Assembly: GCA_001599355.1 (NCBI GenBank)
Contig: BCGQ01000008.1
Coordinates: 1 to 64,000 of the forward strand
From: Nakazawaea peltata
Lineage: Eukaryota > Ascomycota > Pichiomycetes > Alaninales > Pachysolenaceae
Length of the DNA: 64,000 bases
Direction of reading: 5' to 3'
In this document: positions 1 through 64,000 of the stretch, in pieces
Layout: each line of letters opens with the position of its first letter
How positions within the stretch are numbered: the first letter of the stretch is position 1
Notes under the pieces: generated by a model
Seen by the model: only the letters and a program-made list of their open reading frames with translations
Database searches by the model: none
Told to the model about the DNA's origin: nothing
Program-made: the position numbers and the translations under genes

Positions 1-73
1 TAAACATCATAACACCAACACACCCAAGTAAACATCATAACACCAACACACCCAAGTAAACATCATAACACCA
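1..73. repeat. Telomere-like 28-bp tandem repeat, about 2.6 copies
   Basis: Two identical 28-bp units (1-28 and 29-56) and a third that breaks off at 73. Read on the minus strand the unit is G/T-rich and contains GGTGT twice, including GGTGTTATGATGTT, which resembles the GGTGTACGGATG core of Candida-type telomeres and Rap1 sites. Long, exact, non-canonical telomere units are normal in budding yeasts. Position at the extreme window end, with the G-rich strand running 5' to 3' toward the end, fits a left telomere. That it is the true chromosome end, rather than an internal telomeric tract, is inferred. Confidence 0.75.
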
Positions 74-106
74 TTTGTTCCTTCTTGGTTAGTTTATTTA
101 TCGTAT

Positions 107-145
107 TTATTAACATCATAACACCAGGACACCAATACACCAATG
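107..145. repeat. Degenerate telomere-like sequence
   Basis: The block TAACATCATAACACCA at 110-125 repeats the core of the 28-bp unit once more, followed by ACACCA words (GGACACCAATACACCAATG). It looks like a decayed or variant unit at the junction between telomere and subtelomere. Confidence 0.5.
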
Positions 146-817
146 CATTATATTGCTGTTGAGTTATTGATGGTTTCTGGTTATATTCCTTAAATTTATT
201 TATATTTATCTTATTTTATATCTTTTCTAATATTCTGATTAATTATACTTTATATGGTATATATAATTATTTATGTATTAATTAAATGCTACAGAGTTGT
301 AAAGTGGATGCAATTACTGATTAAATGATGTATGATATTGCTGTAGTTTTATTGTTATAGTTATTGGTGGTGACGAGTGGTGATAGTCAAATGCACTTCT
401 TTAAATCCACCAACTCTATAATTATATTTGATAAAATGATTCAAGAATCGTAAAATGCTATGTTGTGCGCACTTTTTATGTGTTGTCTACAATTTACAAA
501 TTTCTGTAGCTCATTAAGGAAAATTAGTATAATACACACAACTTAGTGACTTCTCTTTAATATACTAGTACAAGGAGTTAATACAATATAATTTATTAAT
601 CAATAATAAGCCTCCAGAAGAAAGGTTGAAAAATGCAGACAGTGAAGGCAAACAAAGATTGACTTGAATTGCCTTAACCGAATCTGCAGTACTGACGTTA
701 AAAAAGGCGGTGAGAACTTCACAGCTATCACCAAAATCAAAAGGGGAGGCTAGGGCAATGCCTAAACAAAACAATCAAAGTAATGTAAGCATTTAAGGGT
801 AGACCAGTTCTCTGTTT
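146..817. other. AT-rich subtelomeric spacer
   Basis: About 670 bases of AT-rich sequence between the telomere-like tract and the adhesin stop codon. The only open frame (565-774, minus, 69 codons) has no recognisable features and I do not call it. I see no tRNA, no subtelomeric helicase remnant and no long repeat. Confidence 0.6.
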
Positions 818-3800
818 CTAGTAGAAGAAGAGGAACAGGATCAGAGCAGCCAAGAGACCAGACTGGACAGTCAAGGCAGAGGCGGCACCTTCGTAAATAG
901 TTGTGTCTGAGCCAGATCCAGAGCCAGAGTTTCCAGAGTTTCCAGATGAACCAGATGAACCCGAACTTCCAGAGTTTCCAGAGCTTCCGGAGCTTCCAGA
1001 GTTTCCAGAAGATCCGGAGTTACCTGAGTTGTCTGAGCTTGATGAACCGGAGTTTCCAGAGTTTCCAGAGTTTCCAGAACCAGATCCGGAAGATCCATTA
1101 CAAGCTGCAGATCCATCTTTGTTGAGAGTGGCTGTACACATAGTCGAAGTGATAGTGACTACATTACCCTTGGAAGTAGTTGGAGCACAGGTGATAAGCT
1201 CTACCACAGTGTTAGTGAGATCAGCTTGTGTCTCAACTACAATGACCCTGGTGCTGATGAATCCCTTAGCAGGCAAAGTAGTTGTGGTAGTTGTAGCACC
1301 TGGAACATCGATGATAACAGTGACATCTCTATTGTCTGGGTTAGTGGCAGTAGAAGTCTTGGTGTAATCACCGGTCCACAACTCAGTAATTGTCTGAGTC
1401 TTAATAGGAGTCTCGATAATTGCTGTAACNNCTCCGTTATCTGGGTTGGTNACATACGAAGTAGAAGTATATGGCTNGTCCCAAGGAGTGGTGACNNTAA
1501 TNGTCTGTCCTTTAGAGACTGGAGTCTTAATNTAAACATCGACATCGCCATNTGGCTCTGTAGAGGAGGAAGTGGNGGTATACGACTTATCCCAAGGAGT
1601 AGTGATAGTTGTTGTGNCNGGAGTGTGAGTTGGAGTCTCAATGATCTCNGTAACATCACCATTAGGTCCAGTGGCGTAACTGGTGACAGTGTTTGTTCCA
1701 GTCCATCCACTAGTAGTAGTGAGTGTAGAAGGGGTATGAGTAGGAGTCTCAATAATCTCAGTAACATCGCCGTTTGGACCGGTGACTGTGCTTGTAGAAG
1801 TGACAGATCCAGTCCATCCANTGGTGGTAGTGACAGTGGAAGGAGTATGAGTTGGAGTNTCAATGATTTCGGTGACATCACCGTCTGGTCCAGTAACGGT
1901 AGTGNTAGAAGTGACAGTTCCAGTCCATCCACTAGTAGTTGTGACGGTGGACTTCTTAGGAGTCTCAACAATAACTGTAACATCACCGCGCTCATCAGTA
2001 GTTGTGGTGGTAGATGTGAAGGTTCCAGTCCATGGAGTAGTTCTTGTAAGAGTGAATGGAGTTGAAGCTGGGGTATCAACAATGACTGTGACATCTCCAT
2101 TGGAACCAGTGGTAGTAGAGTACATGGTGGTGGAGCCTGTCCAAGGTTCAGTGGTGGTAACAGTTGATGGTTTGTGAGTTGGAGTCTCGACAAACTCAGT
2201 AACATCTCCATCAGATCCAGTGGTAGTACTGGTAATAGTACTAGATCCACTCCAGCCACTAGTAGTAGTTGTAGTATGTGGTGTGTGTGTTGGAGTTTCG
2301 ACAAACTCCGTTACGTCACCATTAGAACCAGTGGTAGTGCTTGTGATAGTACTTGATCCAGTCCACCCGCTAGTGGTTGTTACTGTTGATGGAGTGTGTG
2401 TTGGAGTCTCAACAAACTCAGTGACATCGCCGTTTGTTCCGGTGGTAGTGCTGGTGATGGTGCTGCTTCCAGTCCAGCCACTAGTGGTTGTGACAGTTGA
2501 AGGTTTGTGAGTTGGGGTTTCAACAAATTCGGTAACATCACCATTTGTTCCGGTAGTGGTGCTGGTGACAGTACTAGATCCAGTCCATCCACTAGTAGTA
2601 GTAACAGTAGATGGTTTATGAGTTGGTGTCTCTACGAATTCAGTGACATCACCATTAGAACCAGTAGTGGTACTGGTGATAGTACTTGATCCTGACCAAC
2701 CACTAGTAGTGGTCGTAGTATGAGGAGTGTGAGTTGGGGTTTCAACAAACTCTGTCACATCACCATTAGAGCCTGTGGTAGTACTTGTAATGGTACTAGA
2801 TCCACTCCAACCGCTAGTAGTGGTGGTTGTGTGAGGAGTGTGAGTAGGTGTCTCAACGAATTCAGTCACATCACCGTTTGTACCGGTAGTAGTGCTTGTG
2901 ATAGTACTAGATCCTGACCAGCCACTAGTAGTAGTGGTTGTGTGAGGAGTGTGAGTTGGAGTCTCAATGATAACAGTTACGTCTCCAAAGGAGTCAGTAG
3001 TGGTGGTCGTTGAAGTGAAGGTTTCACTCCAAGGAGTAGTTCTAGTAATAGTGAATGGAGTAGAAGCTGGAGTATCAACGAGTACAGTAACATCACCATT
3101 GGAGGCAGTGGTAGTAGAGTATGAAGTGTATGTGCCAGTCCAAGGTTCAGTTGTGGTTGTGGTGATTGGAGTATGAGTTGGAGTTTCAACAAACTCAGTG
3201 ACATCACCATTAGAACCAGTAGTGGTACTGGTAATAGTACTAGATCCGGACCAACCACTAGTAGTAGTTGTAGTATGTGGGGTGTGTGTTGGCGTCTCAA
3301 CAAACTCAGTGACATCACCATTAGAACCAGTGGTAGTGCTAGTAATAGTGCTGCTTCCTGACCATCCACTGGTAGTGGTTGTAGTATGAGGAGTGTGAGT
3401 TGGAGTTTCGACAAACTCAGTAACATCTCCATTAGATCCAGTGGTAGTACTGGTAATAGTACTAGATCCACTCCAGCCACTAGTAGTAGTTGTAGTATGT
3501 GGTGTGTGTGTTGGGGTTTCGACAAACTCCGTTACGTCACCATTAGAACCAGTAGTAGTACTTGTAATGGTACTAGATCCACTCCAACCGCTAGTAGTGG
3601 TGGTTGTGTGAGGAGTGTGAGTAGGTGTCTCAACAAATTCTGTTACATCACCGTTAGAACCAGTAGTGGTGCTGGTAGTGGTGTCCGTTCCAGTCCACCC
3701 AGTAGTTGTAGTTGTAGTATGTGGACCATTGGTTGGTATCTCAATAATGACTGTTACATCTCCGTTTGAACCAGTAGTAGTTGTTGTAGATGTTACTGTA

Positions 3801-5803
3801 CCACTCCAAGGCTCGGTTGTGGTGGTAGTTATTGGGGCATCAGTTGGAGTTTCAATGATAACAGTAACATCACCGTTCGAACCTGTGGTAGTGGTAGTGG
3901 AAGCATCGGTCCCCGTCCAAGGTTCAGTGGTAGTCATAGTGATAGGGATATCAGTTGGAGTCTCAACGAATTCGGTTACATCTCCGTTGGAACCAGTAGT
4001 GGTACTGGTAATAGTAATAGATCCACTCCAGCCACTGGTAGTAGTGGTTGTGTGAGGAGTGTGAGTTGGAGTCTCGATGATGACAGTAACATCTCCAAAG
4101 GAGTCGGTCGTAGTGGTCGTTGACGTGAAGGTCTCACTCCAAGGTGTAGTTCTAGTAATAGTGAATGGAGTAGAAGCTGGAGTATCAACGATTACAGTAA
4201 CATCACCATTGGAGGCAGTGGTAGTAGAGTATGAAGTGTAAGTACCAGTCCAAGGTTCAGTTGTGGTTGTGGTGATTGGAGTATGAGTTGGAGTTTCAAT
4301 AATCACGGTGACATCACCGTTTGAACCAGTGGTGGTTGTGGTGGAGGTTACTGTACCACTCCAAGGCTCGGTAGTAGTAGTAGTTATTAGTGCATCAGTA
4401 GGTGTCTCAATAATAACAGTGACATCTCCGTTTGAACCAGTAGTAGTTGTTGTAGATGTTACTGTACCACTCCAAGGCTCGGTTGTGGTGGTAGTTATTG
4501 GAGCATCTGTTGGGGTCTCAATGATAACGGTAGCATCTCCATTTGAAGCAGTGGTAGTAGTAGTGGAAGTATCAGTTCCAGTCCAAGGTTCAGTGGTGGT
4601 AGTGGTAATTGGGGTGTCAGTTGGCGTCTCAATGATCACCGTGACATCTCCGTTTGAGGCAGTGGTAGTGGTTGTAGTGGTGTATGTGCCACTCCAAGGC
4701 TCAGTAGTGGTTTTTGTTGATGGATCATGAGTTGGTGTCTCGATGATGACGGTCACATCTCCCCAAGAATCTGTAGTAGTAGTAGTGGAGGTACCCGAAC
4801 CTGTCCAAGGTTCCGTGGTGGTGACAGTCGAGGTAATGTGGGTAGGGGTTTCGATGATTACTGTAACATCACCAATGGAATCTGTTGTAGTTGTCGTTGA
4901 AGTACCAGTGCCGGTCCAAGGAACAGTTGTGGTTGTGGTGATTGGGGGAAGTTCAACTATTTCAGTAACATCACCGTCACTCAGAGTAGTAGTGGTGGTA
5001 CTGGTGAATGACTCGGTCCAATGTGTTGTGACAGTGGTAGATTTTGGAGTGACAGTGGTCTCCGAACAGCTGCCATCAGAGTCGGAGTTATCGAACAAAT
5101 ATGCCCAGCCTTCAAAGTTGTCACTAATAACAATGCCCGATGGTGTGGTTATCGTGATATTCAATGCACCTGCCGAGTTTCTGTTCAGATAGACCATTCT
5201 CATAGGGTAGTAATACCCTTCTTCAAGATATATGTATGCAGGCTCGACTGTGTACTGCTCGGTTTTGTTGTATCTTGTCGTGGATGCTAAATATTCATCT
5301 GAGATCACAGTGTCATTGTTGATATCATATGTTGAATCTTGACAACATTCGAAAGCTGCTCCTTGGCCTAAGAAGACTAAAAGAGCGTCGTCAGCTCTGG
5401 GGGCCTCAAATAAATATCTCCCGGTTTCTTGCGCATAAAAGTATGTCTTTAACTCTGCAACAAAGTGAGTGACTGTTATACTAACACCATAAACATTGTA
5501 CATCGTATTGGCTTTGTCTGGATACGTCGAGCTTATTTCAAAATCGAAATCTGGATCCAAAACTCCAATAGTTCTAGGGCCCTTAGCATTGTCGAGATAA
5601 CCAATGGCCATGAAAGTCTCATTAGCATAAGAATCGTAGTCCTTATAAGTGTAATTATAGAACTGAACCTCAAATCCTTCTGCAATATAGGATACAGTTA
5701 TATTACATCCATAACTCTCAGTCTGAAAGGTATCAGCAATAACTTTTGTTAAAAGCTGCGCAATTAACAAAATCGTGAGTATCGCAGGACTTTCAATTAT
5801 CAT
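818..5803 (-). CDS. Flo-like GPI-anchored cell-wall adhesin with GLEYA/PA14-type lectin domain
   Basis: A 1661-residue surface adhesin. Residues 1-23 form a signal peptide. Residues about 60-230 match the GLEYA/PA14-like sugar-binding fold of flocculins: DDALLVFLGQGAAFECCQ with its paired cysteines, and LEEGYYYPMRMVY. From about residue 245 to 1500 there are about 34 Thr-rich repeats of 37 residues of the form TTTTT-x-GW/PW-xGxxT-TTT-NGDVTxxxETP, like the Flo1 repeat. Then a Ser/Gly/Asn stalk (905-1110) and a hydrophobic tail ending FLFFY, a GPI signal; two CTG codons in that tail become Ala and leave it hydrophobic. About 16 ambiguous bases lie in the last repeats (1430-1915), so repeat number and sequence there are unreliable. 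Likely roles are flocculation or adhesion to sugars. Subtelomeric position and a long empty promoter are typical of FLO genes. Confidence 0.9.
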   Translation of the reverse strand: MIIESPAILTILLIAQLLTKVIADTFQTESYGCNITVSYIAEGFEVQFYNYTYKDYDSYANETFMAIGYLDNAKGPRTIGVLDPDFDFEISSTYPDKANTMYNVYGVSITVTHFVAELKTYFYAQETGRYLFEAPRADDALLVFLGQGAAFECCQDSTYDINNDTVISDEYLASTTRYNKTEQYTVEPAYIYLEEGYYYPMRMVYLNRNSAGALNITITTPSGIVISDNFEGWAYLFDNSDSDGSCSETTVTPKSTTVTTHWTESFTSTTTTTLSDGDVTEIVELPPITTTTTVPWTGTGTSTTTTTDSIGDVTVIIETPTHITSTVTTTEPWTGSGTSTTTTTDSWGDVTVIIETPTHDPSTKTTTEPWSGTYTTTTTTTASNGDVTVIIETPTDTPITTTTTEPWTGTDTSTTTTTASNGDATVIIETPTDAPITTTTTEPWSGTVTSTTTTTGSNGDVTVIIETPTDALITTTTTEPWSGTVTSTTTTTGSNGDVTVIIETPTHTPITTTTTEPWTGTYTSYSTTTASNGDVTVIVDTPASTPFTITRTTPWSETFTSTTTTTDSFGDVTVIIETPTHTPHTTTTTSGWSGSITITSTTTGSNGDVTEFVETPTDIPITMTTTEPWTGTDASTTTTTGSNGDVTVIIETPTDAPITTTTTEPWSGTVTSTTTTTGSNGDVTVIIEIPTNGPHTTTTTTGWTGTDTTTSTTTGSNGDVTEFVETPTHTPHTTTTTSGWSGSSTITSTTTGSNGDVTEFVETPTHTPHTTTTTSGWSGSSTITSTTTGSNGDVTEFVETPTHTPHTTTTTSGWSGSSTITSTTTGSNGDVTEFVETPTHTPHTTTTTSGWSGSSTITSTTTGSNGDVTEFVETPTHTPITTTTTEPWTGTYTSYSTTTASNGDVTVLVDTPASTPFTITRTTPWSETFTSTTTTTDSFGDVTVIIETPTHTPHTTTTTSGWSGSSTITSTTTGTNGDVTEFVETPTHTPHTTTTTSGWSGSSTITSTTTGSNGDVTEFVETPTHTPHTTTTTSGWSGSSTITSTTTGSNGDVTEFVETPTHKPSTVTTTSGWTGSSTVTSTTTGTNGDVTEFVETPTHKPSTVTTTSGWTGSSTITSTTTGTNGDVTEFVETPTHTPSTVTTTSGWTGSSTITSTTTGSNGDVTEFVETPTHTPHTTTTTSGWSGSSTITSTTTGSDGDVTEFVETPTHKPSTVTTTEPWTGSTTMYSTTTGSNGDVTVIVDTPASTPFTLTRTTPWTGTFTSTTTTTDERGDVTVIVETPKKSTVTTTSGWTGTVTSXTTVTGPDGDVTEIIXTPTHTPSTVTTTXGWTGSVTSTSTVTGPNGDVTEIIETPTHTPSTLTTTSGWTGTNTVTSYATGPNGDVXEIIETPTHTXXTTTITTPWDKSYTXTSSSTEPXGDVDVXIKTPVSKGQXIXVTTPWDXPYTSTSYXTNPDNGXVTAIIETPIKTQTITELWTGDYTKTSTATNPDNRDVTVIIDVPGATTTTTTLPAKGFISTRVIVVETQADLTNTVVELITCAPTTSKGNVVTITSTMCTATLNKDGSAACNGSSGSGSGNSGNSGNSGSSSSDNSGNSGSSGNSGSSGSSGNSGSSGSSGSSGNSGNSGSGSGSDTTIYEGAASALTVQSGLLAALILFLFFY
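905..1110 (-). repeat. 9-bp Ser-Gly-Asn/Ser minisatellite in the adhesin stalk
   Basis: On the plus strand the words TCCAGAGTT and TCCAGAGCT recur; on the coding strand they give SGN and SGS triplets, about 20 in a row, just before the GPI signal. It forms a low-complexity spacer next to the cell wall. Confidence 0.8.
1290..5040 (-). repeat. 111-bp coding minisatellite of the adhesin
   Basis: About 34 tandem copies of a 111-bp unit (37 codons). Blocks of near-identical neighbours, for example four successive units ending NGDVTEFVETPTH, and two separated copies of the three-unit order EPW / TPW / SGW, indicate recent duplication of single units and of multi-unit blocks. Arrays of this kind expand and shrink by recombination, altering adhesion strength in other yeasts. 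Confidence 0.9.
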
Positions 5804-7674
5804 GATGATTTTTTCTCACAGTTATGATTGATGGGAGTTAAAATTCAAGTGGTTCATGCCATGGCGAATGCCTCGAATTTATACCCACAAGATTGGGAGA
5901 GGCGTCAATAGTCTTCGAGTAATACTTCATTGGCTTTCCAGGACATTGACTCATCTTCAAGTGCTATTGAGTATGATGAATCAATCCTTAAACATGATCT
6001 ATTATGGCCACCTTTTGGATCTAATCGAAGATTTCAAACAGTTCCAGGACCTCAGAGACTGATCGGCCGACAGATAATCGAGTTAAATCCAAAAAAGGGA
6101 GTAGTCCTCAAATTTATATTGTGTCATTTTGAACAAGGGTTATCATAAATAATATATCCCGCCAACTAAGTTCAGGTGCAATCTTTCTATTCGATTCACG
6201 TGGCATCTTCTTTTTCGTTTCATGTGCCATAAAGCCTCCCAAACCTTGTGTGAACTTTCAAACCATTTTGAGATATTGAAGTAAAATGACACCTAATCCG
6301 GACTCTTTTCCGTATTTGGACGCACAAAAATATTTCAGGAAAAAAAACGCAAGATCTGAGATTTTTTTTTCTGCAGACCCTGGCTTCGATTATTGTCTCT
6401 TATTTTGCTCAACTGTCTTGATATAATGTGAGAGTAGTTAACCTAATCGGGGCAAAGCTGACAAATTGTAGGGATTGACTGAAGAAGTATTCCTTTGAGC
6501 ACACGTGTCAGACAGAATTTAAAGTGGGCAATAATCAAAGTATCGTAGAAATCAGTCAAAACTTTCGAAAATGTTATACTGACCTACATTTTCAGAATGA
6601 GTTTGTCTCTTGAGAATTTATGAGAGACAAGTTGTTATCAAGATGAAGATAGATATTGAGACTAGTTGACAGGTGGTCTTTTTCATATTTCTCAAGTCCT
6701 ATGTAAGGAATGACAGAATAAGCTTCTGGATGAGGCAGTGCGACTAGTACTAAATTTAATTCTGTTAGAGCTGACTCTATCGGATTTCAAAAAGTAGACC
6801 GAAGTTCCGCTCATAAAAAACGTCATGCAAAAAATGTTTTATAAAAATTACAAGGGTAAGATGACTGGTGATAAAGCAGACTTTTTGGGGGTTTGGACAG
6901 TCCCTAATGTTGAAAAAGCTTTTCAACTCCAAGGAGGAAGTATCTGTTTTCAGTGAATACTTTGCCACAAAAAGAGAAGGAGGAATCTGACTGAGAGGCA
7001 CATTCAACTTTCCATCACACTTGTCAAAGTACTGGAAATTACTAAAAGAAAAGACCAAACCCTTCATGCTACTTGTAAGGGTTTTAAAAAGCAATTACTT
7101 TGATGCCTGTCACGTTAGTGGAGATCGGACAAGGCCACCTCAAAAAACACCACTACACTGGGTGCATCATGTACTATTTGGGTAAAAAAAAGGAGCTTAC
7201 TCAAGATTTTGCTTAATGTCTCAGATGAGATAAATTCTCTTGCAAAGTATAATAGAATCAGATCCTAATCAGAAAATAGAAAAAAAAGAAACCAACCGCA
7301 TACCTTTGGCCAGGAGAACACAATTCGCTATATTTACCGTAGCTTTCATCTCTGGAATGATTTTGGAACGATCACAATAGCTTTAGAACAAGTCCGGAAG
7401 CGACACTATTTAAGGAAGTTCACCCTCGTAATAATTCGTTGTCTATCTTTTCAAGGATGGTAGTAAGATGTTACTGAAAAAAAGACCAATTATAAAGTGC
7501 AATTGAGGAATCAAATCCTAGTATGTAGGATTACGTAATGATCCAAGTTTTCATTATGATCTTTGAGATTTATTAGATTAACTGCCCACAAACACAAGGG
7601 TCAATCGACTAAAAATTAAATACGACAGTGAGGTTTCTATGAATATTTTAAGTGTATTTTTTAGATGTAAATGT
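5804..7674. other. Long gene-free region upstream of the adhesin
   Basis: About 1.87 kb without a convincing gene. It holds the adhesin promoter on the left and the 3' flank of the 5-oxoprolinase gene on the right. The largest open frame (6777-7094, minus, 105 codons) shows no family motif and its sequence looks like chance. In other yeasts the adhesin FLO11 has a promoter of several kilobases, so much of this stretch may be regulatory. I could not recognise specific binding sites. Confidence 0.5.
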
Positions 7675-10600
7675 TTACTGAGAGGCATTAATGCCGTCTT
7701 GTAAGTTTCCCACGGTTCCAGAAGAAACAGGAATGAATGGCTTTGATTTAGATGCTTTAGTTAATCTCCAAAATTCATCTGTATCTTCAGGACGACCAAA
7801 TCCTCCACCACCAGGGGTCAAGACCTTCAAAATATCGCCCTTTCTTACTTTAATTTCAGCTAATGAAGGCAATTGAATCCATTGAATCTTGCCATTACCT
7901 CTATTTCTACCAAGATAATTTTCACCCTTCTTACCGTTTTCACCTCCAAAGATTCCCCAAGGCTCATATACTCTCCTTTGAGTGACCAAAGAAAGATGAA
8001 CAGGAGAGTTGAATTGGACCTCTCTAATCAACCCATTACCACCGTTAAACTTACCCCTTCCTCCACTATTTTCTCTAATAGTGTATTGTAAAAGCAAACA
8101 AGGATAACGCAACTCAAGTACTTCAGGATCGGTGATCTTAGTGTTGGTCATATTTGTCTGAGTACCCGAGAAACCATGGAAACCGAATCTTTCACCATTT
8201 CTCTCAATGATACCAGCACAATTTCCTTGTCCGATTGTTTCTGTATAACCGAAACCCTTGATCATTTCTCCCTTCCCGTTTTCTCCTCCCGTACCAAAGT
8301 TCAAACCGTTCATACAGCCACCAGTAGCAGAAGTGACACCAAATGCTTTGAACAAACAGTCAGTGATTCTCTGAGATGTCATACCATTACCAGCACAAAC
8401 AGCAGCATATGGAGAAGGATTGATTAAACTGTTCTCTGGGACAATTAAAGTACAAGGGTCTAAACAACCTTGGTTCAATGGAATATCAGTATCAACCAAA
8501 CATCTCAAAACATAAATAACAGCAGAGAAAGTAACAGATTTAGGAGCATTTAAGTTACTGTAAGATTCAAGGGAAGTACCAGTAAAGTCAAAGGTAGCAG
8601 AACCATCTTTCTCGTCAATATCAATGGTAACTTTAATCTTTGTACCATCATCCATGTAATCTTCAGCGACCAAAGGCAAACGTTCCTTGTTGTTCTTTGC
8701 AAAGTTCTTTAAGTAGTCTCTGACAGCTAATTCAGCAGTTCTCTTGACATTTCTCATATAGAATAAGACAGTCTCACTTCCATACTCGCTGAATAACTCC
8801 TTCAACAAATTGATACCTCTCTTATTGGAAGCAATTTGCAGCTTCAAGTCAGAAACGTTGTCATCAATGTTTCTAGTACCAGAGACACCATGAGATCTTG
8901 GGACATCGACGAAATGAGTCTGTAATCCCTCGTAATCGAACTCTCCATTCTTGACCAACTTCCAGGTCTCAATATTAACACCTTCCTCGAAAATCTCACG
9001 AGCATAAGACGAAGAAGAACCTGGGGAGGTACCACCAATCTCAGAATGATGGGCACGAGCAGCAACTACGAACTGAATCTTTCCTTCATGGAAAACCGGA
9101 GAAACTACAGTAATATCAGGCAAATGAGTACCACCAACAGTAGGAGAGTTAGTACACAAAATATCACCATCATGCAAATCTTCACCCCAATAGTCAAGCT
9201 GATATTTGATAGCAGCAGACATAGAACCAAGATGCACAGGAACATTTGGAGCATTGGCAGTCAAATTACCTTGATTATCGAACAAAGCACAAGAATAGTC
9301 CATTCTCTCTTTAATATTGGCAGAGACAGAAATCTTTTGCAAAGTTCTAGACATATCATCGGCAATAGACATAAATCTGTTGGCGAAAATGGCCAATTGA
9401 ACAGGATCTACATAGTCTGTACTGATATTACTCTTGGCCTCTACTTTGACATCCAACATCACATGTCTAGGTAAAATAGTAGCTACAGAATCTGGGGTAA
9501 TTACTAAAGTCTGAGTGCTGTCTAAAATAAGAGCAGGTCCTTGGACAATACTTCCAACCTTCAAATCGTCCAACATAAAGACCTGAGCATCCAATAATCC
9601 TTCCTCAAAGTAAATTGGAGTGGATTTTTTAGCAACAGAGAGATCTACATCGAATTTCTCAACGTCATCGTAATCGTCGTATGGAGAACGTTCGGTAACA
9701 GAATTAGAAGCACTCCCAACACTTCTAATTCTGACATCTGAGACGAGAACTTCTCTATCTAAGTCGTTAAATGCAAACTCTCTCTCATGCATACTACGGA
9801 ATTCGGTAAGGAAGTCATTATCTTCTGGCTGAGCTACCATGATCCTGGTATCAGAACCTCTGTAACCCATATTGAAGTAGAATTTACTGTTAATGGTCTC
9901 AGATTTGGCACCTTGGGAGATTAAAGCTTTTCTGGAGATCTGAGCGAGTTGCTGACACTTATCAAGCAACTTCTCTCTAGTTTCTACGGAATATACACCG
10001 GAGACTGGCTCCTGAGTCTCATCGACCAAATCAGCCAACCCAATACCGTAAGCTGACAAGATAGACGAATGTTTATGGATCAAAACCTTTTTGATCTTCA
10101 AAATTTTAGCTATAGAAGTAGCATGTTGACCTCCGGCACCACCGAAAGAAGCCAAAGCATGTTTTTGGATGTCATGGCCTTTAGCCTCGGTCAAATCTCT
10201 AATTGGCTTGGCCATTTGGAAATTGGCAACTTTCAAGAACCCTAAAGCAATCTCTTGAGCAGTCTTTGGGAAACCTGGAGTGTCCTTGTTGATGATTTCA
10301 GTCAACTCTTCGAATTTCTTCTTGGCGATCTCGAAATCCAAGGGCAAATCTTCATTTGGACCGAAGATTTTTGGGAAATATTCAGGCAAGATTCTTCCAG
10401 TGAATAAATTGGCATCAGTGATAGTCAATGGTCCACCTTTTCTGTAACAAGCAGGACCTGGATGAGCACTAGCAGATTCTGGGCCCACGACAAACACACC
10501 GTTTCTATAACTCAAAATGGATCCACCACCAGCTGCTACAGTGTTAATATCCAACTGAGGAGCAGCAATCTTGATACCAGCAGTGATACTCTCGAAAGAG

Positions 10601-11625
10601 AACTCGAAATCGCCTGCATATCTGGATGCATCAGTAGAAGTACCTCCCATATCGAAACCAATAACTGGGATTTTGTTCTTAGGGTCGTAACAAGTCTTTG
10701 CTTCACCAACGACACCACCGGCTGGACCAGAAAGCAACGATTTCAAACCGGTGAAGTTTCTCCAAGAGCATAAACCTCCGTCGGACTGCATGAATTCGAC
10801 TCTGGTATGTTCTTCGAAGTCCTCTTTAAATCCACTAAGGAAGTTGGCAATATATTCCTTGACAATCGGAGTAAGGTAAGCATCAGCAACGGTGGATTGA
10901 CCGCGAGGAACAGCTTTTAAAACAGGCAAAATCTCATGCGACAAGGAAATGTTCTTGAATCCCAACTTTTTGGCGACTTCTCCGGCTTGTTTCTCATGTT
11001 TTTGGAAATTGAAACCATGAATGAAGACAACAGCAACGGAATCAATACCAGAGTCCTTCAACAGTTTCAAATCTTTCTCCAACTTGACTGTATCAAGAGG
11101 AGTCAAGATCTCAAACACTTCCTTGGTCTCACCATGCACATATCTTTCTCCATCTACTAATTCCTGAGCATCATACTTAGTAGGATCAACAGTAAAAGCC
11201 GGCATTGTGACTCTTTCATCAGCCTCAACAACTTTTTCAAATAATACACCAGGCTTAACGATATTAAGAGCAAACAATTCTGGACGAGACTGGTCTCCAA
11301 TATGTAAAAGGTCCTTAAATCCCTTGGTAGTCACCAAAGCACAAGGAGCACCTTTCCTCTCCAACAAAGCATTAGTAGCCACAGTAGTACCAAGACGGAT
11401 CGATGAGATAGAGGAAGTATCAAGAGGCTCACCTCTTGGGATCTTCTTACCATGAACTCTCTCTAGAACTCTTCTAATACCCTCGATATTGGCATCTTTA
11501 TAGGAGTTCGGATCGACAGAGAGAAGTTTGAACGTATTCTCCTCGTCCCCAACCCTATATATAATATCGGTGAAAGTTCCACCTCTATCGATAGCGATAG
11601 TTATTTTCTGGTCACTGATAGTCAT
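7675..11625 (-). CDS. OXP1: 5-oxoprolinase (ATP-hydrolysing), cytosolic
   Basis: 1316 residues, close to the 1286 of S. cerevisiae Oxp1. It cleaves 5-oxo-L-proline (pyroglutamate) with ATP to L-glutamate, the last step of the gamma-glutamyl cycle. The HyuA half carries the N-terminal actin-like phosphate loop IDRGGTFTD (residues 12-20) and a second loop GFDMGGTSTD near residue 325. The HyuB half runs from about residue 745 (FANRFMSIADDMSRTLQ) to the glycine-rich end GGGGFGRPED. Both halves are intact and fused as in eukaryotes. The ATG at 11625 lies immediately before the first conserved strand. The upstream region shares sequence words with the promoter of the amadoriase gene at 14346, which suggests a common regulon. 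Confidence 0.95.
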   Translation of the reverse strand: MTISDQKITIAIDRGGTFTDIIYRVGDEENTFKLLSVDPNSYKDANIEGIRRVLERVHGKKIPRGEPLDTSSISSIRLGTTVATNALLERKGAPCALVTTKGFKDLLHIGDQSRPELFALNIVKPGVLFEKVVEADERVTMPAFTVDPTKYDAQELVDGERYVHGETKEVFEILTPLDTVKLEKDLKLLKDSGIDSVAVVFIHGFNFQKHEKQAGEVAKKLGFKNISLSHEILPVLKAVPRGQSTVADAYLTPIVKEYIANFLSGFKEDFEEHTRVEFMQSDGGLCSWRNFTGLKSLLSGPAGGVVGEAKTCYDPKNKIPVIGFDMGGTSTDASRYAGDFEFSFESITAGIKIAAPQLDINTVAAGGGSILSYRNGVFVVGPESASAHPGPACYRKGGPLTITDANLFTGRILPEYFPKIFGPNEDLPLDFEIAKKKFEELTEIINKDTPGFPKTAQEIALGFLKVANFQMAKPIRDLTEAKGHDIQKHALASFGGAGGQHATSIAKILKIKKVLIHKHSSILSAYGIGLADLVDETQEPVSGVYSVETREKLLDKCQQLAQISRKALISQGAKSETINSKFYFNMGYRGSDTRIMVAQPEDNDFLTEFRSMHEREFAFNDLDREVLVSDVRIRSVGSASNSVTERSPYDDYDDVEKFDVDLSVAKKSTPIYFEEGLLDAQVFMLDDLKVGSIVQGPALILDSTQTLVITPDSVATILPRHVMLDVKVEAKSNISTDYVDPVQLAIFANRFMSIADDMSRTLQKISVSANIKERMDYSCALFDNQGNLTANAPNVPVHLGSMSAAIKYQLDYWGEDLHDGDILCTNSPTVGGTHLPDITVVSPVFHEGKIQFVVAARAHHSEIGGTSPGSSSSYAREIFEEGVNIETWKLVKNGEFDYEGLQTHFVDVPRSHGVSGTRNIDDNVSDLKLQIASNKRGINLLKELFSEYGSETVLFYMRNVKRTAELAVRDYLKNFAKNNKERLPLVAEDYMDDGTKIKVTIDIDEKDGSATFDFTGTSLESYSNLNAPKSVTFSAVIYVLRCLVDTDIPLNQGCLDPCTLIVPENSLINPSPYAAVCAGNGMTSQRITDCLFKAFGVTSATGGCMNGLNFGTGGENGKGEMIKGFGYTETIGQGNCAGIIERNGERFGFHGFSGTQTNMTNTKITDPEVLELRYPCLLLQYTIRENSGGRGKFNGGNGLIREVQFNSPVHLSLVTQRRVYEPWGIFGGENGKKGENYLGRNRGNGKIQWIQLPSLAEIKVRKGDILKVLTPGGGGFGRPEDTDEFWRLTKASKSKPFIPVSSGTVGNLQDGINASQ

Positions 11626-11910
11626 ATTTTTTGTAGTTGTTGAACTGGCGACTTAAACTTTCTCACGGGTGGCCATCCCGCCAGCTTATATTCTCTCCCC
11701 GTTTTTGGTTCCCCATTTCTTTTTCCCCCCAAACAATGCATTCTACTTTCATCGTCTAGCTATCATCGCAGATTAAGCCTCGGAGGAAGCTCCAGACGAG
11801 ATGAAAAATTGTGCATAATTTTTTTTGGGGATCTACGCGCTAAGAAAGAGAGGAAGGTGTAGACGACGGGAGGGGTTATCGATAAGAAATGAGCAGAATA
11901 TTAATTTGTA
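11626..11910 (-). promoter_or_regulatory. OXP1 promoter with words shared with the FAOX promoter
   Basis: This 285-bp gap is the OXP1 promoter and the 3' flank of the regulator gene. It contains GCCTCGGA (11777-11784), AGACGAG (11794-11800) directly followed by ATGAAAAATTGTG (11801-11813), and a related AGACGAC (11861-11867). The first three recur within 36 bases (14151-14185) in the divergent promoter at 13908-14345. The 13-base identity is very unlikely by chance. Binding by the neighbouring Zn2Cys6 protein is inferred. Confidence 0.6.
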
Positions 11911-13907
11911 TTAGGCTAAGCTAATGGTGCTGGTCTTGTCCTTCATGAGATCTTTCCAGCGAAGAGAGGAGGCCGAGCCGATATCACGTTCTTTCCAAAC
12001 TGTCGATACGACATGCTTTGCATTTTTAACACTCGATAATTCCCTGTGTTTTTCCATATCGGTCATCGAACGTATAACGAACCATCTTTCGGATTCTGAA
12101 GATGCAAAGATCCCCACAATGAAAATTGGCCAAAGAAGAGAGACGTAATTTTCTGGTAATATGCTATGTAACCGCATAATCTCTTTGATATAGTCTCTGA
12201 TTTTGTCAATTTTTTGAGTGGCCAGCTTCTGATGATATTGCAATTCTAACTGGATTCTAGCAAAAAGATAAATCAAAGCAGCGTATCTTTTGATCTCTGC
12301 AATAGTTTCTATATATAACGCAGCCTCTTCATCTCTTTTGACAATATGAGGCAACTGAGGTTTTAAAGATAGTAAAGCTTGCTCGATTTCTTCGGCATGA
12401 AGAAGGATTTCGGCCTCCAATCCGGATTTAGCCTCACTAGATTCCATCTCAAGATCTTCTAAACATTTACCTAAAACAGAACTCTTATGGATCAAACTGA
12501 TCAAAAATGGAGAGCACCCTAAAACAAGATCAATTCTAGTATCGACATCATTTTTAAACGTCTCAATACGCAGGTCATCATTGATCGGCATTAAAGCTTC
12601 ATTATTTGAATCGTAGACCCACGCAGTTTCTGCCATTACTTCATGAGAAATAAAATACTTGACAAAGAACTTGCCGACGGGACTCAAATTATTTTGAATA
12701 CAAGAATCTTTTAAGAATTGTTTAGCACCATTCAAATGGACTAACCAAGATGTATCACAACTAACTAAGATCTCTGTGAAACAAAGCATGATCATCGTAG
12801 CTAAGACATCATCCCAATTATCATCTCTATTAGTCTGTTTTTCTCTTATAGCTTGAGGTAATTCTTTCAACACCTGATAAGTATAATTTCTAGCAGTTTC
12901 TTCATGAGCCTTTTGACCCAATAAGACAAGTTGATTAGAGCTTGAGGCTATCAAAGCTTTTAAAACAAGAGGAGATTTAAAAGATAAAGGAACAATAAGA
13001 TATAAATAAGGGTTTAGATCAGGGTACATTTTGGCATTCAGTAACTCGTCTAAACTTTCAACTGACTGAATTCTGTTCACACCCGGATAACAAACACAAT
13101 GAGGCCCTATAGATTTTACAAAATAAGTTAAAAGTTCTCTCTCCAAGGAGCTCATTACAGTTGCACTCTCCCGACGGCTATAACTCAATGAGTAACGTGG
13201 GGGATCGATCGAGTAAGTAGCCTTCCCAGCTCCTTCATCGATTTGCTCTAGCAGAGATGAAGAGAATGACTGTAAGAAAATATCATCAATTTTTAAGATC
13301 GGGCTTTGCTGAACAAAATTAAGTTCTTCCAGCGAGGAAAAGAGCCTCGTTATCGAGTTTGAACTGAATGGAATCACAATCTCTTCTTCCAATGCAGTAG
13401 ACTGGCTCTCTATCCCTTCAGCAGGAGGGGCGGTGATGGGAACAAAAGTCAGAGTATCGTTCCTAATTGGAATCTTCTCTGAAAGTTCGATCCCCGTAGG
13501 TTCATAGATGTGAGAAAAGTCGTCATTGAAAAAACTGACAAATAAATAATTCCCCCTCTTGGGTACTATGTTGCGATAGTGGGTCAAATCGTATTCTTGG
13601 TTCAACTGAGGTTCAAATCCAGAATTATCACTTCTTTTCGACAATTCTCTTGCTTTATGCGATCTTCCAAAACTGATCCCCTTCTTCAATGCCTCATCTT
13701 CCCACATCAACGTCTGCTCGTACTTACACAGAAGGTTCAATCTAGTACACTTCTGACATTTAGGGTGAGTTTCTAAATTCCAACGTTAGTATCCGTCTAA
13801 TGATCTACTTATCTCATAAATCACTTACCATCACATTTGACTCTCCTTTTCTTGCAAGTGGCACACCCCAGCCGGCTGCGGTGTCCATAAGCTTTTATCT
13901 TTCCCAT
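11911..13907 (-). CDS. Zn2Cys6 transcription factor, two exons, Fungal_trans_2 type
   Basis: The long frame at 11911-13740 lacks a DNA-binding domain and begins at TTG. An upstream exon supplies it: exon 1 is 13829-13907 from ATG, the intron is 13773-13828 (56 bp, donor GTAAGT, branch TACTAAC at 13785-13791, acceptor TTTAG), exon 2 is 11911-13772. The spliced protein has 646 residues and starts MGKIKAYGHRSR, then a canonical cluster with spacing C-x2-C-x6-C-x6-C-x2-C-x6-C from residue 15 (CATCKKRRVKC, then CQKC). The C-terminal part, with CFTEILVSCDTSWLVHLNGA, fits the regulatory domain seen in Uga3/Lys14-like activators. It lies between OXP1 and an amadoriase gene, and its start is divergent from the latter, so it is the likely local regulator. 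Target genes are inferred. Confidence 0.88.
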
Positions 13908-14345
13908 CTCCCTCTATATAACTCAGCTACCTAGTTAGATACAAGATCAAGACTATCTTGAAGTTGGCAAACAGTGGTAGAACTTAAAAAAATTACCCTA
14001 GAAACGTTTCCTGAGCAAATCAGGGTCTCTTTCAAATCCTATCAATATCTCCCGATATCTTCTGCACCTTATCGTATCAACCAGATCTCACCGATAGAAA
14101 GCCGATGAAATTTTTATGGGGGATATTTTTTAGTTAAGTTTAGCGCGCGCATGAAAAATTGTGGAAGGTCGAGACGAGCCTCGGAAAAATGCAGATGCCC
14201 TCGAAGGTTGAAGCGATGAGGGGTGAAAATTATCGAACGATTTGCAGAAACAAAGATGGTCTGATATAGTGGATAGTGTAAGGTATATAGGATGACCAGA
14301 AGCTATTCATAGAGAGTTTACCAGTGCAAGTTCTTCAGAATCAAA
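13908..14345. promoter_or_regulatory. Divergent promoter between the Zn2Cys6 regulator and FAOX
   Basis: 438 bp drive the regulator leftward and the amadoriase rightward. It contains ATGAAAAATTGTG (14151-14163), AGACGAG (14172-14178) and GCCTCGGA (14178-14185), all also present upstream of OXP1. A shared bidirectional promoter between a regulator and an enzyme is typical of a small dedicated regulon and would allow autoregulation. No strict CGG-Nx-CCG pair stands out. Confidence 0.6.
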
Positions 14346-15656
14346 ATGTTATCACCAGAAGAACATGTTTTAGTGGTCGGTGCAGGGACCTTTGGCTTAT
14401 CTACTGCGCTTGAACTTTTGCGTAAGGGGCACAAGAATTTATCGATCTTGGATCTGTACCCTGTTCCTTCACCTTTGTCGGCAGGGAATGATGTGAATAA
14501 GATTTTCCAGTCTAGAGTTGAGGATTCATTCTACTCAGACTTGGCTTTAGAGTCGTTAGAAAGCTGGAAGAATGATCCTGTTTATCTGCCTGCATTCCAT
14601 GAGACCGGAATTATCTATGGAGGAACTGGAGCAGAAGCCATCGAGGAGGTTGAGAGCCGTAAGCTGGCATTGAGAGAATATGGGAGTGAGATTCAGGATC
14701 TCGATAAACCTGAGGATTTCGAGAAACTTCTCCGTCCAAATTCTAAGGATTCATTGGAGCTTTCCAGTTTGTCTTTGGAGGACAAATTCCAAGGATGGAA
14801 GGGATACTACCAAAAGACCAATTGTGGTTGGACTTTCGCAAGTTTAGCTTTAAAAAACGCTGCTAAAGAGTGTATTAAGTTAGGAGCCAAGATTATCGTA
14901 GATTCTGCCGAGAAATTATTGTATGATGACAATGGTAGTTGTATTGGCTGTAAAACCTATTCCGGAACTATGATTTATGCTAAGAAAACCGTCATTTGTG
15001 CTGGGGCCAACTCTGTTAAGTTGATGGATTTCCAAGGACAACTTCTTGCAAAATGTTGGACTGTAGGACATATTAGATTATCAAAAGAAGAAGCTGAATC
15101 ACTCAAGGACTCCCCAGTTGTGTTGAACCTTGACGAAGGTTTCTTTTTCGAGCCAGACACTAATAGAGATTTGAAATTCTGCAATGAGTTCCCTGGTTAT
15201 ATAAATGTCGAGAAGATTCCTTCGAATGAGAACCCTGTTTCTGTCCCACTGTACAGATCTGAGATCCCACTTGAAGCAGAAACCCAGATGAGGGCATTTT
15301 TGAAGCAAGTACTTCCAGAGTTCGCTTCCAGAGATTTCAGTGTAAGTAAAATTTGCTGGTGTACTGACACTCCTGATCGTCACTTCCTCTTTTGTGAACC
15401 AAAGTCTGGATTAATCTTGGGAACAGGTGACTCCGGAAAAGGTTTCAAATACATGCCTATTGTCGGTAAATTTATTTCAGAAATCGTTTTGAAGGGAGAA
15501 GAAGCGTTAGATGAAGAGAAAAGACATGCTTGGCGCTGGAGACCCGAAACTGCCGTAAACAGAGACATCTACGATTTACAAGGAAGAATGGGAGGGTCCA
15601 ATGTTATTAAAGATCTCAAGGATATCGATACCTGGACCACAGGTCAAAAGAAATAG
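14346..15656 (+). CDS. Fructosyl-amino-acid oxidase (amadoriase), FAD-dependent
   Basis: 436 residues of the fructosyl-amino-acid oxidase family, which uses O2 and water to split N-fructosyl amino acids into glucosone, free amino acid and H2O2. Visible hallmarks: dinucleotide-binding VVGAGTFGLS (residues 10-19), SAGNDVNK, KCWTVGHIRL, the substrate-pocket FFFEPD, CWCTDTPDRHFLFCEP with the cysteine (residue 350) that holds FAD covalently in this family, GTGDSGKGFK, and WRWRPE near the end. Length is normal. The C-terminus is GQKK, so there is no classical peroxisomal SKL signal, unlike several fungal relatives. S. cerevisiae has no such enzyme; methylotrophic yeasts and moulds do. It is divergent from a Zn2Cys6 gene and followed by a DAL5-family permease. 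Substrate preference (alpha- or epsilon-fructosyl) cannot be read from the sequence. Confidence 0.92.
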   Translation: MLSPEEHVLVVGAGTFGLSTALELLRKGHKNLSILDLYPVPSPLSAGNDVNKIFQSRVEDSFYSDLALESLESWKNDPVYLPAFHETGIIYGGTGAEAIEEVESRKLALREYGSEIQDLDKPEDFEKLLRPNSKDSLELSSLSLEDKFQGWKGYYQKTNCGWTFASLALKNAAKECIKLGAKIIVDSAEKLLYDDNGSCIGCKTYSGTMIYAKKTVICAGANSVKLMDFQGQLLAKCWTVGHIRLSKEEAESLKDSPVVLNLDEGFFFEPDTNRDLKFCNEFPGYINVEKIPSNENPVSVPLYRSEIPLEAETQMRAFLKQVLPEFASRDFSVSKICWCTDTPDRHFLFCEPKSGLILGTGDSGKGFKYMPIVGKFISEIVLKGEEALDEEKRHAWRWRPETAVNRDIYDLQGRMGGSNVIKDLKDIDTWTTGQKK

Positions 15657-16315
15657 AAAAACCCCCAAACCACCATATAGAATATTTAATAAATTGCTCA
15701 ACAAGGAATTATTCCCCGAAGTAGAAACCGCTTCCGCCTGGTTGGGCGGATCTGAAAAAAAGAAACGGTTTTCATTATCTAAGGAGGGGAAAGGCGGAAG
15801 AAACCCCCCAAAAACCCCCCAAAACGGATGACATAACCAACGGCTTTAGAACACCCCATGCATCTCAAGACCCTGGTATAGTCGTCACGAGTAACATATT
15901 CACCCCTCCAGATCCTCTCCACCCTCATGGATAAGCCCAAGTTGGGCCCCTATGCACGTCGTCTGTACCTTCCTCTGCGCATTATCGGTGCTCGTCTCCA
16001 CTATCCCTCCAGATCGAGAAAGCTTATTTTTTCTTTTTTCGAGGAATTTTACCAATGGGCAGTTTAAAGAGTTATACTAAGCGGACGCTAGACGATGGAT
16101 TTGCACCGAGTTGCAGTTTTATAAGAAAGTGTGAGCAGCAAGAAAGCAGTTTGATATTAGGACAGGGAAAAACATGACTGATCTGTAGAGAGCCTGTTAT
16201 CTTATCTTTACCCGATAATAAAATCCCCCCACACGATTCAATTTTCATTCTATTTAAGATCGCATATTTCACTGCATTTTACATTTTTTAAAAAATCATT
16301 GAGCATTTATACAAA
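15657..16315 (+). promoter_or_regulatory. Upstream region of the DAL5-like permease
   Basis: 659 bp with no gene. It carries CTCGTCT at 15991-15997, the reverse complement of the AGACGAG word in the OXP1 and amadoriase promoters, and AGACGAT at 16090-16096. The 13-bp block is absent. There is an inverted-repeat-like GCCTGGTTGGGCGG at about 15735-15750 and a run of C4-C6 tracts near 15800-15830. Co-regulation with the amadoriase is possible but weaker than for OXP1. Confidence 0.35.
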
Positions 16316-17881
16316 ATGGACTCCTCTAAGAGCAATATCGAGTTGAAGCAAGGTGACCTGGTGCTGGTCGAAAGTATCTCTGATAAAGAGGTTTTAAAGT
16401 TGGAAGCCGTCAAAAGTCAGGCTGACGACGCCGCCGTTTTTCTTTTAGATAACGAAGCAAACTACGAACCTTTGACCCCTGAAGAAGAGAGAAGGGCCAT
16501 TAGAAAGACCGACTGGATTTTGTTGCCATGTCTTTTCTTCACCGCTACTATGGGTGCCGTTGATAAGGTTTCCCTTGGTACTGCTGCTATTTTTGGACTT
16601 AAGACTGATAACAACCTTGTAGGTCAACAATATTCTTGGCTTGGTTCTATCATTTTCATTGGTTCTCTTTTCGGTGTTTGGCCAATGTCCTACTTGATCC
16701 AGAAATACCGTGCTGGTAAAGTTATTGCCGTAGCTTCTACTTTATGGTCTACTTTTACTCTTTTACAATGTGCTTGTCACAATTTTGCTGGTTTGGCAGC
16801 TTTAAGATTTTTAATGGGAACCGTTGAATGTGCTATTGTTCCGGGATGTTCTTTGGTTATTTCGGTATTCTACCTTAAACATGAATCTCCTCATCGTACT
16901 GCACTTGTCTTTGCATTTGCCTCTTCTGTCATTAATGGTGCCTTGTCGTCTTTGGCATCAGTTTTCGGTAACGAGATTCCAACTTGGAAGTACATTTACA
17001 TCTTAGTAGGAAGTGTCTCATTTGTATGGTCTTTGATCATGTTATGGTTCTTACCGGACTCCCCTATTAATGCCAAATTCTTGTCTCCAAGAGAGAAGAT
17101 CTTCATGGTTAAGCGTATCGCTGCTAGTAACACTGGTGTAGCCAACAATGTCTGGAAATGGGACCAAGCCTTTGAATGTTTCTACGATGTTCGTACTTAC
17201 ATCGTCCTTCTTTTCAACTTTGCCATTAACATTCCAAACGGTGGTTTATCTACTTACTCAAGTATCATTATCAAGAACTTAGACTTCACCAGTGTTCAAT
17301 CTTCCCTTATGGGTATGCCAACTGGTGTCCTTGCTACTATTTCTACTTTCTTCTTCACTTGGTTAGCTGCTCGTTGGACTAACCGTCGTTGTTTGTTGGC
17401 TTTCATCTCTTTGATCATCCCATTAATAGGGTCCATCGTTTGTTATGCCTCTCCACAAACCAACACAGCCGCTCAGCTTGTGGGTCTTTACTTCATGTAC
17501 TTCTACTTCCTGTCGTACGTTGTTATGATTTCTTTGGTCCAATCCAACACTCTGGGTCACACCAAGAAAGCCCTGGTCTACTGTGCTAACTATCTTGGAT
17601 ATGCTGGAGGTGCCATTTGTGGAACCCAAACCTTCAGGGCCAACCAAGCCCCTAAGTACACTGGTGGTTTCGTTTCTATCCTTGTCGGATACTGTGCCTG
17701 TATGGTCTTGTCTTTGACTTACTGGGCTGTCTGTGTAGTTATGAACAAGAGAAAGAGAAACGCTTTACAATCCGGTGAAGAAAATGAGGAACATCTTGCT
17801 TTGCACTTCGAAGGTGTCGATGATGAGCTGATTATGGACATCACCGACTTCAAGCAAAAGCATTTCTTGTACACTACATAA
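16316..17881 (+). CDS. DAL5-family MFS permease (anion:cation symporter)
   Basis: 521 residues, 12 predicted membrane spans between about residues 65 and 475, with charged cytosolic tails. Family marks include KTDWILLPCLFFTATMGAVD at the first span, LRFLMGTVECAIVPGCSLVI, WKYIYILVGSVSFVWS and WFLPDSPINAKFLS. The family (Dal5, Tna1, Seo1, Vht1, Fen2 and relatives) takes up carboxylates such as allantoate, dipeptides, nicotinate, biotin and pantothenate. Position after the amadoriase gene suggests import of a glycated amino acid, a dipeptide or pyroglutamate, but this is inference. It converges with ERG11, with 83 bp between stop codons. Confidence 0.85.
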   Translation: MDSSKSNIELKQGDLVLVESISDKEVLKLEAVKSQADDAAVFLLDNEANYEPLTPEEERRAIRKTDWILLPCLFFTATMGAVDKVSLGTAAIFGLKTDNNLVGQQYSWLGSIIFIGSLFGVWPMSYLIQKYRAGKVIAVASTLWSTFTLLQCACHNFAGLAALRFLMGTVECAIVPGCSLVISVFYLKHESPHRTALVFAFASSVINGALSSLASVFGNEIPTWKYIYILVGSVSFVWSLIMLWFLPDSPINAKFLSPREKIFMVKRIAASNTGVANNVWKWDQAFECFYDVRTYIVLLFNFAINIPNGGLSTYSSIIIKNLDFTSVQSSLMGMPTGVLATISTFFFTWLAARWTNRRCLLAFISLIIPLIGSIVCYASPQTNTAAQLVGLYFMYFYFLSYVVMISLVQSNTLGHTKKALVYCANYLGYAGGAICGTQTFRANQAPKYTGGFVSILVGYCACMVLSLTYWAVCVVMNKRKRNALQSGEENEEHLALHFEGVDDELIMDITDFKQKHFLYTT

Positions 17882-17964
17882 GTAAGCTTTGGTTTATAAT
17901 ATTCAATTCTTGATTCAGGGACTACTCTTTGGTTTAATACAATATATGTTTGTTTTTCTATACT

Positions 17965-19896
<1,932 letters not shown>

Positions 19897-20247
19897 TTAT
19901 TTCTTCTCAACAGCGTTAATACCATCCTCAGCACCTTGCTTGGCACCAGTCAAACCACCGCTGACGTATTCGACAGCTTCACCCAACTTCTCCTTGGCAG
20001 CATTGACGTACTCACCAGCTTGCTCAGCCAAGGTTTGTTCACCAGAAGCCTTCTCCTTACCGGATTGGACGGCATCAGAAACAGTTTGACCCCAAGACTT
20101 TTGAGAGTCTGGTTGAGCCTCCTTGGCGACACTGTCAACAGCATCGGTAACAGACTCCTTAGCTTGTTCCGCGTAAGACTTCTCGGTATCTGGCTTGATG
20201 GCCTCGGTGGCCTTGTCAGTGAAACTCTTTCTTCCAACGTCAGACAT
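19897..20247 (-). CDS. HSP12: Hsp12/Hsp9-type small stress protein
   Basis: 116 residues from the ATG at 20247 (a longer open frame to 20295 would need a TTG start). It starts MSDVGRKSFTDKATEAIKPD, the typical Hsp12 opening, and continues with charged, Cys-free, helix-prone segments such as KSYAEQAKESVTDAVDSV and ends INAVEKK. Hsp12 proteins are disordered in water and fold onto membranes during heat, osmotic and stationary-phase stress. The S. cerevisiae protein is 109 residues. CCCCT/AGGGG stress elements lie upstream. Confidence 0.93.
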   Translation of the reverse strand: MSDVGRKSFTDKATEAIKPDTEKSYAEQAKESVTDAVDSVAKEAQPDSQKSWGQTVSDAVQSGKEKASGEQTLAEQAGEYVNAAKEKLGEAVEYVSGGLTGAKQGAEDGINAVEKK

Positions 20248-20342
20248 TTTTAAGTAATTAGTGTAGTTATTAGTTTGTTTTTGATTATCTATCAATCAAT
20301 GATGATGAGTGTAAAAGATTGGAGTTGGAAGTTGGAAAACCT

Positions 20343-20588
20343 CCCCTTTTATATTGCAAGAAACTAGGATTGCTACTTTAAAAATTACGTATTTTAACTT
20401 AGTTTGCCTGTGCCACCCCTCGGTGACGCTGTTTGGGCAAACATAAGTAAAGTTCCAACTAAAGTTCTTTGTTTGCATTTCTATTCAAAATAGGAACTGG
20501 CAGCAATCAAAATTGTGGCTGTTGCATATGCATTAGTGGAGAATAGCCTAGAAGGGATTTACCTTGCAGCATAGGAGAAAATTAGGGG
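20343..20588 (-). promoter_or_regulatory. STRE motifs upstream of HSP12
   Basis: Three copies of the Msn2/4 stress element CCCCT/AGGGG lie at 20343-20347, 20416-20420 and 20584-20588, that is about 100 to 340 bp before the HSP12 ATG. HSP12 is a classic STRE target in S. cerevisiae. The motif is only 5 bp, so each single copy is weak evidence. Confidence 0.45.
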
Positions 20589-21341
20589 TGGGAATGTGTC
20601 ACCGCGGGTTTAGCACGCTGCACAAACCACATGTGGTCACAGCCAAGGTGACTGGAAGAGGCGCTACATAGCATGTGGGCGGTAACTTTAAGCGAAACTA
20701 AAACCTGCCTCAAAAACGGGGATTCTGAACAGGGATTTCAAAGCTAATAAGGTATTACGTTAGATGAACCCAATCTCATCACCGAGTAACAATAGGATCA
20801 ATAAGCTTAGATCGAGGAGCTTCTTTCGCTTTTCTTTTTACAAATACGCCTTTCTTTACCCCATCTTAACACCCCTTTACCCCCACGGATCCCCTTAATT
20901 GACATTTTGTTATTTTTCCCTGCAGCTTCGTAGCAACTATTAAATAGCAAGCAAAGTTTCACATGCAGAAGCAAACAAAGACAAATAGTACTTCGCTCAC
21001 CAGTTAAGTCGTGGATATTTAGTTAAATATCTATTTTAGGAATTGTAATGAAACGCCATGTAAAGCGCGACTTTTTCGCTCTTTTTTTCATTTTTTCCCT
21101 ATTTGGAACAAATTTAATGCGTCTCTTTAAATCCAGCCATCTTCTAATGATCTGAAGAGATCATAAGTTGATAAAACAATCTTTTGCTATTTGATTTTGG
21201 ATAGTTTCTCTAATCGATCGATCGAGGTTGAGTTATAGAAGTTGAGAATAACTCCATAATCAAACTGAGTGAACCTAACCAACTCAGTAACCCCCACCTG
21301 AACCACAAAGACCCTCATTAAGACAAAGGACGCGTTAAACA
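20589..21341. other. Intergenic region between HSP12 and the SIC1-like gene
   Basis: About 750 bp of divergent upstream sequence. There is a run of C-rich words near 20865-20895 and T-rich tracts near 21065-21100. No open frame or RNA gene is supported. Confidence 0.4.
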
Positions 21342-22064
21342 ATGTCGTCTTCATCATATTATGTACCAGAGACTCCACCAAAGTCGGTTCAAAAGAAGAA
21401 TAGAAGAAGTTTAGGGGCATATGCGACACCGAAAACCCCTTTCCGTCATGATATGGAACATCATAAACAGTCATTAAAGACTCCTTCATCCACAAAACCA
21501 TTCACTGTTTACCAAACACCAATCACTCCTAAATCTGCGTCATCTAATAGTCTGAAAAAGAGAGTTGATGTGATAACACCTCCAAGCTCCACACACCACA
21601 GTGATACAGGGCCTCATTTTAGTGGTAGATTGTTGTTTCCTGCCAACCCTGGAAGAGTTGGGTCAGGCCGTTCTCATCGTAGTTTGAAAGCTCCTTCCTT
21701 GACTACATTGTTGAAGTTAGCTGCAGAATCCAGTTCAAGTGAGCTGGAAATGGAAGAAGACGATGAGAGTATCGCTAGTTCAGATGTACCTCAAACACCT
21801 AAAACCCAATATATCAAGACTCCGTCAAGCCCTCCCCTCAAATTAGGAATGAAGGCTGATGACTTTGAAGAGGATCAACTTATTTCTTCACAACTGAAAC
21901 CACAGAAGAAGAAGAACCCATTTTTCACCGATCTCAATCCTGATACCGAATTGAAAAAAGAATTACTCTATGTTGACAAGTTTGGGAATAAGAAGATTGA
22001 GAAACTAACAGACGATGAAGCTAGACTTCTTCAAAAGACTAAGAGAAAGTTGACTTTCAATTGA
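21342..22064 (+). CDS. SIC1: Sic1-like cyclin-dependent kinase inhibitor
   Basis: 240 residues, mostly disordered, with about ten minimal CDK sites (ETPPK, TPKTPFR, KTPSS, QTPITPKS, ITPPS, QTPKT, SSPP) clustered in the first and middle parts, as in the Sic1 phosphodegron. The C-terminus is what links it to Sic1: KNPFFTD, then LLYVDKFGNKKIEKLTDDEA and a basic tail KRKLTF, matching the S. cerevisiae order KNPF, ITYVNKKGEVVEKRRLTDEE and its basic end. GRLLFP resembles NRILFP in Sic1. The expected role is to hold B-type-cyclin CDK off in G1 until multisite phosphorylation triggers SCF-Cdc4 destruction. It converges with RGD2, with 39 bp between stop codons. Confidence 0.72.
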   Translation: MSSSSYYVPETPPKSVQKKNRRSLGAYATPKTPFRHDMEHHKQSLKTPSSTKPFTVYQTPITPKSASSNSLKKRVDVITPPSSTHHSDTGPHFSGRLLFPANPGRVGSGRSHRSLKAPSLTTLLKLAAESSSSELEMEEDDESIASSDVPQTPKTQYIKTPSSPPLKLGMKADDFEEDQLISSQLKPQKKKNPFFTDLNPDTELKKELLYVDKFGNKKIEKLTDDEARLLQKTKRKLTFN

Positions 22065-22103
22065 TGTGAAGGTTAATTTATGTGCTATTTATGAATATAT
22101 ATA

Positions 22104-24260
22104 TTAAGGTTCGTTACTTGTAGGCGTCGCGATAGGAGTAGTCAATGGAGTCTCGTCCAGAGCAGTATATGAATTATTAGGAGATTTCGCATCATCACTA
22201 CCAATTTGGGACACAGACGATGACGACGATTTCTTCTGAGGAGCTTTAGGCAACTTTTTCATAGAGGGGTCAGTGCTCCTCTTTTTAGGTTTCAATTCAT
22301 TAAAGATCTCGGTCTTATAATCCAATAAATCTTTGAACAATTTAGTTGCAAATACATTCTTAATATTAGAATGAGTGTTTCGTAAGATAATAGTCGAGAA
22401 TTCGTTGGATAAATTCTTGACAAAAGTGTTAATCATGTCCGATCTATCTTCTTTCTCATTTGCATCTACAGTCAGGATCATTCTGGTGAAATGAGTCAAA
22501 ATTGAATCCAAAGTAGCGACATTCAGCGTTGGAAGTCCTCCTAAGAAACTAGTTAACCCCTTAGCTCTCTTTTTAGCATCCTCACCAGTACCTTGATATT
22601 GCAGATAAAGTGATTTTATCATATCATAATATTCCAGTGGTACCAAAGAGTCAGGTAATTCAAGTAAATAAAGTTTTAACACAGATGCAATCACATTTGG
22701 AGCCTTATATTGATCATAAATTTTTTGCATGGCCTTAATTGTGTATTCTTTGTTCTCTAACGAAAGTTGATTCAATTTAGCTCTTACTTCATGAGTGACC
22801 TGGAGTTTAACTGGCAGAATCCAACAATTCAATCTCGTCTCATCATTTTCTAAAATAGGATATAAAGAATCCATATGCATCAATATAGAACTAACTACTA
22901 ATGGGACCAGCTTTTTATCAAATCTACAACGGATACTTAAATCAACCCCAAAAGTTTGCTTGAGAGTTGATTGGTAAAAGTTATCATAGAGAGGCACTTT
23001 TGGCTGATAGTAACCAGTTCTATAATTGTCCAACATGAATAATAAGTCTTTCTTTGGTTGGATACTTTCTTCATACACTACAAGTTTATCTATGGTCGAT
23101 TTTGTACCTGATACACTACCGGAAATGACGCTAATAAAGTCCATAGTAGCTTTCTTCAACAGGTTCAAACGATCTAATTCACATTTCTCTAAGAATGAAT
23201 AGTGATCAATAATAGCCTCTTCAAACGAACAACGAAATTCGTCCCATAATAAGACACTATTTAAAAATTCATGATCCAATTCTTCCACTTCATGAATCAA
23301 TTTCCTCACATTGGATTTATCACTAATATCTATTTTAGTAACATTGCTCATAATATCGTCAAAATATGCAGTTAAGTTGGATTTTTTATCCATTTCGGGC
23401 ACCCCGGCAAACCGGAAACTATAAGGTCTCCATTGATAATGCAATTGAGAGCTATTAACGAAATTTTTACCAACAGACCCCACTAATCTTAAGAAATCAT
23501 TTTGAACCAAATCTTGACCCATTTTTTCCACCGAGGCAATGTCTTGAATATCCAAATTGTTACTAATCCAATTAACGATTTGAGATCCTGTTGAACAATT
23601 GGAGTATGTTCCTAATAATGTGACCTTGAAAGACAGTCTAGGGATCTCGAGTAACATTTTTCTAATGATATCACGTAAATGAGCTTCCTCGTATTCTCTG
23701 TTAGCCAAAACGACCTTCGGCAGATTCTCTGGTGCACCTCCTGCCTGATCAAGAAACTCTTTAAACTCGTTCTCATCGTTAAAATTGGATTTTAACTCTT
23801 GTAATACACGACATTTATTGTAGTACTTTTTCTGTTGCTTTTCACTGTTCAGCTTCAAATTATTATACTCCTTCAACTTTGATTTGAGTACTTTTTCACT
23901 ATATTGAACTCTTTGTTTGTGTTCTTGGGACCATTTACCAAATGGATCGAGCACCATCTCCTTGATATTGTGCAGGACCTCAAGATGCTTGTCACCTTGT
24001 TTACCCAACTCTGAAGCGAGACCAAGGAAACTGGACTTCAATGAGACACCTTCATCACGAGCAAATCCTAATATATTTGGTTCATGTTGCCCAGTGATCG
24101 CAGATAACTTGCGACCATACACCAATTCACACTCCATTTTACTATGAAATAATCCGATGAACTCATCGTCTTCTATACATCCTTGGTATAACTTACTGAA
24201 GAGAAGATCTATTCCAGTAGAATAGTCTGGTGTCCAAAAGCTATCTGCAAAGGACGGCAT
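22104..24260 (-). CDS. RGD2: F-BAR/DEP/RhoGAP protein, Rgd2-like
   Basis: 718 residues (S. cerevisiae Rgd2 is 714). The N-terminal FCH/F-BAR region starts FADSFWTPDYSTGIDLLFSKL; a DEP domain is inserted at about 195-285 (TGSQIVNWI, the usual DEP core); the rest of the F-BAR helices follow; a RhoGAP domain runs from about 435 to 636. The family is a Rho5/Cdc42 GAP acting at the membrane in cell-wall integrity. The position normally occupied by the arginine-finger motif GxFRxSG reads CWI-A-PVKLQV here (CTG as Ala), with no arginine in the usual place. A disordered Ser/Lys/Pro-rich tail ends the protein. Confidence 0.88.
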   Translation of the reverse strand: MPSFADSFWTPDYSTGIDLLFSKLYQGCIEDDEFIGLFHSKMECELVYGRKLSAITGQHEPNILGFARDEGVSLKSSFLGLASELGKQGDKHLEVLHNIKEMVLDPFGKWSQEHKQRVQYSEKVLKSKLKEYNNLKLNSEKQQKKYYNKCRVLQELKSNFNDENEFKEFLDQAGGAPENLPKVVLANREYEEAHLRDIIRKMLLEIPRLSFKVTLLGTYSNCSTGSQIVNWISNNLDIQDIASVEKMGQDLVQNDFLRLVGSVGKNFVNSSQLHYQWRPYSFRFAGVPEMDKKSNLTAYFDDIMSNVTKIDISDKSNVRKLIHEVEELDHEFLNSVLLWDEFRCSFEEAIIDHYSFLEKCELDRLNLLKKATMDFISVISGSVSGTKSTIDKLVVYEESIQPKKDLLFMLDNYRTGYYQPKVPLYDNFYQSTLKQTFGVDLSIRCRFDKKLVPLVVSSILMHMDSLYPILENDETRLNCWILPVKLQVTHEVRAKLNQLSLENKEYTIKAMQKIYDQYKAPNVIASVLKLYLLELPDSLVPLEYYDMIKSLYLQYQGTGEDAKKRAKGLTSFLGGLPTLNVATLDSILTHFTRMILTVDANEKEDRSDMINTFVKNLSNEFSTIILRNTHSNIKNVFATKLFKDLLDYKTEIFNELKPKKRSTDPSMKKLPKAPQKKSSSSSVSQIGSDDAKSPNNSYTALDETPLTTPIATPTSNEP

Positions 24261-24601
24261 TTTGCATCCGAATGTCTGAAGGTGGACTAGTTACTTCTAC
24301 AAGGGCTAACCCTTTCTTTAAATACACCAAATGACCGTTTCGTCTTTTTTCAGGCACCCGCGCATACATAAAAAAAGGACCGCGTATTAAACTGAGTGCG
24401 CGTTCTAGACCTTAGAGAGATAATATTTCTTTAAAAGGAAGGTTAGGGGCTGAGAGATTAAGATCCTAGTCAAACTGAAGACAAGGATTTTCGTAAGTTG
24501 CATAGATCATTGATATTATATACACGACAGTTGGTGTATCCCCAATCCCTCAATTATGTCCCAATTATCTACATCCTACACGTCATAAATACATTCATCG
24601 T
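24261..24601. other. RGD2 promoter and oxygenase 3' flank
   Basis: About 340 bp. The short open frame at 24498-24785 overlaps the coding strand of the oxygenase and is discounted. No motif recognised. Confidence 0.4.
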
Positions 24602-25738
24602 TTATTTGGACAGCTCCAGAGCCAGTTCCAGCAGCTCTTCAGCAGCTTTCTTCAGTTTCAGAGCAGTAACTCTGGCAATGTGCCAATCGACACATTCTGC
24701 TACTGATTGCAACTCATACAAAGGCTTTTCACCTTCTTTAATACAAGTTGGGACAGGGTTCATCATGGTACTTCTTGAAGGGTAGAGGAAAATTGGAATA
24801 GAATATCTTTCGTCCTTTGAAACATTGACAACTCTGTGTACTGTTCCTTGCAATTTACCGTTGGTGAATCTAGTCAAGATATCACCGGTGTTGACGACAA
24901 AAGTCTCATCGATAGGAGTAGCTTTGACCCATTGACCTCTTTTGTTCAAGACTTGTAATCCACCGATACTGTCTTGCAATAAGAAGGTCAAGAAGGAAAA
25001 GTCAATATGAGCTCCAATACCATTTTGCTCCTCAGCATCTCCTTGTTGAGGAGGATAGTGGATCAATCTACCACCACACATAGGGTACTTCAACATCTCT
25101 TCGAAGTAGTCCTCTGGCAAATCGAGTCCCAAAGCCATGATGGAACAAAGCTTTCTGGCAAAGGTCAAGACAGCTCCATGGTACTTGAAAATGTTTTCCT
25201 TCAAAGCTGGATCGTCTTTTGGGAATTTGTTCTTGTAAGTGTAGTCTCCTTCAAGAGGTGGTTGAGGTACCGGATCGTACAGTCTCTCTTCACTGAAATT
25301 CAACAGCTCATAACAGTCGCCGAATTTTCTCTTGTGTATGTTATATTGACCAATTGGATGGTATCCCTCGTAGTTTCTGTCTCCATTTTCATCAACACCA
25401 TCTCTGAAAATCTCCATCTTCTTCTCCAAAGGTTGTCCAAAGAATCTCTTGGCCTCGCTGAAGATCATATCAGTCAACTCCTTGGCAACACCATGGTTCT
25501 TGAAATACATAAACCCAACTTTCTCAGCAGCCTCGACAATCTCCTTTCCGACCTTCTTTCTGATTTCCAAATCTTCACTGTACATACCACTGACATCGAT
25601 CACCGGAATCTTGTCAAAATCTTCCTCGATAACATCGTCAGCAGAGGTGGTTTCCACTTCCTTAACAGTTCCGTTAGCCAAACGAACAATATGTCTATAA
25701 GTCTTCTCTTTCAGAGGTTCAGTTACAACAGTAGCCAT
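24602..25738 (-). CDS. 2-oxoglutarate/Fe(II)-dependent oxygenase, isopenicillin-N-synthase-like
   Basis: 378 residues. A DIOX_N region begins near residue 43 (KIPVIDVSGMY) with GFMYFKNHGV, and the catalytic jelly-roll follows. The iron triad is H244 and D246 (in GIGAHIDFSFLTFLLQD) and H301 (GTVHRVVN); R311 and S313 (RYS) would bind 2-oxoglutarate. All ligands are present, so the enzyme should be active. Such proteins in yeasts hydroxylate or oxidise small molecules, but the substrate is not readable from sequence. It has no signal peptide or membrane span and a helical, Glu/Leu/Lys-rich C-terminus. Confidence 0.85.
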   Translation of the reverse strand: MATVVTEPLKEKTYRHIVRLANGTVKEVETTSADDVIEEDFDKIPVIDVSGMYSEDLEIRKKVGKEIVEAAEKVGFMYFKNHGVAKELTDMIFSEAKRFFGQPLEKKMEIFRDGVDENGDRNYEGYHPIGQYNIHKRKFGDCYELLNFSEERLYDPVPQPPLEGDYTYKNKFPKDDPALKENIFKYHGAVLTFARKLCSIMALGLDLPEDYFEEMLKYPMCGGRLIHYPPQQGDAEEQNGIGAHIDFSFLTFLLQDSIGGLQVLNKRGQWVKATPIDETFVVNTGDILTRFTNGKLQGTVHRVVNVSKDERYSIPIFLYPSRSTMMNPVPTCIKEGEKPLYELQSVAECVDWHIARVTALKLKKAAEELLELALELSK

Positions 25739-26249
25739 CTTTTACTTGTTAATCTTTGACATCTCGGTTAAAATCCCGCGACAACCGATCTCCCTTATAT
25801 ATTATTTCCCCCAAACCTCATCCCTCCACGGTATGCATGAAAAAAAAATCGTTATCGGCCAAATCTGGGAGCGCGCAAACCGCCGGTTTCCTTATCTGCA
25901 TAATTTAGGAGGGAGACAAGGGGATGTAGGGGGGAGGGTAGAAGAGATGCGATGGGGAGGTAGGCAGGATCAAGGGTCTGGGGATTAATGTTGACGGGGA
26001 AGAAGAATGGGAATGGCCAGTTGCCCGAAAGGCATTATCACCGTCGATTATCTTCGAGACCAACCAGTTGAAGTTGGCTCGATCAACTCAGCATAATACG
26101 AAAATAGATAATGATACTAGTGAAAATTTTGGGTAAGCAATCCCAAAAAGGAAACAAGCCAAATGTAGGAGAAAACTACAAGCACACAAAACTACTAAGC
26201 GAAACAGAGCACAGTAAATATTTCATTACTAAGAGATAGTTCTTGCAAG
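25739..26249. promoter_or_regulatory. Divergent promoter between the oxygenase and the Rdx gene
   Basis: 511 bp. A TATA-like TATATTATTTC lies at 25796-25806, near the oxygenase start. GC-rich GCGCGCAAACCGCCGG at 25870-25885 and a G-rich stretch (25908-25985) follow. No regulator can be assigned. Confidence 0.4.
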
Positions 26250-26690
26250 ATGTCGTCGGTGATAAACTTCCCTCAAATAAAAATCTCATACTGTGTCAAA
26301 TGCAAATGGTCATTGCGTGCTGTGTGGTATCAGCAAGAGATTTTACAAACTTATACCAATAACCCGAAGTTTCCAGAGTATCATATTCCAGAGATCAGTT
26401 TGATTCCTTCTTTGGTGCCAGGAACATTTAAAGTGGAAATATATACAGATTTGGACACGCTTTTAGGGAAAAAGAACCCAATATTAATTTGGGAAAGGAA
26501 AAGGGATGGCGGATTCCCAGATAGCAAAATTTTGAAACAACGTATTAGAGACTCTTTATTCCCTGGGCTGCTGTTAGGGCATGTCGATGGTCATAAGAAG
26601 GATAAAGATGGAGAGGACACTGGGGTGTTAGTTACTGAATGTAAAGCTTGTGAGGTACTTGAAGAACAAGAAACTGAAAGAAGTACGTGA
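26250..26690 (+). CDS. Rdx-family (selenoprotein W-like) CxxC protein
   Basis: 146 residues. IKISYCVKCKWSLRAVWYQQ (residues 10-29) is the Rdx signature, with the redox pair C15-x2-C18 in place of the Cys/Sec pair of selenoprotein W, followed by the conserved hydrophobic helix. GTFKVEIY and ILIWERKRDGGFPD form the next strands of the thioredoxin-like fold, ending in KILKQRIRD. The C-terminal 40 residues are charged and contain a further CKAC. Fungal members are small soluble proteins of unproven redox function; none is known in S. cerevisiae. It lies 230 bp before TUB1 on the same strand. Confidence 0.82.
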   Translation: MSSVINFPQIKISYCVKCKWSLRAVWYQQEILQTYTNNPKFPEYHIPEISLIPSLVPGTFKVEIYTDLDTLLGKKNPILIWERKRDGGFPDSKILKQRIRDSLFPGLLLGHVDGHKKDKDGEDTGVLVTECKACEVLEEQETERST

Positions 26691-26920
26691 CCTCAATGAA
26701 ATAGCCCATCAAATGCACATCCAACCCTCATCCACTGTTCATCCACCATCCATCCACGCCCATCTCATCTAGCATCAATATAGTCGTGCACTCCGGCACA
26801 ATTCCCATTTTTGTACAATTGTAAACATTCGCCTTGCCTCTTTTTCCTCTCTATTTCTCCCTCTCTTACAAATAAACAAGATAACGCGTAACAAAGGCTA
26901 GAGGAATAGTAAGCGCTGAT

Positions 26921-28317
26921 ATGAGAGAAGTTATTTCTGTTAATGTCGGACAGGCAGGATGTCAGATCGGTAACTCCGAATGGGAGTTGTACTGTTTAGA
27001 GCATGGAATCACCCCAGAAGGGTATTTGAAGGAAGGGTTGACCGCGCCTATTGGCGGTGAGGGCTTCGGCACTTTCTTTAGCGAGACAGGTGAGTAGACA
27101 ATACATAGACGCGCTTCGAAGGCAACGATACTAACTTTACGTGTATAGGTTCGGGAAAGTATGTTCCAAGATCATTGTACCTTGATCTTGAGCCAAATGT
27201 AGTTGACGAAGTCAGATCGGGTCTGTACAAGGATTTGTTTCACCCTGAGACCTTTGTCACTGGGAAAGAAGATGCTGCCAACAATTATGCCAGAGGGCAT
27301 TACACTGTTGGAAAGGAGTTGATTGAACCTGCTTTGGATGCTATCAGAAAATTGGCTGATAATTGTAATTCTTGTCAAGGTTTGATCTTCACTCATTCTT
27401 TGGGTGGTGGTACCGGATCTGGTTTTGGTGCTTTGATGTTAGAAGAGTTGGGAATTGATTTTGGAAAGAAACTGAAATTGGAATTTGCCGTTTATCCTGG
27501 TCCAAAGTTATCCACTTCCGTTGTTGAGCCTTATAATGCTGTGTTGAGTACTCATACAACTATTGACCATTCTGATTGTACCTTTATGGTTGATAATGAG
27601 GCCATTTATGGTATGTGCCGCCGTATGGATATTGCCAGACCTTCATTCGGAAACTTAAACAGAATGGTAGCACAGGTTGTTTCTTCTGTTACTGCCTCAT
27701 TGAGATTTGGAGGCTCCTTAAATGTCGATTTGAATGAATTCCAAACCAATTTGGTTCCATACCCTAGAATTCATTACCCATTGGTGTCTTATGCTCCTGT
27801 CTTATCAAAGGCTAGATCTTACCATGAATCCTCGAATGTTATGGAAATTACCAATGCTTGTTTGGAACCGGCTAACCAGTTGGTAGGATGCGATGCCGGT
27901 AGGGGAAAATATATGGCTTCCTGTTTGTTGTACCGTGGAGACGTGGTTACCAGAGATGTTCAACTGGCTGTAGCTCATATTAAGGCCAAGAAATCGGTTC
28001 AAATGGTTGACTGGTGTCCTACCGGATTCAAAATTGGAATCTGTTCTCAACTGCCGACTCAAATTCCAGATAGTGAGATGGCAGTCACTAATAGATCGTT
28101 GACTATGCTTAGTAACACCACTGCCATCGCTGATGCTTGGTCAAACTTGACCCTGAAGTTCGATTTGATGTACAAGAAGAGAGCATTTGTTCACTGGTAT
28201 GTCGGAGAAGGAATGGAAGAAGGAGAGTTTACCGAAGCAAGAGAAGATTTAGCTGCCTTGGAACAAGATTACATCGAAGTTGGTACCGATTCCATCGACG
28301 ACCAAGCCGAGTACTAA
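26921..28317 (+). CDS. TUB1: Alpha-tubulin, two exons
   Basis: Spliced length 445 residues. Exon 1 is 26921-27089 ([20 protein letters not shown]), the intron is 27090-27148 (59 bp, donor GTGAGT, branch TACTAAC at 27129-27135, acceptor ATAG), exon 2 is 27149-28317. The GTPase loop GGGTGSGFG, helix-8 region, [20 protein letters not shown] and a C-terminal Tyr (QAEY) are present. It deviates from most alpha-tubulins at places: NSEWELYC instead of ACWELYC in the first exon, and GKK-CTG-KLEF where others have Ser (27472-27474), so Ala by this organism's code. An early intron in alpha-tubulin is common in yeasts. It converges with the LCCL gene, 69 bp apart. Confidence 0.97.
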
Positions 28318-28386
28318 AAAGAGATAATATACTTCAGTTCTACACCTTTTTTCATATAATGTTCAATTATTTATAGTATTTCTATT

Positions 28387-30495
28387 CTATGTAATACCTG
28401 GTTTTGGTTTCGTAAATTCCCCAGACGGCCATTTCAAGATAGCAGCTTGGGTAAAATCACTGTGTTTCTTTGTGGTAATCGATGCTCTTGCTAATCGGAG
28501 GTAGATCGAGATCTCTTTCGAAGTTTTGAGACTTTCCTCGACCATATTTGCTAAGTCCTGGTCATCCAGAAGAAGATTATCCATATTGATTTCAGTTTGG
28601 TCACCTAAATATCTCTCTACATCGTTAACGAGCAATGAGTAACCGCTGAGTTGATCACTAGGATGAACGATTTCTCCATCAACTACGTTCTGAGGTCCAC
28701 TGTCATCTTCAACTTTCCAACTAAGAGTATTTGTAGAAGTGTTGAAGCCGATAAAAGAAGGTGGTTTGACCAGACCGCTAGGATCAGATCTACGTAACGC
28801 TCTAGTAGTTTCGGCTATACTTGCCAACCCCCATCTGGAAGCTCCACTCAAGAATAATCCGAATAATATTCCTTGGAAGAGCATTGCCGTGAATCCCCTG
28901 GTACCTGTCCCTGGAATTAATAAAATGGCCAATATGTAATGATGAATACGGAGAGTTAATCCTCTGAATTGCAGAACGGTAACTAAAGACATCACGAATG
29001 CAAGATATATGTATAAATATATGCGAAATTTACCAGTTTGCCAAATTTTATAAGCCTGAATGACAGCACAAGTTGCTATGAGCCCTACAATTGACAAAAT
29101 CAGCACCAAAGCACCAGGCTGTTGGGCTATATCGTCAAAATCTAAGCGATCCACGGGCAAACGGTCAAAAGTGACATTATTTAATACGCCTACCCAGAAC
29201 AACGGGTACCAAAGTAAAGTTCTCAGAAGCTGAGTATCATCGTTCCCCAAAGTATTTTTCAGAGCAAAATGCCATAAAGTGTAGAGGATAAATATCGAAG
29301 GTAAGAATCTCTCGAGTCCCAAAGAAACTAAACTTGGTAAACTTTCAGAATCTAAGACGTTTATGATGATTGGAGGATCGATGGCCAAGCAAATGGTCCA
29401 GAACCCACAAGTACAAATGATCCAGAACAGGACAAATCCTGAAAACAAGTACATGACCGGGAATCCAAATGCAATATTGAGGAAACTAACAACGATTCTT
29501 GGGTCGTAACAGTTAGCAGAATGTTCCAACTCTACAAAAACATACGACGAAGGGAAAAACGAATCAAACTCGACAGAATCACTGACACCATAGAACCCTT
29601 CAGTCGACTCGAATTTTTGTTGAACTCCCACATATTTAACCTTAGCACATCCTCCTAAGAAAGGTGATAAAATTCCAGCATGAGTAGCTGCTCCACAAGG
29701 AAACGAATCCGATCTATAAGGATGAGTTAACACAGTTTCATCGTTATCCTTGGTCTTTTTATCTAATTTTCCTCCCCCTACAAAATATCCTCTATACTTG
29801 ATATTCTGATCTCCAATAGGTATTGTCGAATAAGTCCAGCTTCCCCGATCACATAACAGTGGACATCTGAATACCACTTCTCTATCTTCGAAGGGCTCAC
29901 AATTTTCTGCGTCCAACCCACATGCTGCATTCTTACCTTTCCAAAAAGAGGGCTCGCTATTACAAGAAAGACTCACCAGATCATATTGTTTGTTATCTGC
30001 TCCTTTGTAGACAGGGGGCATAGTCAAAGAAGGCGTGAGGATAGCATAAACTAACCAAAGCCACAAAATCACATAAGCTGAACTGATAGCATACCATATC
30101 TTCTTCGGGATAGAGGATCTTAATCTACGAGGAAAATCCTCAAATCGACCTAAAAGCCCGCTATTGAAACGAGCAGGTTCATCTTTAGGCTCTGCAGGTC
30201 CATTTAAAATACGATCCTTAATCCGTATCACCTTCTCACGACCCGATAAGTACTCCCATGGAGTTTCCAAGACCGGGAGTTCACTTCCGAGTGATAACGA
30301 GAAGTCAGAATCCGATCTTTTGAGCCCATTACCCCCTGTGCTCTGCTCTCTCGTTCCGTCTCTTCCGCTACTTCCGGAGCTAGATCCGGCACTATTTCTA
30401 GGCTCAAGTAACTGCATTTCCAACGAATCCTCTCTACCCTGATCAAATATCACATCCCGAGAGTACGGATTGTCCGAGCGTCTTATTTTACTCAT
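28387..30495 (-). CDS. LCCL-domain multi-span membrane protein
   Basis: 702 residues. A disordered Ser/Gly-rich N-terminus (to about 75) precedes a first membrane span at about 133-155. A cysteine-rich lumenal or extracellular segment follows, with an LCCL domain at about 205-300: VFRCPLLCDRGSWTYS, YRSDSFPCGAATHAGILSP and GGCAKVKYVG match the domain's Cys and YxxDSxxCxAAxHAG pattern. From about 333 several further spans follow (LFSGFVLFWIICTCGFWTIC onward). The C-terminus is cytosolic-looking. Fungal LCCL membrane proteins are widespread but have no firm function. Ten AGGGG words in its upstream region could make it stress-responsive. Confidence 0.8.
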   Translation of the reverse strand: MSKIRRSDNPYSRDVIFDQGREDSLEMQLLEPRNSAGSSSGSSGRDGTREQSTGGNGLKRSDSDFSLSLGSELPVLETPWEYLSGREKVIRIKDRILNGPAEPKDEPARFNSGLLGRFEDFPRRLRSSIPKKIWYAISSAYVILWLWLVYAILTPSLTMPPVYKGADNKQYDLVSLSCNSEPSFWKGKNAACGLDAENCEPFEDREVVFRCPLLCDRGSWTYSTIPIGDQNIKYRGYFVGGGKLDKKTKDNDETVLTHPYRSDSFPCGAATHAGILSPFLGGCAKVKYVGVQQKFESTEGFYGVSDSVEFDSFFPSSYVFVELEHSANCYDPRIVVSFLNIAFGFPVMYLFSGFVLFWIICTCGFWTICLAIDPPIIINVLDSESLPSLVSLGLERFLPSIFILYTLWHFALKNTLGNDDTQLLRTLLWYPLFWVGVLNNVTFDRLPVDRLDFDDIAQQPGALVLILSIVGLIATCAVIQAYKIWQTGKFRIYLYIYLAFVMSLVTVLQFRGLTLRIHHYILAILLIPGTGTRGFTAMLFQGILFGLFLSGASRWGLASIAETTRALRRSDPSGLVKPPSFIGFNTSTNTLSWKVEDDSGPQNVVDGEIVHPSDQLSGYSLLVNDVERYLGDQTEINMDNLLLDDQDLANMVEESLKTSKEISIYLRLARASITTKKHSDFTQAAILKWPSGEFTKPKPGIT

Positions 30496-30990
30496 CGTGC
30501 TCTTGCATATACTCTAACTGCACTCTCCTTCAACGCTCAACAGATCCCTATTTGAAGCTCACAAGACCGAAAAATTTAAACTTTTTTTATAGTTCTGCTA
30601 AAGCCGAGACAGCTTACATTTTTTTCTGGGGATGGGGGCGAAGGGGGTCGTGTATAAGCGAAAAATGAAAACCAATAAATGACGTAAGAACACGAAAAGG
30701 GGTACCACCGCAAAAGGGGTGATGCATTAAAGGGGCGACCCCCCAAAATGGGTGGTACGCTAGGGGGGCTGCGCGTTAAGGGGGAGGAACTAAATGGACG
30801 TGTTAAGGTGAAATTGAGGGATTTAAATAAGGTTCAAATGAGGGGAATAACTGAGGGGAACACAACGGAGATGACCCTATGAGAAAGGGGTAACCTACCA
30901 GAAAGGGGTGATTATATGACCAATTGATCATCCTTTCCTACTAACATTTCCATAACTCATCTCATTTTATCTATTTAACTATTTACAAGT
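30496..30990. promoter_or_regulatory. AGGGG-rich region upstream of the LCCL gene
   Basis: Ten AGGGG words, all on the plus strand, begin at 30642, 30698, 30715, 30731, 30762, 30779, 30841, 30854, 30886 and 30904. Several sit in a longer shared word AAAGGGGT. They read as CCCCT toward the LCCL gene, at about 150 to 410 bp from its ATG, and lie just past the RNR1 stop. They could be stress elements (Msn2/4 type) or the remains of a short G-rich tandem repeat. Confidence 0.55.
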
Positions 30991-33396
30991 TCATCCCGAA
31001 CACAGATCACATGCATCTGCATCATAAGGAATCAGACATACAGGCAGCATCTCCTTATCACTCCGTTGCTTATGTTTATATGTCATTCTCTCCAAATTCT
31101 CCACCCTAGGTTTAATATTCCTAGCCTTCTCCAGTTTATCACGATCCACAGTGAATTGAATAGCAGCCGAAGCTGCTTGAGTCCGAAGGTAATACATTCC
31201 TGTCTTCAATCCCTTCTTCCATCCATAAAAATGCATACTCGTCAACTTGGACAATGTAGGATCTTTCATATAGATGTTGAGAGACTGTGATTGGTCGATA
31301 AATGGGGATCTATCAGCAGCCATATCTACCACTACTTTCTGAGGAATTTCCCAAACTGTTTTATAAAGCTCCTTAATATATTCCGGAATCCCGTTCAATC
31401 CCTGGATAGATCCATTGTTTGAGATTATGAAACTTTTCACCTCATCTGTCCAGACTCCTAAATCAACCAAGTCTCTCAATAAATAAGGATTAACGACCTG
31501 GAACTCACCGGCAAGAGCCCTTCTCGTATAGATATTGGAAGTAAGAGGTTCGAAACACTCACTATAACCGAGGATCTGGGAAGTCGACAGAGTAGGCATA
31601 GGCGCGACTAATAAAGAGTTTCTTAATCCAAACTTCTTAAGTGAGTCTTTAATTGAGGTCCAATCCCAAAGATCCGAAGGAGTAGTGTCCCAAAGATCAA
31701 ATTGAAGTACCCCTTTTGACAGCGGGGAACCTTCATAAGAATCATAAGGACCGAATTCCTTGGCCAACTCGATAGAAGTTTCCACGGCCGCATGATATAT
31801 AGTTTCGAAAATTTGGATATTCAATTTCTTGGCCTCTTCGGAAGTGAAAGCTATTCGGAGCATCATGAATGTGTCAGCGAGACCTTGAACTCCTAAAGCT
31901 ATTGGACGATGTTTGAGGTTGGAATTCTTAGCTGTTTCTGTAGGATAATAAGTTCTATCTATGACCTTATTCAAATTACGAGTAATTATTTTGCACACCG
32001 AATGCAATTTTTCAAAATCGAAACCCAAAGAATCTCCAGAAGATGTCACAAAGGCAGGCAACAGAACAGAAGCCAAATTACATACGGCAGTCTCCTTCTC
32101 ATCTGAATATTCAACAATCTCACAACATAAATTGGAAGATTTAATAGTCCCCAAATTCTTTTGGTTCGATTTCAGATTACACAGATCTTTGTAGAGCATA
32201 AATGGAGTACCTGTCTCGATCTGCGCTTCTAAGATGGCGGACCACAATTTCTGAGCTCTGATTTGAGTCTTTGCTTTCCCCAGGTTTTCATATTTTTCGT
32301 AAAGAGCTTCAAATTCCAGTCCATAAGTACTGGATAAACCTGGAGTTTCATTAGGAGAGAAGAGACTCCACATTTGGTCATTCCTCACTCTTTTCATAAA
32401 TAAATCAGGCACCCACAACAGAGGGAACAAATCCCTAGCTCTAATTTCCTCTTTCCCATGATTTTTACGGATCCCAATGAAATCAAAAATATCATTATGC
32501 CATGGTTCCAAATACACGGCGATAGCACCAGGTCTCTTATTACCTCCTTGATCTACATATCTGGCAGCATTGTTGAACACTCTCAACATCGGGATAATCC
32601 CATTAGAGGTCCCATTAGTACCAGAGATGAAACTCCCAGTCGATCTGATATTGTGAATATGCATTCCAATACCTCCTGCATTTTTAGAGATCATCGCGCA
32701 CTCCTTGAGCGTATCAAAAATCCCCTCGATGGAATCATCCTTCATTGCCACAAGGAAGCATGACAGTAACTGGGGTCTCAGAGTACCAGAATTGAAAAGT
32801 GTAGGACTTCCATGTACGAAGAAACGTTTGGACATCAATTCGTAAGTTTCTAATATCAGGTCAATGTCTTCTGGGCCATGGATTCCTACACTAACTCTCA
32901 TTAGTAAATGCTGAGGTCTCTCTGCGACGGCCCCATCTATCCTTAACAAATACGACTTTTCCAAAGTTTTGAAACCGAAATATGAGAGTTCCATATCACG
33001 TTCATATACTATCGCCGAATCCAAACGATCTTTGTTCAGCATTACCACTTTATATGTCTCTTCAGATACCATTGGTTGTTTCAATTCCAAGTCCTGATTA
33101 TAATAGGAGTATAAATCTTGTATTACGTCACTGAAAGTGGATTTTGTCTTGTCATGTAAACTTGATACAGCAATTCTTGAAGCGAGTTTTCCATAATCAG
33201 GATGAATAGTGGCCATACTAGCACAAATTTCACTGCTCAATTCATCTAACTCATCATTACTAACGTTTTCTATCGCCCCTTCTATCACTCGACGAGCAAC
33301 CGCCACTGGGTCTATATATTCGGGGTCAAGATCCGTACATAACAGTCGAATACGGTCAGTCACTTTGGATAACTCCAAAGGTCGGGATTCCACCAT
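30991..33396 (-). CDS. RNR1: Ribonucleoside-diphosphate reductase large subunit
   Basis: 801 residues from the ATG at 33396. The longer open frame to 33525 begins at GTG only 3 bp from a TATA box, so its first 43 codons are not translated. Role: reduces NDPs to dNDPs with the Rnr2/4 small subunits. Visible: ATP-cone from the start (helix VTDRIRLLC), RPQ-L[16 protein letters not shown] with the substrate-site Cys, NLCCEIVEY, the radical-site block CNLASV, APMPT-x-STSQILGY, and the C-terminal redox pair CDLCSG. CTG codons at 31588-31590 and 31720-31722 fall at conserved Ala (PTASTSQ, GSPASQG). The first strand of the ATP cone appears missing; see findings. Confidence 0.95.
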
Positions 33397-33527
33397 CTTT
33401 GCCGTGGTATTTGTAATATATATGACCTTTAACGCCCCTTGAGATGAGCATTGGAAGATTAGTGAATTTTTTGGAAAGAAATAGGGGCTGTTGAAAATTA
33501 GCAAGATTACGTAATAGGTTACCACTA

Positions 33528-33535
33528 CTTATATA
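33528..33535 (-). promoter_or_regulatory. TATA box of RNR1
   Basis: TATATAAG on the minus strand, 132-139 bp before the RNR1 ATG at 33396. It rules out the GTG-initiated N-terminal extension of the open frame. Confidence 0.5.
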
Positions 33536-34248
33536 GAGGGGTTGAGGATAGGGGTGGGAAATTAGAAAAAACTTGGGAAGAGCCTCGAAAGAACTTGAAA
33601 AGTTGTCTAGACCATGCAAGTTACTGTAGTGATTAAGTTGAGTATACTAGCTGAATTGAATATAATTATTATATATTCTTTAACGTTTCTTCCTTACTAT
33701 TTCCCTATTTTCTGTATTTCCCTATATTTTTCTATAATTTCCTATACATTGTGCTTTTCCTTATTGTTCCTTACAAATTTCTAGAAGCTCAGTTTTTGTA
33801 TAATTTTCTCATATTTTGCTGTATATTTCGTACTATAGGCAACCATGGGACCACACTGTGCCATAGAGGAGACCACCATACCAGACAGAACACTATACCA
33901 GGTAACAACACTATACCAGACAAGAACACTATACCAGATAACAATACTACCCGAGATAAGACCACCACATCACATCTCTTCACCATAAATCACTACTATT
34001 AATCTCTCTCCAATCTTTATGCTAATCCCTCCCTACCTGTCTGCCATTCATATTTCGCTCCCCGTGTCAATAAAAAATTTTCTCCAGCAAATCCAACACT
34101 CCAAAGAATCACCGCTCAATCCCCCCCTTTAAACATAAACGCCATCAAATAATTCAATCCAACAAACGTGAATTGGTCATTTTTATACAAATAAGAGGCG
34201 CGGAATCGAGGTTTAGCGGATTTCAAAACACAATCTATATCAGCGCTG
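33536..34248. other. Divergent intergenic region between RNR1 and NOT1
   Basis: The left part is the RNR1 promoter; no MluI-type ACGCGT cell-cycle box is visible. The right part has a TATA-like TTTTTATACAAATAAG at about 34177-34195 before the NOT1 leader. Between them lies the 18-bp tandem repeat listed separately. Confidence 0.45.
33877..33965. repeat. 18-bp minisatellite, about five copies
   Basis: Units begin at 33877 (17 bases), 33894, 33912, 33930 and 33948, with consensus CTATACCAGAYAAVAACA and increasing divergence at both ends. It is non-coding in context (RNR1 promoter to NOT1 leader). Confidence 0.8.
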
Positions 34249-34358
34249 GTAAGTACCTTCCCCCCTTCCCCCCTAATTAACGCCACTACCAAGGACCCCT
34301 TTACCCCTTTACACCATTGGCGTTAACCCCATCAACCTTCAAGTACTAACGCCATCAG
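34249..34358 (+). other. Probable 5' leader intron of NOT1
   Basis: Donor GTAAGT at 34249-34254, branch site TACTAAC at 34344-34350 and acceptor CAG ending at 34358, all matching the three verified-by-frame introns of the window. The NOT1 ATG lies 6 bases after the acceptor, and an in-frame TGA directly precedes it, so the intron is in the untranslated leader. No ATG is present in the short exon upstream. Length 110 bp. Confidence 0.65.
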
Positions 34359-34364
34359 CCTTGA

Positions 34365-37300
34365 ATGGATTTGAATCACAAACCGGCCCACATAACAAAA
34401 GACCTAGAGAGAATTCTCTTTTCCAAAATAGTTTTAGCCATCGGCGACGCCACCCATTCAAATATCGACTCCATCTTATCCCAAATCAAAGATTTAACTA
34501 CTGGGTACCCATACTTAAAGGCCAAGTTTGTTCATTACATCTTTTATTTACTAGCCGTTGAATTCAGAGCTCAAACTCTCGATAAGGATTCTCTGATTTA
34601 TATTATTGCTCAGCATCTCATTGATTACGGATCCGAATATTTTCGCGACATCAATCCATTTGCCCATCCTTCAACGTTAAAAAAATTCCCTCTCAGCAAT
34701 AACACTGGAGAATTTTTAACTTGTATTCAACCTAATCCGTTCATCAAATTCTGGGCTTTACTCAATTACACTGAATCAGAGTCAAAACCTCATCCGGATT
34801 ACCAGATAATCACCACTTTACAGAATTATCTTAACGAATTCAACGAGTTTCTTGTTAACGAATCTCAAGTCGCTAAAGTACCTGTTGATTGCAAGCTTGA
34901 CGTTCTTAACAAGGTTTTATTCTCGTCTCATTTCAGTTTTTACGAGAAACTTTACTTATCAGCTCGTCTTACCAATCAAGTACCTTCGGAGAAAGCAAGC
35001 CCAATTCTTCGCAAGTTTGCCGTATCATTAAAAGAAATGTCTGCTAAACAATTTTTCCAAGAAATAAATCCAAAGGATTTGTCGGTGTCTTCATTGTTGC
35101 CATCGGTGTTGTCTTTCAATAGTGATGTCACTCTGGCTACACTGTTCCTGTTGGCTGAAGTGTTGGCCCCAACATCCCAAGGACTTTCTAAAGAACATAC
35201 TGGCTTGACTAACCCAGACATTGTCCAATCAACCGCTAAAGGTGTATCATTACAACTGGAATTGAAGAAAATAGAATTAGATTGGTCTAAAGTTATACAA
35301 GGAGTATTGGTGGAATTGGGAGAATCAAGTCTGGACCTTGTCACTGTCGCTTCCATCTCTCAATTTTTACTGCTGTTACCATCGGCTCCTTCACATGATG
35401 ATTTCTTCTTGCAAGTAGCCCATTTATCTGACAAACCTTTATTACAACAAAGTATCACTATTGCTGTTCATGATTTAAGAAACCATTTTGCATCTGGAGG
35501 TTTTAACATTCTCTCTTTGGATCTTAAGAAATCATGGCCAAAGGCTAAGGCAAACGTTAGAGAGTCCATTTTTTACTTTGAGTCTGTATGTAAATTGGTT
35601 CTTTATACTCTTAGTAACCTTACAAATGCTGGACTTGAACCTTCTACCAAGATGTTACAATTATTCCATGCTGATATGCTGGATAGTCCCGATTATTTTG
35701 CTTTAGCAGCCTCGGAAATCAAAGATTCTGCTATCCAAAAGATATTCGAGAACTTAATAATGGCTTTACTTGATATCAAATCGCCAGTTTTGGAAGATTT
35801 ATTACCGATTTTACAAAAAGAATCACCTTCAAACCTGGCTGATTTACTCAAAAAGTATTATTCTACCAATGGGTTCGAATCTGCAACCAAATTTATCAAA
35901 TTCATCTCGGGGGAGACCTTGATAAGTTTTTTGGATTCCATTTCGAACCCGCAAGAGCTCTTACTGATATCTATCTTTGCCGGTAAATACGGTAACCATC
36001 AGGAGGTGATGAGTGTATTACATTCCAAGATTAAGAGTTATACCGATAATGACAGATCAATCTTTGTAGAGTCATTCATAAAGACCGTCACTTCAGAAGT
36101 TGAATTCAGTCTGGATCCTTCTTATGATGACAGATTACCTCTTGAATTCGCCTATAAATTGATGGTATTCTTTGATCAAGATGAGAATTCCAGTTATATT
36201 ATTCAATTCCATGCTTTGGACCGTTACAATGAGCTTCAAGTCAAGTTCTTACAAGCCTTCCCACGTTTATCCAATTACGGATTTGGTCATGATGAAGCTA
36301 TTAAGATTGCTGACTCTCTAAATAGCAAGGGATTCACCGGAGATGTGGAATTGAAAATGAAAACTTATTTCGAACAAATGTATTCCAGACAAATCGAGAT
36401 CAAGGATATTACCGATTTGCTCGTCAAGTTGAAAGCTTCGGATGAACCTAACGATCAAGACTTGTTTGCTTGTATGCTTCAGTCTATTATTGATGAGTAC
36501 AGATTCTATCCTTCGTATCCAACTGAGGCCATTCTGTTGACTTCTGTCTTATTTGGATCGTTGATTTTCTTCAGATTATTCGAAGGAACCACTTTGAAGA
36601 TTGCTTTAAGATACGTATTGGAATCTGCTCGTATGCCTAGCGACAGTAATATGTTCAAATTCGCAGTACAGGCTCTCTTCGCAAGTAGAGCTAGATTAGT
36701 TGACTTCAGATCTTATTGTACTGCTTTGGTTGGAATAGAAGCTTTGAAAGGTCATAAACTGTTGTACAATGATTTAGTTGCGATCTCCGAAGGAACTTAT
36801 GCCCCACCTTCAAAGCCTGTGGTTAAGAAGGAAGCTCCAAAAGAAATCTCATCGAAATTCAGATCACTCCATGTTGGAAGTGTCAATATTGAAACTAACG
36901 CTCCAGAAGAAGTTTCGGAAGTTGTATCATTTGCATTGAACAATTTAAGTGAGAGAAATTTGGAATCGAGTTGTGCTGAATTGAAGGCCAAAATCACCGA
37001 AGAATATTACGATTATTTCGCCAATATTTTGGTATCTCAAAGAGCTAAATTAGAACCAAACTATCATGAATTATACTCAAAGATTGTTCTGTTGTTCGAT
37101 TCTAAGGGATTCGATTCGATTCTTGTTAACTTCACCGTGGCTCAGATTATCAATATCTTGAACAAAGATGAACCTTCTGATTCTGATAGACAACATTTGA
37201 AGAATTTAGGATCATGGCTTGGACTTATCACTTTGAAAAGAGAAAGACCAATTAAGTCGAATCAAATTTTCTTTGAATTGTTATTGATCGAAGCAAGTGA

Positions 37301-40300
37301 CTCTCAAAAGTTGGCTGTTGTCCTTCCATTTGTTTGTAAAGTACTTGTGGCCACTAAAAGCTCTAAAATCTTCCTGTACCCAAGTCCATGGACCGTTGGT
37401 ATATTGGAAATTTTCAAGGAATTGTATGACCATGCTGACTTGAGTTTGAATTTGAAGTTTGAGATTGAAGTATTATGTAATACTTTGAGAATTGATTTGA
37501 CGGTTATTGAACTGTCAAGCATTATTAGAACTCATGCTCCAAGTTATGTTAACGATGTTTGGAATTCGATTGATGTTGGTAGAACTGAAGGTAAGGCTGC
37601 TTTAATTGATACACCTAGTCCGGAGCTGCTGCTTTTACAACAACAGCAACAGCAGCAGCAACAACAACAACAGCTTCTCCAGCAGCAACAACTCCTTCAA
37701 CAACAGCAACAACAACAGCAGCAACAACAAGCTCCTCAACCAACACTTGATATTTCATCTGCTTTCGAACTGGTTGTTGCTCAATCAAGCAACCCTATCT
37801 TACAGAACGAGACGATGAAGAATTTGTTCCAATTTGCTTTGACAAGAGCCCTTAAAGAACTCTTACCCTCGATCATCGACAGAGTCAATGCAATTGCTAT
37901 TCATGCCGCAAGAAATTTGGTTTTGAAGGACTTTGCCTTAGACCCATATGAGAACAAGTTACTGAGTTCTGCTCATCGTCTTTTGACTAGTTTAATCGAG
38001 AGTTTGACTCCAGTTCAATGTCGTGATAACTTGAAACAAAGTATTTTGATCATTGTTCGTTCAACTTTGGGTGATGATGCTGCTTCTGCCGAAGAACAAT
38101 TGGCTCTTGCTCTGGAAGAAGTCACTCCAATTGGTGTTGAATTGATTAAGAACACAGCAATGAAGGGTGCTGTCGCTGATCTTGAAAAGATCATGACCCC
38201 AAGTTATCTTGTTCGTCGTTCTTATAGAGGATCTCCACAACAGTTTGTCGATGTCAATGTTGCTTCCAGATATGCTGTAGGATTACCTGAACCTTTAGGA
38301 TTAAAGGCTGGTGGAGTCAATGCTGAGCAATACTCTGTTTATGAGAATTTCGGTAGACAGTCCTTGGCGATTGCAAGAAATAATATGCAACAAGCTCAAG
38401 CACAGGCTCAACAGCAACAACAAGTTCAAGCTCAGCAAGTTCAACAAGCCCAGGCACAAGCTCAGGCTCAAGCTCAGGCTCAAGCTCAAGCTCAGGCACA
38501 AGCTCAGGCACAGGCACAAGCTCAGGCACACGCCCAAGCTCAAGCCCAAGCACAAGCTCAGGCTCAGGCCCAGGCTCAAGCACAAGCCCAGTCCCAAGTT
38601 GGTCACGCTCCTCCATTCGACGAGCAACCTTCTCTGTTCAATAATGAGCTGCAACTTCTGTCTCAATTCGGTCAACCTCAAGTATTAGAAAACATGTTGG
38701 AACAAACTTTGGACAAGATTCTTACCTCCACTATTGAGTCAACTAATACTTCTCTCGCTGAGATTACAGACGATAATATGATCAAATTATATATGGCTCA
38801 ACTGTTGGCTATCTGTTTGCGTTCTCCACAGAAGGATGCCGCTTTCCTTAGCCTTCTGCAATTGATCGTTCAGGCACTTTTCACTTCATGTGAGAAGTCT
38901 CTTAGTTGCGAGGTTTTGGTATCATTGTTGGAGAGCGCTTGTGCTTTCTCGCCAAGTGCTTTGTACGATGTCAGTCATTGGTGTGTTCAAGTTTATGACG
39001 AACGTAAGTTCAACAAAAACGTGATCATCAGCCTCTTGAAAACTGGTATGTTGATCAACTCCACAGAATTCGACACTTCATTGTCCAAATATGTATTGGA
39101 AAACAATGAGGCTGCTATCAAATTCTCTATTGATTTGCTTGAAGAGATTGTATTCTCGCAGAAGAAGACCGATCTTTTACGTTGTGAATTCATTGGAGTT
39201 ATGATGGCTTTGAAGGTGAGTGAGAAACCTGAAGCTAAAGAGTTCATTTCGAAAATGGATACTCTTCAACTGAAGGAGAACGATCAAGTATCACAAGAAG
39301 AACAATTTGGTTATATATTTGCTCAGTGGGTCAAACTTTGTGATCATGAATTACTTGCTAACGCTAAGAAGATTCGCTCCACATTCATTAAACAATTATT
39401 CGATACTAATGTTTTGTCTGAGAGAGATAGTTTCGTCAAGTTCATGAGAATGGCTATCGAGATTGCCGTCATTCTGTTCAACAAGGAGAATGATTCCAAG
39501 AAAACCAAGGTTGATTTCTACTTGACCACCGATGCTTTCGCCGATTTATTGATGGAAATTATCATCAATATCGAAGACGATGCTAAATTCGTTCAAAGAG
39601 GAGCTATCTTAGAAGTGATGCTTTCTGTTTTGATCACTTACTTTGCTAATGATCATCAGAATGCCGCTCTGTTCAACCAAAGACCATATTTCAGGATCTT
39701 ATCAAGCTTGTTGACCAACTTCTCCGAATACTCTTCTCGTGTTCCAGAATATGAGTTGTTCCTGCCAAGATTCTACTCAATTATCCTGGAAAAATTATTG
39801 GCTATGCAACCTCTGCTGTTCCCAGGATTCACATTTGCTTGGATTTCATTGATCTCTCATAGACTTTTCATGCCAAAGATCTTACTGTGTAACGATAAAC
39901 GTAAGGTGTGTTGGTCTAGATATGTGTTGCTCCTCAGCCTGTTACTCAAATTCCAAACTACTTATGTCACTAACAAACAGGTTCCAGATATGTTATCTCT
40001 TGTTTACAAGGGTACCTTACGTATCTTTTTGTTGCTTTTCCACGACTTCCCTGAGTTGTTGGTTGAACATCATTATCAATTGACCGTTGATATGCCTCCT
40101 TCTTATACTCAATTGAGAAATGTCGTATTATCGGCCTTCCCTAAGAAGATGAGCTTCCCAGATGCGGCAGCAGCTGCTCAATCTGGATTGAAAATGGAAT
40201 CTATGCCAGAAATTAACGAATCTCCAATCCTCGCTTATAACCCTAGCACAGATTTGGATGAGTCATCGAAGTCTTTGAGAAAGAATATCGATAATTATAT

Positions 40301-40859
40301 CCGCGTACCATCGAAATCCACCTTAAAGAACATTATTTCTGCTTTAGCATTGAATTCTGCTGCTACCGAAGGTGGCATTGGATACTGCAAGTTACATTAC
40401 AATACCAGATTGGTCAATCTGTTAGTATTGTATGTTGGTATTTGTGCCATCAACAATGGATCATCTACATTTGCTACAAGTTCTTCAGAATGTATCTTCT
40501 TGAAGGATCTCATTCTGGAATCCGATATCGAGTTACAATACCATTTGTTTGTACTGATTTGTAACCAATTGAGATATCCAAATTCTCATACTTATTGGTT
40601 CAGTTCTCTTTTGATCTTTATGTTTGGATCTCAATCTTTGTGGGGTGCAAAGACCGAAGATATCCAACAAATCATCACTAGAACTTTACTTGAACGTATC
40701 ATTGCGAACAGACCTCATCCATGGGGATTGTTCATTACATTTGTCGAATTATTAAAGAACAACAAGTACTCATTCTTTGATTTACCGTTTACCAAGGAAT
40801 CCCCCGAGCTCCAAAGGTTATTCGGATCATTGCAGAAGTACATTGCATCACCTAATTAA
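34365..40859 (+). CDS. CDC39: CCR4-NOT scaffold subunit Not1
   Basis: 2164 residues, the scaffold of the CCR4-NOT deadenylase and transcription complex. The N-terminal HEAT region runs to about 800; the MIF4G domain that binds Caf1/Pop2 is about 826-1050; the Caf40-binding DUF3819 helices are about 1135-1310 ([19 protein letters not shown]); the C-terminal Not1 superfamily domain that binds Not2/Not5 occupies about 1800-2160 ([19 protein letters not shown]). A Gln tract (about 1090-1124) links MIF4G to DUF3819 and a long Gln-Ala alternating tract (about 1342-1411) follows DUF3819. Many CTG codons occur throughout, so a standard translation misreads dozens of residues as Leu. A leader intron probably precedes it. 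Confidence 0.96.
37636..37738 (+). repeat. Glutamine (CAA/CAG) tract in NOT1
   Basis: About 34 codons, mostly CAA/CAG with a few CTC/CTT Leu, located in the linker between the Caf1-binding and Caf40-binding domains. Mixed codons suggest an old, interrupted tract. Confidence 0.9.
38392..38600 (+). repeat. Gln-Ala dipeptide tract in NOT1
   Basis: About 70 codons of mainly (CAA/CAG)(GCT/GCA/GCC), with a 6-bp periodicity, in the linker before the C-terminal half. All Ala codons here are GCN, none is CTG. Confidence 0.9.
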
Positions 40860-41071
40860 TTATATAGTAATGTATATTAAGATTGATAGAGTGTAGATGA
40901 AAGGCCAGCAAGACTAGCATACCAAAGACCATCACAGTGTATTATTGACTGTGCTTGAGTTTACGGTATCTACAGCAGGTATGTAAATTAATGGGATTGT
41001 ATTAGTTTGTCATCTCTTAAATGACTATTATTGGTATTTTATAATATTAGATTGATGATCATTTGAGATGA

Positions 41072-43033
41072 TCATTTGAAAGCAATATTGAGTGGAAGAT
41101 CAAGTTGAGAAACAGTTGGATGATAATTTTTACTGTAGTTTCCATTTTTAAAATTGAATACTGCTGATGCAGTGTAAAGTCTTGCATAAGTGGAAGACTG
41201 GAAGTCTGGAAGGATCGCATAATTTTTCAAGAAAGTCTGCTTGAAAGTCAAGCCAAGCTTTATTGATTTAGTATAACTCACGTCACCTGAATTGTTGATG
41301 ACTTCCCAGTGTCCTTCTTCTTTGGTGATATCGAAGGAGTCAGCAAAACTATGTTTCAGCAAAGGCTTAATATTGCCCAAACAATTGACCCCGTTAAGAA
41401 GACTTTTCAGGAATTGAACTCTAGCAGGGCATTGATGCTTCAACTTGATTATTTCGAGTAATGGCAATTTCAACTGGTTCAGATACGTTTTGGAGTTAAC
41501 AAACCACATGGGATCCAAGTCTACTGGAATTTCAAGATGCCCAGAACAAAGCTTCATGATTTTATAATCGAATGTGATATCAAGTTCTTGGAACAACAGT
41601 TCTGGATTTTCTAAATTCACATTAGGTGTTTTCAAATCGCTAGGAGGAGAGTATTCCAACTGTAAATCTATTGACACCGGATCTGAACCCTTTCCAGAGA
41701 AATCCATGACCAAAGGAGTCTTGAAGCCAGTTGTGGAAATTTTCATGTGCCCCATATGTGGACTACCCCCCAAAAATTTATGAGATTTCATTGGTAACTG
41801 TGTAATAGTTTCGAAAGTCTGAGACTCTTGAAGGTCAAGCGAATCAGAGAGACTGTGAGAAGATTGTCTGGAAAACACAGCTTGGACTTCTGGATATTCC
41901 ACAGGTTGCTTAACAAAGCCTGTTGTTTGAACATCAATACTTGAAGTCAATACTTCTTCTAAATATCTCAAGAGACGTCTAAATTGTTGTTTGGAAGTCA
42001 ATTCATACTGTTTGAAGGGAACACCTCTAGGAATAAATGAAAAATATTGCTGGGAATGAACTTTGACACAGGGAATCTGAGACAATGAATCCAAAACAAC
42101 CACTTTAGCATTTATTGAATACGTGATAGAATAGTTGATCCCTGTTAAATCATTCGGATTGTGCCCATGTTGCATTTCAAGTCTATTAGAATTTATCGTA
42201 GAATTCAAAGGCATCATATATTCTAATAAACCAGCACTTGGAGGTAAAAGGAACTTAGATTCCAGCATCAAGAAATCCTCTCTTTCCTCAAGAGCCAAAG
42301 AATCAGGCATCTTGAAGAAAAATGGCCTTTTGAAGTTTGAACGTGGTGGAAGGCTTTTAATTTTTGGCCAAGGAATGACTGGGCAAGCTTCTGGATCAAA
42401 ATCAATATGAGCCCCGGTGAAAGTAGTGGCCATATCGACGATTTGTAAGAAGCATTTCCGACGGATAGGCAGATCATAGCCATCTCGCTGTACTTCATTG
42501 CCTTCCAAAGTGACAATTATATTATCGAATTCACAAGTTATATCAGACTTGTTCTCGATAGATAATTGACCTCTTAATATATCCCCTGTAGTGTAGCGTT
42601 CTTTTGGGTTGGTGATGACCAAACTCAACTTGATACCGTCTGTCGATTGAGTAGTATCACAATTACAATAGTCGTAATTAGTCAAAGAACCTTCTTCTGA
42701 GGTCTCAGCAGTATCGAGACTCGAAATAGTAGTACCAGATATGCTAGTGCGAGCACTACTGGCATAATCTGGAGGGGGTAATAACGAGCCAGAGACAGAC
42801 CCTGTGGCAGACGCTGTGACAGACCCAGCACTATTTGTACGTTCCGTAGGCAACCTATTCCCATATAAAGATTGGTCGAGCTGATAAGAAGGTAAAATAT
42901 GATTCAAAGTGTCGTCGCGTGAATTGCCACCCTGGGGCACTGGCGCGTTATTCATTGTTTGGGGGTCGTATGAGGGAATGGGGTCTTCCTCTGATCTTGA
43001 CTTTTTGAAATTTAAAGGTCTGAAACGCAGCAT
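41072..43033 (-). CDS. Arrestin-related Bul1/Spo23-like ubiquitin-ligase adaptor
   Basis: 653 residues from the ATG at 43033 (the open frame to 43048 begins with TTG). The disordered N-terminus has three PY-like motifs that can bind WW domains of Rsp5: IPSY (19-22), LPSY (47-50) and PPDY (87-90). An arrestin-like beta domain starts about residue 135: LVITNPKERYTTGDILRGQL and IENKSDITCEFDNIIVTLEG resemble the Bul1_N fold. Proteins of this type bring Rsp5 to plasma-membrane transporters for ubiquitination. Which of the Bul1/2/3 or Spo23 lines it belongs to cannot be settled by eye. Confidence 0.6.
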   Translation of the reverse strand: MLRFRPLNFKKSRSEEDPIPSYDPQTMNNAPVPQGGNSRDDTLNHILPSYQLDQSLYGNRLPTERTNSAGSVTASATGSVSGSLLPPPDYASSARTSISGTTISSLDTAETSEEGSLTNYDYCNCDTTQSTDGIKLSLVITNPKERYTTGDILRGQLSIENKSDITCEFDNIIVTLEGNEVQRDGYDLPIRRKCFLQIVDMATTFTGAHIDFDPEACPVIPWPKIKSLPPRSNFKRPFFFKMPDSLALEEREDFLMLESKFLLPPSAGLLEYMMPLNSTINSNRLEMQHGHNPNDLTGINYSITYSINAKVVVLDSLSQIPCVKVHSQQYFSFIPRGVPFKQYELTSKQQFRRLLRYLEEVLTSSIDVQTTGFVKQPVEYPEVQAVFSRQSSHSLSDSLDLQESQTFETITQLPMKSHKFLGGSPHMGHMKISTTGFKTPLVMDFSGKGSDPVSIDLQLEYSPPSDLKTPNVNLENPELLFQELDITFDYKIMKLCSGHLEIPVDLDPMWFVNSKTYLNQLKLPLLEIIKLKHQCPARVQFLKSLLNGVNCLGNIKPLLKHSFADSFDITKEEGHWEVINNSGDVSYTKSIKLGLTFKQTFLKNYAILPDFQSSTYARLYTASAVFNFKNGNYSKNYHPTVSQLDLPLNIAFK

Positions 43034-44192
43034 TACGTCGATTCTCAATATTATAAGATTTAATAATGATCTAATTAACCTTTATATAATTCGAATTGTA
43101 GTCAATTCGATCTCTATATATGTTGATGACCCACATGAACTCTGCTCATCTATGACTGCATATGAAAAAAAAGAGGGATAATCTCTCGATTTGTCAGACG
43201 CAGTCCAAATCGGGAAGCATGTTATTGTGACTAGCTGCAGGCGAATGCTAAAAAATTTTTTTTTCTCCTTGGAATTTGTCATCCAGCCGTGGCAGGGTGA
43301 GCAAAAAATAGAAAATTACCGCGCTGAGTCATAGTATCAGCCCTGCTGAGGGGCAAAGGAGGGGATTTGGATAGTTGCGGATGTGAGTGAATATTGCCAA
43401 TAGATATTTTTCGGAGGGGAATCTAGAACTGATATCGTCACAGGGTTGCTATGCCATTAATTCAAAGGCCGCACGGCTGCTGTTATTAGTGATCCTTTTT
43501 CTGATGACCATCGTTTTATTCGAGGATATGCATCGGGTTTCGCATCTGGCGCGCTTAGCTCAGTGGAATTTTCATGGAGTTAAAAGTAACTTAGTGTAGA
43601 ATGGAAAGCTTGAGAAGCGAGAAAAACGATATAGAGCTTAGCTTGACAGCTCCTCCATCTGCGGCACCACACACATTCATGTCATCGGCCATATCGGTCA
43701 ACTGAGAAGAGTAGCTTTATTTTCATCTCTGTCATGAATAGTTGGTGGTTTCACATCTCGTTTCTCACCTCGTTTCATACCTCGTTTTTTTAAGTGTGGT
43801 TTCTTCTCGTGGGGTAATTCTTCTTCGGGCTTGTTCTCCGTTTCATTACTAATGCTTCGCACAACAGGTGAGCACTCTGAGGGGTCAGCAATTATCTTGG
43901 CAATATTATCCTCATGTTTGAGGTATATATAGTTGTGAAGAGCCATGATTCGAGACCTTCATTTCTATCCTATTCCCCTCCTCATCCTACCTCTCCTTAT
44001 TTATATCCCCCTCATATTGGCAAAAAAGGGGATAGCGCAAAAGTGGAACCACTTTTTACGTTATTGTGCGCAGTGAACAAGGGATGTGAACATGTAGAGC
44101 AAAATACGAATTAGCGCGGAATTTATCAAATGAGCAACTTACAAACATCTAAACCACGAATCTATATTATTATTATATAAGTGGATGATTCG
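43034..44192. other. Intergenic region with one possible small ORF
   Basis: About 1.16 kb. The left part is the arrestin promoter, with a TTTATATAA-like stretch near 43080. An A-box-like TTAGCTCAGTGG at 43553-43564 has no matching B box, so no tRNA is called. The small ORF at 43698-43946 is listed separately. Confidence 0.4.
43698..43946 (-). CDS. Hypothetical small basic protein
   Basis: 82 codons with ATG, starting MALHNYIYLKHEDNIAKIIA; the second half is very basic and repetitive (KKRGMKRGEKRDVKPP). A TATAAATA box lies about 55 bp upstream on the same strand (44000 region), which is the only support beyond an open frame. No signal peptide, membrane span or known family. The repeat ACCTCGTTT on the plus strand (43755-43790) produces the basic motif, so it may be chance. 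Confidence 0.25.
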   Translation of the reverse strand: MALHNYIYLKHEDNIAKIIADPSECSPVVRSISNETENKPEEELPHEKKPHLKKRGMKRGEKRDVKPPTIHDRDENKATLLS

Positions 44193-45803
44193 TTAATCCA
44201 CCAAGTTCAGGTCGTCATAGGTATCATGATTATGGATTGGAGTATTTTGAGTAATGAATTGAAGAACTCCCTTGAATAAGATATCATTCCAATTCAATTT
44301 ATCTAACACACGACGGTTCCCTAGTATGAGGTCATCTAAAATGGACATTTTCAAATGGTGATAGTTAGGATAGACAGCAGGAACGCCGTGGTGATCCTCA
44401 TTGTGATCGGTTTCCTCTTCTTCATCCTCTTCCTCTATAATATTACTGCATCGACTATTGCTTTTGATATGTAATTGTTTCAAGTTCAGTGTCGATTTGA
44501 TGTTGTACACCGACTTTCTTGTGTCTTCATAGCAATCATTGAGGAAGATCGACATCTCTTCTTCTGTGGCATGATCTGGATATACAATCATGTCTTCACC
44601 ACCTGCCAGTCCATTTTGTAATTTCAGTGAAGAAGATACTGACCGTAAGATTCTACCATTTACTAATTTCTTCTTTGCTATTCTGATCAATTTTTCATCC
44701 GAGTATTCAGTACGAGAATCCTTGTTTGATGAAAGTGAGTTTTGTAAAAGATATCCAATATAAGAATAAAGCTTCTCATTTTGTAATGTGAGAGATTTAA
44801 TTTGGAAGTTGAGTTTGATCAATTCTTGTTGATGAGCATAGTAGTTAGATTCTGCCTCTGATAGTACCTGTGGCTGTTGACCTGATAATTGTTGATGAGA
44901 TTGAGGAGTGACCACAGATTCAGGTTGAGGTGGAATCAGCTCAAGTTCTTCATCCAACATCATGCTTGGCAGTTGCTGATCAATTTCTTCATTGGAATGA
45001 TAAATGTTCTCAACATTTCCACCTCCGTACGATGAATCACTCAGGAAAGAACAATTCAGAGGATTTAATTCATCCATTGGTTCTTCCTTCAGGTCCAACT
45101 TATCAAACTCATTCTGTAAAAGGTTATAACTCAACTCCAAATTCAAATAGTTCTGTTTCAATACTTCAAACTCATCGATGATCATCATCTTGGAATTCTT
45201 TTCCAACTCCAAGTCCGACTTTAATGTCTTTAACTTTTTATTTAACAATTGAATTTGAGTATCATTGGGTACACTTGGAGATTCGACACTGGAACGTTGA
45301 TATGATTGGATGATTTTACCCAAATTATTGATCTTGTTCTCATATTGCAGTTTCAACGAAACCCATGTCTGATAATTGGATTCATTGGCCTGTGATTCTT
45401 GGACAAGTTTCTTGTGTAAATTTTTATTCTCAATGACTAATTCATTCAATTTACTAGAACTTTGTATAAGTTCCTTTTCTTTGAGTAAAAGGTCCATCTC
45501 CATGGACTGCGTCTCTCTTTCCAAAGACTCATTTCGTAACCTCAAGTTAGCATTCTCCTTCTCCAAATTACGGATCTCATTAGCCGCCGAGTTATCATCT
45601 AGTATGCTGAAAGTCTTTTGTGAAGGCGGGGTGTTATATATCAAACTGGCGTTGTTCAAAGAGCGATCTCTTAATGGAGAAGTTGTCGATACTGCAACTG
45701 TCGGAACTGATGGGGTCATTGTAAGTCTGCTAGGCTTATGCCTAAGAGGTGTAGAAACGTCTTCCTGACTCAATATGATGTTTTCTTTATTGAGAGATTC
45801 CAT
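44193..45803 (-). CDS. Coiled-coil protein of unknown function
   Basis: 536 residues. The first 70 are disordered with SP/TP sites (TPLRHKPSRLTMTPS, TSPLRDR, NTPPSQK), suggesting CDK regulation. Residues about 75-240 form long heptad-rich coiled coil (NEIRNLEKENANLRLRNESL onward). A second helical block carries SLTLQNEKLYSYIGYLLQ (about 335). Near the end there is an acidic run EEEDEEEE and a conserved-looking MSILDDLILGNRRVLDKLNW. The arrangement suggests a cytoskeletal, spindle or cell-polarity adaptor, but I do not recognise the family. Confidence 0.75.
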   Translation of the reverse strand: MESLNKENIILSQEDVSTPLRHKPSRLTMTPSVPTVAVSTTSPLRDRSLNNASLIYNTPPSQKTFSILDDNSAANEIRNLEKENANLRLRNESLERETQSMEMDLLLKEKELIQSSSKLNELVIENKNLHKKLVQESQANESNYQTWVSLKLQYENKINNLGKIIQSYQRSSVESPSVPNDTQIQLLNKKLKTLKSDLELEKNSKMMIIDEFEVLKQNYLNLELSYNLLQNEFDKLDLKEEPMDELNPLNCSFLSDSSYGGGNVENIYHSNEEIDQQLPSMMLDEELELIPPQPESVVTPQSHQQLSGQQPQVLSEAESNYYAHQQELIKLNFQIKSLTLQNEKLYSYIGYLLQNSLSSNKDSRTEYSDEKLIRIAKKKLVNGRILRSVSSSLKLQNGLAGGEDMIVYPDHATEEEMSIFLNDCYEDTRKSVYNIKSTLNLKQLHIKSNSRCSNIIEEEDEEEETDHNEDHHGVPAVYPNYHHLKMSILDDLILGNRRVLDKLNWNDILFKGVLQFITQNTPIHNHDTYDDLNLVD

Positions 45804-47348
45804 GCGATATTGGTAAGAATTGAAATAAATAATGGATGCTGATGCTGATTAGTACATAAACAGTGAAGAAACGATCGAATATGAGTGGGTTTTGCTTATG
45901 TCTGAATGGTGTCTTCTACAGTAGTATAAATTTAATAAGGTCTGTGATTGTTTTTGTTTACATTTTATGGTGAGGAAGAATTTCCTAATTGGGGAAATGG
46001 GGTACACGACCATTAGAATTGTAAATTGCTCACATTGATAAATCCTGATTGAATAGGTCAATCAGCTCCAGTTGATCAGCTTCAGTTGATTTGAGGATGA
46101 AGAGGACAAGATTCGCATCGATGGGAGGTCAAGATCGAGCTAAGGCCCTAAGAAACTCCATTGCTCTTACAATATCTACTTTACTATCTATATAATCAAA
46201 TGTATATACCCACTGACACCCCTTTTTCATTTCTAAATCCAAACGGGTTCTTAAAAGGTATAGGAAAGTACGTTTATCTCTCCATCAGCTATCGCGTATA
46301 TATAGAAATAGGTTTACGGGATCAAGGTTAAGATCTATAGGATAAAAGAACGAAACAGTACAGCAAAAATAGAGTGTAATAACTGACTCAAAAGTCTCAG
46401 AACCAAAAAAACTTTGGTAAGAAACAGAACCAGCCATCAACCCCATAATTACCTTTAATGTACTGTAATCGAACTAAAACCCAGGCGATCTAACGTTGCC
46501 CCGCAATTCTTCAACGCACTGTCTAATGTGATGGTTTCCTTTTGGACAAAGGTGAGGAACTAAGAGGAAAAGATCAACAGGAGGAGATGAGTTTTTATAG
46601 AGAAAAATTTTCAGTTACCCGGCTTATGATAGAAGAAAGATTTTGACTTCCATATGAAGTAATTCCCAATCAAGGTTTCGCGACGCGCAACAAGCTGAAA
46701 AATAGGAATTGTTCGGGATCGGAATTGGTGTGCTGTTTTTGGACATTGTTTGCGTCTAAACTCTGCGCAGAAGTGTGATCGTTCTGCAAGTTTTTAAAAT
46801 GATTCTGGGGCAGACGGGAATTGAGTGAGGACAAAGGCTAGTCCAAAAAGCCGGGACATGTGGATGATCTTACCCCGGAGAAACTAATTCCGGAGATCGG
46901 ACACAAACAATACAAACTAATGACTACTGGTTAAATTATTGGACTAAAATTTCTCTATCAAAACTCATTCAGTAACAATTTTTTGCAGTCCCAAATTTAT
47001 ATGGCCTGTCAAATTACGTCAGCAATAAGGGCCCATTAACTCCAGGATGGGAGCTACAGGGGTCGAAATCTGAGACCAGAGTCCTTCCCACTCCACATAA
47101 CTCTCCTCTTCTATACCTCTCCAGTCTCACGTACTACCTACCCCCCTTCCCCCTCCCCTCCCACTAGCTCCCCCTTCCTCTACTTACCTCCCCCATTCTC
47201 CCCCATACTCCCTCTGCCTCGGACTCCCTCTCGTACTCCGTACCAAAGAAAAAATTTTTTAAATATTTTTTTCCCTACTAAATTAAACCGGCCTTGATTT
47301 TAATCGTAAGACGAGTTACTGAGAGGTACAAATAGAGTATATAGAGCG
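45804..47348. other. Long divergent intergenic region
   Basis: 1.5 kb between the coiled-coil gene and the C2H2 factor, long for this compact region. From 47124 to 47240 there is a nearly pure pyrimidine stretch (CCCTTCCCCCTCCC-like). The regulator probably has a long controlled promoter and leader. No gene is supported; the open frame at 45849-46061 looks random. Confidence 0.45.
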
Positions 47349-50300
47349 ATGATTGCTTCTCAGGGAACTGTCGGAGATGAAACGAGGGCCTCCGAGCTCC
47401 AACGTACCATCTCTATGAGCCCCGAGAACGACTCACAAGCTTCCGCCAACCTTAGCGCCGCCAGCGTACAGCCTATCCCGAAGAAATCGCTGTTAATCAA
47501 GACTGATAAACCGCGGCCTCATATGTGTCCGATTTGTACGCGGCTGTTTGCTCGTTTGGAACATTTGAGACGTCATGAGCGTGCCCATACAAACGAGAAA
47601 CCATTCCAGTGTGGCGCTTGTGGTAGATGCTTTGCCCGTCGTGATTTGGTCTTGAGGCACCAACAAAAATTACACGCCTCTTTACCACCACCATCAAATA
47701 AACCAAGATCTAGAAAACATAACTTGAAGAATGAGCAGGTTCTGAGACTGAACGCTGAGCTGGCGTCTGATTCCACCGCTGCCATCACACGTGACTACCT
47801 TAATGAGAACATCAATATCGTTTATAAAAATACCAACGCACGTTTACCACTCCCAAGTGATGGCGCCAATGGCGGTATGGGGTACGATGACGCTGAAGAT
47901 CCGGATCTGCCCTCGGCTAAGAAAAAGAGACCATACACAAAGAGAAATAAACCGAAGGAAGAGAACGATGCTGCGCACTCGCTTCCACACACTCCGGCTG
48001 TCAATTCAGGACCTTCACCAGGGAGTCGTCTGTTATATTCCTTGGATGGAGCGTCCCCTCAGGTCATTGTAGGTTCCATTTTCCCCAACCAGCAGCAACA
48101 GCAACCTTCTCCTATCACATCCAATACTTCTCCTCCAGATAAATTACTGAACGATGAGTTGGTGAGCACACTTTTCCAGAACTCGACCCCAAGCTCATAC
48201 ACTTCACAGAGTATGTACCAAAGTATAAGTGAGGACACTGTAGGATACCTGCCACAGCAGCTGACTACACCAGCTCTGCAAGTAAGAGTCAAACAGAGAC
48301 ATTCATCTTTCAGTGCTGCTTCTCTGTCTTCATACACTTTACTGAAAGACCTGAAAGACATCCAGGAACATGATATCCCAGAACTGCCTCATCAGGTAGG
48401 TTTTGCAACACCTCAACTTACGCTGCTGGAGCTCTCAGAGAAGGCTGTGATGGCTGGTTTCGATTTGAATGCCCTTGGTGTCGAAGAATCCAATGTAAAT
48501 AATACCGGCACCAATAGCACAGATGGTTACTTTGATCAAAAATCTCAAGCCACCACACCTTTCGAGTTCAATATCACCCCAGGTGGTTCCTTAATAGATA
48601 TACCTCTTTTACAGCAATATTTACATGTTGGTGGAGCTGGAGGAGGAGCTGGATTTGAGACTCTGCGACTGGGTTCCAGTTCTCAGGCAAGTCCAGCTGC
48701 TGGAGGTAGTGGTGCTGCTTCTTCTACTAAGATGAGCTTATCCAATAGCGCACCAACCGATGATTGGTTGACAGATTTCATTAATACTCCATTCGACGTT
48801 ATGAATTTCCCCGTACTGTCCCATCATATCGGTTTCACCGACTCTCCTCCAAGCAGAGACTCACCTTTCAATATCCCGGACGATATTCCTTCCTTGTTCA
48901 GATCCAGACAGTTGGATTTATCCAAACTGATGTTACCATTACAACAAGAGGATTTCTTTACCGAGGCTACAAGACTGAAAATCTTGGAAAAGAACAACTT
49001 ACAAAGCAATCAATTCCCGTTGTTGGAAGATTTGAACAAGTATATGGGTCTTTATGAGGTTGAGTTCGACAAATATTTCCCCTTCATTCATATGCCAACT
49101 TTGAAATTACATAAAGAAGACGATAACCATCTCCCGTTGATGTTACTGATGCTGTCGATTGGAGCATTGTACTCTTTCCACCTGACTAACTCTTCTATCT
49201 TGGCCAATTTGAGCAGGTTCTCAATTCATAATTTCATGGCCAGACAGAAATCGTTCAGGAAGTTCAATGACATCCCATTACCCATCACTCAAGGGTTAAT
49301 CTTGGATATTTATTTGGGTATGTTCGGTAATGAAGTTGAATTCAATAAGGTTATTCCAAAACATTTACATTCGGTGATTTGTCTTGTCAAATCTACCAAG
49401 TTGAATGTGGCTTTAGAGAAGTTTGTCACTCCTCCACTGGTATTCCAACTGGATCCTCATCAACAAAGTCAGAGACAGTTGAAGTTGAACTACGAGTATT
49501 TCATTTTACTGCAAAGTAGAATCAGAACTTTACACACGTTGTACTATATAAGTGTATTGTTTCTGTCATTGTGTGGTAATAATATCGAGTTGTCTTGTGA
49601 TGATATTCAAAATGGAACTCCTTGCTTCTTGGAGGAATTATGGAAACTGGATGATGAACATCTGTGGTTACAAATCTTGGATGGACATAAGATTGTTATT
49701 GACTCGAAATTCTCGTTGATTCAAATCAGTAACGGTGAGACAATGAAAGATATCTTGACAGATTTGGACAACCATTACTCTGACCGTAAGTTAGGTTTCA
49801 AGACTTTACTCAGTGGGATGATGTTCATCAGCGAGACCATTTTCAAGCAACGTACTGGATTACAACAGGAACAAAATTTACTGTTGAAACTGACTAAATG
49901 GAGAATGAACTCGAGACCCGAGATTGAAAGTTTATTGAAGTCATGGGAATCCATATATGTGAAGAATGGTGGTATTTTAGTTCCAAGAGAACTGAATTTA
50001 CATGTCATTAACCAAACTCCTGTATTGAAGTTGATTCTTCCATTGCTCTCGTTTGCCAAAATTCGTAAATGTGTTTATTTCACTCCAATTTTGCAACAAA
50101 TTTGGTCCAAAGATTGGGAAAATATGAGTCGTGAGATGAAGAAGAATTTGGAGGCAGATCCTGAACTGTTACGTGATCTGACCAGTTACTCATTAGATGT
50201 TGTCAGTCTTTGGATTGAGATCATTTCCATCTCGAAAGATCTGGAGAAGACTTCTATTAGAACACCTATCTTCTTCTTGACTTGTATTTTTGCTGCAATT

Positions 50301-50747
50301 ATGGTGATTGGCGAATACTTATTCGCTACCGAGACTTGGGCCAAGAATTACCTCAATCATATCAATCCGTCTGCCTCTCCATCGTCGGTCAATTCCATGT
50401 CATCTAACACTTCTAATTCGGGTTCTTCTAGCTCGTTGAATGCTATCGACAGAGTACTTTGGTTGAAGATCCAACAATTGATGAAGAAACTGGAAACCAA
50501 CCTCAACACCACATCGAGTCCAGAGAATTTCGATAGTTTGAACGAGAATGTCTCGAAGTTGGTACTTGAACCATCCTTAGATTTGAAACGTACTCTGGAG
50601 ATCATTTCAGAGTCTAAGCTTGCATCAAAGAGTTTGAATATCGGTATTAGAATCCTTGCAGATGCTCCAGTCTGGCCAGTGGCTTTGGTTTTTGCAGAGG
50701 CTCTCAGGGCCAGAGCCAATCATATTAAAAACGAACAATACAAGTAA
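47349..50747 (+). CDS. C2H2 zinc-finger transcription factor, Rsf2/Tda9/Adr1 group
   Basis: 1132 residues. Two adjacent C2H2 fingers: C60, C63, H76, H80 (MCPICTRLFARLEHLRRHERAH is split by TNEKPFQC) and C88, C91, H104, H109, with the inter-finger linker TNEKPF and recognition helices ARLEHLRRH and ARRDLVLRH, as in Rsf2, Tda9 and Adr1. A basic nuclear-localisation stretch (KKKRPYTKRNKPK) follows near 190. The C-terminal half (about 545-1000) is the fungal-specific regulatory domain, with YEVEFDKYFPFIHMPTL and LMLLMLSIGALYSF. Relatives control respiratory carbon sources and stress. Exact orthology within the group is not settled. Confidence 0.85.
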   Translation: MIASQGTVGDETRASELQRTISMSPENDSQASANLSAASVQPIPKKSLLIKTDKPRPHMCPICTRLFARLEHLRRHERAHTNEKPFQCGACGRCFARRDLVLRHQQKLHASLPPPSNKPRSRKHNLKNEQVLRLNAELASDSTAAITRDYLNENINIVYKNTNARLPLPSDGANGGMGYDDAEDPDLPSAKKKRPYTKRNKPKEENDAAHSLPHTPAVNSGPSPGSRLLYSLDGASPQVIVGSIFPNQQQQQPSPITSNTSPPDKLLNDELVSTLFQNSTPSSYTSQSMYQSISEDTVGYLPQQLTTPALQVRVKQRHSSFSAASLSSYTLLKDLKDIQEHDIPELPHQVGFATPQLTLLELSEKAVMAGFDLNALGVEESNVNNTGTNSTDGYFDQKSQATTPFEFNITPGGSLIDIPLLQQYLHVGGAGGGAGFETLRLGSSSQASPAAGGSGAASSTKMSLSNSAPTDDWLTDFINTPFDVMNFPVLSHHIGFTDSPPSRDSPFNIPDDIPSLFRSRQLDLSKLMLPLQQEDFFTEATRLKILEKNNLQSNQFPLLEDLNKYMGLYEVEFDKYFPFIHMPTLKLHKEDDNHLPLMLLMLSIGALYSFHLTNSSILANLSRFSIHNFMARQKSFRKFNDIPLPITQGLILDIYLGMFGNEVEFNKVIPKHLHSVICLVKSTKLNVALEKFVTPPLVFQLDPHQQSQRQLKLNYEYFILLQSRIRTLHTLYYISVLFLSLCGNNIELSCDDIQNGTPCFLEELWKLDDEHLWLQILDGHKIVIDSKFSLIQISNGETMKDILTDLDNHYSDRKLGFKTLLSGMMFISETIFKQRTGLQQEQNLLLKLTKWRMNSRPEIESLLKSWESIYVKNGGILVPRELNLHVINQTPVLKLILPLLSFAKIRKCVYFTPILQQIWSKDWENMSREMKKNLEADPELLRDLTSYSLDVVSLWIEIISISKDLEKTSIRTPIFFLTCIFAAIMVIGEYLFATETWAKNYLNHINPSASPSSVNSMSSNTSNSGSSSSLNAIDRVLWLKIQQLMKKLETNLNTTSSPENFDSLNENVSKLVLEPSLDLKRTLEIISESKLASKSLNIGIRILADAPVWPVALVFAEALRARANHIKNEQYK

Positions 50748-51005
50748 TAAATCGAATAATGAATTATAAATTCTAAGTTGTAGATACATCGTTACACCAG
50801 CGGATCTAACCGACGGGCAGGGGCACACAATAGCGCGCGGTCTTCAAGGGCAAGCAAAAAAATTTTCTTTCTTTCTTTTTTTCAATTAGAAAATTTATTT
50901 GTCTCTTTTTGATGAGATGAGGTAAGGATTGGAGGCTAAAGGTCTGCGTTGAAAGTTTTTTACGTCACGTTGTTGAGTCAGGCTAGAAGATTATTGAGCA
51001 GTAGT

Positions 51006-52325
51006 ATGACTGTTGAAAACTTAGTACAGAAATCTGCCGCAGAAGGTGCTGCCAGTAGCACCAAATTACAAGGCCGTCTGTTATTTGAACTGATTGGTTC
51101 CCCTACTAAGATTGTAGCGCCGATGGTTGATCAAAGTGAGTTTCTGTGGCGTGTATTGTCAAGAAAGTATGGAGCCACTTTGTGTTATACGCCGATGTTA
51201 CATCTGCGTTTATTTGCCACTGACCCTAAATATAAAGAACGTATGTGGGACGACAACTTAGATGGCAACCCCCAGTTAGATAGACCACTTGTACTGCAAT
51301 TTTGTGCTAATGATGCCGATTATCTTTTAGAAGCTCTGAAAAAAATCCAACACCAAGTCGATGCGGTTGATTTGAATTTGGGATGCCCTCAAGGGATTGC
51401 CAAGAAGGGCAAATATGGGCTGTTCTTGATGGACGATTGGGACTTGATTTATAAGTTGATCAACACTTTACATAAGAATTTGGATGTTCCCGTTACACTG
51501 AAGATCAGAGTTTATGACGATTGGGAAAAGAGTTTACTGTATGCTAAGATGTGTCTTAGTGCTGGTGCTCAGTTCTTGACAATTCATGGCCGTACTAGAG
51601 AGAAGAAAGGTCAACTGACTGGATTAGCCAATTGGGCAGTATTGAGATATATCCGTGATAATTTACCCCCAGACACCGTGTTCTTCAGTAATGGAAATGT
51701 ACTTTACCCTGAAGATATCGATAGATGTATGAAAGAGGTGAATTGTGATGCTGTGATGTCTCTGGAAGGTAATTTATTCAACCCTGGAGTCTTTTGGACA
51801 GAGTCCACAGATATCGAGAAGCAACATCCAAGAGTAGATAAGTTGACGAGAGAATATTTCGAGATTTTGAAACTGCATACATCGTATCTGTCTCGTCATG
51901 GATTTAAGAATCATTTATTCAAATATCTCCGTTACTTTTTGCTGGAGCACACCGATATCAGAGCTATGGTGGCCAAATTACATACGGATGCAGATTTATC
52001 GAAATTCGAAGATATTGTTATTAAGATTGAAGAGACAGTGGAGAAATTACTCGAAGATCCAGAGAATCTGGAAAAAGACAAACTTATTGAGATTGAAGAT
52101 CCAGATTCTCCACCTGCTTGGGGAGGTGTGTATAAGAAAGTCCCATATTGGAGATGTCAACCATGCTTTAGAACAGTCAATGGTGTCAAGGGTAAAGATC
52201 TTATGGGAGAACATTGGGCTAGTGTCAAACTGAATATTGACCAACATTCCAGTCTTATTAAGAAGAGATCTGCAGACTCGGAAGAATCGGTTCTGAAGAT
52301 AGCTAAGATTGAGCAAACAGCATAA
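51006..52325 (+). CDS. DUS1: tRNA-dihydrouridine synthase 1
   Basis: 439 residues from the ATG at 51006; the open frame reaches 50949 only through a TTG. It reduces uridines 16 and 17 of tRNAs with FMN and NADPH. Conserved blocks: KIVAPMVDQSE, DAVDLNLGCPQGIAKKGKYG with the catalytic Cys127, FLTIHGRTREKKGQ, FFSNGNVLYPEDI. CTG codons at 51144, 51204, 51498 and 51762 fall in SEL-A-WR, LH-A-KLF, VT-A-KIR and MS-A-EGNL of the S. cerevisiae enzyme, all Ala. This gene is the cleanest internal proof of CUG-Ala decoding. The C-terminus has a lysine-rich tail with a late CQPC-like motif. Confidence 0.96.
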   Translation: MTVENLVQKSAAEGAASSTKLQGRLLFELIGSPTKIVAPMVDQSEFLWRVLSRKYGATLCYTPMLHLRLFATDPKYKERMWDDNLDGNPQLDRPLVLQFCANDADYLLEALKKIQHQVDAVDLNLGCPQGIAKKGKYGLFLMDDWDLIYKLINTLHKNLDVPVTLKIRVYDDWEKSLLYAKMCLSAGAQFLTIHGRTREKKGQLTGLANWAVLRYIRDNLPPDTVFFSNGNVLYPEDIDRCMKEVNCDAVMSLEGNLFNPGVFWTESTDIEKQHPRVDKLTREYFEILKLHTSYLSRHGFKNHLFKYLRYFLLEHTDIRAMVAKLHTDADLSKFEDIVIKIEETVEKLLEDPENLEKDKLIEIEDPDSPPAWGGVYKKVPYWRCQPCFRTVNGVKGKDLMGEHWASVKLNIDQHSSLIKKRSADSEESVLKIAKIEQTA

Positions 52326-52595
52326 TAAATGTCATGATACGTATTTAGATGTAGAGCGGCCGTACCGTAACGTTTCCACCATACCGTAATCCCTGCTATC
52401 TCACTGTAACCCCCACCCCCCTCCTGCTCTTCCCCTGCTTATCGGATATTTTATCCGGAGTCGTGTGCAGATTACCAAAACCATATCTAAATTTATTCCC
52501 CGAAACACCTCTGGCTTACCCCCCATTCAAGATACGGCTAATTATATTGGGAACCACAATATCCAGACATTAGACGCAAATATCTGAACTACAAG
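52326..52595 (+). promoter_or_regulatory. VPS70 upstream region
   Basis: 270 bp with three ACCGTAA/ACTGTAA-like words (52364-52412) and a C-rich run CCCCCACCCCCC (about 52414-52425). No factor can be assigned. Confidence 0.3.
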
Positions 52596-54971
52596 ATGGT
52601 AATCAGATTGGAAGACGATGTCGAAAACGGTTTGTCCGTTTCTGAAGAAGACCGCCTTTTAAGCAACCCAAGCGATGGCGACTACTCTGCGGCATCGGCA
52701 AGGGACTTAAAGCTGAACCAAACGTTGAAGCAATTACAACTGAAGAGAAGAAGACAGAAGTTTTGGGGGTACTCAATGCTTGGAGTCATCTTTATTTTCT
52801 TGATGAACTTAATCTTCTTACCCCGCACTTCGTTAAGCAGAGATTTAAGACGTATCCATGGCAACAAGTTGACCACCTCGGAAATTAAGAGGGTTTTCAT
52901 CGAGTCATTGACTGAGGAGAACAATGCAAGAGAGATTTTGATGAAATATGTGTTTGAACCGCATATGCTGGGTCAAGGTTACGGTTTGGTGGAATACACC
53001 GAGCAAATGTTCAAAGACTTTGGCTTAGACACCTACATTGAGACGTTTGATATTTGGTTAAATAGACCGGTTGACCTGAGCTTAAAATTGCTTGGCGACG
53101 ATGGAGAGGTCGTGTACGATGCCAGTTTAGAAGAGGACGTATTAGAGGAAGACGAGACCACTGGTTATGAAAATAGAATCCCCGCTTTCCATGGTTACTC
53201 TGCCAACGGAAACGTCACTGCCAAATTTACCTTTGTTAACTATGGTCTGAGAGAAGATTTCGAATTGTTAAAAGAGAGGGGTGTCGAAGTCAATGGTACT
53301 ATTTGTATTATGAGATATTTGAACATTTTCAGGGGTTTGAAAGTCAAACATGCCGAGATGTACGGCTGTGCAGGTGCCGTTCTTTATAGTGATCCATATG
53401 ATGATGGTGAAATTACCGTTAAGAATGGTTATAAACTGTACCCTGAGGGACCTGCAAGAAACCCTTCGTCTATCCAAAGAGGTTCGGTTGAATATTTCAC
53501 CGATTATCCTGGTGACCCAACTACTCCTGGCTACGGAAGTGTCCCAGGTTGTGATAGACAATCTGCCGAAGGAAGAGTACCAACTATCCCATCTATCCCT
53601 ATCAGTAGTAGATCTATCGAGCCAATCTTGAAGAAGTTGATCGGCAAGGGTCCTAAAGACTTGGGATGGAAGGGTGACATCGATTTTGACTATTCTCTGG
53701 GTCCTAGTGAGATGGAATTGAACTTATTCAACTTACAAGATTACAATATCACTCCTATTTGGAACGTTGTCGGTGAAATTAAAGGTATCATGCCAGACGA
53801 ACAGATCATTATTGGTAACCATAGAGACTCATGGGTTCTTGGTGGACCAGGTGATCCAAATTCCGGGTCTCTGACTATGTTAGAAATCATCAGAGGATTC
53901 TCGGAATTGAAGAAACTCGGTTACAAACCTTTAAGAACTATCAAGTTCATCTCTTTGGATGGTGAAGAATATGCCATGTTGGGATCTACTGAATTTGGTG
54001 AGACTCATCTGAAGGAATTGCAAAAGAAAACCGTAGCCTATTTGAACCTTGATAGCAGTGTATCTGGATCTCAACTTAGAATCAACAGTAACCCATTACT
54101 TGAAGATTTGATCTACAAGGTTCTGAAACAAACACCATATGTGTACGACGAGGATCCAACTTACTCTCTTTTCAAGCTGTGGGATAAGCTGACCAATGCT
54201 AGTATTCTGTTCCCTGGTTCAGGAACTGATTATGCTGTTTTCCAAAACCATTTGGGTATTCCAATTGTCAATATGGCTTTCAGTTCTGGACCTGAGGATC
54301 CAGTTTATCATTACCATTCCAATTTCGATTCTTTCCACTGGATGGACACTTTGATCGACCCAGAGTACAAGTACCACAACTGTATGCTGAAGTTCTTGGG
54401 ATTATTGACCTTGACTTTGAGCGAGAGTGAGGTTTTACCAATGAGTTCATCCAAATACAGCAAGAAAATCCACACTTACTTCAAAGGATTGTATGATGAG
54501 ATTCCAACGGGATGGTTCGAGAGTCCAATTGATAAATCCGTACTTAAATATGATGTTGGATTAGAAGATGTTAGCACTTTCTCTGAATTGCTCGGTGTAT
54601 TCGACGGCAAGATCAAAGATTTGACCTTTGCTTCCAAAAACTTTGATCTGTACGTCAAATCCTTACAAGAAGGTATTAGAAAAGATTATCCATGGTTCAA
54701 ATATTGGAAGAAGGTTCGTTTACTGATCCAGATCAAGTTACTGAACTTCAAATTGGCTCACCTCGACAGACTTTTCTTAGATGATGAGAGTTTAGTCGAT
54801 AGAGAATGGATGTTACATACTATTTTTGCTCCTCATAGAGATTTAGGTTACACCGGAGACGTTTTGCCTGGGTTCCATGAACTGTTGATGAGAAAAGACT
54901 TCAATGATGCTGTCAAATGGTTGGGAATTTTACTTAAGAAGTTTGACGATGTCGAGAAGAAGTTGAGTTAG
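52596..54971 (+). CDS. VPS70: Vps70-like M28 metallopeptidase / transferrin-receptor family
   Basis: 791 residues, type II membrane protein: cytosolic 1-56, one span at about 57-76, then a PA domain (about 200-340) and an M28 peptidase domain (about 395-620) and a helical dimerisation domain. Zinc-ligand positions of glutamate carboxypeptidase II are kept: H409 and the Asp of GGPGDPNSG, the catalytic pair in LDGEEYAML, the Asp in YLNLDSS, and the His in VYHYHSNFD, so it may be catalytic. There is no PPxY motif in the cytosolic part, which favours Vps70 over Tre1/Tre2. Role in S. cerevisiae is vacuolar protein sorting. Confidence 0.87.
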   Translation: MVIRLEDDVENGLSVSEEDRLLSNPSDGDYSAASARDLKLNQTLKQLQLKRRRQKFWGYSMLGVIFIFLMNLIFLPRTSLSRDLRRIHGNKLTTSEIKRVFIESLTEENNAREILMKYVFEPHMLGQGYGLVEYTEQMFKDFGLDTYIETFDIWLNRPVDLSLKLLGDDGEVVYDASLEEDVLEEDETTGYENRIPAFHGYSANGNVTAKFTFVNYGLREDFELLKERGVEVNGTICIMRYLNIFRGLKVKHAEMYGCAGAVLYSDPYDDGEITVKNGYKLYPEGPARNPSSIQRGSVEYFTDYPGDPTTPGYGSVPGCDRQSAEGRVPTIPSIPISSRSIEPILKKLIGKGPKDLGWKGDIDFDYSLGPSEMELNLFNLQDYNITPIWNVVGEIKGIMPDEQIIIGNHRDSWVLGGPGDPNSGSLTMLEIIRGFSELKKLGYKPLRTIKFISLDGEEYAMLGSTEFGETHLKELQKKTVAYLNLDSSVSGSQLRINSNPLLEDLIYKVLKQTPYVYDEDPTYSLFKLWDKLTNASILFPGSGTDYAVFQNHLGIPIVNMAFSSGPEDPVYHYHSNFDSFHWMDTLIDPEYKYHNCMLKFLGLLTLTLSESEVLPMSSSKYSKKIHTYFKGLYDEIPTGWFESPIDKSVLKYDVGLEDVSTFSELLGVFDGKIKDLTFASKNFDLYVKSLQEGIRKDYPWFKYWKKVRLLIQIKLLNFKLAHLDRLFLDDESLVDREWMLHTIFAPHRDLGYTGDVLPGFHELLMRKDFNDAVKWLGILLKKFDDVEKKLS

Positions 54972-55201
54972 ATACTAAATAGCTTAATGTGATATCCTGA
55001 TTTGAGGAAGTGGTAGTTGGTGGTATCTGAATAAATGTAATTGGGGAAGAAAGGGGAGGGAAGGGGGTTATTATGGTAGTGCACCGTATGCTAATTAGTC
55101 CCAAACCGGAAATCAATTTTTCATCCAACTTTTCCACCCTCAATTTCAAAATTATTCATATTTCTAATCGAATCAAATAACCATCAAATCAATTAATCAC
55201 A

Positions 55202-55738
55202 ATGTTCAGAGGTATTCGTTCTTTCTCATCCACTGCTAATGCCTTCGGTAAGAAGGTTTTCTTCGACACTGCCGTTGGAGGTCAAAAGCAACCGAGAATC
55301 GTATTTGAATTATACGACGAAGTCGTCCCAAAGACCACCGAAAACTTCAGGGCTTTATGTACTGGAGAGAAGGGTTTCGGATACAAGGGAACTGTTTTCC
55401 ACAGAGTTATTCCTCAATTCATGTTGCAAGGTGGTGATACCGACCATCTGAATGGATTCGGTGGTAAATCCATCTACGGTGGTAAATTCCCAGATGAGAA
55501 CTTTACTAAGACTCATGACAAGCCATACTTGTTGTCTATGGCTAATGCTGGACCAAACACCAATGGATCTCAATTCTTCATCACTACTGTTCCATGTCCA
55601 TGGTTAGATGGAGCTCATGTTGTTTTCGGTGAGGTTGTTGAGGGAACTGAGGTTGTTGATTTCATCGAATCTCAAGGTTCTAACAGTGGTCAAACTAAGC
55701 AAAAAATCGAGATTGTCGAGAGTGGTGAAATCGCTTAG
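55202..55738 (+). CDS. CPR3: Mitochondrial cyclophilin (peptidyl-prolyl isomerase)
   Basis: 178 residues. The basic, Ser-rich [18 protein letters not shown] is a mitochondrial targeting sequence; the rest is a complete cyclophilin: [29 protein letters not shown], catalytic [34 protein letters not shown] (with the cyclosporin-contact Trp). S. cerevisiae Cpr3 is 182 residues. A CTG at DH-x-NG is at a variable position. It helps protein folding in the matrix and permeability-transition regulation. Confidence 0.93.
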
Positions 55739-56383
55739 ATGTATATAGGAATATATTTTATGGACTAAGGTTTCTAATGTTTGTAGATGTTGACTGGGGA
55801 ATGTGTTGACTTGGTGAAGGTTGTGGAGTAGATATGAATTGCGAAAAATCCTGAGATACTTGATGTTACCCCATCCACTCTTACTTGAGATCCCATAGTT
55901 AAGACCCCATAGTTAAGATCGCATACTTAGTATTTCGTAAATTGCTATCCATATAGAATTATCTTAGTTTGATCTCCATACTTAAGAGTTTCGTAAACTG
56001 CTCGCAAAATAAGAGTACTATTAAAGATATGGAGTACAGGGTATCTTTGATAAGTTGACCCCAATTAGGCTAATAAGTACCTAAATCACTCTTACTTCAT
56101 CTCTTACTTCATCTCTTCTCCACCTCATCCATCTCTCCTACTATCCACTATGTCCCTCTCTTGATTCCCCACTACCCATTTGGTCGTTCCCCTAGTATCA
56201 TTTGACCGAAAACAGCGCACAAACAGCGCCAACAAACCTGCGCACAATTCCTCCCATTCTCCGCCTCCCCTAAAGTTTCCCGCCTTTATAAGGACGGACC
56301 TATGAACTGATAAGAAGCAGAAGACACCGGTTCCGAAAGTTGTAATCGATTCAATTCACTGATACACCAACACAACCACCAAG
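55739..56383. other. Intergenic region between CPR3 and ENT3 with short repeats
   Basis: About 645 bp. CCATAGTTAAGA occurs twice at 55893-55920, and the block CATACTTA..TTTCGTAAAYTGCT occurs twice (from about 55922 and 55977). A second tandem CTTACTTCATCT is at 56094-56122. They may bind a factor or be replication-slippage products. No gene is seen. Confidence 0.4.
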
Positions 56384-57742
56384 ATGGATCAGATCAACAA
56401 GACATTGAACAACTTATCGTTGTATGAAGTCAAACTGTACGTACGGAAGGCACAGAATGTGGTGTTAAGTTTGAGTGAGATGGAGGCGAAGGTCAGAGAG
56501 GCCACTAACAATGAACCTTGGGGGGCTCCATCGTCTTTGATGCAACAGATCGCCGCTGGAACTTACAATATTCGTGAAAGAGTCGAGATCAGCAATATGA
56601 TCTTCCGTCGTTTCACCGAGAAATCCGCCCATGAATGGAGACAGATTTATAAGCTGTTACAATTGTTGGAATATGTCATCAAGAATGGTAGTGAAAAATT
56701 CGTTGATGCTGCTAGGCAGAACCTTAGCATTATTCAGATGTTGAGATCTTTCCATTACATTGATTCTCAAGGTCGTGATCAAGGTGTTAATGTCCGTAAT
56801 AGGGCTAAGCAGTTGATTGCTTTATTGGAAGATGAGTCTCTGATTAGACTGGAACGTAAGAAGCTGAGACAAAACCAAAAGAAGTTTGGTGGAGTTGCTG
56901 GAGGTAAGACTTCTGTTAATCCTAATCATCGTTTCACCAGTACTTTTGATGATGATGATGATGGAGGAGATTATGAGGCTAATGTTGGATCTTATTCTCT
57001 GAGTACATTCGATGATTCTGGGTATTCTAATAGAGTATTTGGAGATGGAGGCGTTTATGGTGAAAGATATGAGGAGGAAAGAGCTGCTGGAGGTTCTGGC
57101 AATGATCAATATGAGGAATATGAGGTTGCTCCGTCTCGTAGTTCTAGAAAGAACTCTAGAACTAGTAAGCCAACTACTAAGACATCTACTGTTACTGCCA
57201 GACCTCAACTGGATCTTGATTTGTTTGGAGATTCTGCACCTGCTGCTGCACCTGCTACTGCTACTGCCACAGCTGCTGCTCTGGATGATGATGAAGATGA
57301 TTTCGACGATTTCCAAAGTGCCGTACCAGCAACCAACAATGGAGCCACTTTGAATTCAAATAACCTTACCGATTTGTTCTCGTCGCCAGTATCTGCATTC
57401 AATCCTCTGCCAACAGCGACATATTCTGCTCCACTGCCAGTACCAGGTGCTGTCCCATCTCAACCATCGTATAATTTGGCTTCCACTTCGATCACTACAG
57501 GTCCAGCACCAGCTAAACCAAAAGCAGATGCATTTTCTTCTTTGTTCTCCACTGCTAAGACTACCAGCCATAGTCTGAACGCCAGCCGTTCGGTTTCTGC
57601 TGCCAAACCGGCTCCACAAGCCGCTCCAGCTCCAGCTCTGTCTGACGATTTGTTTGATTCCTTCACTCCTGCCCCACAGACCACTTCAACGAACGGAAAT
57701 TCCGCTGCAAAAAACAATGACATCGATTTATTGTCATTCTGA
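56384..57742 (+). CDS. ENT3: Epsin-like ENTH adaptor Ent3
   Basis: 452 residues. The ENTH domain (about 10-150) is very close to Ent3: SLYEVKLYVRKAQNVV, EATNNEPWGAPSSLMQQI, FHYIDSQGRDQGVNVRNRAK. It binds PI(3,5)P2 and clathrin at Golgi and endosomes. CTG codons at 56654, 56849 and 56864 align with Ala in Ent3 (IYKALQLL, IRAERKKAR), further proof of CUG-Ala. The disordered tail holds acidic-Phe motifs for gamma-ear adaptins (DDFDDFQSA, about 301-310) and a clathrin-box-like DLLSF end. Confidence 0.94.
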   Translation: MDQINKTLNNLSLYEVKLYVRKAQNVVLSLSEMEAKVREATNNEPWGAPSSLMQQIAAGTYNIRERVEISNMIFRRFTEKSAHEWRQIYKLLQLLEYVIKNGSEKFVDAARQNLSIIQMLRSFHYIDSQGRDQGVNVRNRAKQLIALLEDESLIRLERKKLRQNQKKFGGVAGGKTSVNPNHRFTSTFDDDDDGGDYEANVGSYSLSTFDDSGYSNRVFGDGGVYGERYEEERAAGGSGNDQYEEYEVAPSRSSRKNSRTSKPTTKTSTVTARPQLDLDLFGDSAPAAAPATATATAAALDDDEDDFDDFQSAVPATNNGATLNSNNLTDLFSSPVSAFNPLPTATYSAPLPVPGAVPSQPSYNLASTSITTGPAPAKPKADAFSSLFSTAKTTSHSLNASRSVSAAKPAPQAAPAPALSDDLFDSFTPAPQTTSTNGNSAAKNNDIDLLSF

Positions 57743-57983
57743 GTTTAGAGTCCATAACTTATATACGTACATTGTTCTATTATAGTCGTTTGTAGTAAAA
57801 CTGGGGTATTATTGATATTATTTCCACGACCTTTTATATTTCCTCTTGATTTTTGAGAGCTGATATTTATTTTGTATAATTTCCACGACCTTTGGATATC
57901 AGCTTCATTTTAAGCTGAGAAAGAGTAGATGGTAAAGATTTTAGAGATCAACTGGCTACAATAGTGGATAATTGAGAGTTAAA
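57743..57983 (+). promoter_or_regulatory. BET5 promoter with a duplicated 14-bp word
   Basis: TTTCCACGACCTTT occurs exactly at 57821-57834 and 57880-57893, 59 bp apart, in the 241 bp between ENT3 and BET5. It may be a binding site pair or a short duplication. Confidence 0.4.
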
Positions 57984-58590
57984 ATGACCATATTTTCATT
58001 CTGGATCTTTGATAGACATTGTGAGTGATATCGATATTGATTGGTTGGGAGGCTTACTAACTATGAATAGGTAACTGCATATACAGCAGGGAATGGTCAG
58101 TCGCGACACTGAAGAAACAACAACAACTGGGAACAGTGGGGAATAACACAAATGGATCGGTTAATGTGAAGAATGATGATAATGCAGCAAAGTTATTGTT
58201 CGGTCTGTTATTCTCCTTGAAACAGATCTCGGCCAAATTGAACCCCTCAGAAGACGTCCTCAATAACTTCCAATCATTCTCCACTCTGAAATATAGATGT
58301 CATCTTTTTGAGAGTGGGACGGGGTTAAAATTCTGTTTATTGACTGATCCGAAAGTGGAGAATATGCAATTCGCATTGAGGGATATTTACACTAATTTGT
58401 ATCTTACAACGGTGGTTGAGAAGTGAGTATTATTTGAAAATGAGAATTGGAATTGGAATTTGAAATACTAACACATAATTAAAGTGGATTATCGCAAGTC
58501 GATTTCAAAGAGGGAGAATTCATCGAATGTGAACCTTTTTTAAGTGGAGTAGATAAGTATATTGGTTCATTACAAGCATTCACTACATAA
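57984..58590 (+). CDS. BET5: TRAPP complex subunit Bet5, three exons
   Basis: Split over three exons, so no long frame shows it. Exon 1 57984-58020 (MTIFSFWIFDRH), intron 1 58021-58070 (50 bp, GTGAGT, TACTAAC at 58055-58061), exon 2 58071-58422, intron 2 58423-58484 (62 bp, GTGAGT, TACTAAC at 58466-58472), exon 3 58485-58590. The 164-residue product has the longin-like sedlin fold: IFSFWIFDRHCNCIYSREWS equals Bet5 IFDRHCNCI...REW across the first junction; AAKLLFGLLFSLKQIS, STLKYRCHLFESGTGLKF and LLTDPKV follow. It is a small core subunit of the TRAPP tethering complexes (Ypt1 GEF). Both splice junctions restore the family sequence, which supports them strongly. Confidence 0.92.
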
Positions 58591-58928
58591 CAAATAGCAT
58601 AGAAGTATAGATATAGTATATAGTTGATTGTATGATGGTGATTGCCATATTTTCTATGGTATTCCCTGACACTACGATCGTTCTCAATTCATGACTTCGA
58701 TTACCACCAACTCTTATCATCACCTCGTATCACCACTACCACCTCGTATCACCACCTCGTATTATCCCTTTACTCTTATGTCTGCCTACCCCTGTCTTTT
58801 CTGTAAACCCTCTTTATCAGGAACCCTCCCCAATCAGGAAATCAACACCTCTCAAAAAAGAAAAAAATCAAAATCGATCTCAAAATCAAAATAAGGTACA
58901 CTTCATCGGTAGCCTAGATCATACAAAT
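58591..58928 (+). promoter_or_regulatory. SEC8 upstream region with a triple 10-bp repeat
   Basis: 338 bp. CACCTCGTAT occurs three times (58721-58730, 58740-58749, 58753-58762) at about 200 bp before the SEC8 ATG. The open frame covering it is random. An A-rich stretch (58855-58895) precedes the start. Confidence 0.4.
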
Positions 58929-61901
58929 ATGCTGTTCGAGCGTAAGAAAAGTGAACCCAGTCCATTGGATGAGGCCTCGGAACTCCTTTTCGTCGTGGAA
59001 TTGGAATGGCCCAAAGTCGCACTGAGAAATTTCAACCCCCTCGACGTGGTATTACCCTTGTTGGATAACACGTCAGTGGGGATGGCACACAAGAAGGAGA
59101 ATTTTCTCCAATTGGAGAGGAAGCTTGAGTCAACGTTGAGTGGTTGTATCGAGATGAATAGAAAACAGTTCTTAGACCATTTGTCTTATTATACTGAGGT
59201 GTCTAATACCTTCTCTAAGAGTTTCAATTTGATCGAACAAATCTCGCAAGATTTGTCTAAGACCAACCAAAGTTTGATCTCCGATAATAAAAGTTATATG
59301 AAGGAATTGAATCAGAATTCGGTAGTGTATGGACAATTGTTGGATACTATCGAACTGATAGAGTTTGTTAAGACTTCTACTGAGGAATTGAACTCATTGA
59401 TCAATAACGATAAGAATTTTGTAAGGGCTCATGAATTGATTCTTAAATGCTCTGAATTGGCTGTTAAATATCATCTTTGGAGATTGCCACTGTTACAATC
59501 AGTAAAGAACCAATTGGAGAGCCAGAAAATCGTCCTTTTCGAAGTCATTGTAGAAGAAATCCATAATATCATGTACTTGAAAGTGAACGTCAACAAGAAT
59601 TTATTAGTCCACAATGAGACCAACTCATTACTTGATATTACAAGTAGATGTACGTTGATTAACAAGAAATTCAACGAATTCATGTCTAAATTACAAGATG
59701 TTCCTCCTTATTCACCAGATGAAGAAGATGAGTCCCTCAGTTTACAGCATTTGATTTTGGAAGACGATCAAAATTTCAATAAATTACAAAATATGTTGGT
59801 CATTTTATTCAGATTGAATAAGTTGGACAACTTGATGGAAATTTTACTCACGAGACAACCTGCTGAATTGCATCAATTATATAATAAAGTAGTGGAAGAT
59901 ATCAAATTGAGGAACCCTCAATCTAGTTCGATGATGGCTGCTAATTATTGGCAAGATAATAACGATCTTATCCATTTAGAATTTGGACCTTCGCCTCAAG
60001 AATCGGCCAGATTACAAGAATTTTTCAACGCTATAACCAATAGAAGTTTGATGGTATTACAATATCATCGAATTGTGTATGAGATCCTGGTCCGGTTTGG
60101 TCAAGACTATGCTATTGATAAGCTGGTTGAATTTATTGGTAGTTCTTTATTATCAATTGTTTCGCAATATACGGTTGATGAGGATATAGTTATTCTGTAT
60201 CAAAACAAGCAAAAAGCTGAAGAATCTAATTCATCTAATGGATCCTCATTTGCAGCAGCAGCAGCATCTGCCGCAGCATCTGCCGTATCGGCAGCAGCTT
60301 CCGCAGTCTCCCAGTCTACTTCATCTAACCCCTCAAATTTATCTCTGACAAATCAGAGCATTTTACATTCCAAAAAGAAATCAAAAAAGAAGTTATTCGA
60401 GTTCAGGGCTTTAGAAAACGAAGAGATGACCAAATTGTCTTTACAATTACAGGAATTCTTCCCAAGTTTCAATGTGGACGACAAGATCTACTTGGATAGT
60501 AACGAGATTAACTCCAATTTGGAGACAGTAGTAGAACCAGATGTGTTTAACATGAGAGTAATTCTTAGTCCATTATTGGTATTTGTGGAAGGATCCAAGA
60601 GTTTAATCCCATTGAGTAAGAAAGAGTATGATTCTATGGCAGTATTCACCGATTTCATGAGATCTGAGTATTTGAAGTACTTCAATCAAACTTTACAGTA
60701 TTATTATGACACTTTATGTTCTCCAACCGACTCATTTGATATGTTAATTAAAAATGAGGGATTATTTAAAAGTTGTCAAGTATTCCAGAAATTCTTATAT
60801 GCGGTATTAGAGACCTTAAATACGTCATTATTCTACAAAGAGGAATATTTATCATGTGTATTCAATTTGTTGAGTGCATTGTCCAATAGAATTCATGGAT
60901 ATTATCAGGAAGTCACCGAAGAAGAATATTATGGATGGTTGAATAATGCCAAGCTAAAACAATTGTCATTACAAATTATTAAAAACCAAGATGAATCATT
61001 AATTCCTAAAGAGGTAGATATAGTGTTACAAAATATCGATATCCGGAACGAAGTGACAAATTTCCGGATTTATACCGAGAAATGTTCTCAATTGTTGCAC
61101 TGTTTAGATTGGTTATTGGAATGGTTACAAGAAATGATGCGTGTTGAAGCAGGACCTCGTCGTAACGGATATGGCAATAACGAGCAACAATTGGATATCG
61201 ATGGGTTGAAACAAAATTGGGAATTACTCGATATCAATTATAATAACCGAGGTGGTAGTATTGGACAAAGTAAAAAGAAATTATATTTGACTTTGAGTGA
61301 TCGCACTTCGGTTAAACTTACCAGATTTGTCGATAATCTCGGAGTTTTGCGTGATAACATTTCATTGGTATTGAGGTATAATTTGATTTACCAGTCGATA
61401 TATTCTGTGTTGAGGTTCTTCAGCACGAACGAATTTTATCTCCCAGGTGAAATCAATGAACCAGATTCAAATATCTTGAAGTTAACTACAGTTCTTTTAA
61501 ACAGTAACAAAATCATGACAAATAATTTAGGAGCTATTCGGTCCGAACAATTGGTCACCGGGTTGGCCACATTCCTTGATAATTTGTTCATTACTGGATC
61601 CTTCAAGATCAAAAGACTTAATGAAAACGGTTTGAAGAAGATCTTCCTCAACATTTTGATCTTACAACAATTATTACGTAATCTTTTCAATGTCGAGGTT
61701 AAATTCATAAAGAGTTTACAGTATTTTGAGAATTTCAAAATTAACGATAAAGGCTTGATAGACCAAGTAAGTAAAGGGAAAAACACTTTTAGTTATGAGG
61801 AGAATCGGAATATGATCAGGTTGATTTATAGTGAGGATATGAAGAATCAGAAGAGGTTTGATGACTCGATGCTGAAATTGGCACAGATGTATAAGAAATG
61901 A
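58929..61901 (+). CDS. SEC8: Exocyst subunit Sec8
   Basis: 990 residues (S. cerevisiae 1065). The N-terminal coiled-coil part has the Sec8 order: WPKVALRNFNPLDVVLPLLDN, a helical bundle (LERKLESTLSGCIE), then LLDTIELIEFVKTSTEELNS and RLPLLQSVKNQLESQKIVLFEVIVEEIHNIMYLK, which matches the conserved Sec8 segment for vesicle tethering. The rest is CATCHR-type helical rods. An Ala-rich insert (about 441-465, ASAAASAVSAAASAV) interrupts the middle; all its Ala codons are GCN. Exocyst tethers secretory vesicles at bud tip and neck. Confidence 0.87.
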   Translation: MLFERKKSEPSPLDEASELLFVVELEWPKVALRNFNPLDVVLPLLDNTSVGMAHKKENFLQLERKLESTLSGCIEMNRKQFLDHLSYYTEVSNTFSKSFNLIEQISQDLSKTNQSLISDNKSYMKELNQNSVVYGQLLDTIELIEFVKTSTEELNSLINNDKNFVRAHELILKCSELAVKYHLWRLPLLQSVKNQLESQKIVLFEVIVEEIHNIMYLKVNVNKNLLVHNETNSLLDITSRCTLINKKFNEFMSKLQDVPPYSPDEEDESLSLQHLILEDDQNFNKLQNMLVILFRLNKLDNLMEILLTRQPAELHQLYNKVVEDIKLRNPQSSSMMAANYWQDNNDLIHLEFGPSPQESARLQEFFNAITNRSLMVLQYHRIVYEILVRFGQDYAIDKLVEFIGSSLLSIVSQYTVDEDIVILYQNKQKAEESNSSNGSSFAAAAASAAASAVSAAASAVSQSTSSNPSNLSLTNQSILHSKKKSKKKLFEFRALENEEMTKLSLQLQEFFPSFNVDDKIYLDSNEINSNLETVVEPDVFNMRVILSPLLVFVEGSKSLIPLSKKEYDSMAVFTDFMRSEYLKYFNQTLQYYYDTLCSPTDSFDMLIKNEGLFKSCQVFQKFLYAVLETLNTSLFYKEEYLSCVFNLLSALSNRIHGYYQEVTEEEYYGWLNNAKLKQLSLQIIKNQDESLIPKEVDIVLQNIDIRNEVTNFRIYTEKCSQLLHCLDWLLEWLQEMMRVEAGPRRNGYGNNEQQLDIDGLKQNWELLDINYNNRGGSIGQSKKKLYLTLSDRTSVKLTRFVDNLGVLRDNISLVLRYNLIYQSIYSVLRFFSTNEFYLPGEINEPDSNILKLTTVLLNSNKIMTNNLGAIRSEQLVTGLATFLDNLFITGSFKIKRLNENGLKKIFLNILILQQLLRNLFNVEVKFIKSLQYFENFKINDKGLIDQVSKGKNTFSYEENRNMIRLIYSEDMKNQKRFDDSMLKLAQMYKK

Positions 61902-62199
61902 GCAACCAGGTCACCACTGACTTTATGTATAACAATAGACTTAAGTATATTAGCCGTGGTAGCATTAGCCCTTAACATCGTAACACCAGTGTTACCGTCC
62001 GCCTGCGCTGCCCTCTCTATCTGCGCTACCTGCACTACCTGCAACCTTCTCCGCACTAAACCGCATGTGATTTCTTCCGCGTTTCGTATTTCGCTCACAT
62101 CGCGCTATTTGTTTACAAAATTAAAATTTTTCAATTCTTGATCATATGGCGACTCGAATATTGGATTAACCGCCGTGTATTTATTTATTTATTGCCGCG
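61902..62199. other. SEC8-ELO intergenic region
   Basis: 298 bp: SEC8 3' end, an ACACCAGTGTTACC word, a C/T-rich block (61995-62050), and an AT-rich promoter with TTTATTTATTTATTG directly before the ELO ATG. Nothing else recognised. Confidence 0.4.
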
Positions 62200-63201
62200 A
62201 TGGAATACTTACCAACTATTGACAGACCATTCGGTGTTAAGTTATGGCCACTTTTTGACCAGGCTGTTGCCAAACTGACTTGTGGACACTTTGTTCCGAG
62301 CCAGTTCGAGTTTGTCCAAGGCTCTTTACCGCTCTCCACTTTGCACCCAGTTTTGGGAATGATTCTGTTCTATTACCTTGTCATTTTCGGTGGTAGAAGC
62401 TTGATTCGTACTTTGGGAATCAAACCATTAGTTTTGAACGGATTATTCCAATTGCACAACGTTTTCTTGACCACTTTGTCTTTCACTTTGTTGATTTTGA
62501 TGGTTGAGCAATTGATTCCAACTATCCTGAGACACGGTCTTTTCTATGCTATCTGTGATGAGGCATTCTGGACTCAGGAGATGGTTTGCTTGTATTATTT
62601 GAACTACATCACCAAGTATATCGAGTTCATCGACACTGTTTTCCTTGTAGTTAAGCAAAAGAAGTTGACTTTTTTGCACACTTATCACCATGGACTGACT
62701 CTGTTATTATGTTACACTCAGTTAATCGGTAAGACTCCAATCAGTTGGGTTGTCATCTCTTTGAACTTGGGTGTTCATGTTGTTATGTATTTCTACTACT
62801 TCTTGGCTGCTAGAGGTATCAGAGTCTGGTGGAAGGAATGGGTCACCAGATTCCAAATTATCCAATTTGTCTTGGATTTGGGTTTCGTCTACTTTGCAAC
62901 TTATCAAAAAGTTCTGTTCTCGTATTTCCCAGATACTTTGCCATACTGTGGTGACTGTGCCGGTCAAATGCAAGCTGCTGTCTATGGTTGTACCATCTTA
63001 TCCAGTTACTTGGTATTATTCATCGCTTTCTACATTGAAGTCTACAGAAAATCTGGTTCTAAAAAGCTGAAGCTGGTCAAGCTGGTTAGAGGTGGTTTCT
63101 CCGCCAAGGTTAATGAGTACGTCAACTTGGAGGGTGCCAAGTTGACCAGTGCTACTCCATCCCCTGCCCCTTCTAAACTTAGAAGAAGAAGAAAGGATTA
63201 A
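62200..63201 (+). CDS. ELO3: Very-long-chain fatty-acid elongase, Elo2/Elo3 type
   Basis: 333 residues, seven membrane spans, ER. The HxxHH box is H160-TYH163-H164. Neighbouring blocks LYYLNYITKYIEFIDTVFLV and WWKEWVTRFQIIQFVLDLGF agree with Elo3 nearly residue for residue. Two CTG codons right after the box (62695 and 62701) give YHHGATALLCYTQL with Ala, identical to Elo3; Leu would break a conserved stretch. C-terminus is basic (RRRRKD). It makes C24-C26 fatty acids for ceramides. Elo2 versus Elo3 is not settled by eye. It converges with the dynactin gene, 35 bp apart. Confidence 0.93.
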   Translation: MEYLPTIDRPFGVKLWPLFDQAVAKLTCGHFVPSQFEFVQGSLPLSTLHPVLGMILFYYLVIFGGRSLIRTLGIKPLVLNGLFQLHNVFLTTLSFTLLILMVEQLIPTILRHGLFYAICDEAFWTQEMVCLYYLNYITKYIEFIDTVFLVVKQKKLTFLHTYHHGLTLLLCYTQLIGKTPISWVVISLNLGVHVVMYFYYFLAARGIRVWWKEWVTRFQIIQFVLDLGFVYFATYQKVLFSYFPDTLPYCGDCAGQMQAAVYGCTILSSYLVLFIAFYIEVYRKSGSKKLKLVKLVRGGFSAKVNEYVNLEGAKLTSATPSPAPSKLRRRRKD

Positions 63202-63236
63202 ATATAGTACATAACTCTAGTATTTATTTACACAAT

Positions 63237-63728
63237 TTAGATACCCCCAACGATAAACCGTTTCTTGACATCGAGCTCGATGCTCTTCTTGTAACCCGGA
63301 TTCAAATCTTTGAATAACAATCCTGGACCCGCAGGATCGTGTTTCACGTGTGTATAGCTTGGTACCACCATATTTGACCTCACATGGACTTCAGGGTCTA
63401 ATATACAACAGTCTCCTATGACGCCCTCTACTTTGCAACCTTGACCGACAATGACACGCGACCCCACGCTCGTAGACGAGATATTACTATTGGAATCAAA
63501 GAAGTTGAAAGATCCAACCTTAATTGGTCTCTTACTCAGGTCAAAAACACATTTGGTCCGAAGATAGCAATATTTTCCAATTTGAATTGAGATCTGATGT
63601 TCGGAGTTTCCGAGAAGTTGAACGTCTTTGTCGACGAGAGAGTTCCCCAGGATTGCGATTGTATTTTTCAGGGTGATATTTGCTTCTCGATGGATCTGGT
63701 TACCCGATTGGGTAACTATGAACGACAT
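63237..63728 (-). CDS. Dynactin p25 subunit (left-handed beta-helix)
   Basis: 163 residues. Hexapeptide repeats form a left-handed beta helix: SISIQIGKYCYLR-like coils, VGSRVIVGQGCKVEGVIGDC and CCILDPEVHVRSNMVVPSYT match the p25 (DCTN5) order including GDCCILDPEV and VPPxT. p25 sits at the dynactin pointed end and helps early-endosome dynein cargo; S. cerevisiae lacks it but filamentous fungi (Neurospora ro-12) have it. Its retention in this yeast implies a fuller dynactin complex. ATG at 63728. Confidence 0.78.
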   Translation of the reverse strand: MSFIVTQSGNQIHREANITLKNTIAILGNSLVDKDVQLLGNSEHQISIQIGKYCYLRTKCVFDLSKRPIKVGSFNFFDSNSNISSTSVGSRVIVGQGCKVEGVIGDCCILDPEVHVRSNMVVPSYTHVKHDPAGPGLLFKDLNPGYKKSIELDVKKRFIVGGI

Positions 63729-64000
63729 TTTTGGCTTGGAGATTCGGATCTATCAAGGGCAGTCATAATGACGGAGAACAAGACCTGGCCCAAAAGGGAT
63801 AAGATCAGATCGAGTCGCGCTCCTCAGGGATCGGAGCATTTTACAAACATCAGCCCATGTAGCAGCAGTTTACAAATACCATTAATTTTAGCAATCTACG
63901 AATTTTCATTTTAGTACCGAGATTTGCGCTGCCTACCTAAATAGGAGACCTGAGGCTGGGCGTTAAGAGTTTCTTAGTTGGGGATTTGGGGATTTAGCAG
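63729..64000. other. Window right edge, upstream of dynactin p25
   Basis: 272 bp; the plus-strand frame 63597-63914 overlaps the p25 gene antisense and looks random. No feature is called. Confidence 0.35.

Follow-up and report, generated by a model that had tools for sequence, protein, structure and literature searches.

How is the codon CTG translated in this budding yeast? The question is raised by a window (the whole stretch of DNA analysed, 64,000 nucleotides, C8:1-64000; assembly size 11,631,020 bases, 11 contigs; window G+C 40.1%) in which a sequence-only reading took CTG to mean alanine, pointing to twelve codons as examples and adding that CTG is not rare. We found that all twelve are CTG and stand in frame. 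Across the 23 main ORFs counted (two small overlapping ORFs and an opposite-strand ORF at 25007-25759 were omitted), there are 251 CTG among 16,026 codons, stops included, and NOT1 holds 39 in 2,164; the codon is indeed not rare. When CTG and GCN are counted together as Ala-type codons, CTG supplies 251 of 1,085, exceeding GCC (199) and GCA (165).

The C2H2 zinc-finger, Fungal_trans transcription factor at 47349-50747 holds 39 CTG in 1,132 codons, and the ORF at 818-5803 (minus strand) is CTG-poor, with 4 in 1,661; the latter also encloses 16 undetermined bases (N) scattered over 1430-1905. Long glutamine and Gln-Ala repeat tracts run within NOT1 (34365-40859).

To prevent bias, the window proteins were translated with CTG masked as X and then aligned to solved structures. 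The best (S. cerevisiae) alignment per search was counted, in five genes: RNR1, ERG11, ENT3, the C-terminal domain of NOT1 and alpha-tubulin. Human DUS2 and ELOVL7 served as remote comparators for the DUS1 and ELO sites. The ORFs and codons concerned are the following:

17965-19491, minus strand: ERG11 (CYP51) ORF; 10 CTG, 10/10 aligned to S. cerevisiae (A6, Q2, V, L)
18547-18549, minus strand: ERG11 CTG codon 315; S. cerevisiae residue Ala
27436-28317, plus strand: alpha-tubulin ORF (C-terminal 293 aa); 4/4 CTG aligned (S, R, P, R; no Ala, no Leu)
30991-33396, minus strand: RNR1 ribonucleotide reductase large subunit ORF; 17 CTG, 14 aligned to S. cerevisiae Rnr1 (A7, E2, R2, P, S, D; no Leu)
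31588-31590, minus strand: RNR1 CTG codon 603; S. cerevisiae residue Ala
31720-31722, minus strand: RNR1 CTG codon 559; S. cerevisiae residue Ala
34365-40859, plus strand: NOT1 ORF; 39 CTG, 12 in the aligned C-terminal domain (A2, S3, D2, V, T, F, R, Q; no Leu)
51006-52325, plus strand: DUS1-like tRNA dihydrouridine synthase ORF; 439 aa, 17 in-frame CTG, including those first named at 51144, 51204, 51498 and 51762
51762-51764, plus strand: DUS1-like CTG codon 253; Ala in remote human DUS2 too (by eye)
56384-57742, plus strand: ENT3-like epsin ORF; 12 CTG, 4 aligned to yeast Epsin-3 (3onk; A, K, A, A)
56654-56656, plus strand: ENT3 CTG codon 91; S. cerevisiae residue Ala
56849-56851, plus strand: ENT3 CTG codon 156; S. 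cerevisiae residue Ala
56864-56866, plus strand: ENT3 CTG codon 161; S. cerevisiae residue Ala
58929-61901, plus strand: SEC8-like ORF; 9 CTG, 5 aligned to yeast Sec8 (S, N, I, S, T, by eye)
62200-63201, plus strand: ELO fatty-acid elongase ORF; 9 CTG, of which 62695 and 62701 are CTG in a paralogue (L108) too

The residues that face the 44 CTG sites of the five genes in S. cerevisiae are A18 R5 S5 D3 Q3 E2 P2 V2 L1 K1 T1 F1. Alanine, which never faces the other five leucine codons in these alignments (0/209), faces CTG at 18/44 sites, whereas leucine faces CTG once in 44 and the other five leucine codons at 141 of 209 sites. Serine stands opposite 5 of the 44, against 85 of 179 for true serine codons. 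The alanine share at CTG is lower than at GCN (68/125), a difference that is not significant (p 0.16). Six of the twelve codons first named are comparable with an S. cerevisiae orthologue, and all six face alanine (RNR1 559 and 603; ERG11 315; ENT3 91, 156 and 161). The remaining six look less tidy. Read by eye against the remote DUS2, the four DUS1 sites face P, L, C and A, that is, one alanine in favour of the claim and one leucine against it. The two ELO sites, 62695 and 62701, face I and P in ELOVL7 (by eye). Neither human protein is close enough to settle its sites. The nearest genomic ELO paralogue carries CTG at both ELO positions, where a remoter one shows Gly and Met; divergence among the three paralogues is so high that even true alanine codons rarely stand opposite alanine. 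Nor was the description of the other sites, where Thr, Val, Pro or Ser but not Leu had been expected, more than partly right: leucine is scarce as predicted (1/26) and serine occurs (5/26), but 14/26 are R, Q, D, E or K.

How strongly do these columns speak for alanine over any other amino acid? The likelihood of each reading was computed from residue frequencies at all other codons with BLOSUM62 pseudocounts and scored as log10 odds over background; Sec8, whose sites were read by eye, was excluded because its alignment is weak and truncated. Over the 44 sites of the five genes alanine scores +8.0, glutamine -0.4, serine -2.7 and leucine -46.4, which puts the alanine reading ahead of the next-best, glutamine, by 10^8.4, of serine by 10^10.7 and of leucine by 10^54. 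In a leave-one-out control on codons with at least 15 sites, 46 of 47 were decoded correctly, the exception being GTG, assigned to Ile by 0.1. Taken gene by gene, RNR1, ERG11 and ENT3 each yield alanine. Three points go against it: NOT1 alone leans slightly to serine (0.68 versus -0.21 for alanine), alpha-tubulin alone gives arginine, and the five Sec8 sites are neither Ala nor Leu.

Paralogues within the genome were examined in the same manner. Nine sugar-transporter genes, located on contigs C1, C4, C5 and C11 and on another part of C8, were aligned mutually, and 61 of their 68 CTG sites (those with at least 5 other members aligned) were used; these sites are non-independent, as paralogues share columns. 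Alanine scores +1.08 over the 61 sites, Ser -3.93, Thr -4.34 and Leu -10.87, and in the control on this alignment 43 of 43 codons were decoded correctly. Column 309 carries GCN in seven members and CTG in the other two. Seven CTG sites fall in strongly conserved columns (at least 75% agreement among the other members), and only 2 of these 7 face alanine.

Profile scores give a further comparison. Pfam scores were obtained for ten window proteins, each translated three ways with CTG set to Ala, Leu or Ser, and 19 families matched under all three; overlapping or sub-threshold families were left out of the sum, and so was Fungal_trans, which is unlisted with Leu. The sum over the 19 families puts alanine 86.5 bits above leucine, with 18 families in favour and one tied; against serine the margin is 19.4 bits, with 10 families in favour, 7 opposed and two tied. 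The seven families that favour serine over alanine, ENTH and p450 among them, do so by 0.1-0.6 bits, while the Dus family in the DUS1-like protein (239.5 bits with Ala, 231.5 with Ser, 224.0 with Leu) alone contributes 8.0 of the 19.4. The Fungal_trans domain lost from the listing when CTG is set to Leu belongs to the product of 47349-50747.

Which tRNA could read CUG as alanine? The sequence-only reading had called for a CAG tRNA of alanine identity, and one was found, with G3:U70, A73 and a short variable arm of 5 nt. Its gene lies outside the window, at C4:81426-81498 (locus L023; a single BLAST match), and was the only one of 24 matches to a short-variable-arm, intron-free CAG pattern that ARAGORN accepted as a tRNA; the label Leu that ARAGORN gives it is based on the anticodon only. 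The pair G3:U70 occurs in just three of 38 distinct tRNAs of the genome, namely Ala(AGC), Ala(UGC) and tRNA(CAG). At position 37, tRNA(CAG) has G and Ala(AGC) has A; tRNAs that read CNN codons usually have G37. G3:U70 is described as a typical recognition feature of alanyl-tRNA synthetase (PMC3874161). These counts come from an incomplete inventory. Of 608 first-look candidates, 63 were scored by the Rfam search; 56 of the 63 were read, and the other 7 are score-identical to a read gene. The set of 38 leaves out duplicates as well as two odd ARAGORN calls, one in L108 and one in L098.

No CAG tRNA of leucine or serine type emerged from exact-pattern searches, which a divergent or intron-bearing copy could escape. 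The class-II CAG pattern gave three matches, only one of them a tRNA, Leu(AAG). A Leu/Ser A-box pattern returned 16 genes and none with CAG: nine Leu (CAA x5, UAA x2, AAG, UAG) and seven Ser (AGA x3, GCU x2, UGA, CGA). Locus L056, called Val by ARAGORN, was typed here as an intron-bearing Leu(CAA). All seven serine tRNA genes have a long variable arm, which tRNA(CAG) lacks.

Orthologue columns, genomic paralogue columns and the identity elements of tRNA(CAG) thus concur with the original claim; the columns are mainly neither leucine nor serine. Judged from sequence, nuclear CUG is almost certainly translated as alanine in this yeast (NCBI table 26) by way of tRNA(CAG). We envision that this tRNA, found in one copy, would receive alanine from alanyl-tRNA synthetase by virtue of the G3:U70 pair in its acceptor stem, and would pair with CUG by Watson-Crick. 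Leucine would then retain UUA, UUG, CUU, CUC and the near-unused CUA, with tRNA-Leu(UAA), (CAA), (AAG) and (UAG) as readers, and CUG would have been re-adopted as an ordinary alanine codon. Alanine charging of tRNA(CAG) in vivo, the fidelity of its decoding and a place for this yeast within the Alaninales are what we infer. The window G+C of 40.1% would speak against Pachysolen tannophilus, at about 30%; an assembly of N. ambrosiae has 42.3% G+C and 13.2 Mb (PMC10106607).

Other meanings of the codon must be weighed against this one. That the standard code holds, with CTG as leucine and the alignments misleading, is so improbable that we give it practically no weight: it can draw on the ARAGORN label, on the leucine opposite one ERG11 site and on the leucine that remote human DUS2 has opposite one DUS1 site, but leucine at 1/44 sites versus 141/209 for its other codons, log10 odds of -46 and exact-pattern searches in which a leucine-type tRNA(CAG) was not found all oppose it. 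That CUG means serine, as it does in the Ser1 clade (Candida) and the Ser2 clade (Ascoidea/Saccharomycopsis), appears very improbable. This reading ranks between alanine and leucine in the Pfam sum, leads by the few tenths of a bit noted above in 7/19 families, and is best for NOT1 alone, but it falls behind alanine by 10^10.7 over the 44 sites and by 10^5 over the 61 transporter sites; serine is opposite CTG at only 5/44 sites compared with 85/179 for true serine codons, and the tRNA has G3:U70 and A73 in place of a long variable arm. Both the standard code and CUG-Ser were rejected on Pfam scores, orthologue likelihood and transporter likelihood.

A subtler possibility is that decoding is ambiguous, mainly alanine with a minor share of leucine, arising either because LeuRS mischarges tRNA(CAG) or because tRNA-Leu(UAG) wobbles to CUG. 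The tRNA(CAG) carries A35, G37 and A73, which are contacts of yeast LeuRS, and a tRNA-Leu(UAG) gene is present whose wobble to CUG is possible in principle. G37 is held in PMC5951914 to cause about 3% leucine mischarging of the C. albicans tRNA-Ser(CAG), and one de novo peptide study suggested 10% leucine at CUG in Pachysolen, a figure deemed mistaken in PMC8645108. On the other side, leucine is found at 1/44 sites, in alignments that are blind to misreading of a few percent, and more than 99% alanine is reported for CUG in Pachysolen tannophilus (PMC8645108). We regard such ambiguity as quite unlikely and retain alanine as the meaning of CUG.

The tRNA-Leu(UAG) gene deserves attention in its own right. 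The only one found (locus L053, C4 about 804,518-804,725, minus strand) carries a 120-nt intron 3' of position 37, long for a yeast tRNA, that folds at -37.9 kcal/mol versus -19.5 for shuffles (z -5.6, 0/200). An intron-free Leu(UAG) pattern gave 5 matches, three of which are Ser(AGA) genes and two non-tRNA. CTA, in turn, is nearly unused in the window: 14 of 16,003 sense codons, compared with 247 CTT and 121 CTC. It makes up 14/382 of CTT+CTC+CTA, whereas GTA makes up 191/810 of its own box (p 9e-21). According to PMC5951914, the tRNA-Leu(CAG) of some Leu1 yeasts has highly structured introns, 134-318 nt long, in which the authors see an indication that this tRNA is selected against. By analogy, our guess would be that a similar pressure acts on tRNA-Leu(UAG) here. 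A more speculative extension, which we consider rather doubtful, is that the alanine meaning of CUG is guarded by throttling tRNA-Leu(UAG), the one tRNA that could still read CUG as leucine: the intron should slow its maturation, and the CUR half of the leucine box would be departing from leucine, CUG having been recaptured by alanine and CUA being emptied. Among the matches listed, no title or abstract (supplements aside) mentions a long folded tRNA-Leu(UAG) intron in the Ala clade, and the folded intron and near-absence of CTA are possibly new details. Together they offer a way to test whether competing leucine tRNAs are suppressed in such yeasts.

Where might tRNA(CAG) have come from? With the anticodon omitted, its identity is 50/71 to Val(UAC) and 49/70 to Ala(AGC); in a hand alignment without the anticodon loop it shares 49 positions with Val and 47 with Ala. 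The D stem and anticodon stem are nearer Val, and the variable arm, the T stem and the 3' acceptor strand with A73 are nearer Ala. Weak trees group it with Val(UAC) (support 0.94 in one and 65/89 in the other), and a tree test does not reject the Ala grouping (p-AU 0.345). The comparison is incomplete, since pattern searches turned up neither a Val(AAC) nor a Val(CAC) gene (the AAC pattern perhaps being too strict) and no ARAGORN tRNA was found in L112-L114. In sequence, tRNA(CAG) may be a Val/Ala mosaic and not a plain anticodon mutant of tRNA-Ala; its body, no farther from tRNA-Val than from tRNA-Ala, is possibly a new detail.

In practical terms, standard-code translation would place wrong residues at about 1.6% of window codons, including conserved sites of RNR1, ERG11 and ENT3, so that table 26 is required for annotation and for heterologous expression of genes from this yeast.

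How does this yeast compare with systems already described? Muhlhausen 2016 and Riley 2016 are said to be the discovery papers. An Ala clade with Nakazawaea, Peterozyma and Pachysolen and a tRNA-Ala(CAG) was described by Krassowski et al. 2018, who report codes verified by LC-MS/MS in 18 species at key positions (PMC5951914); the order Alaninales includes Nakazawaea and Pachysolen (NCBI taxonomy). As outlined in PMC5951914, PMC11415595 and PMC11540330, the CUG-Ala code of Alaninales (table 26) shares with our case a nuclear CUG read as alanine, a dedicated tRNA-Ala(CAG) and the loss of the ancestral tRNA-Leu(CAG), of which the exact patterns found no copy here. Since this code and its tRNA have been described there, both code and mechanism are already known, and the present genome is a further case. 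The CUG-Ser1 (Serinales) and CUG-Ser2 (Ascoideales) codes, of table 12 type, are alike in that the same codon was captured by a new tRNA(CAG) whose synthetase is anticodon-independent, but the amino acid and the tRNA class differ, the tRNA here having a short variable arm and G3:U70. In Ashbya mitochondria, as described in PMC3874161, CUU and CUA also passed from the leucine box to alanine through a tRNA whose G3:U70 is recognised by alanyl-tRNA synthetase, although that case is mitochondrial and concerns other codons. Finally, CUG is portrayed in PMC5951914 as relatively rare in code-changed clades and as tending to avoid conserved sites. Unlike that picture, CUG is common here and occupies positions of RNR1, ERG11 and ENT3 at which S. 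cerevisiae too has alanine, which makes this genome a good example of a finished reassignment in which CUG is again a major alanine codon.
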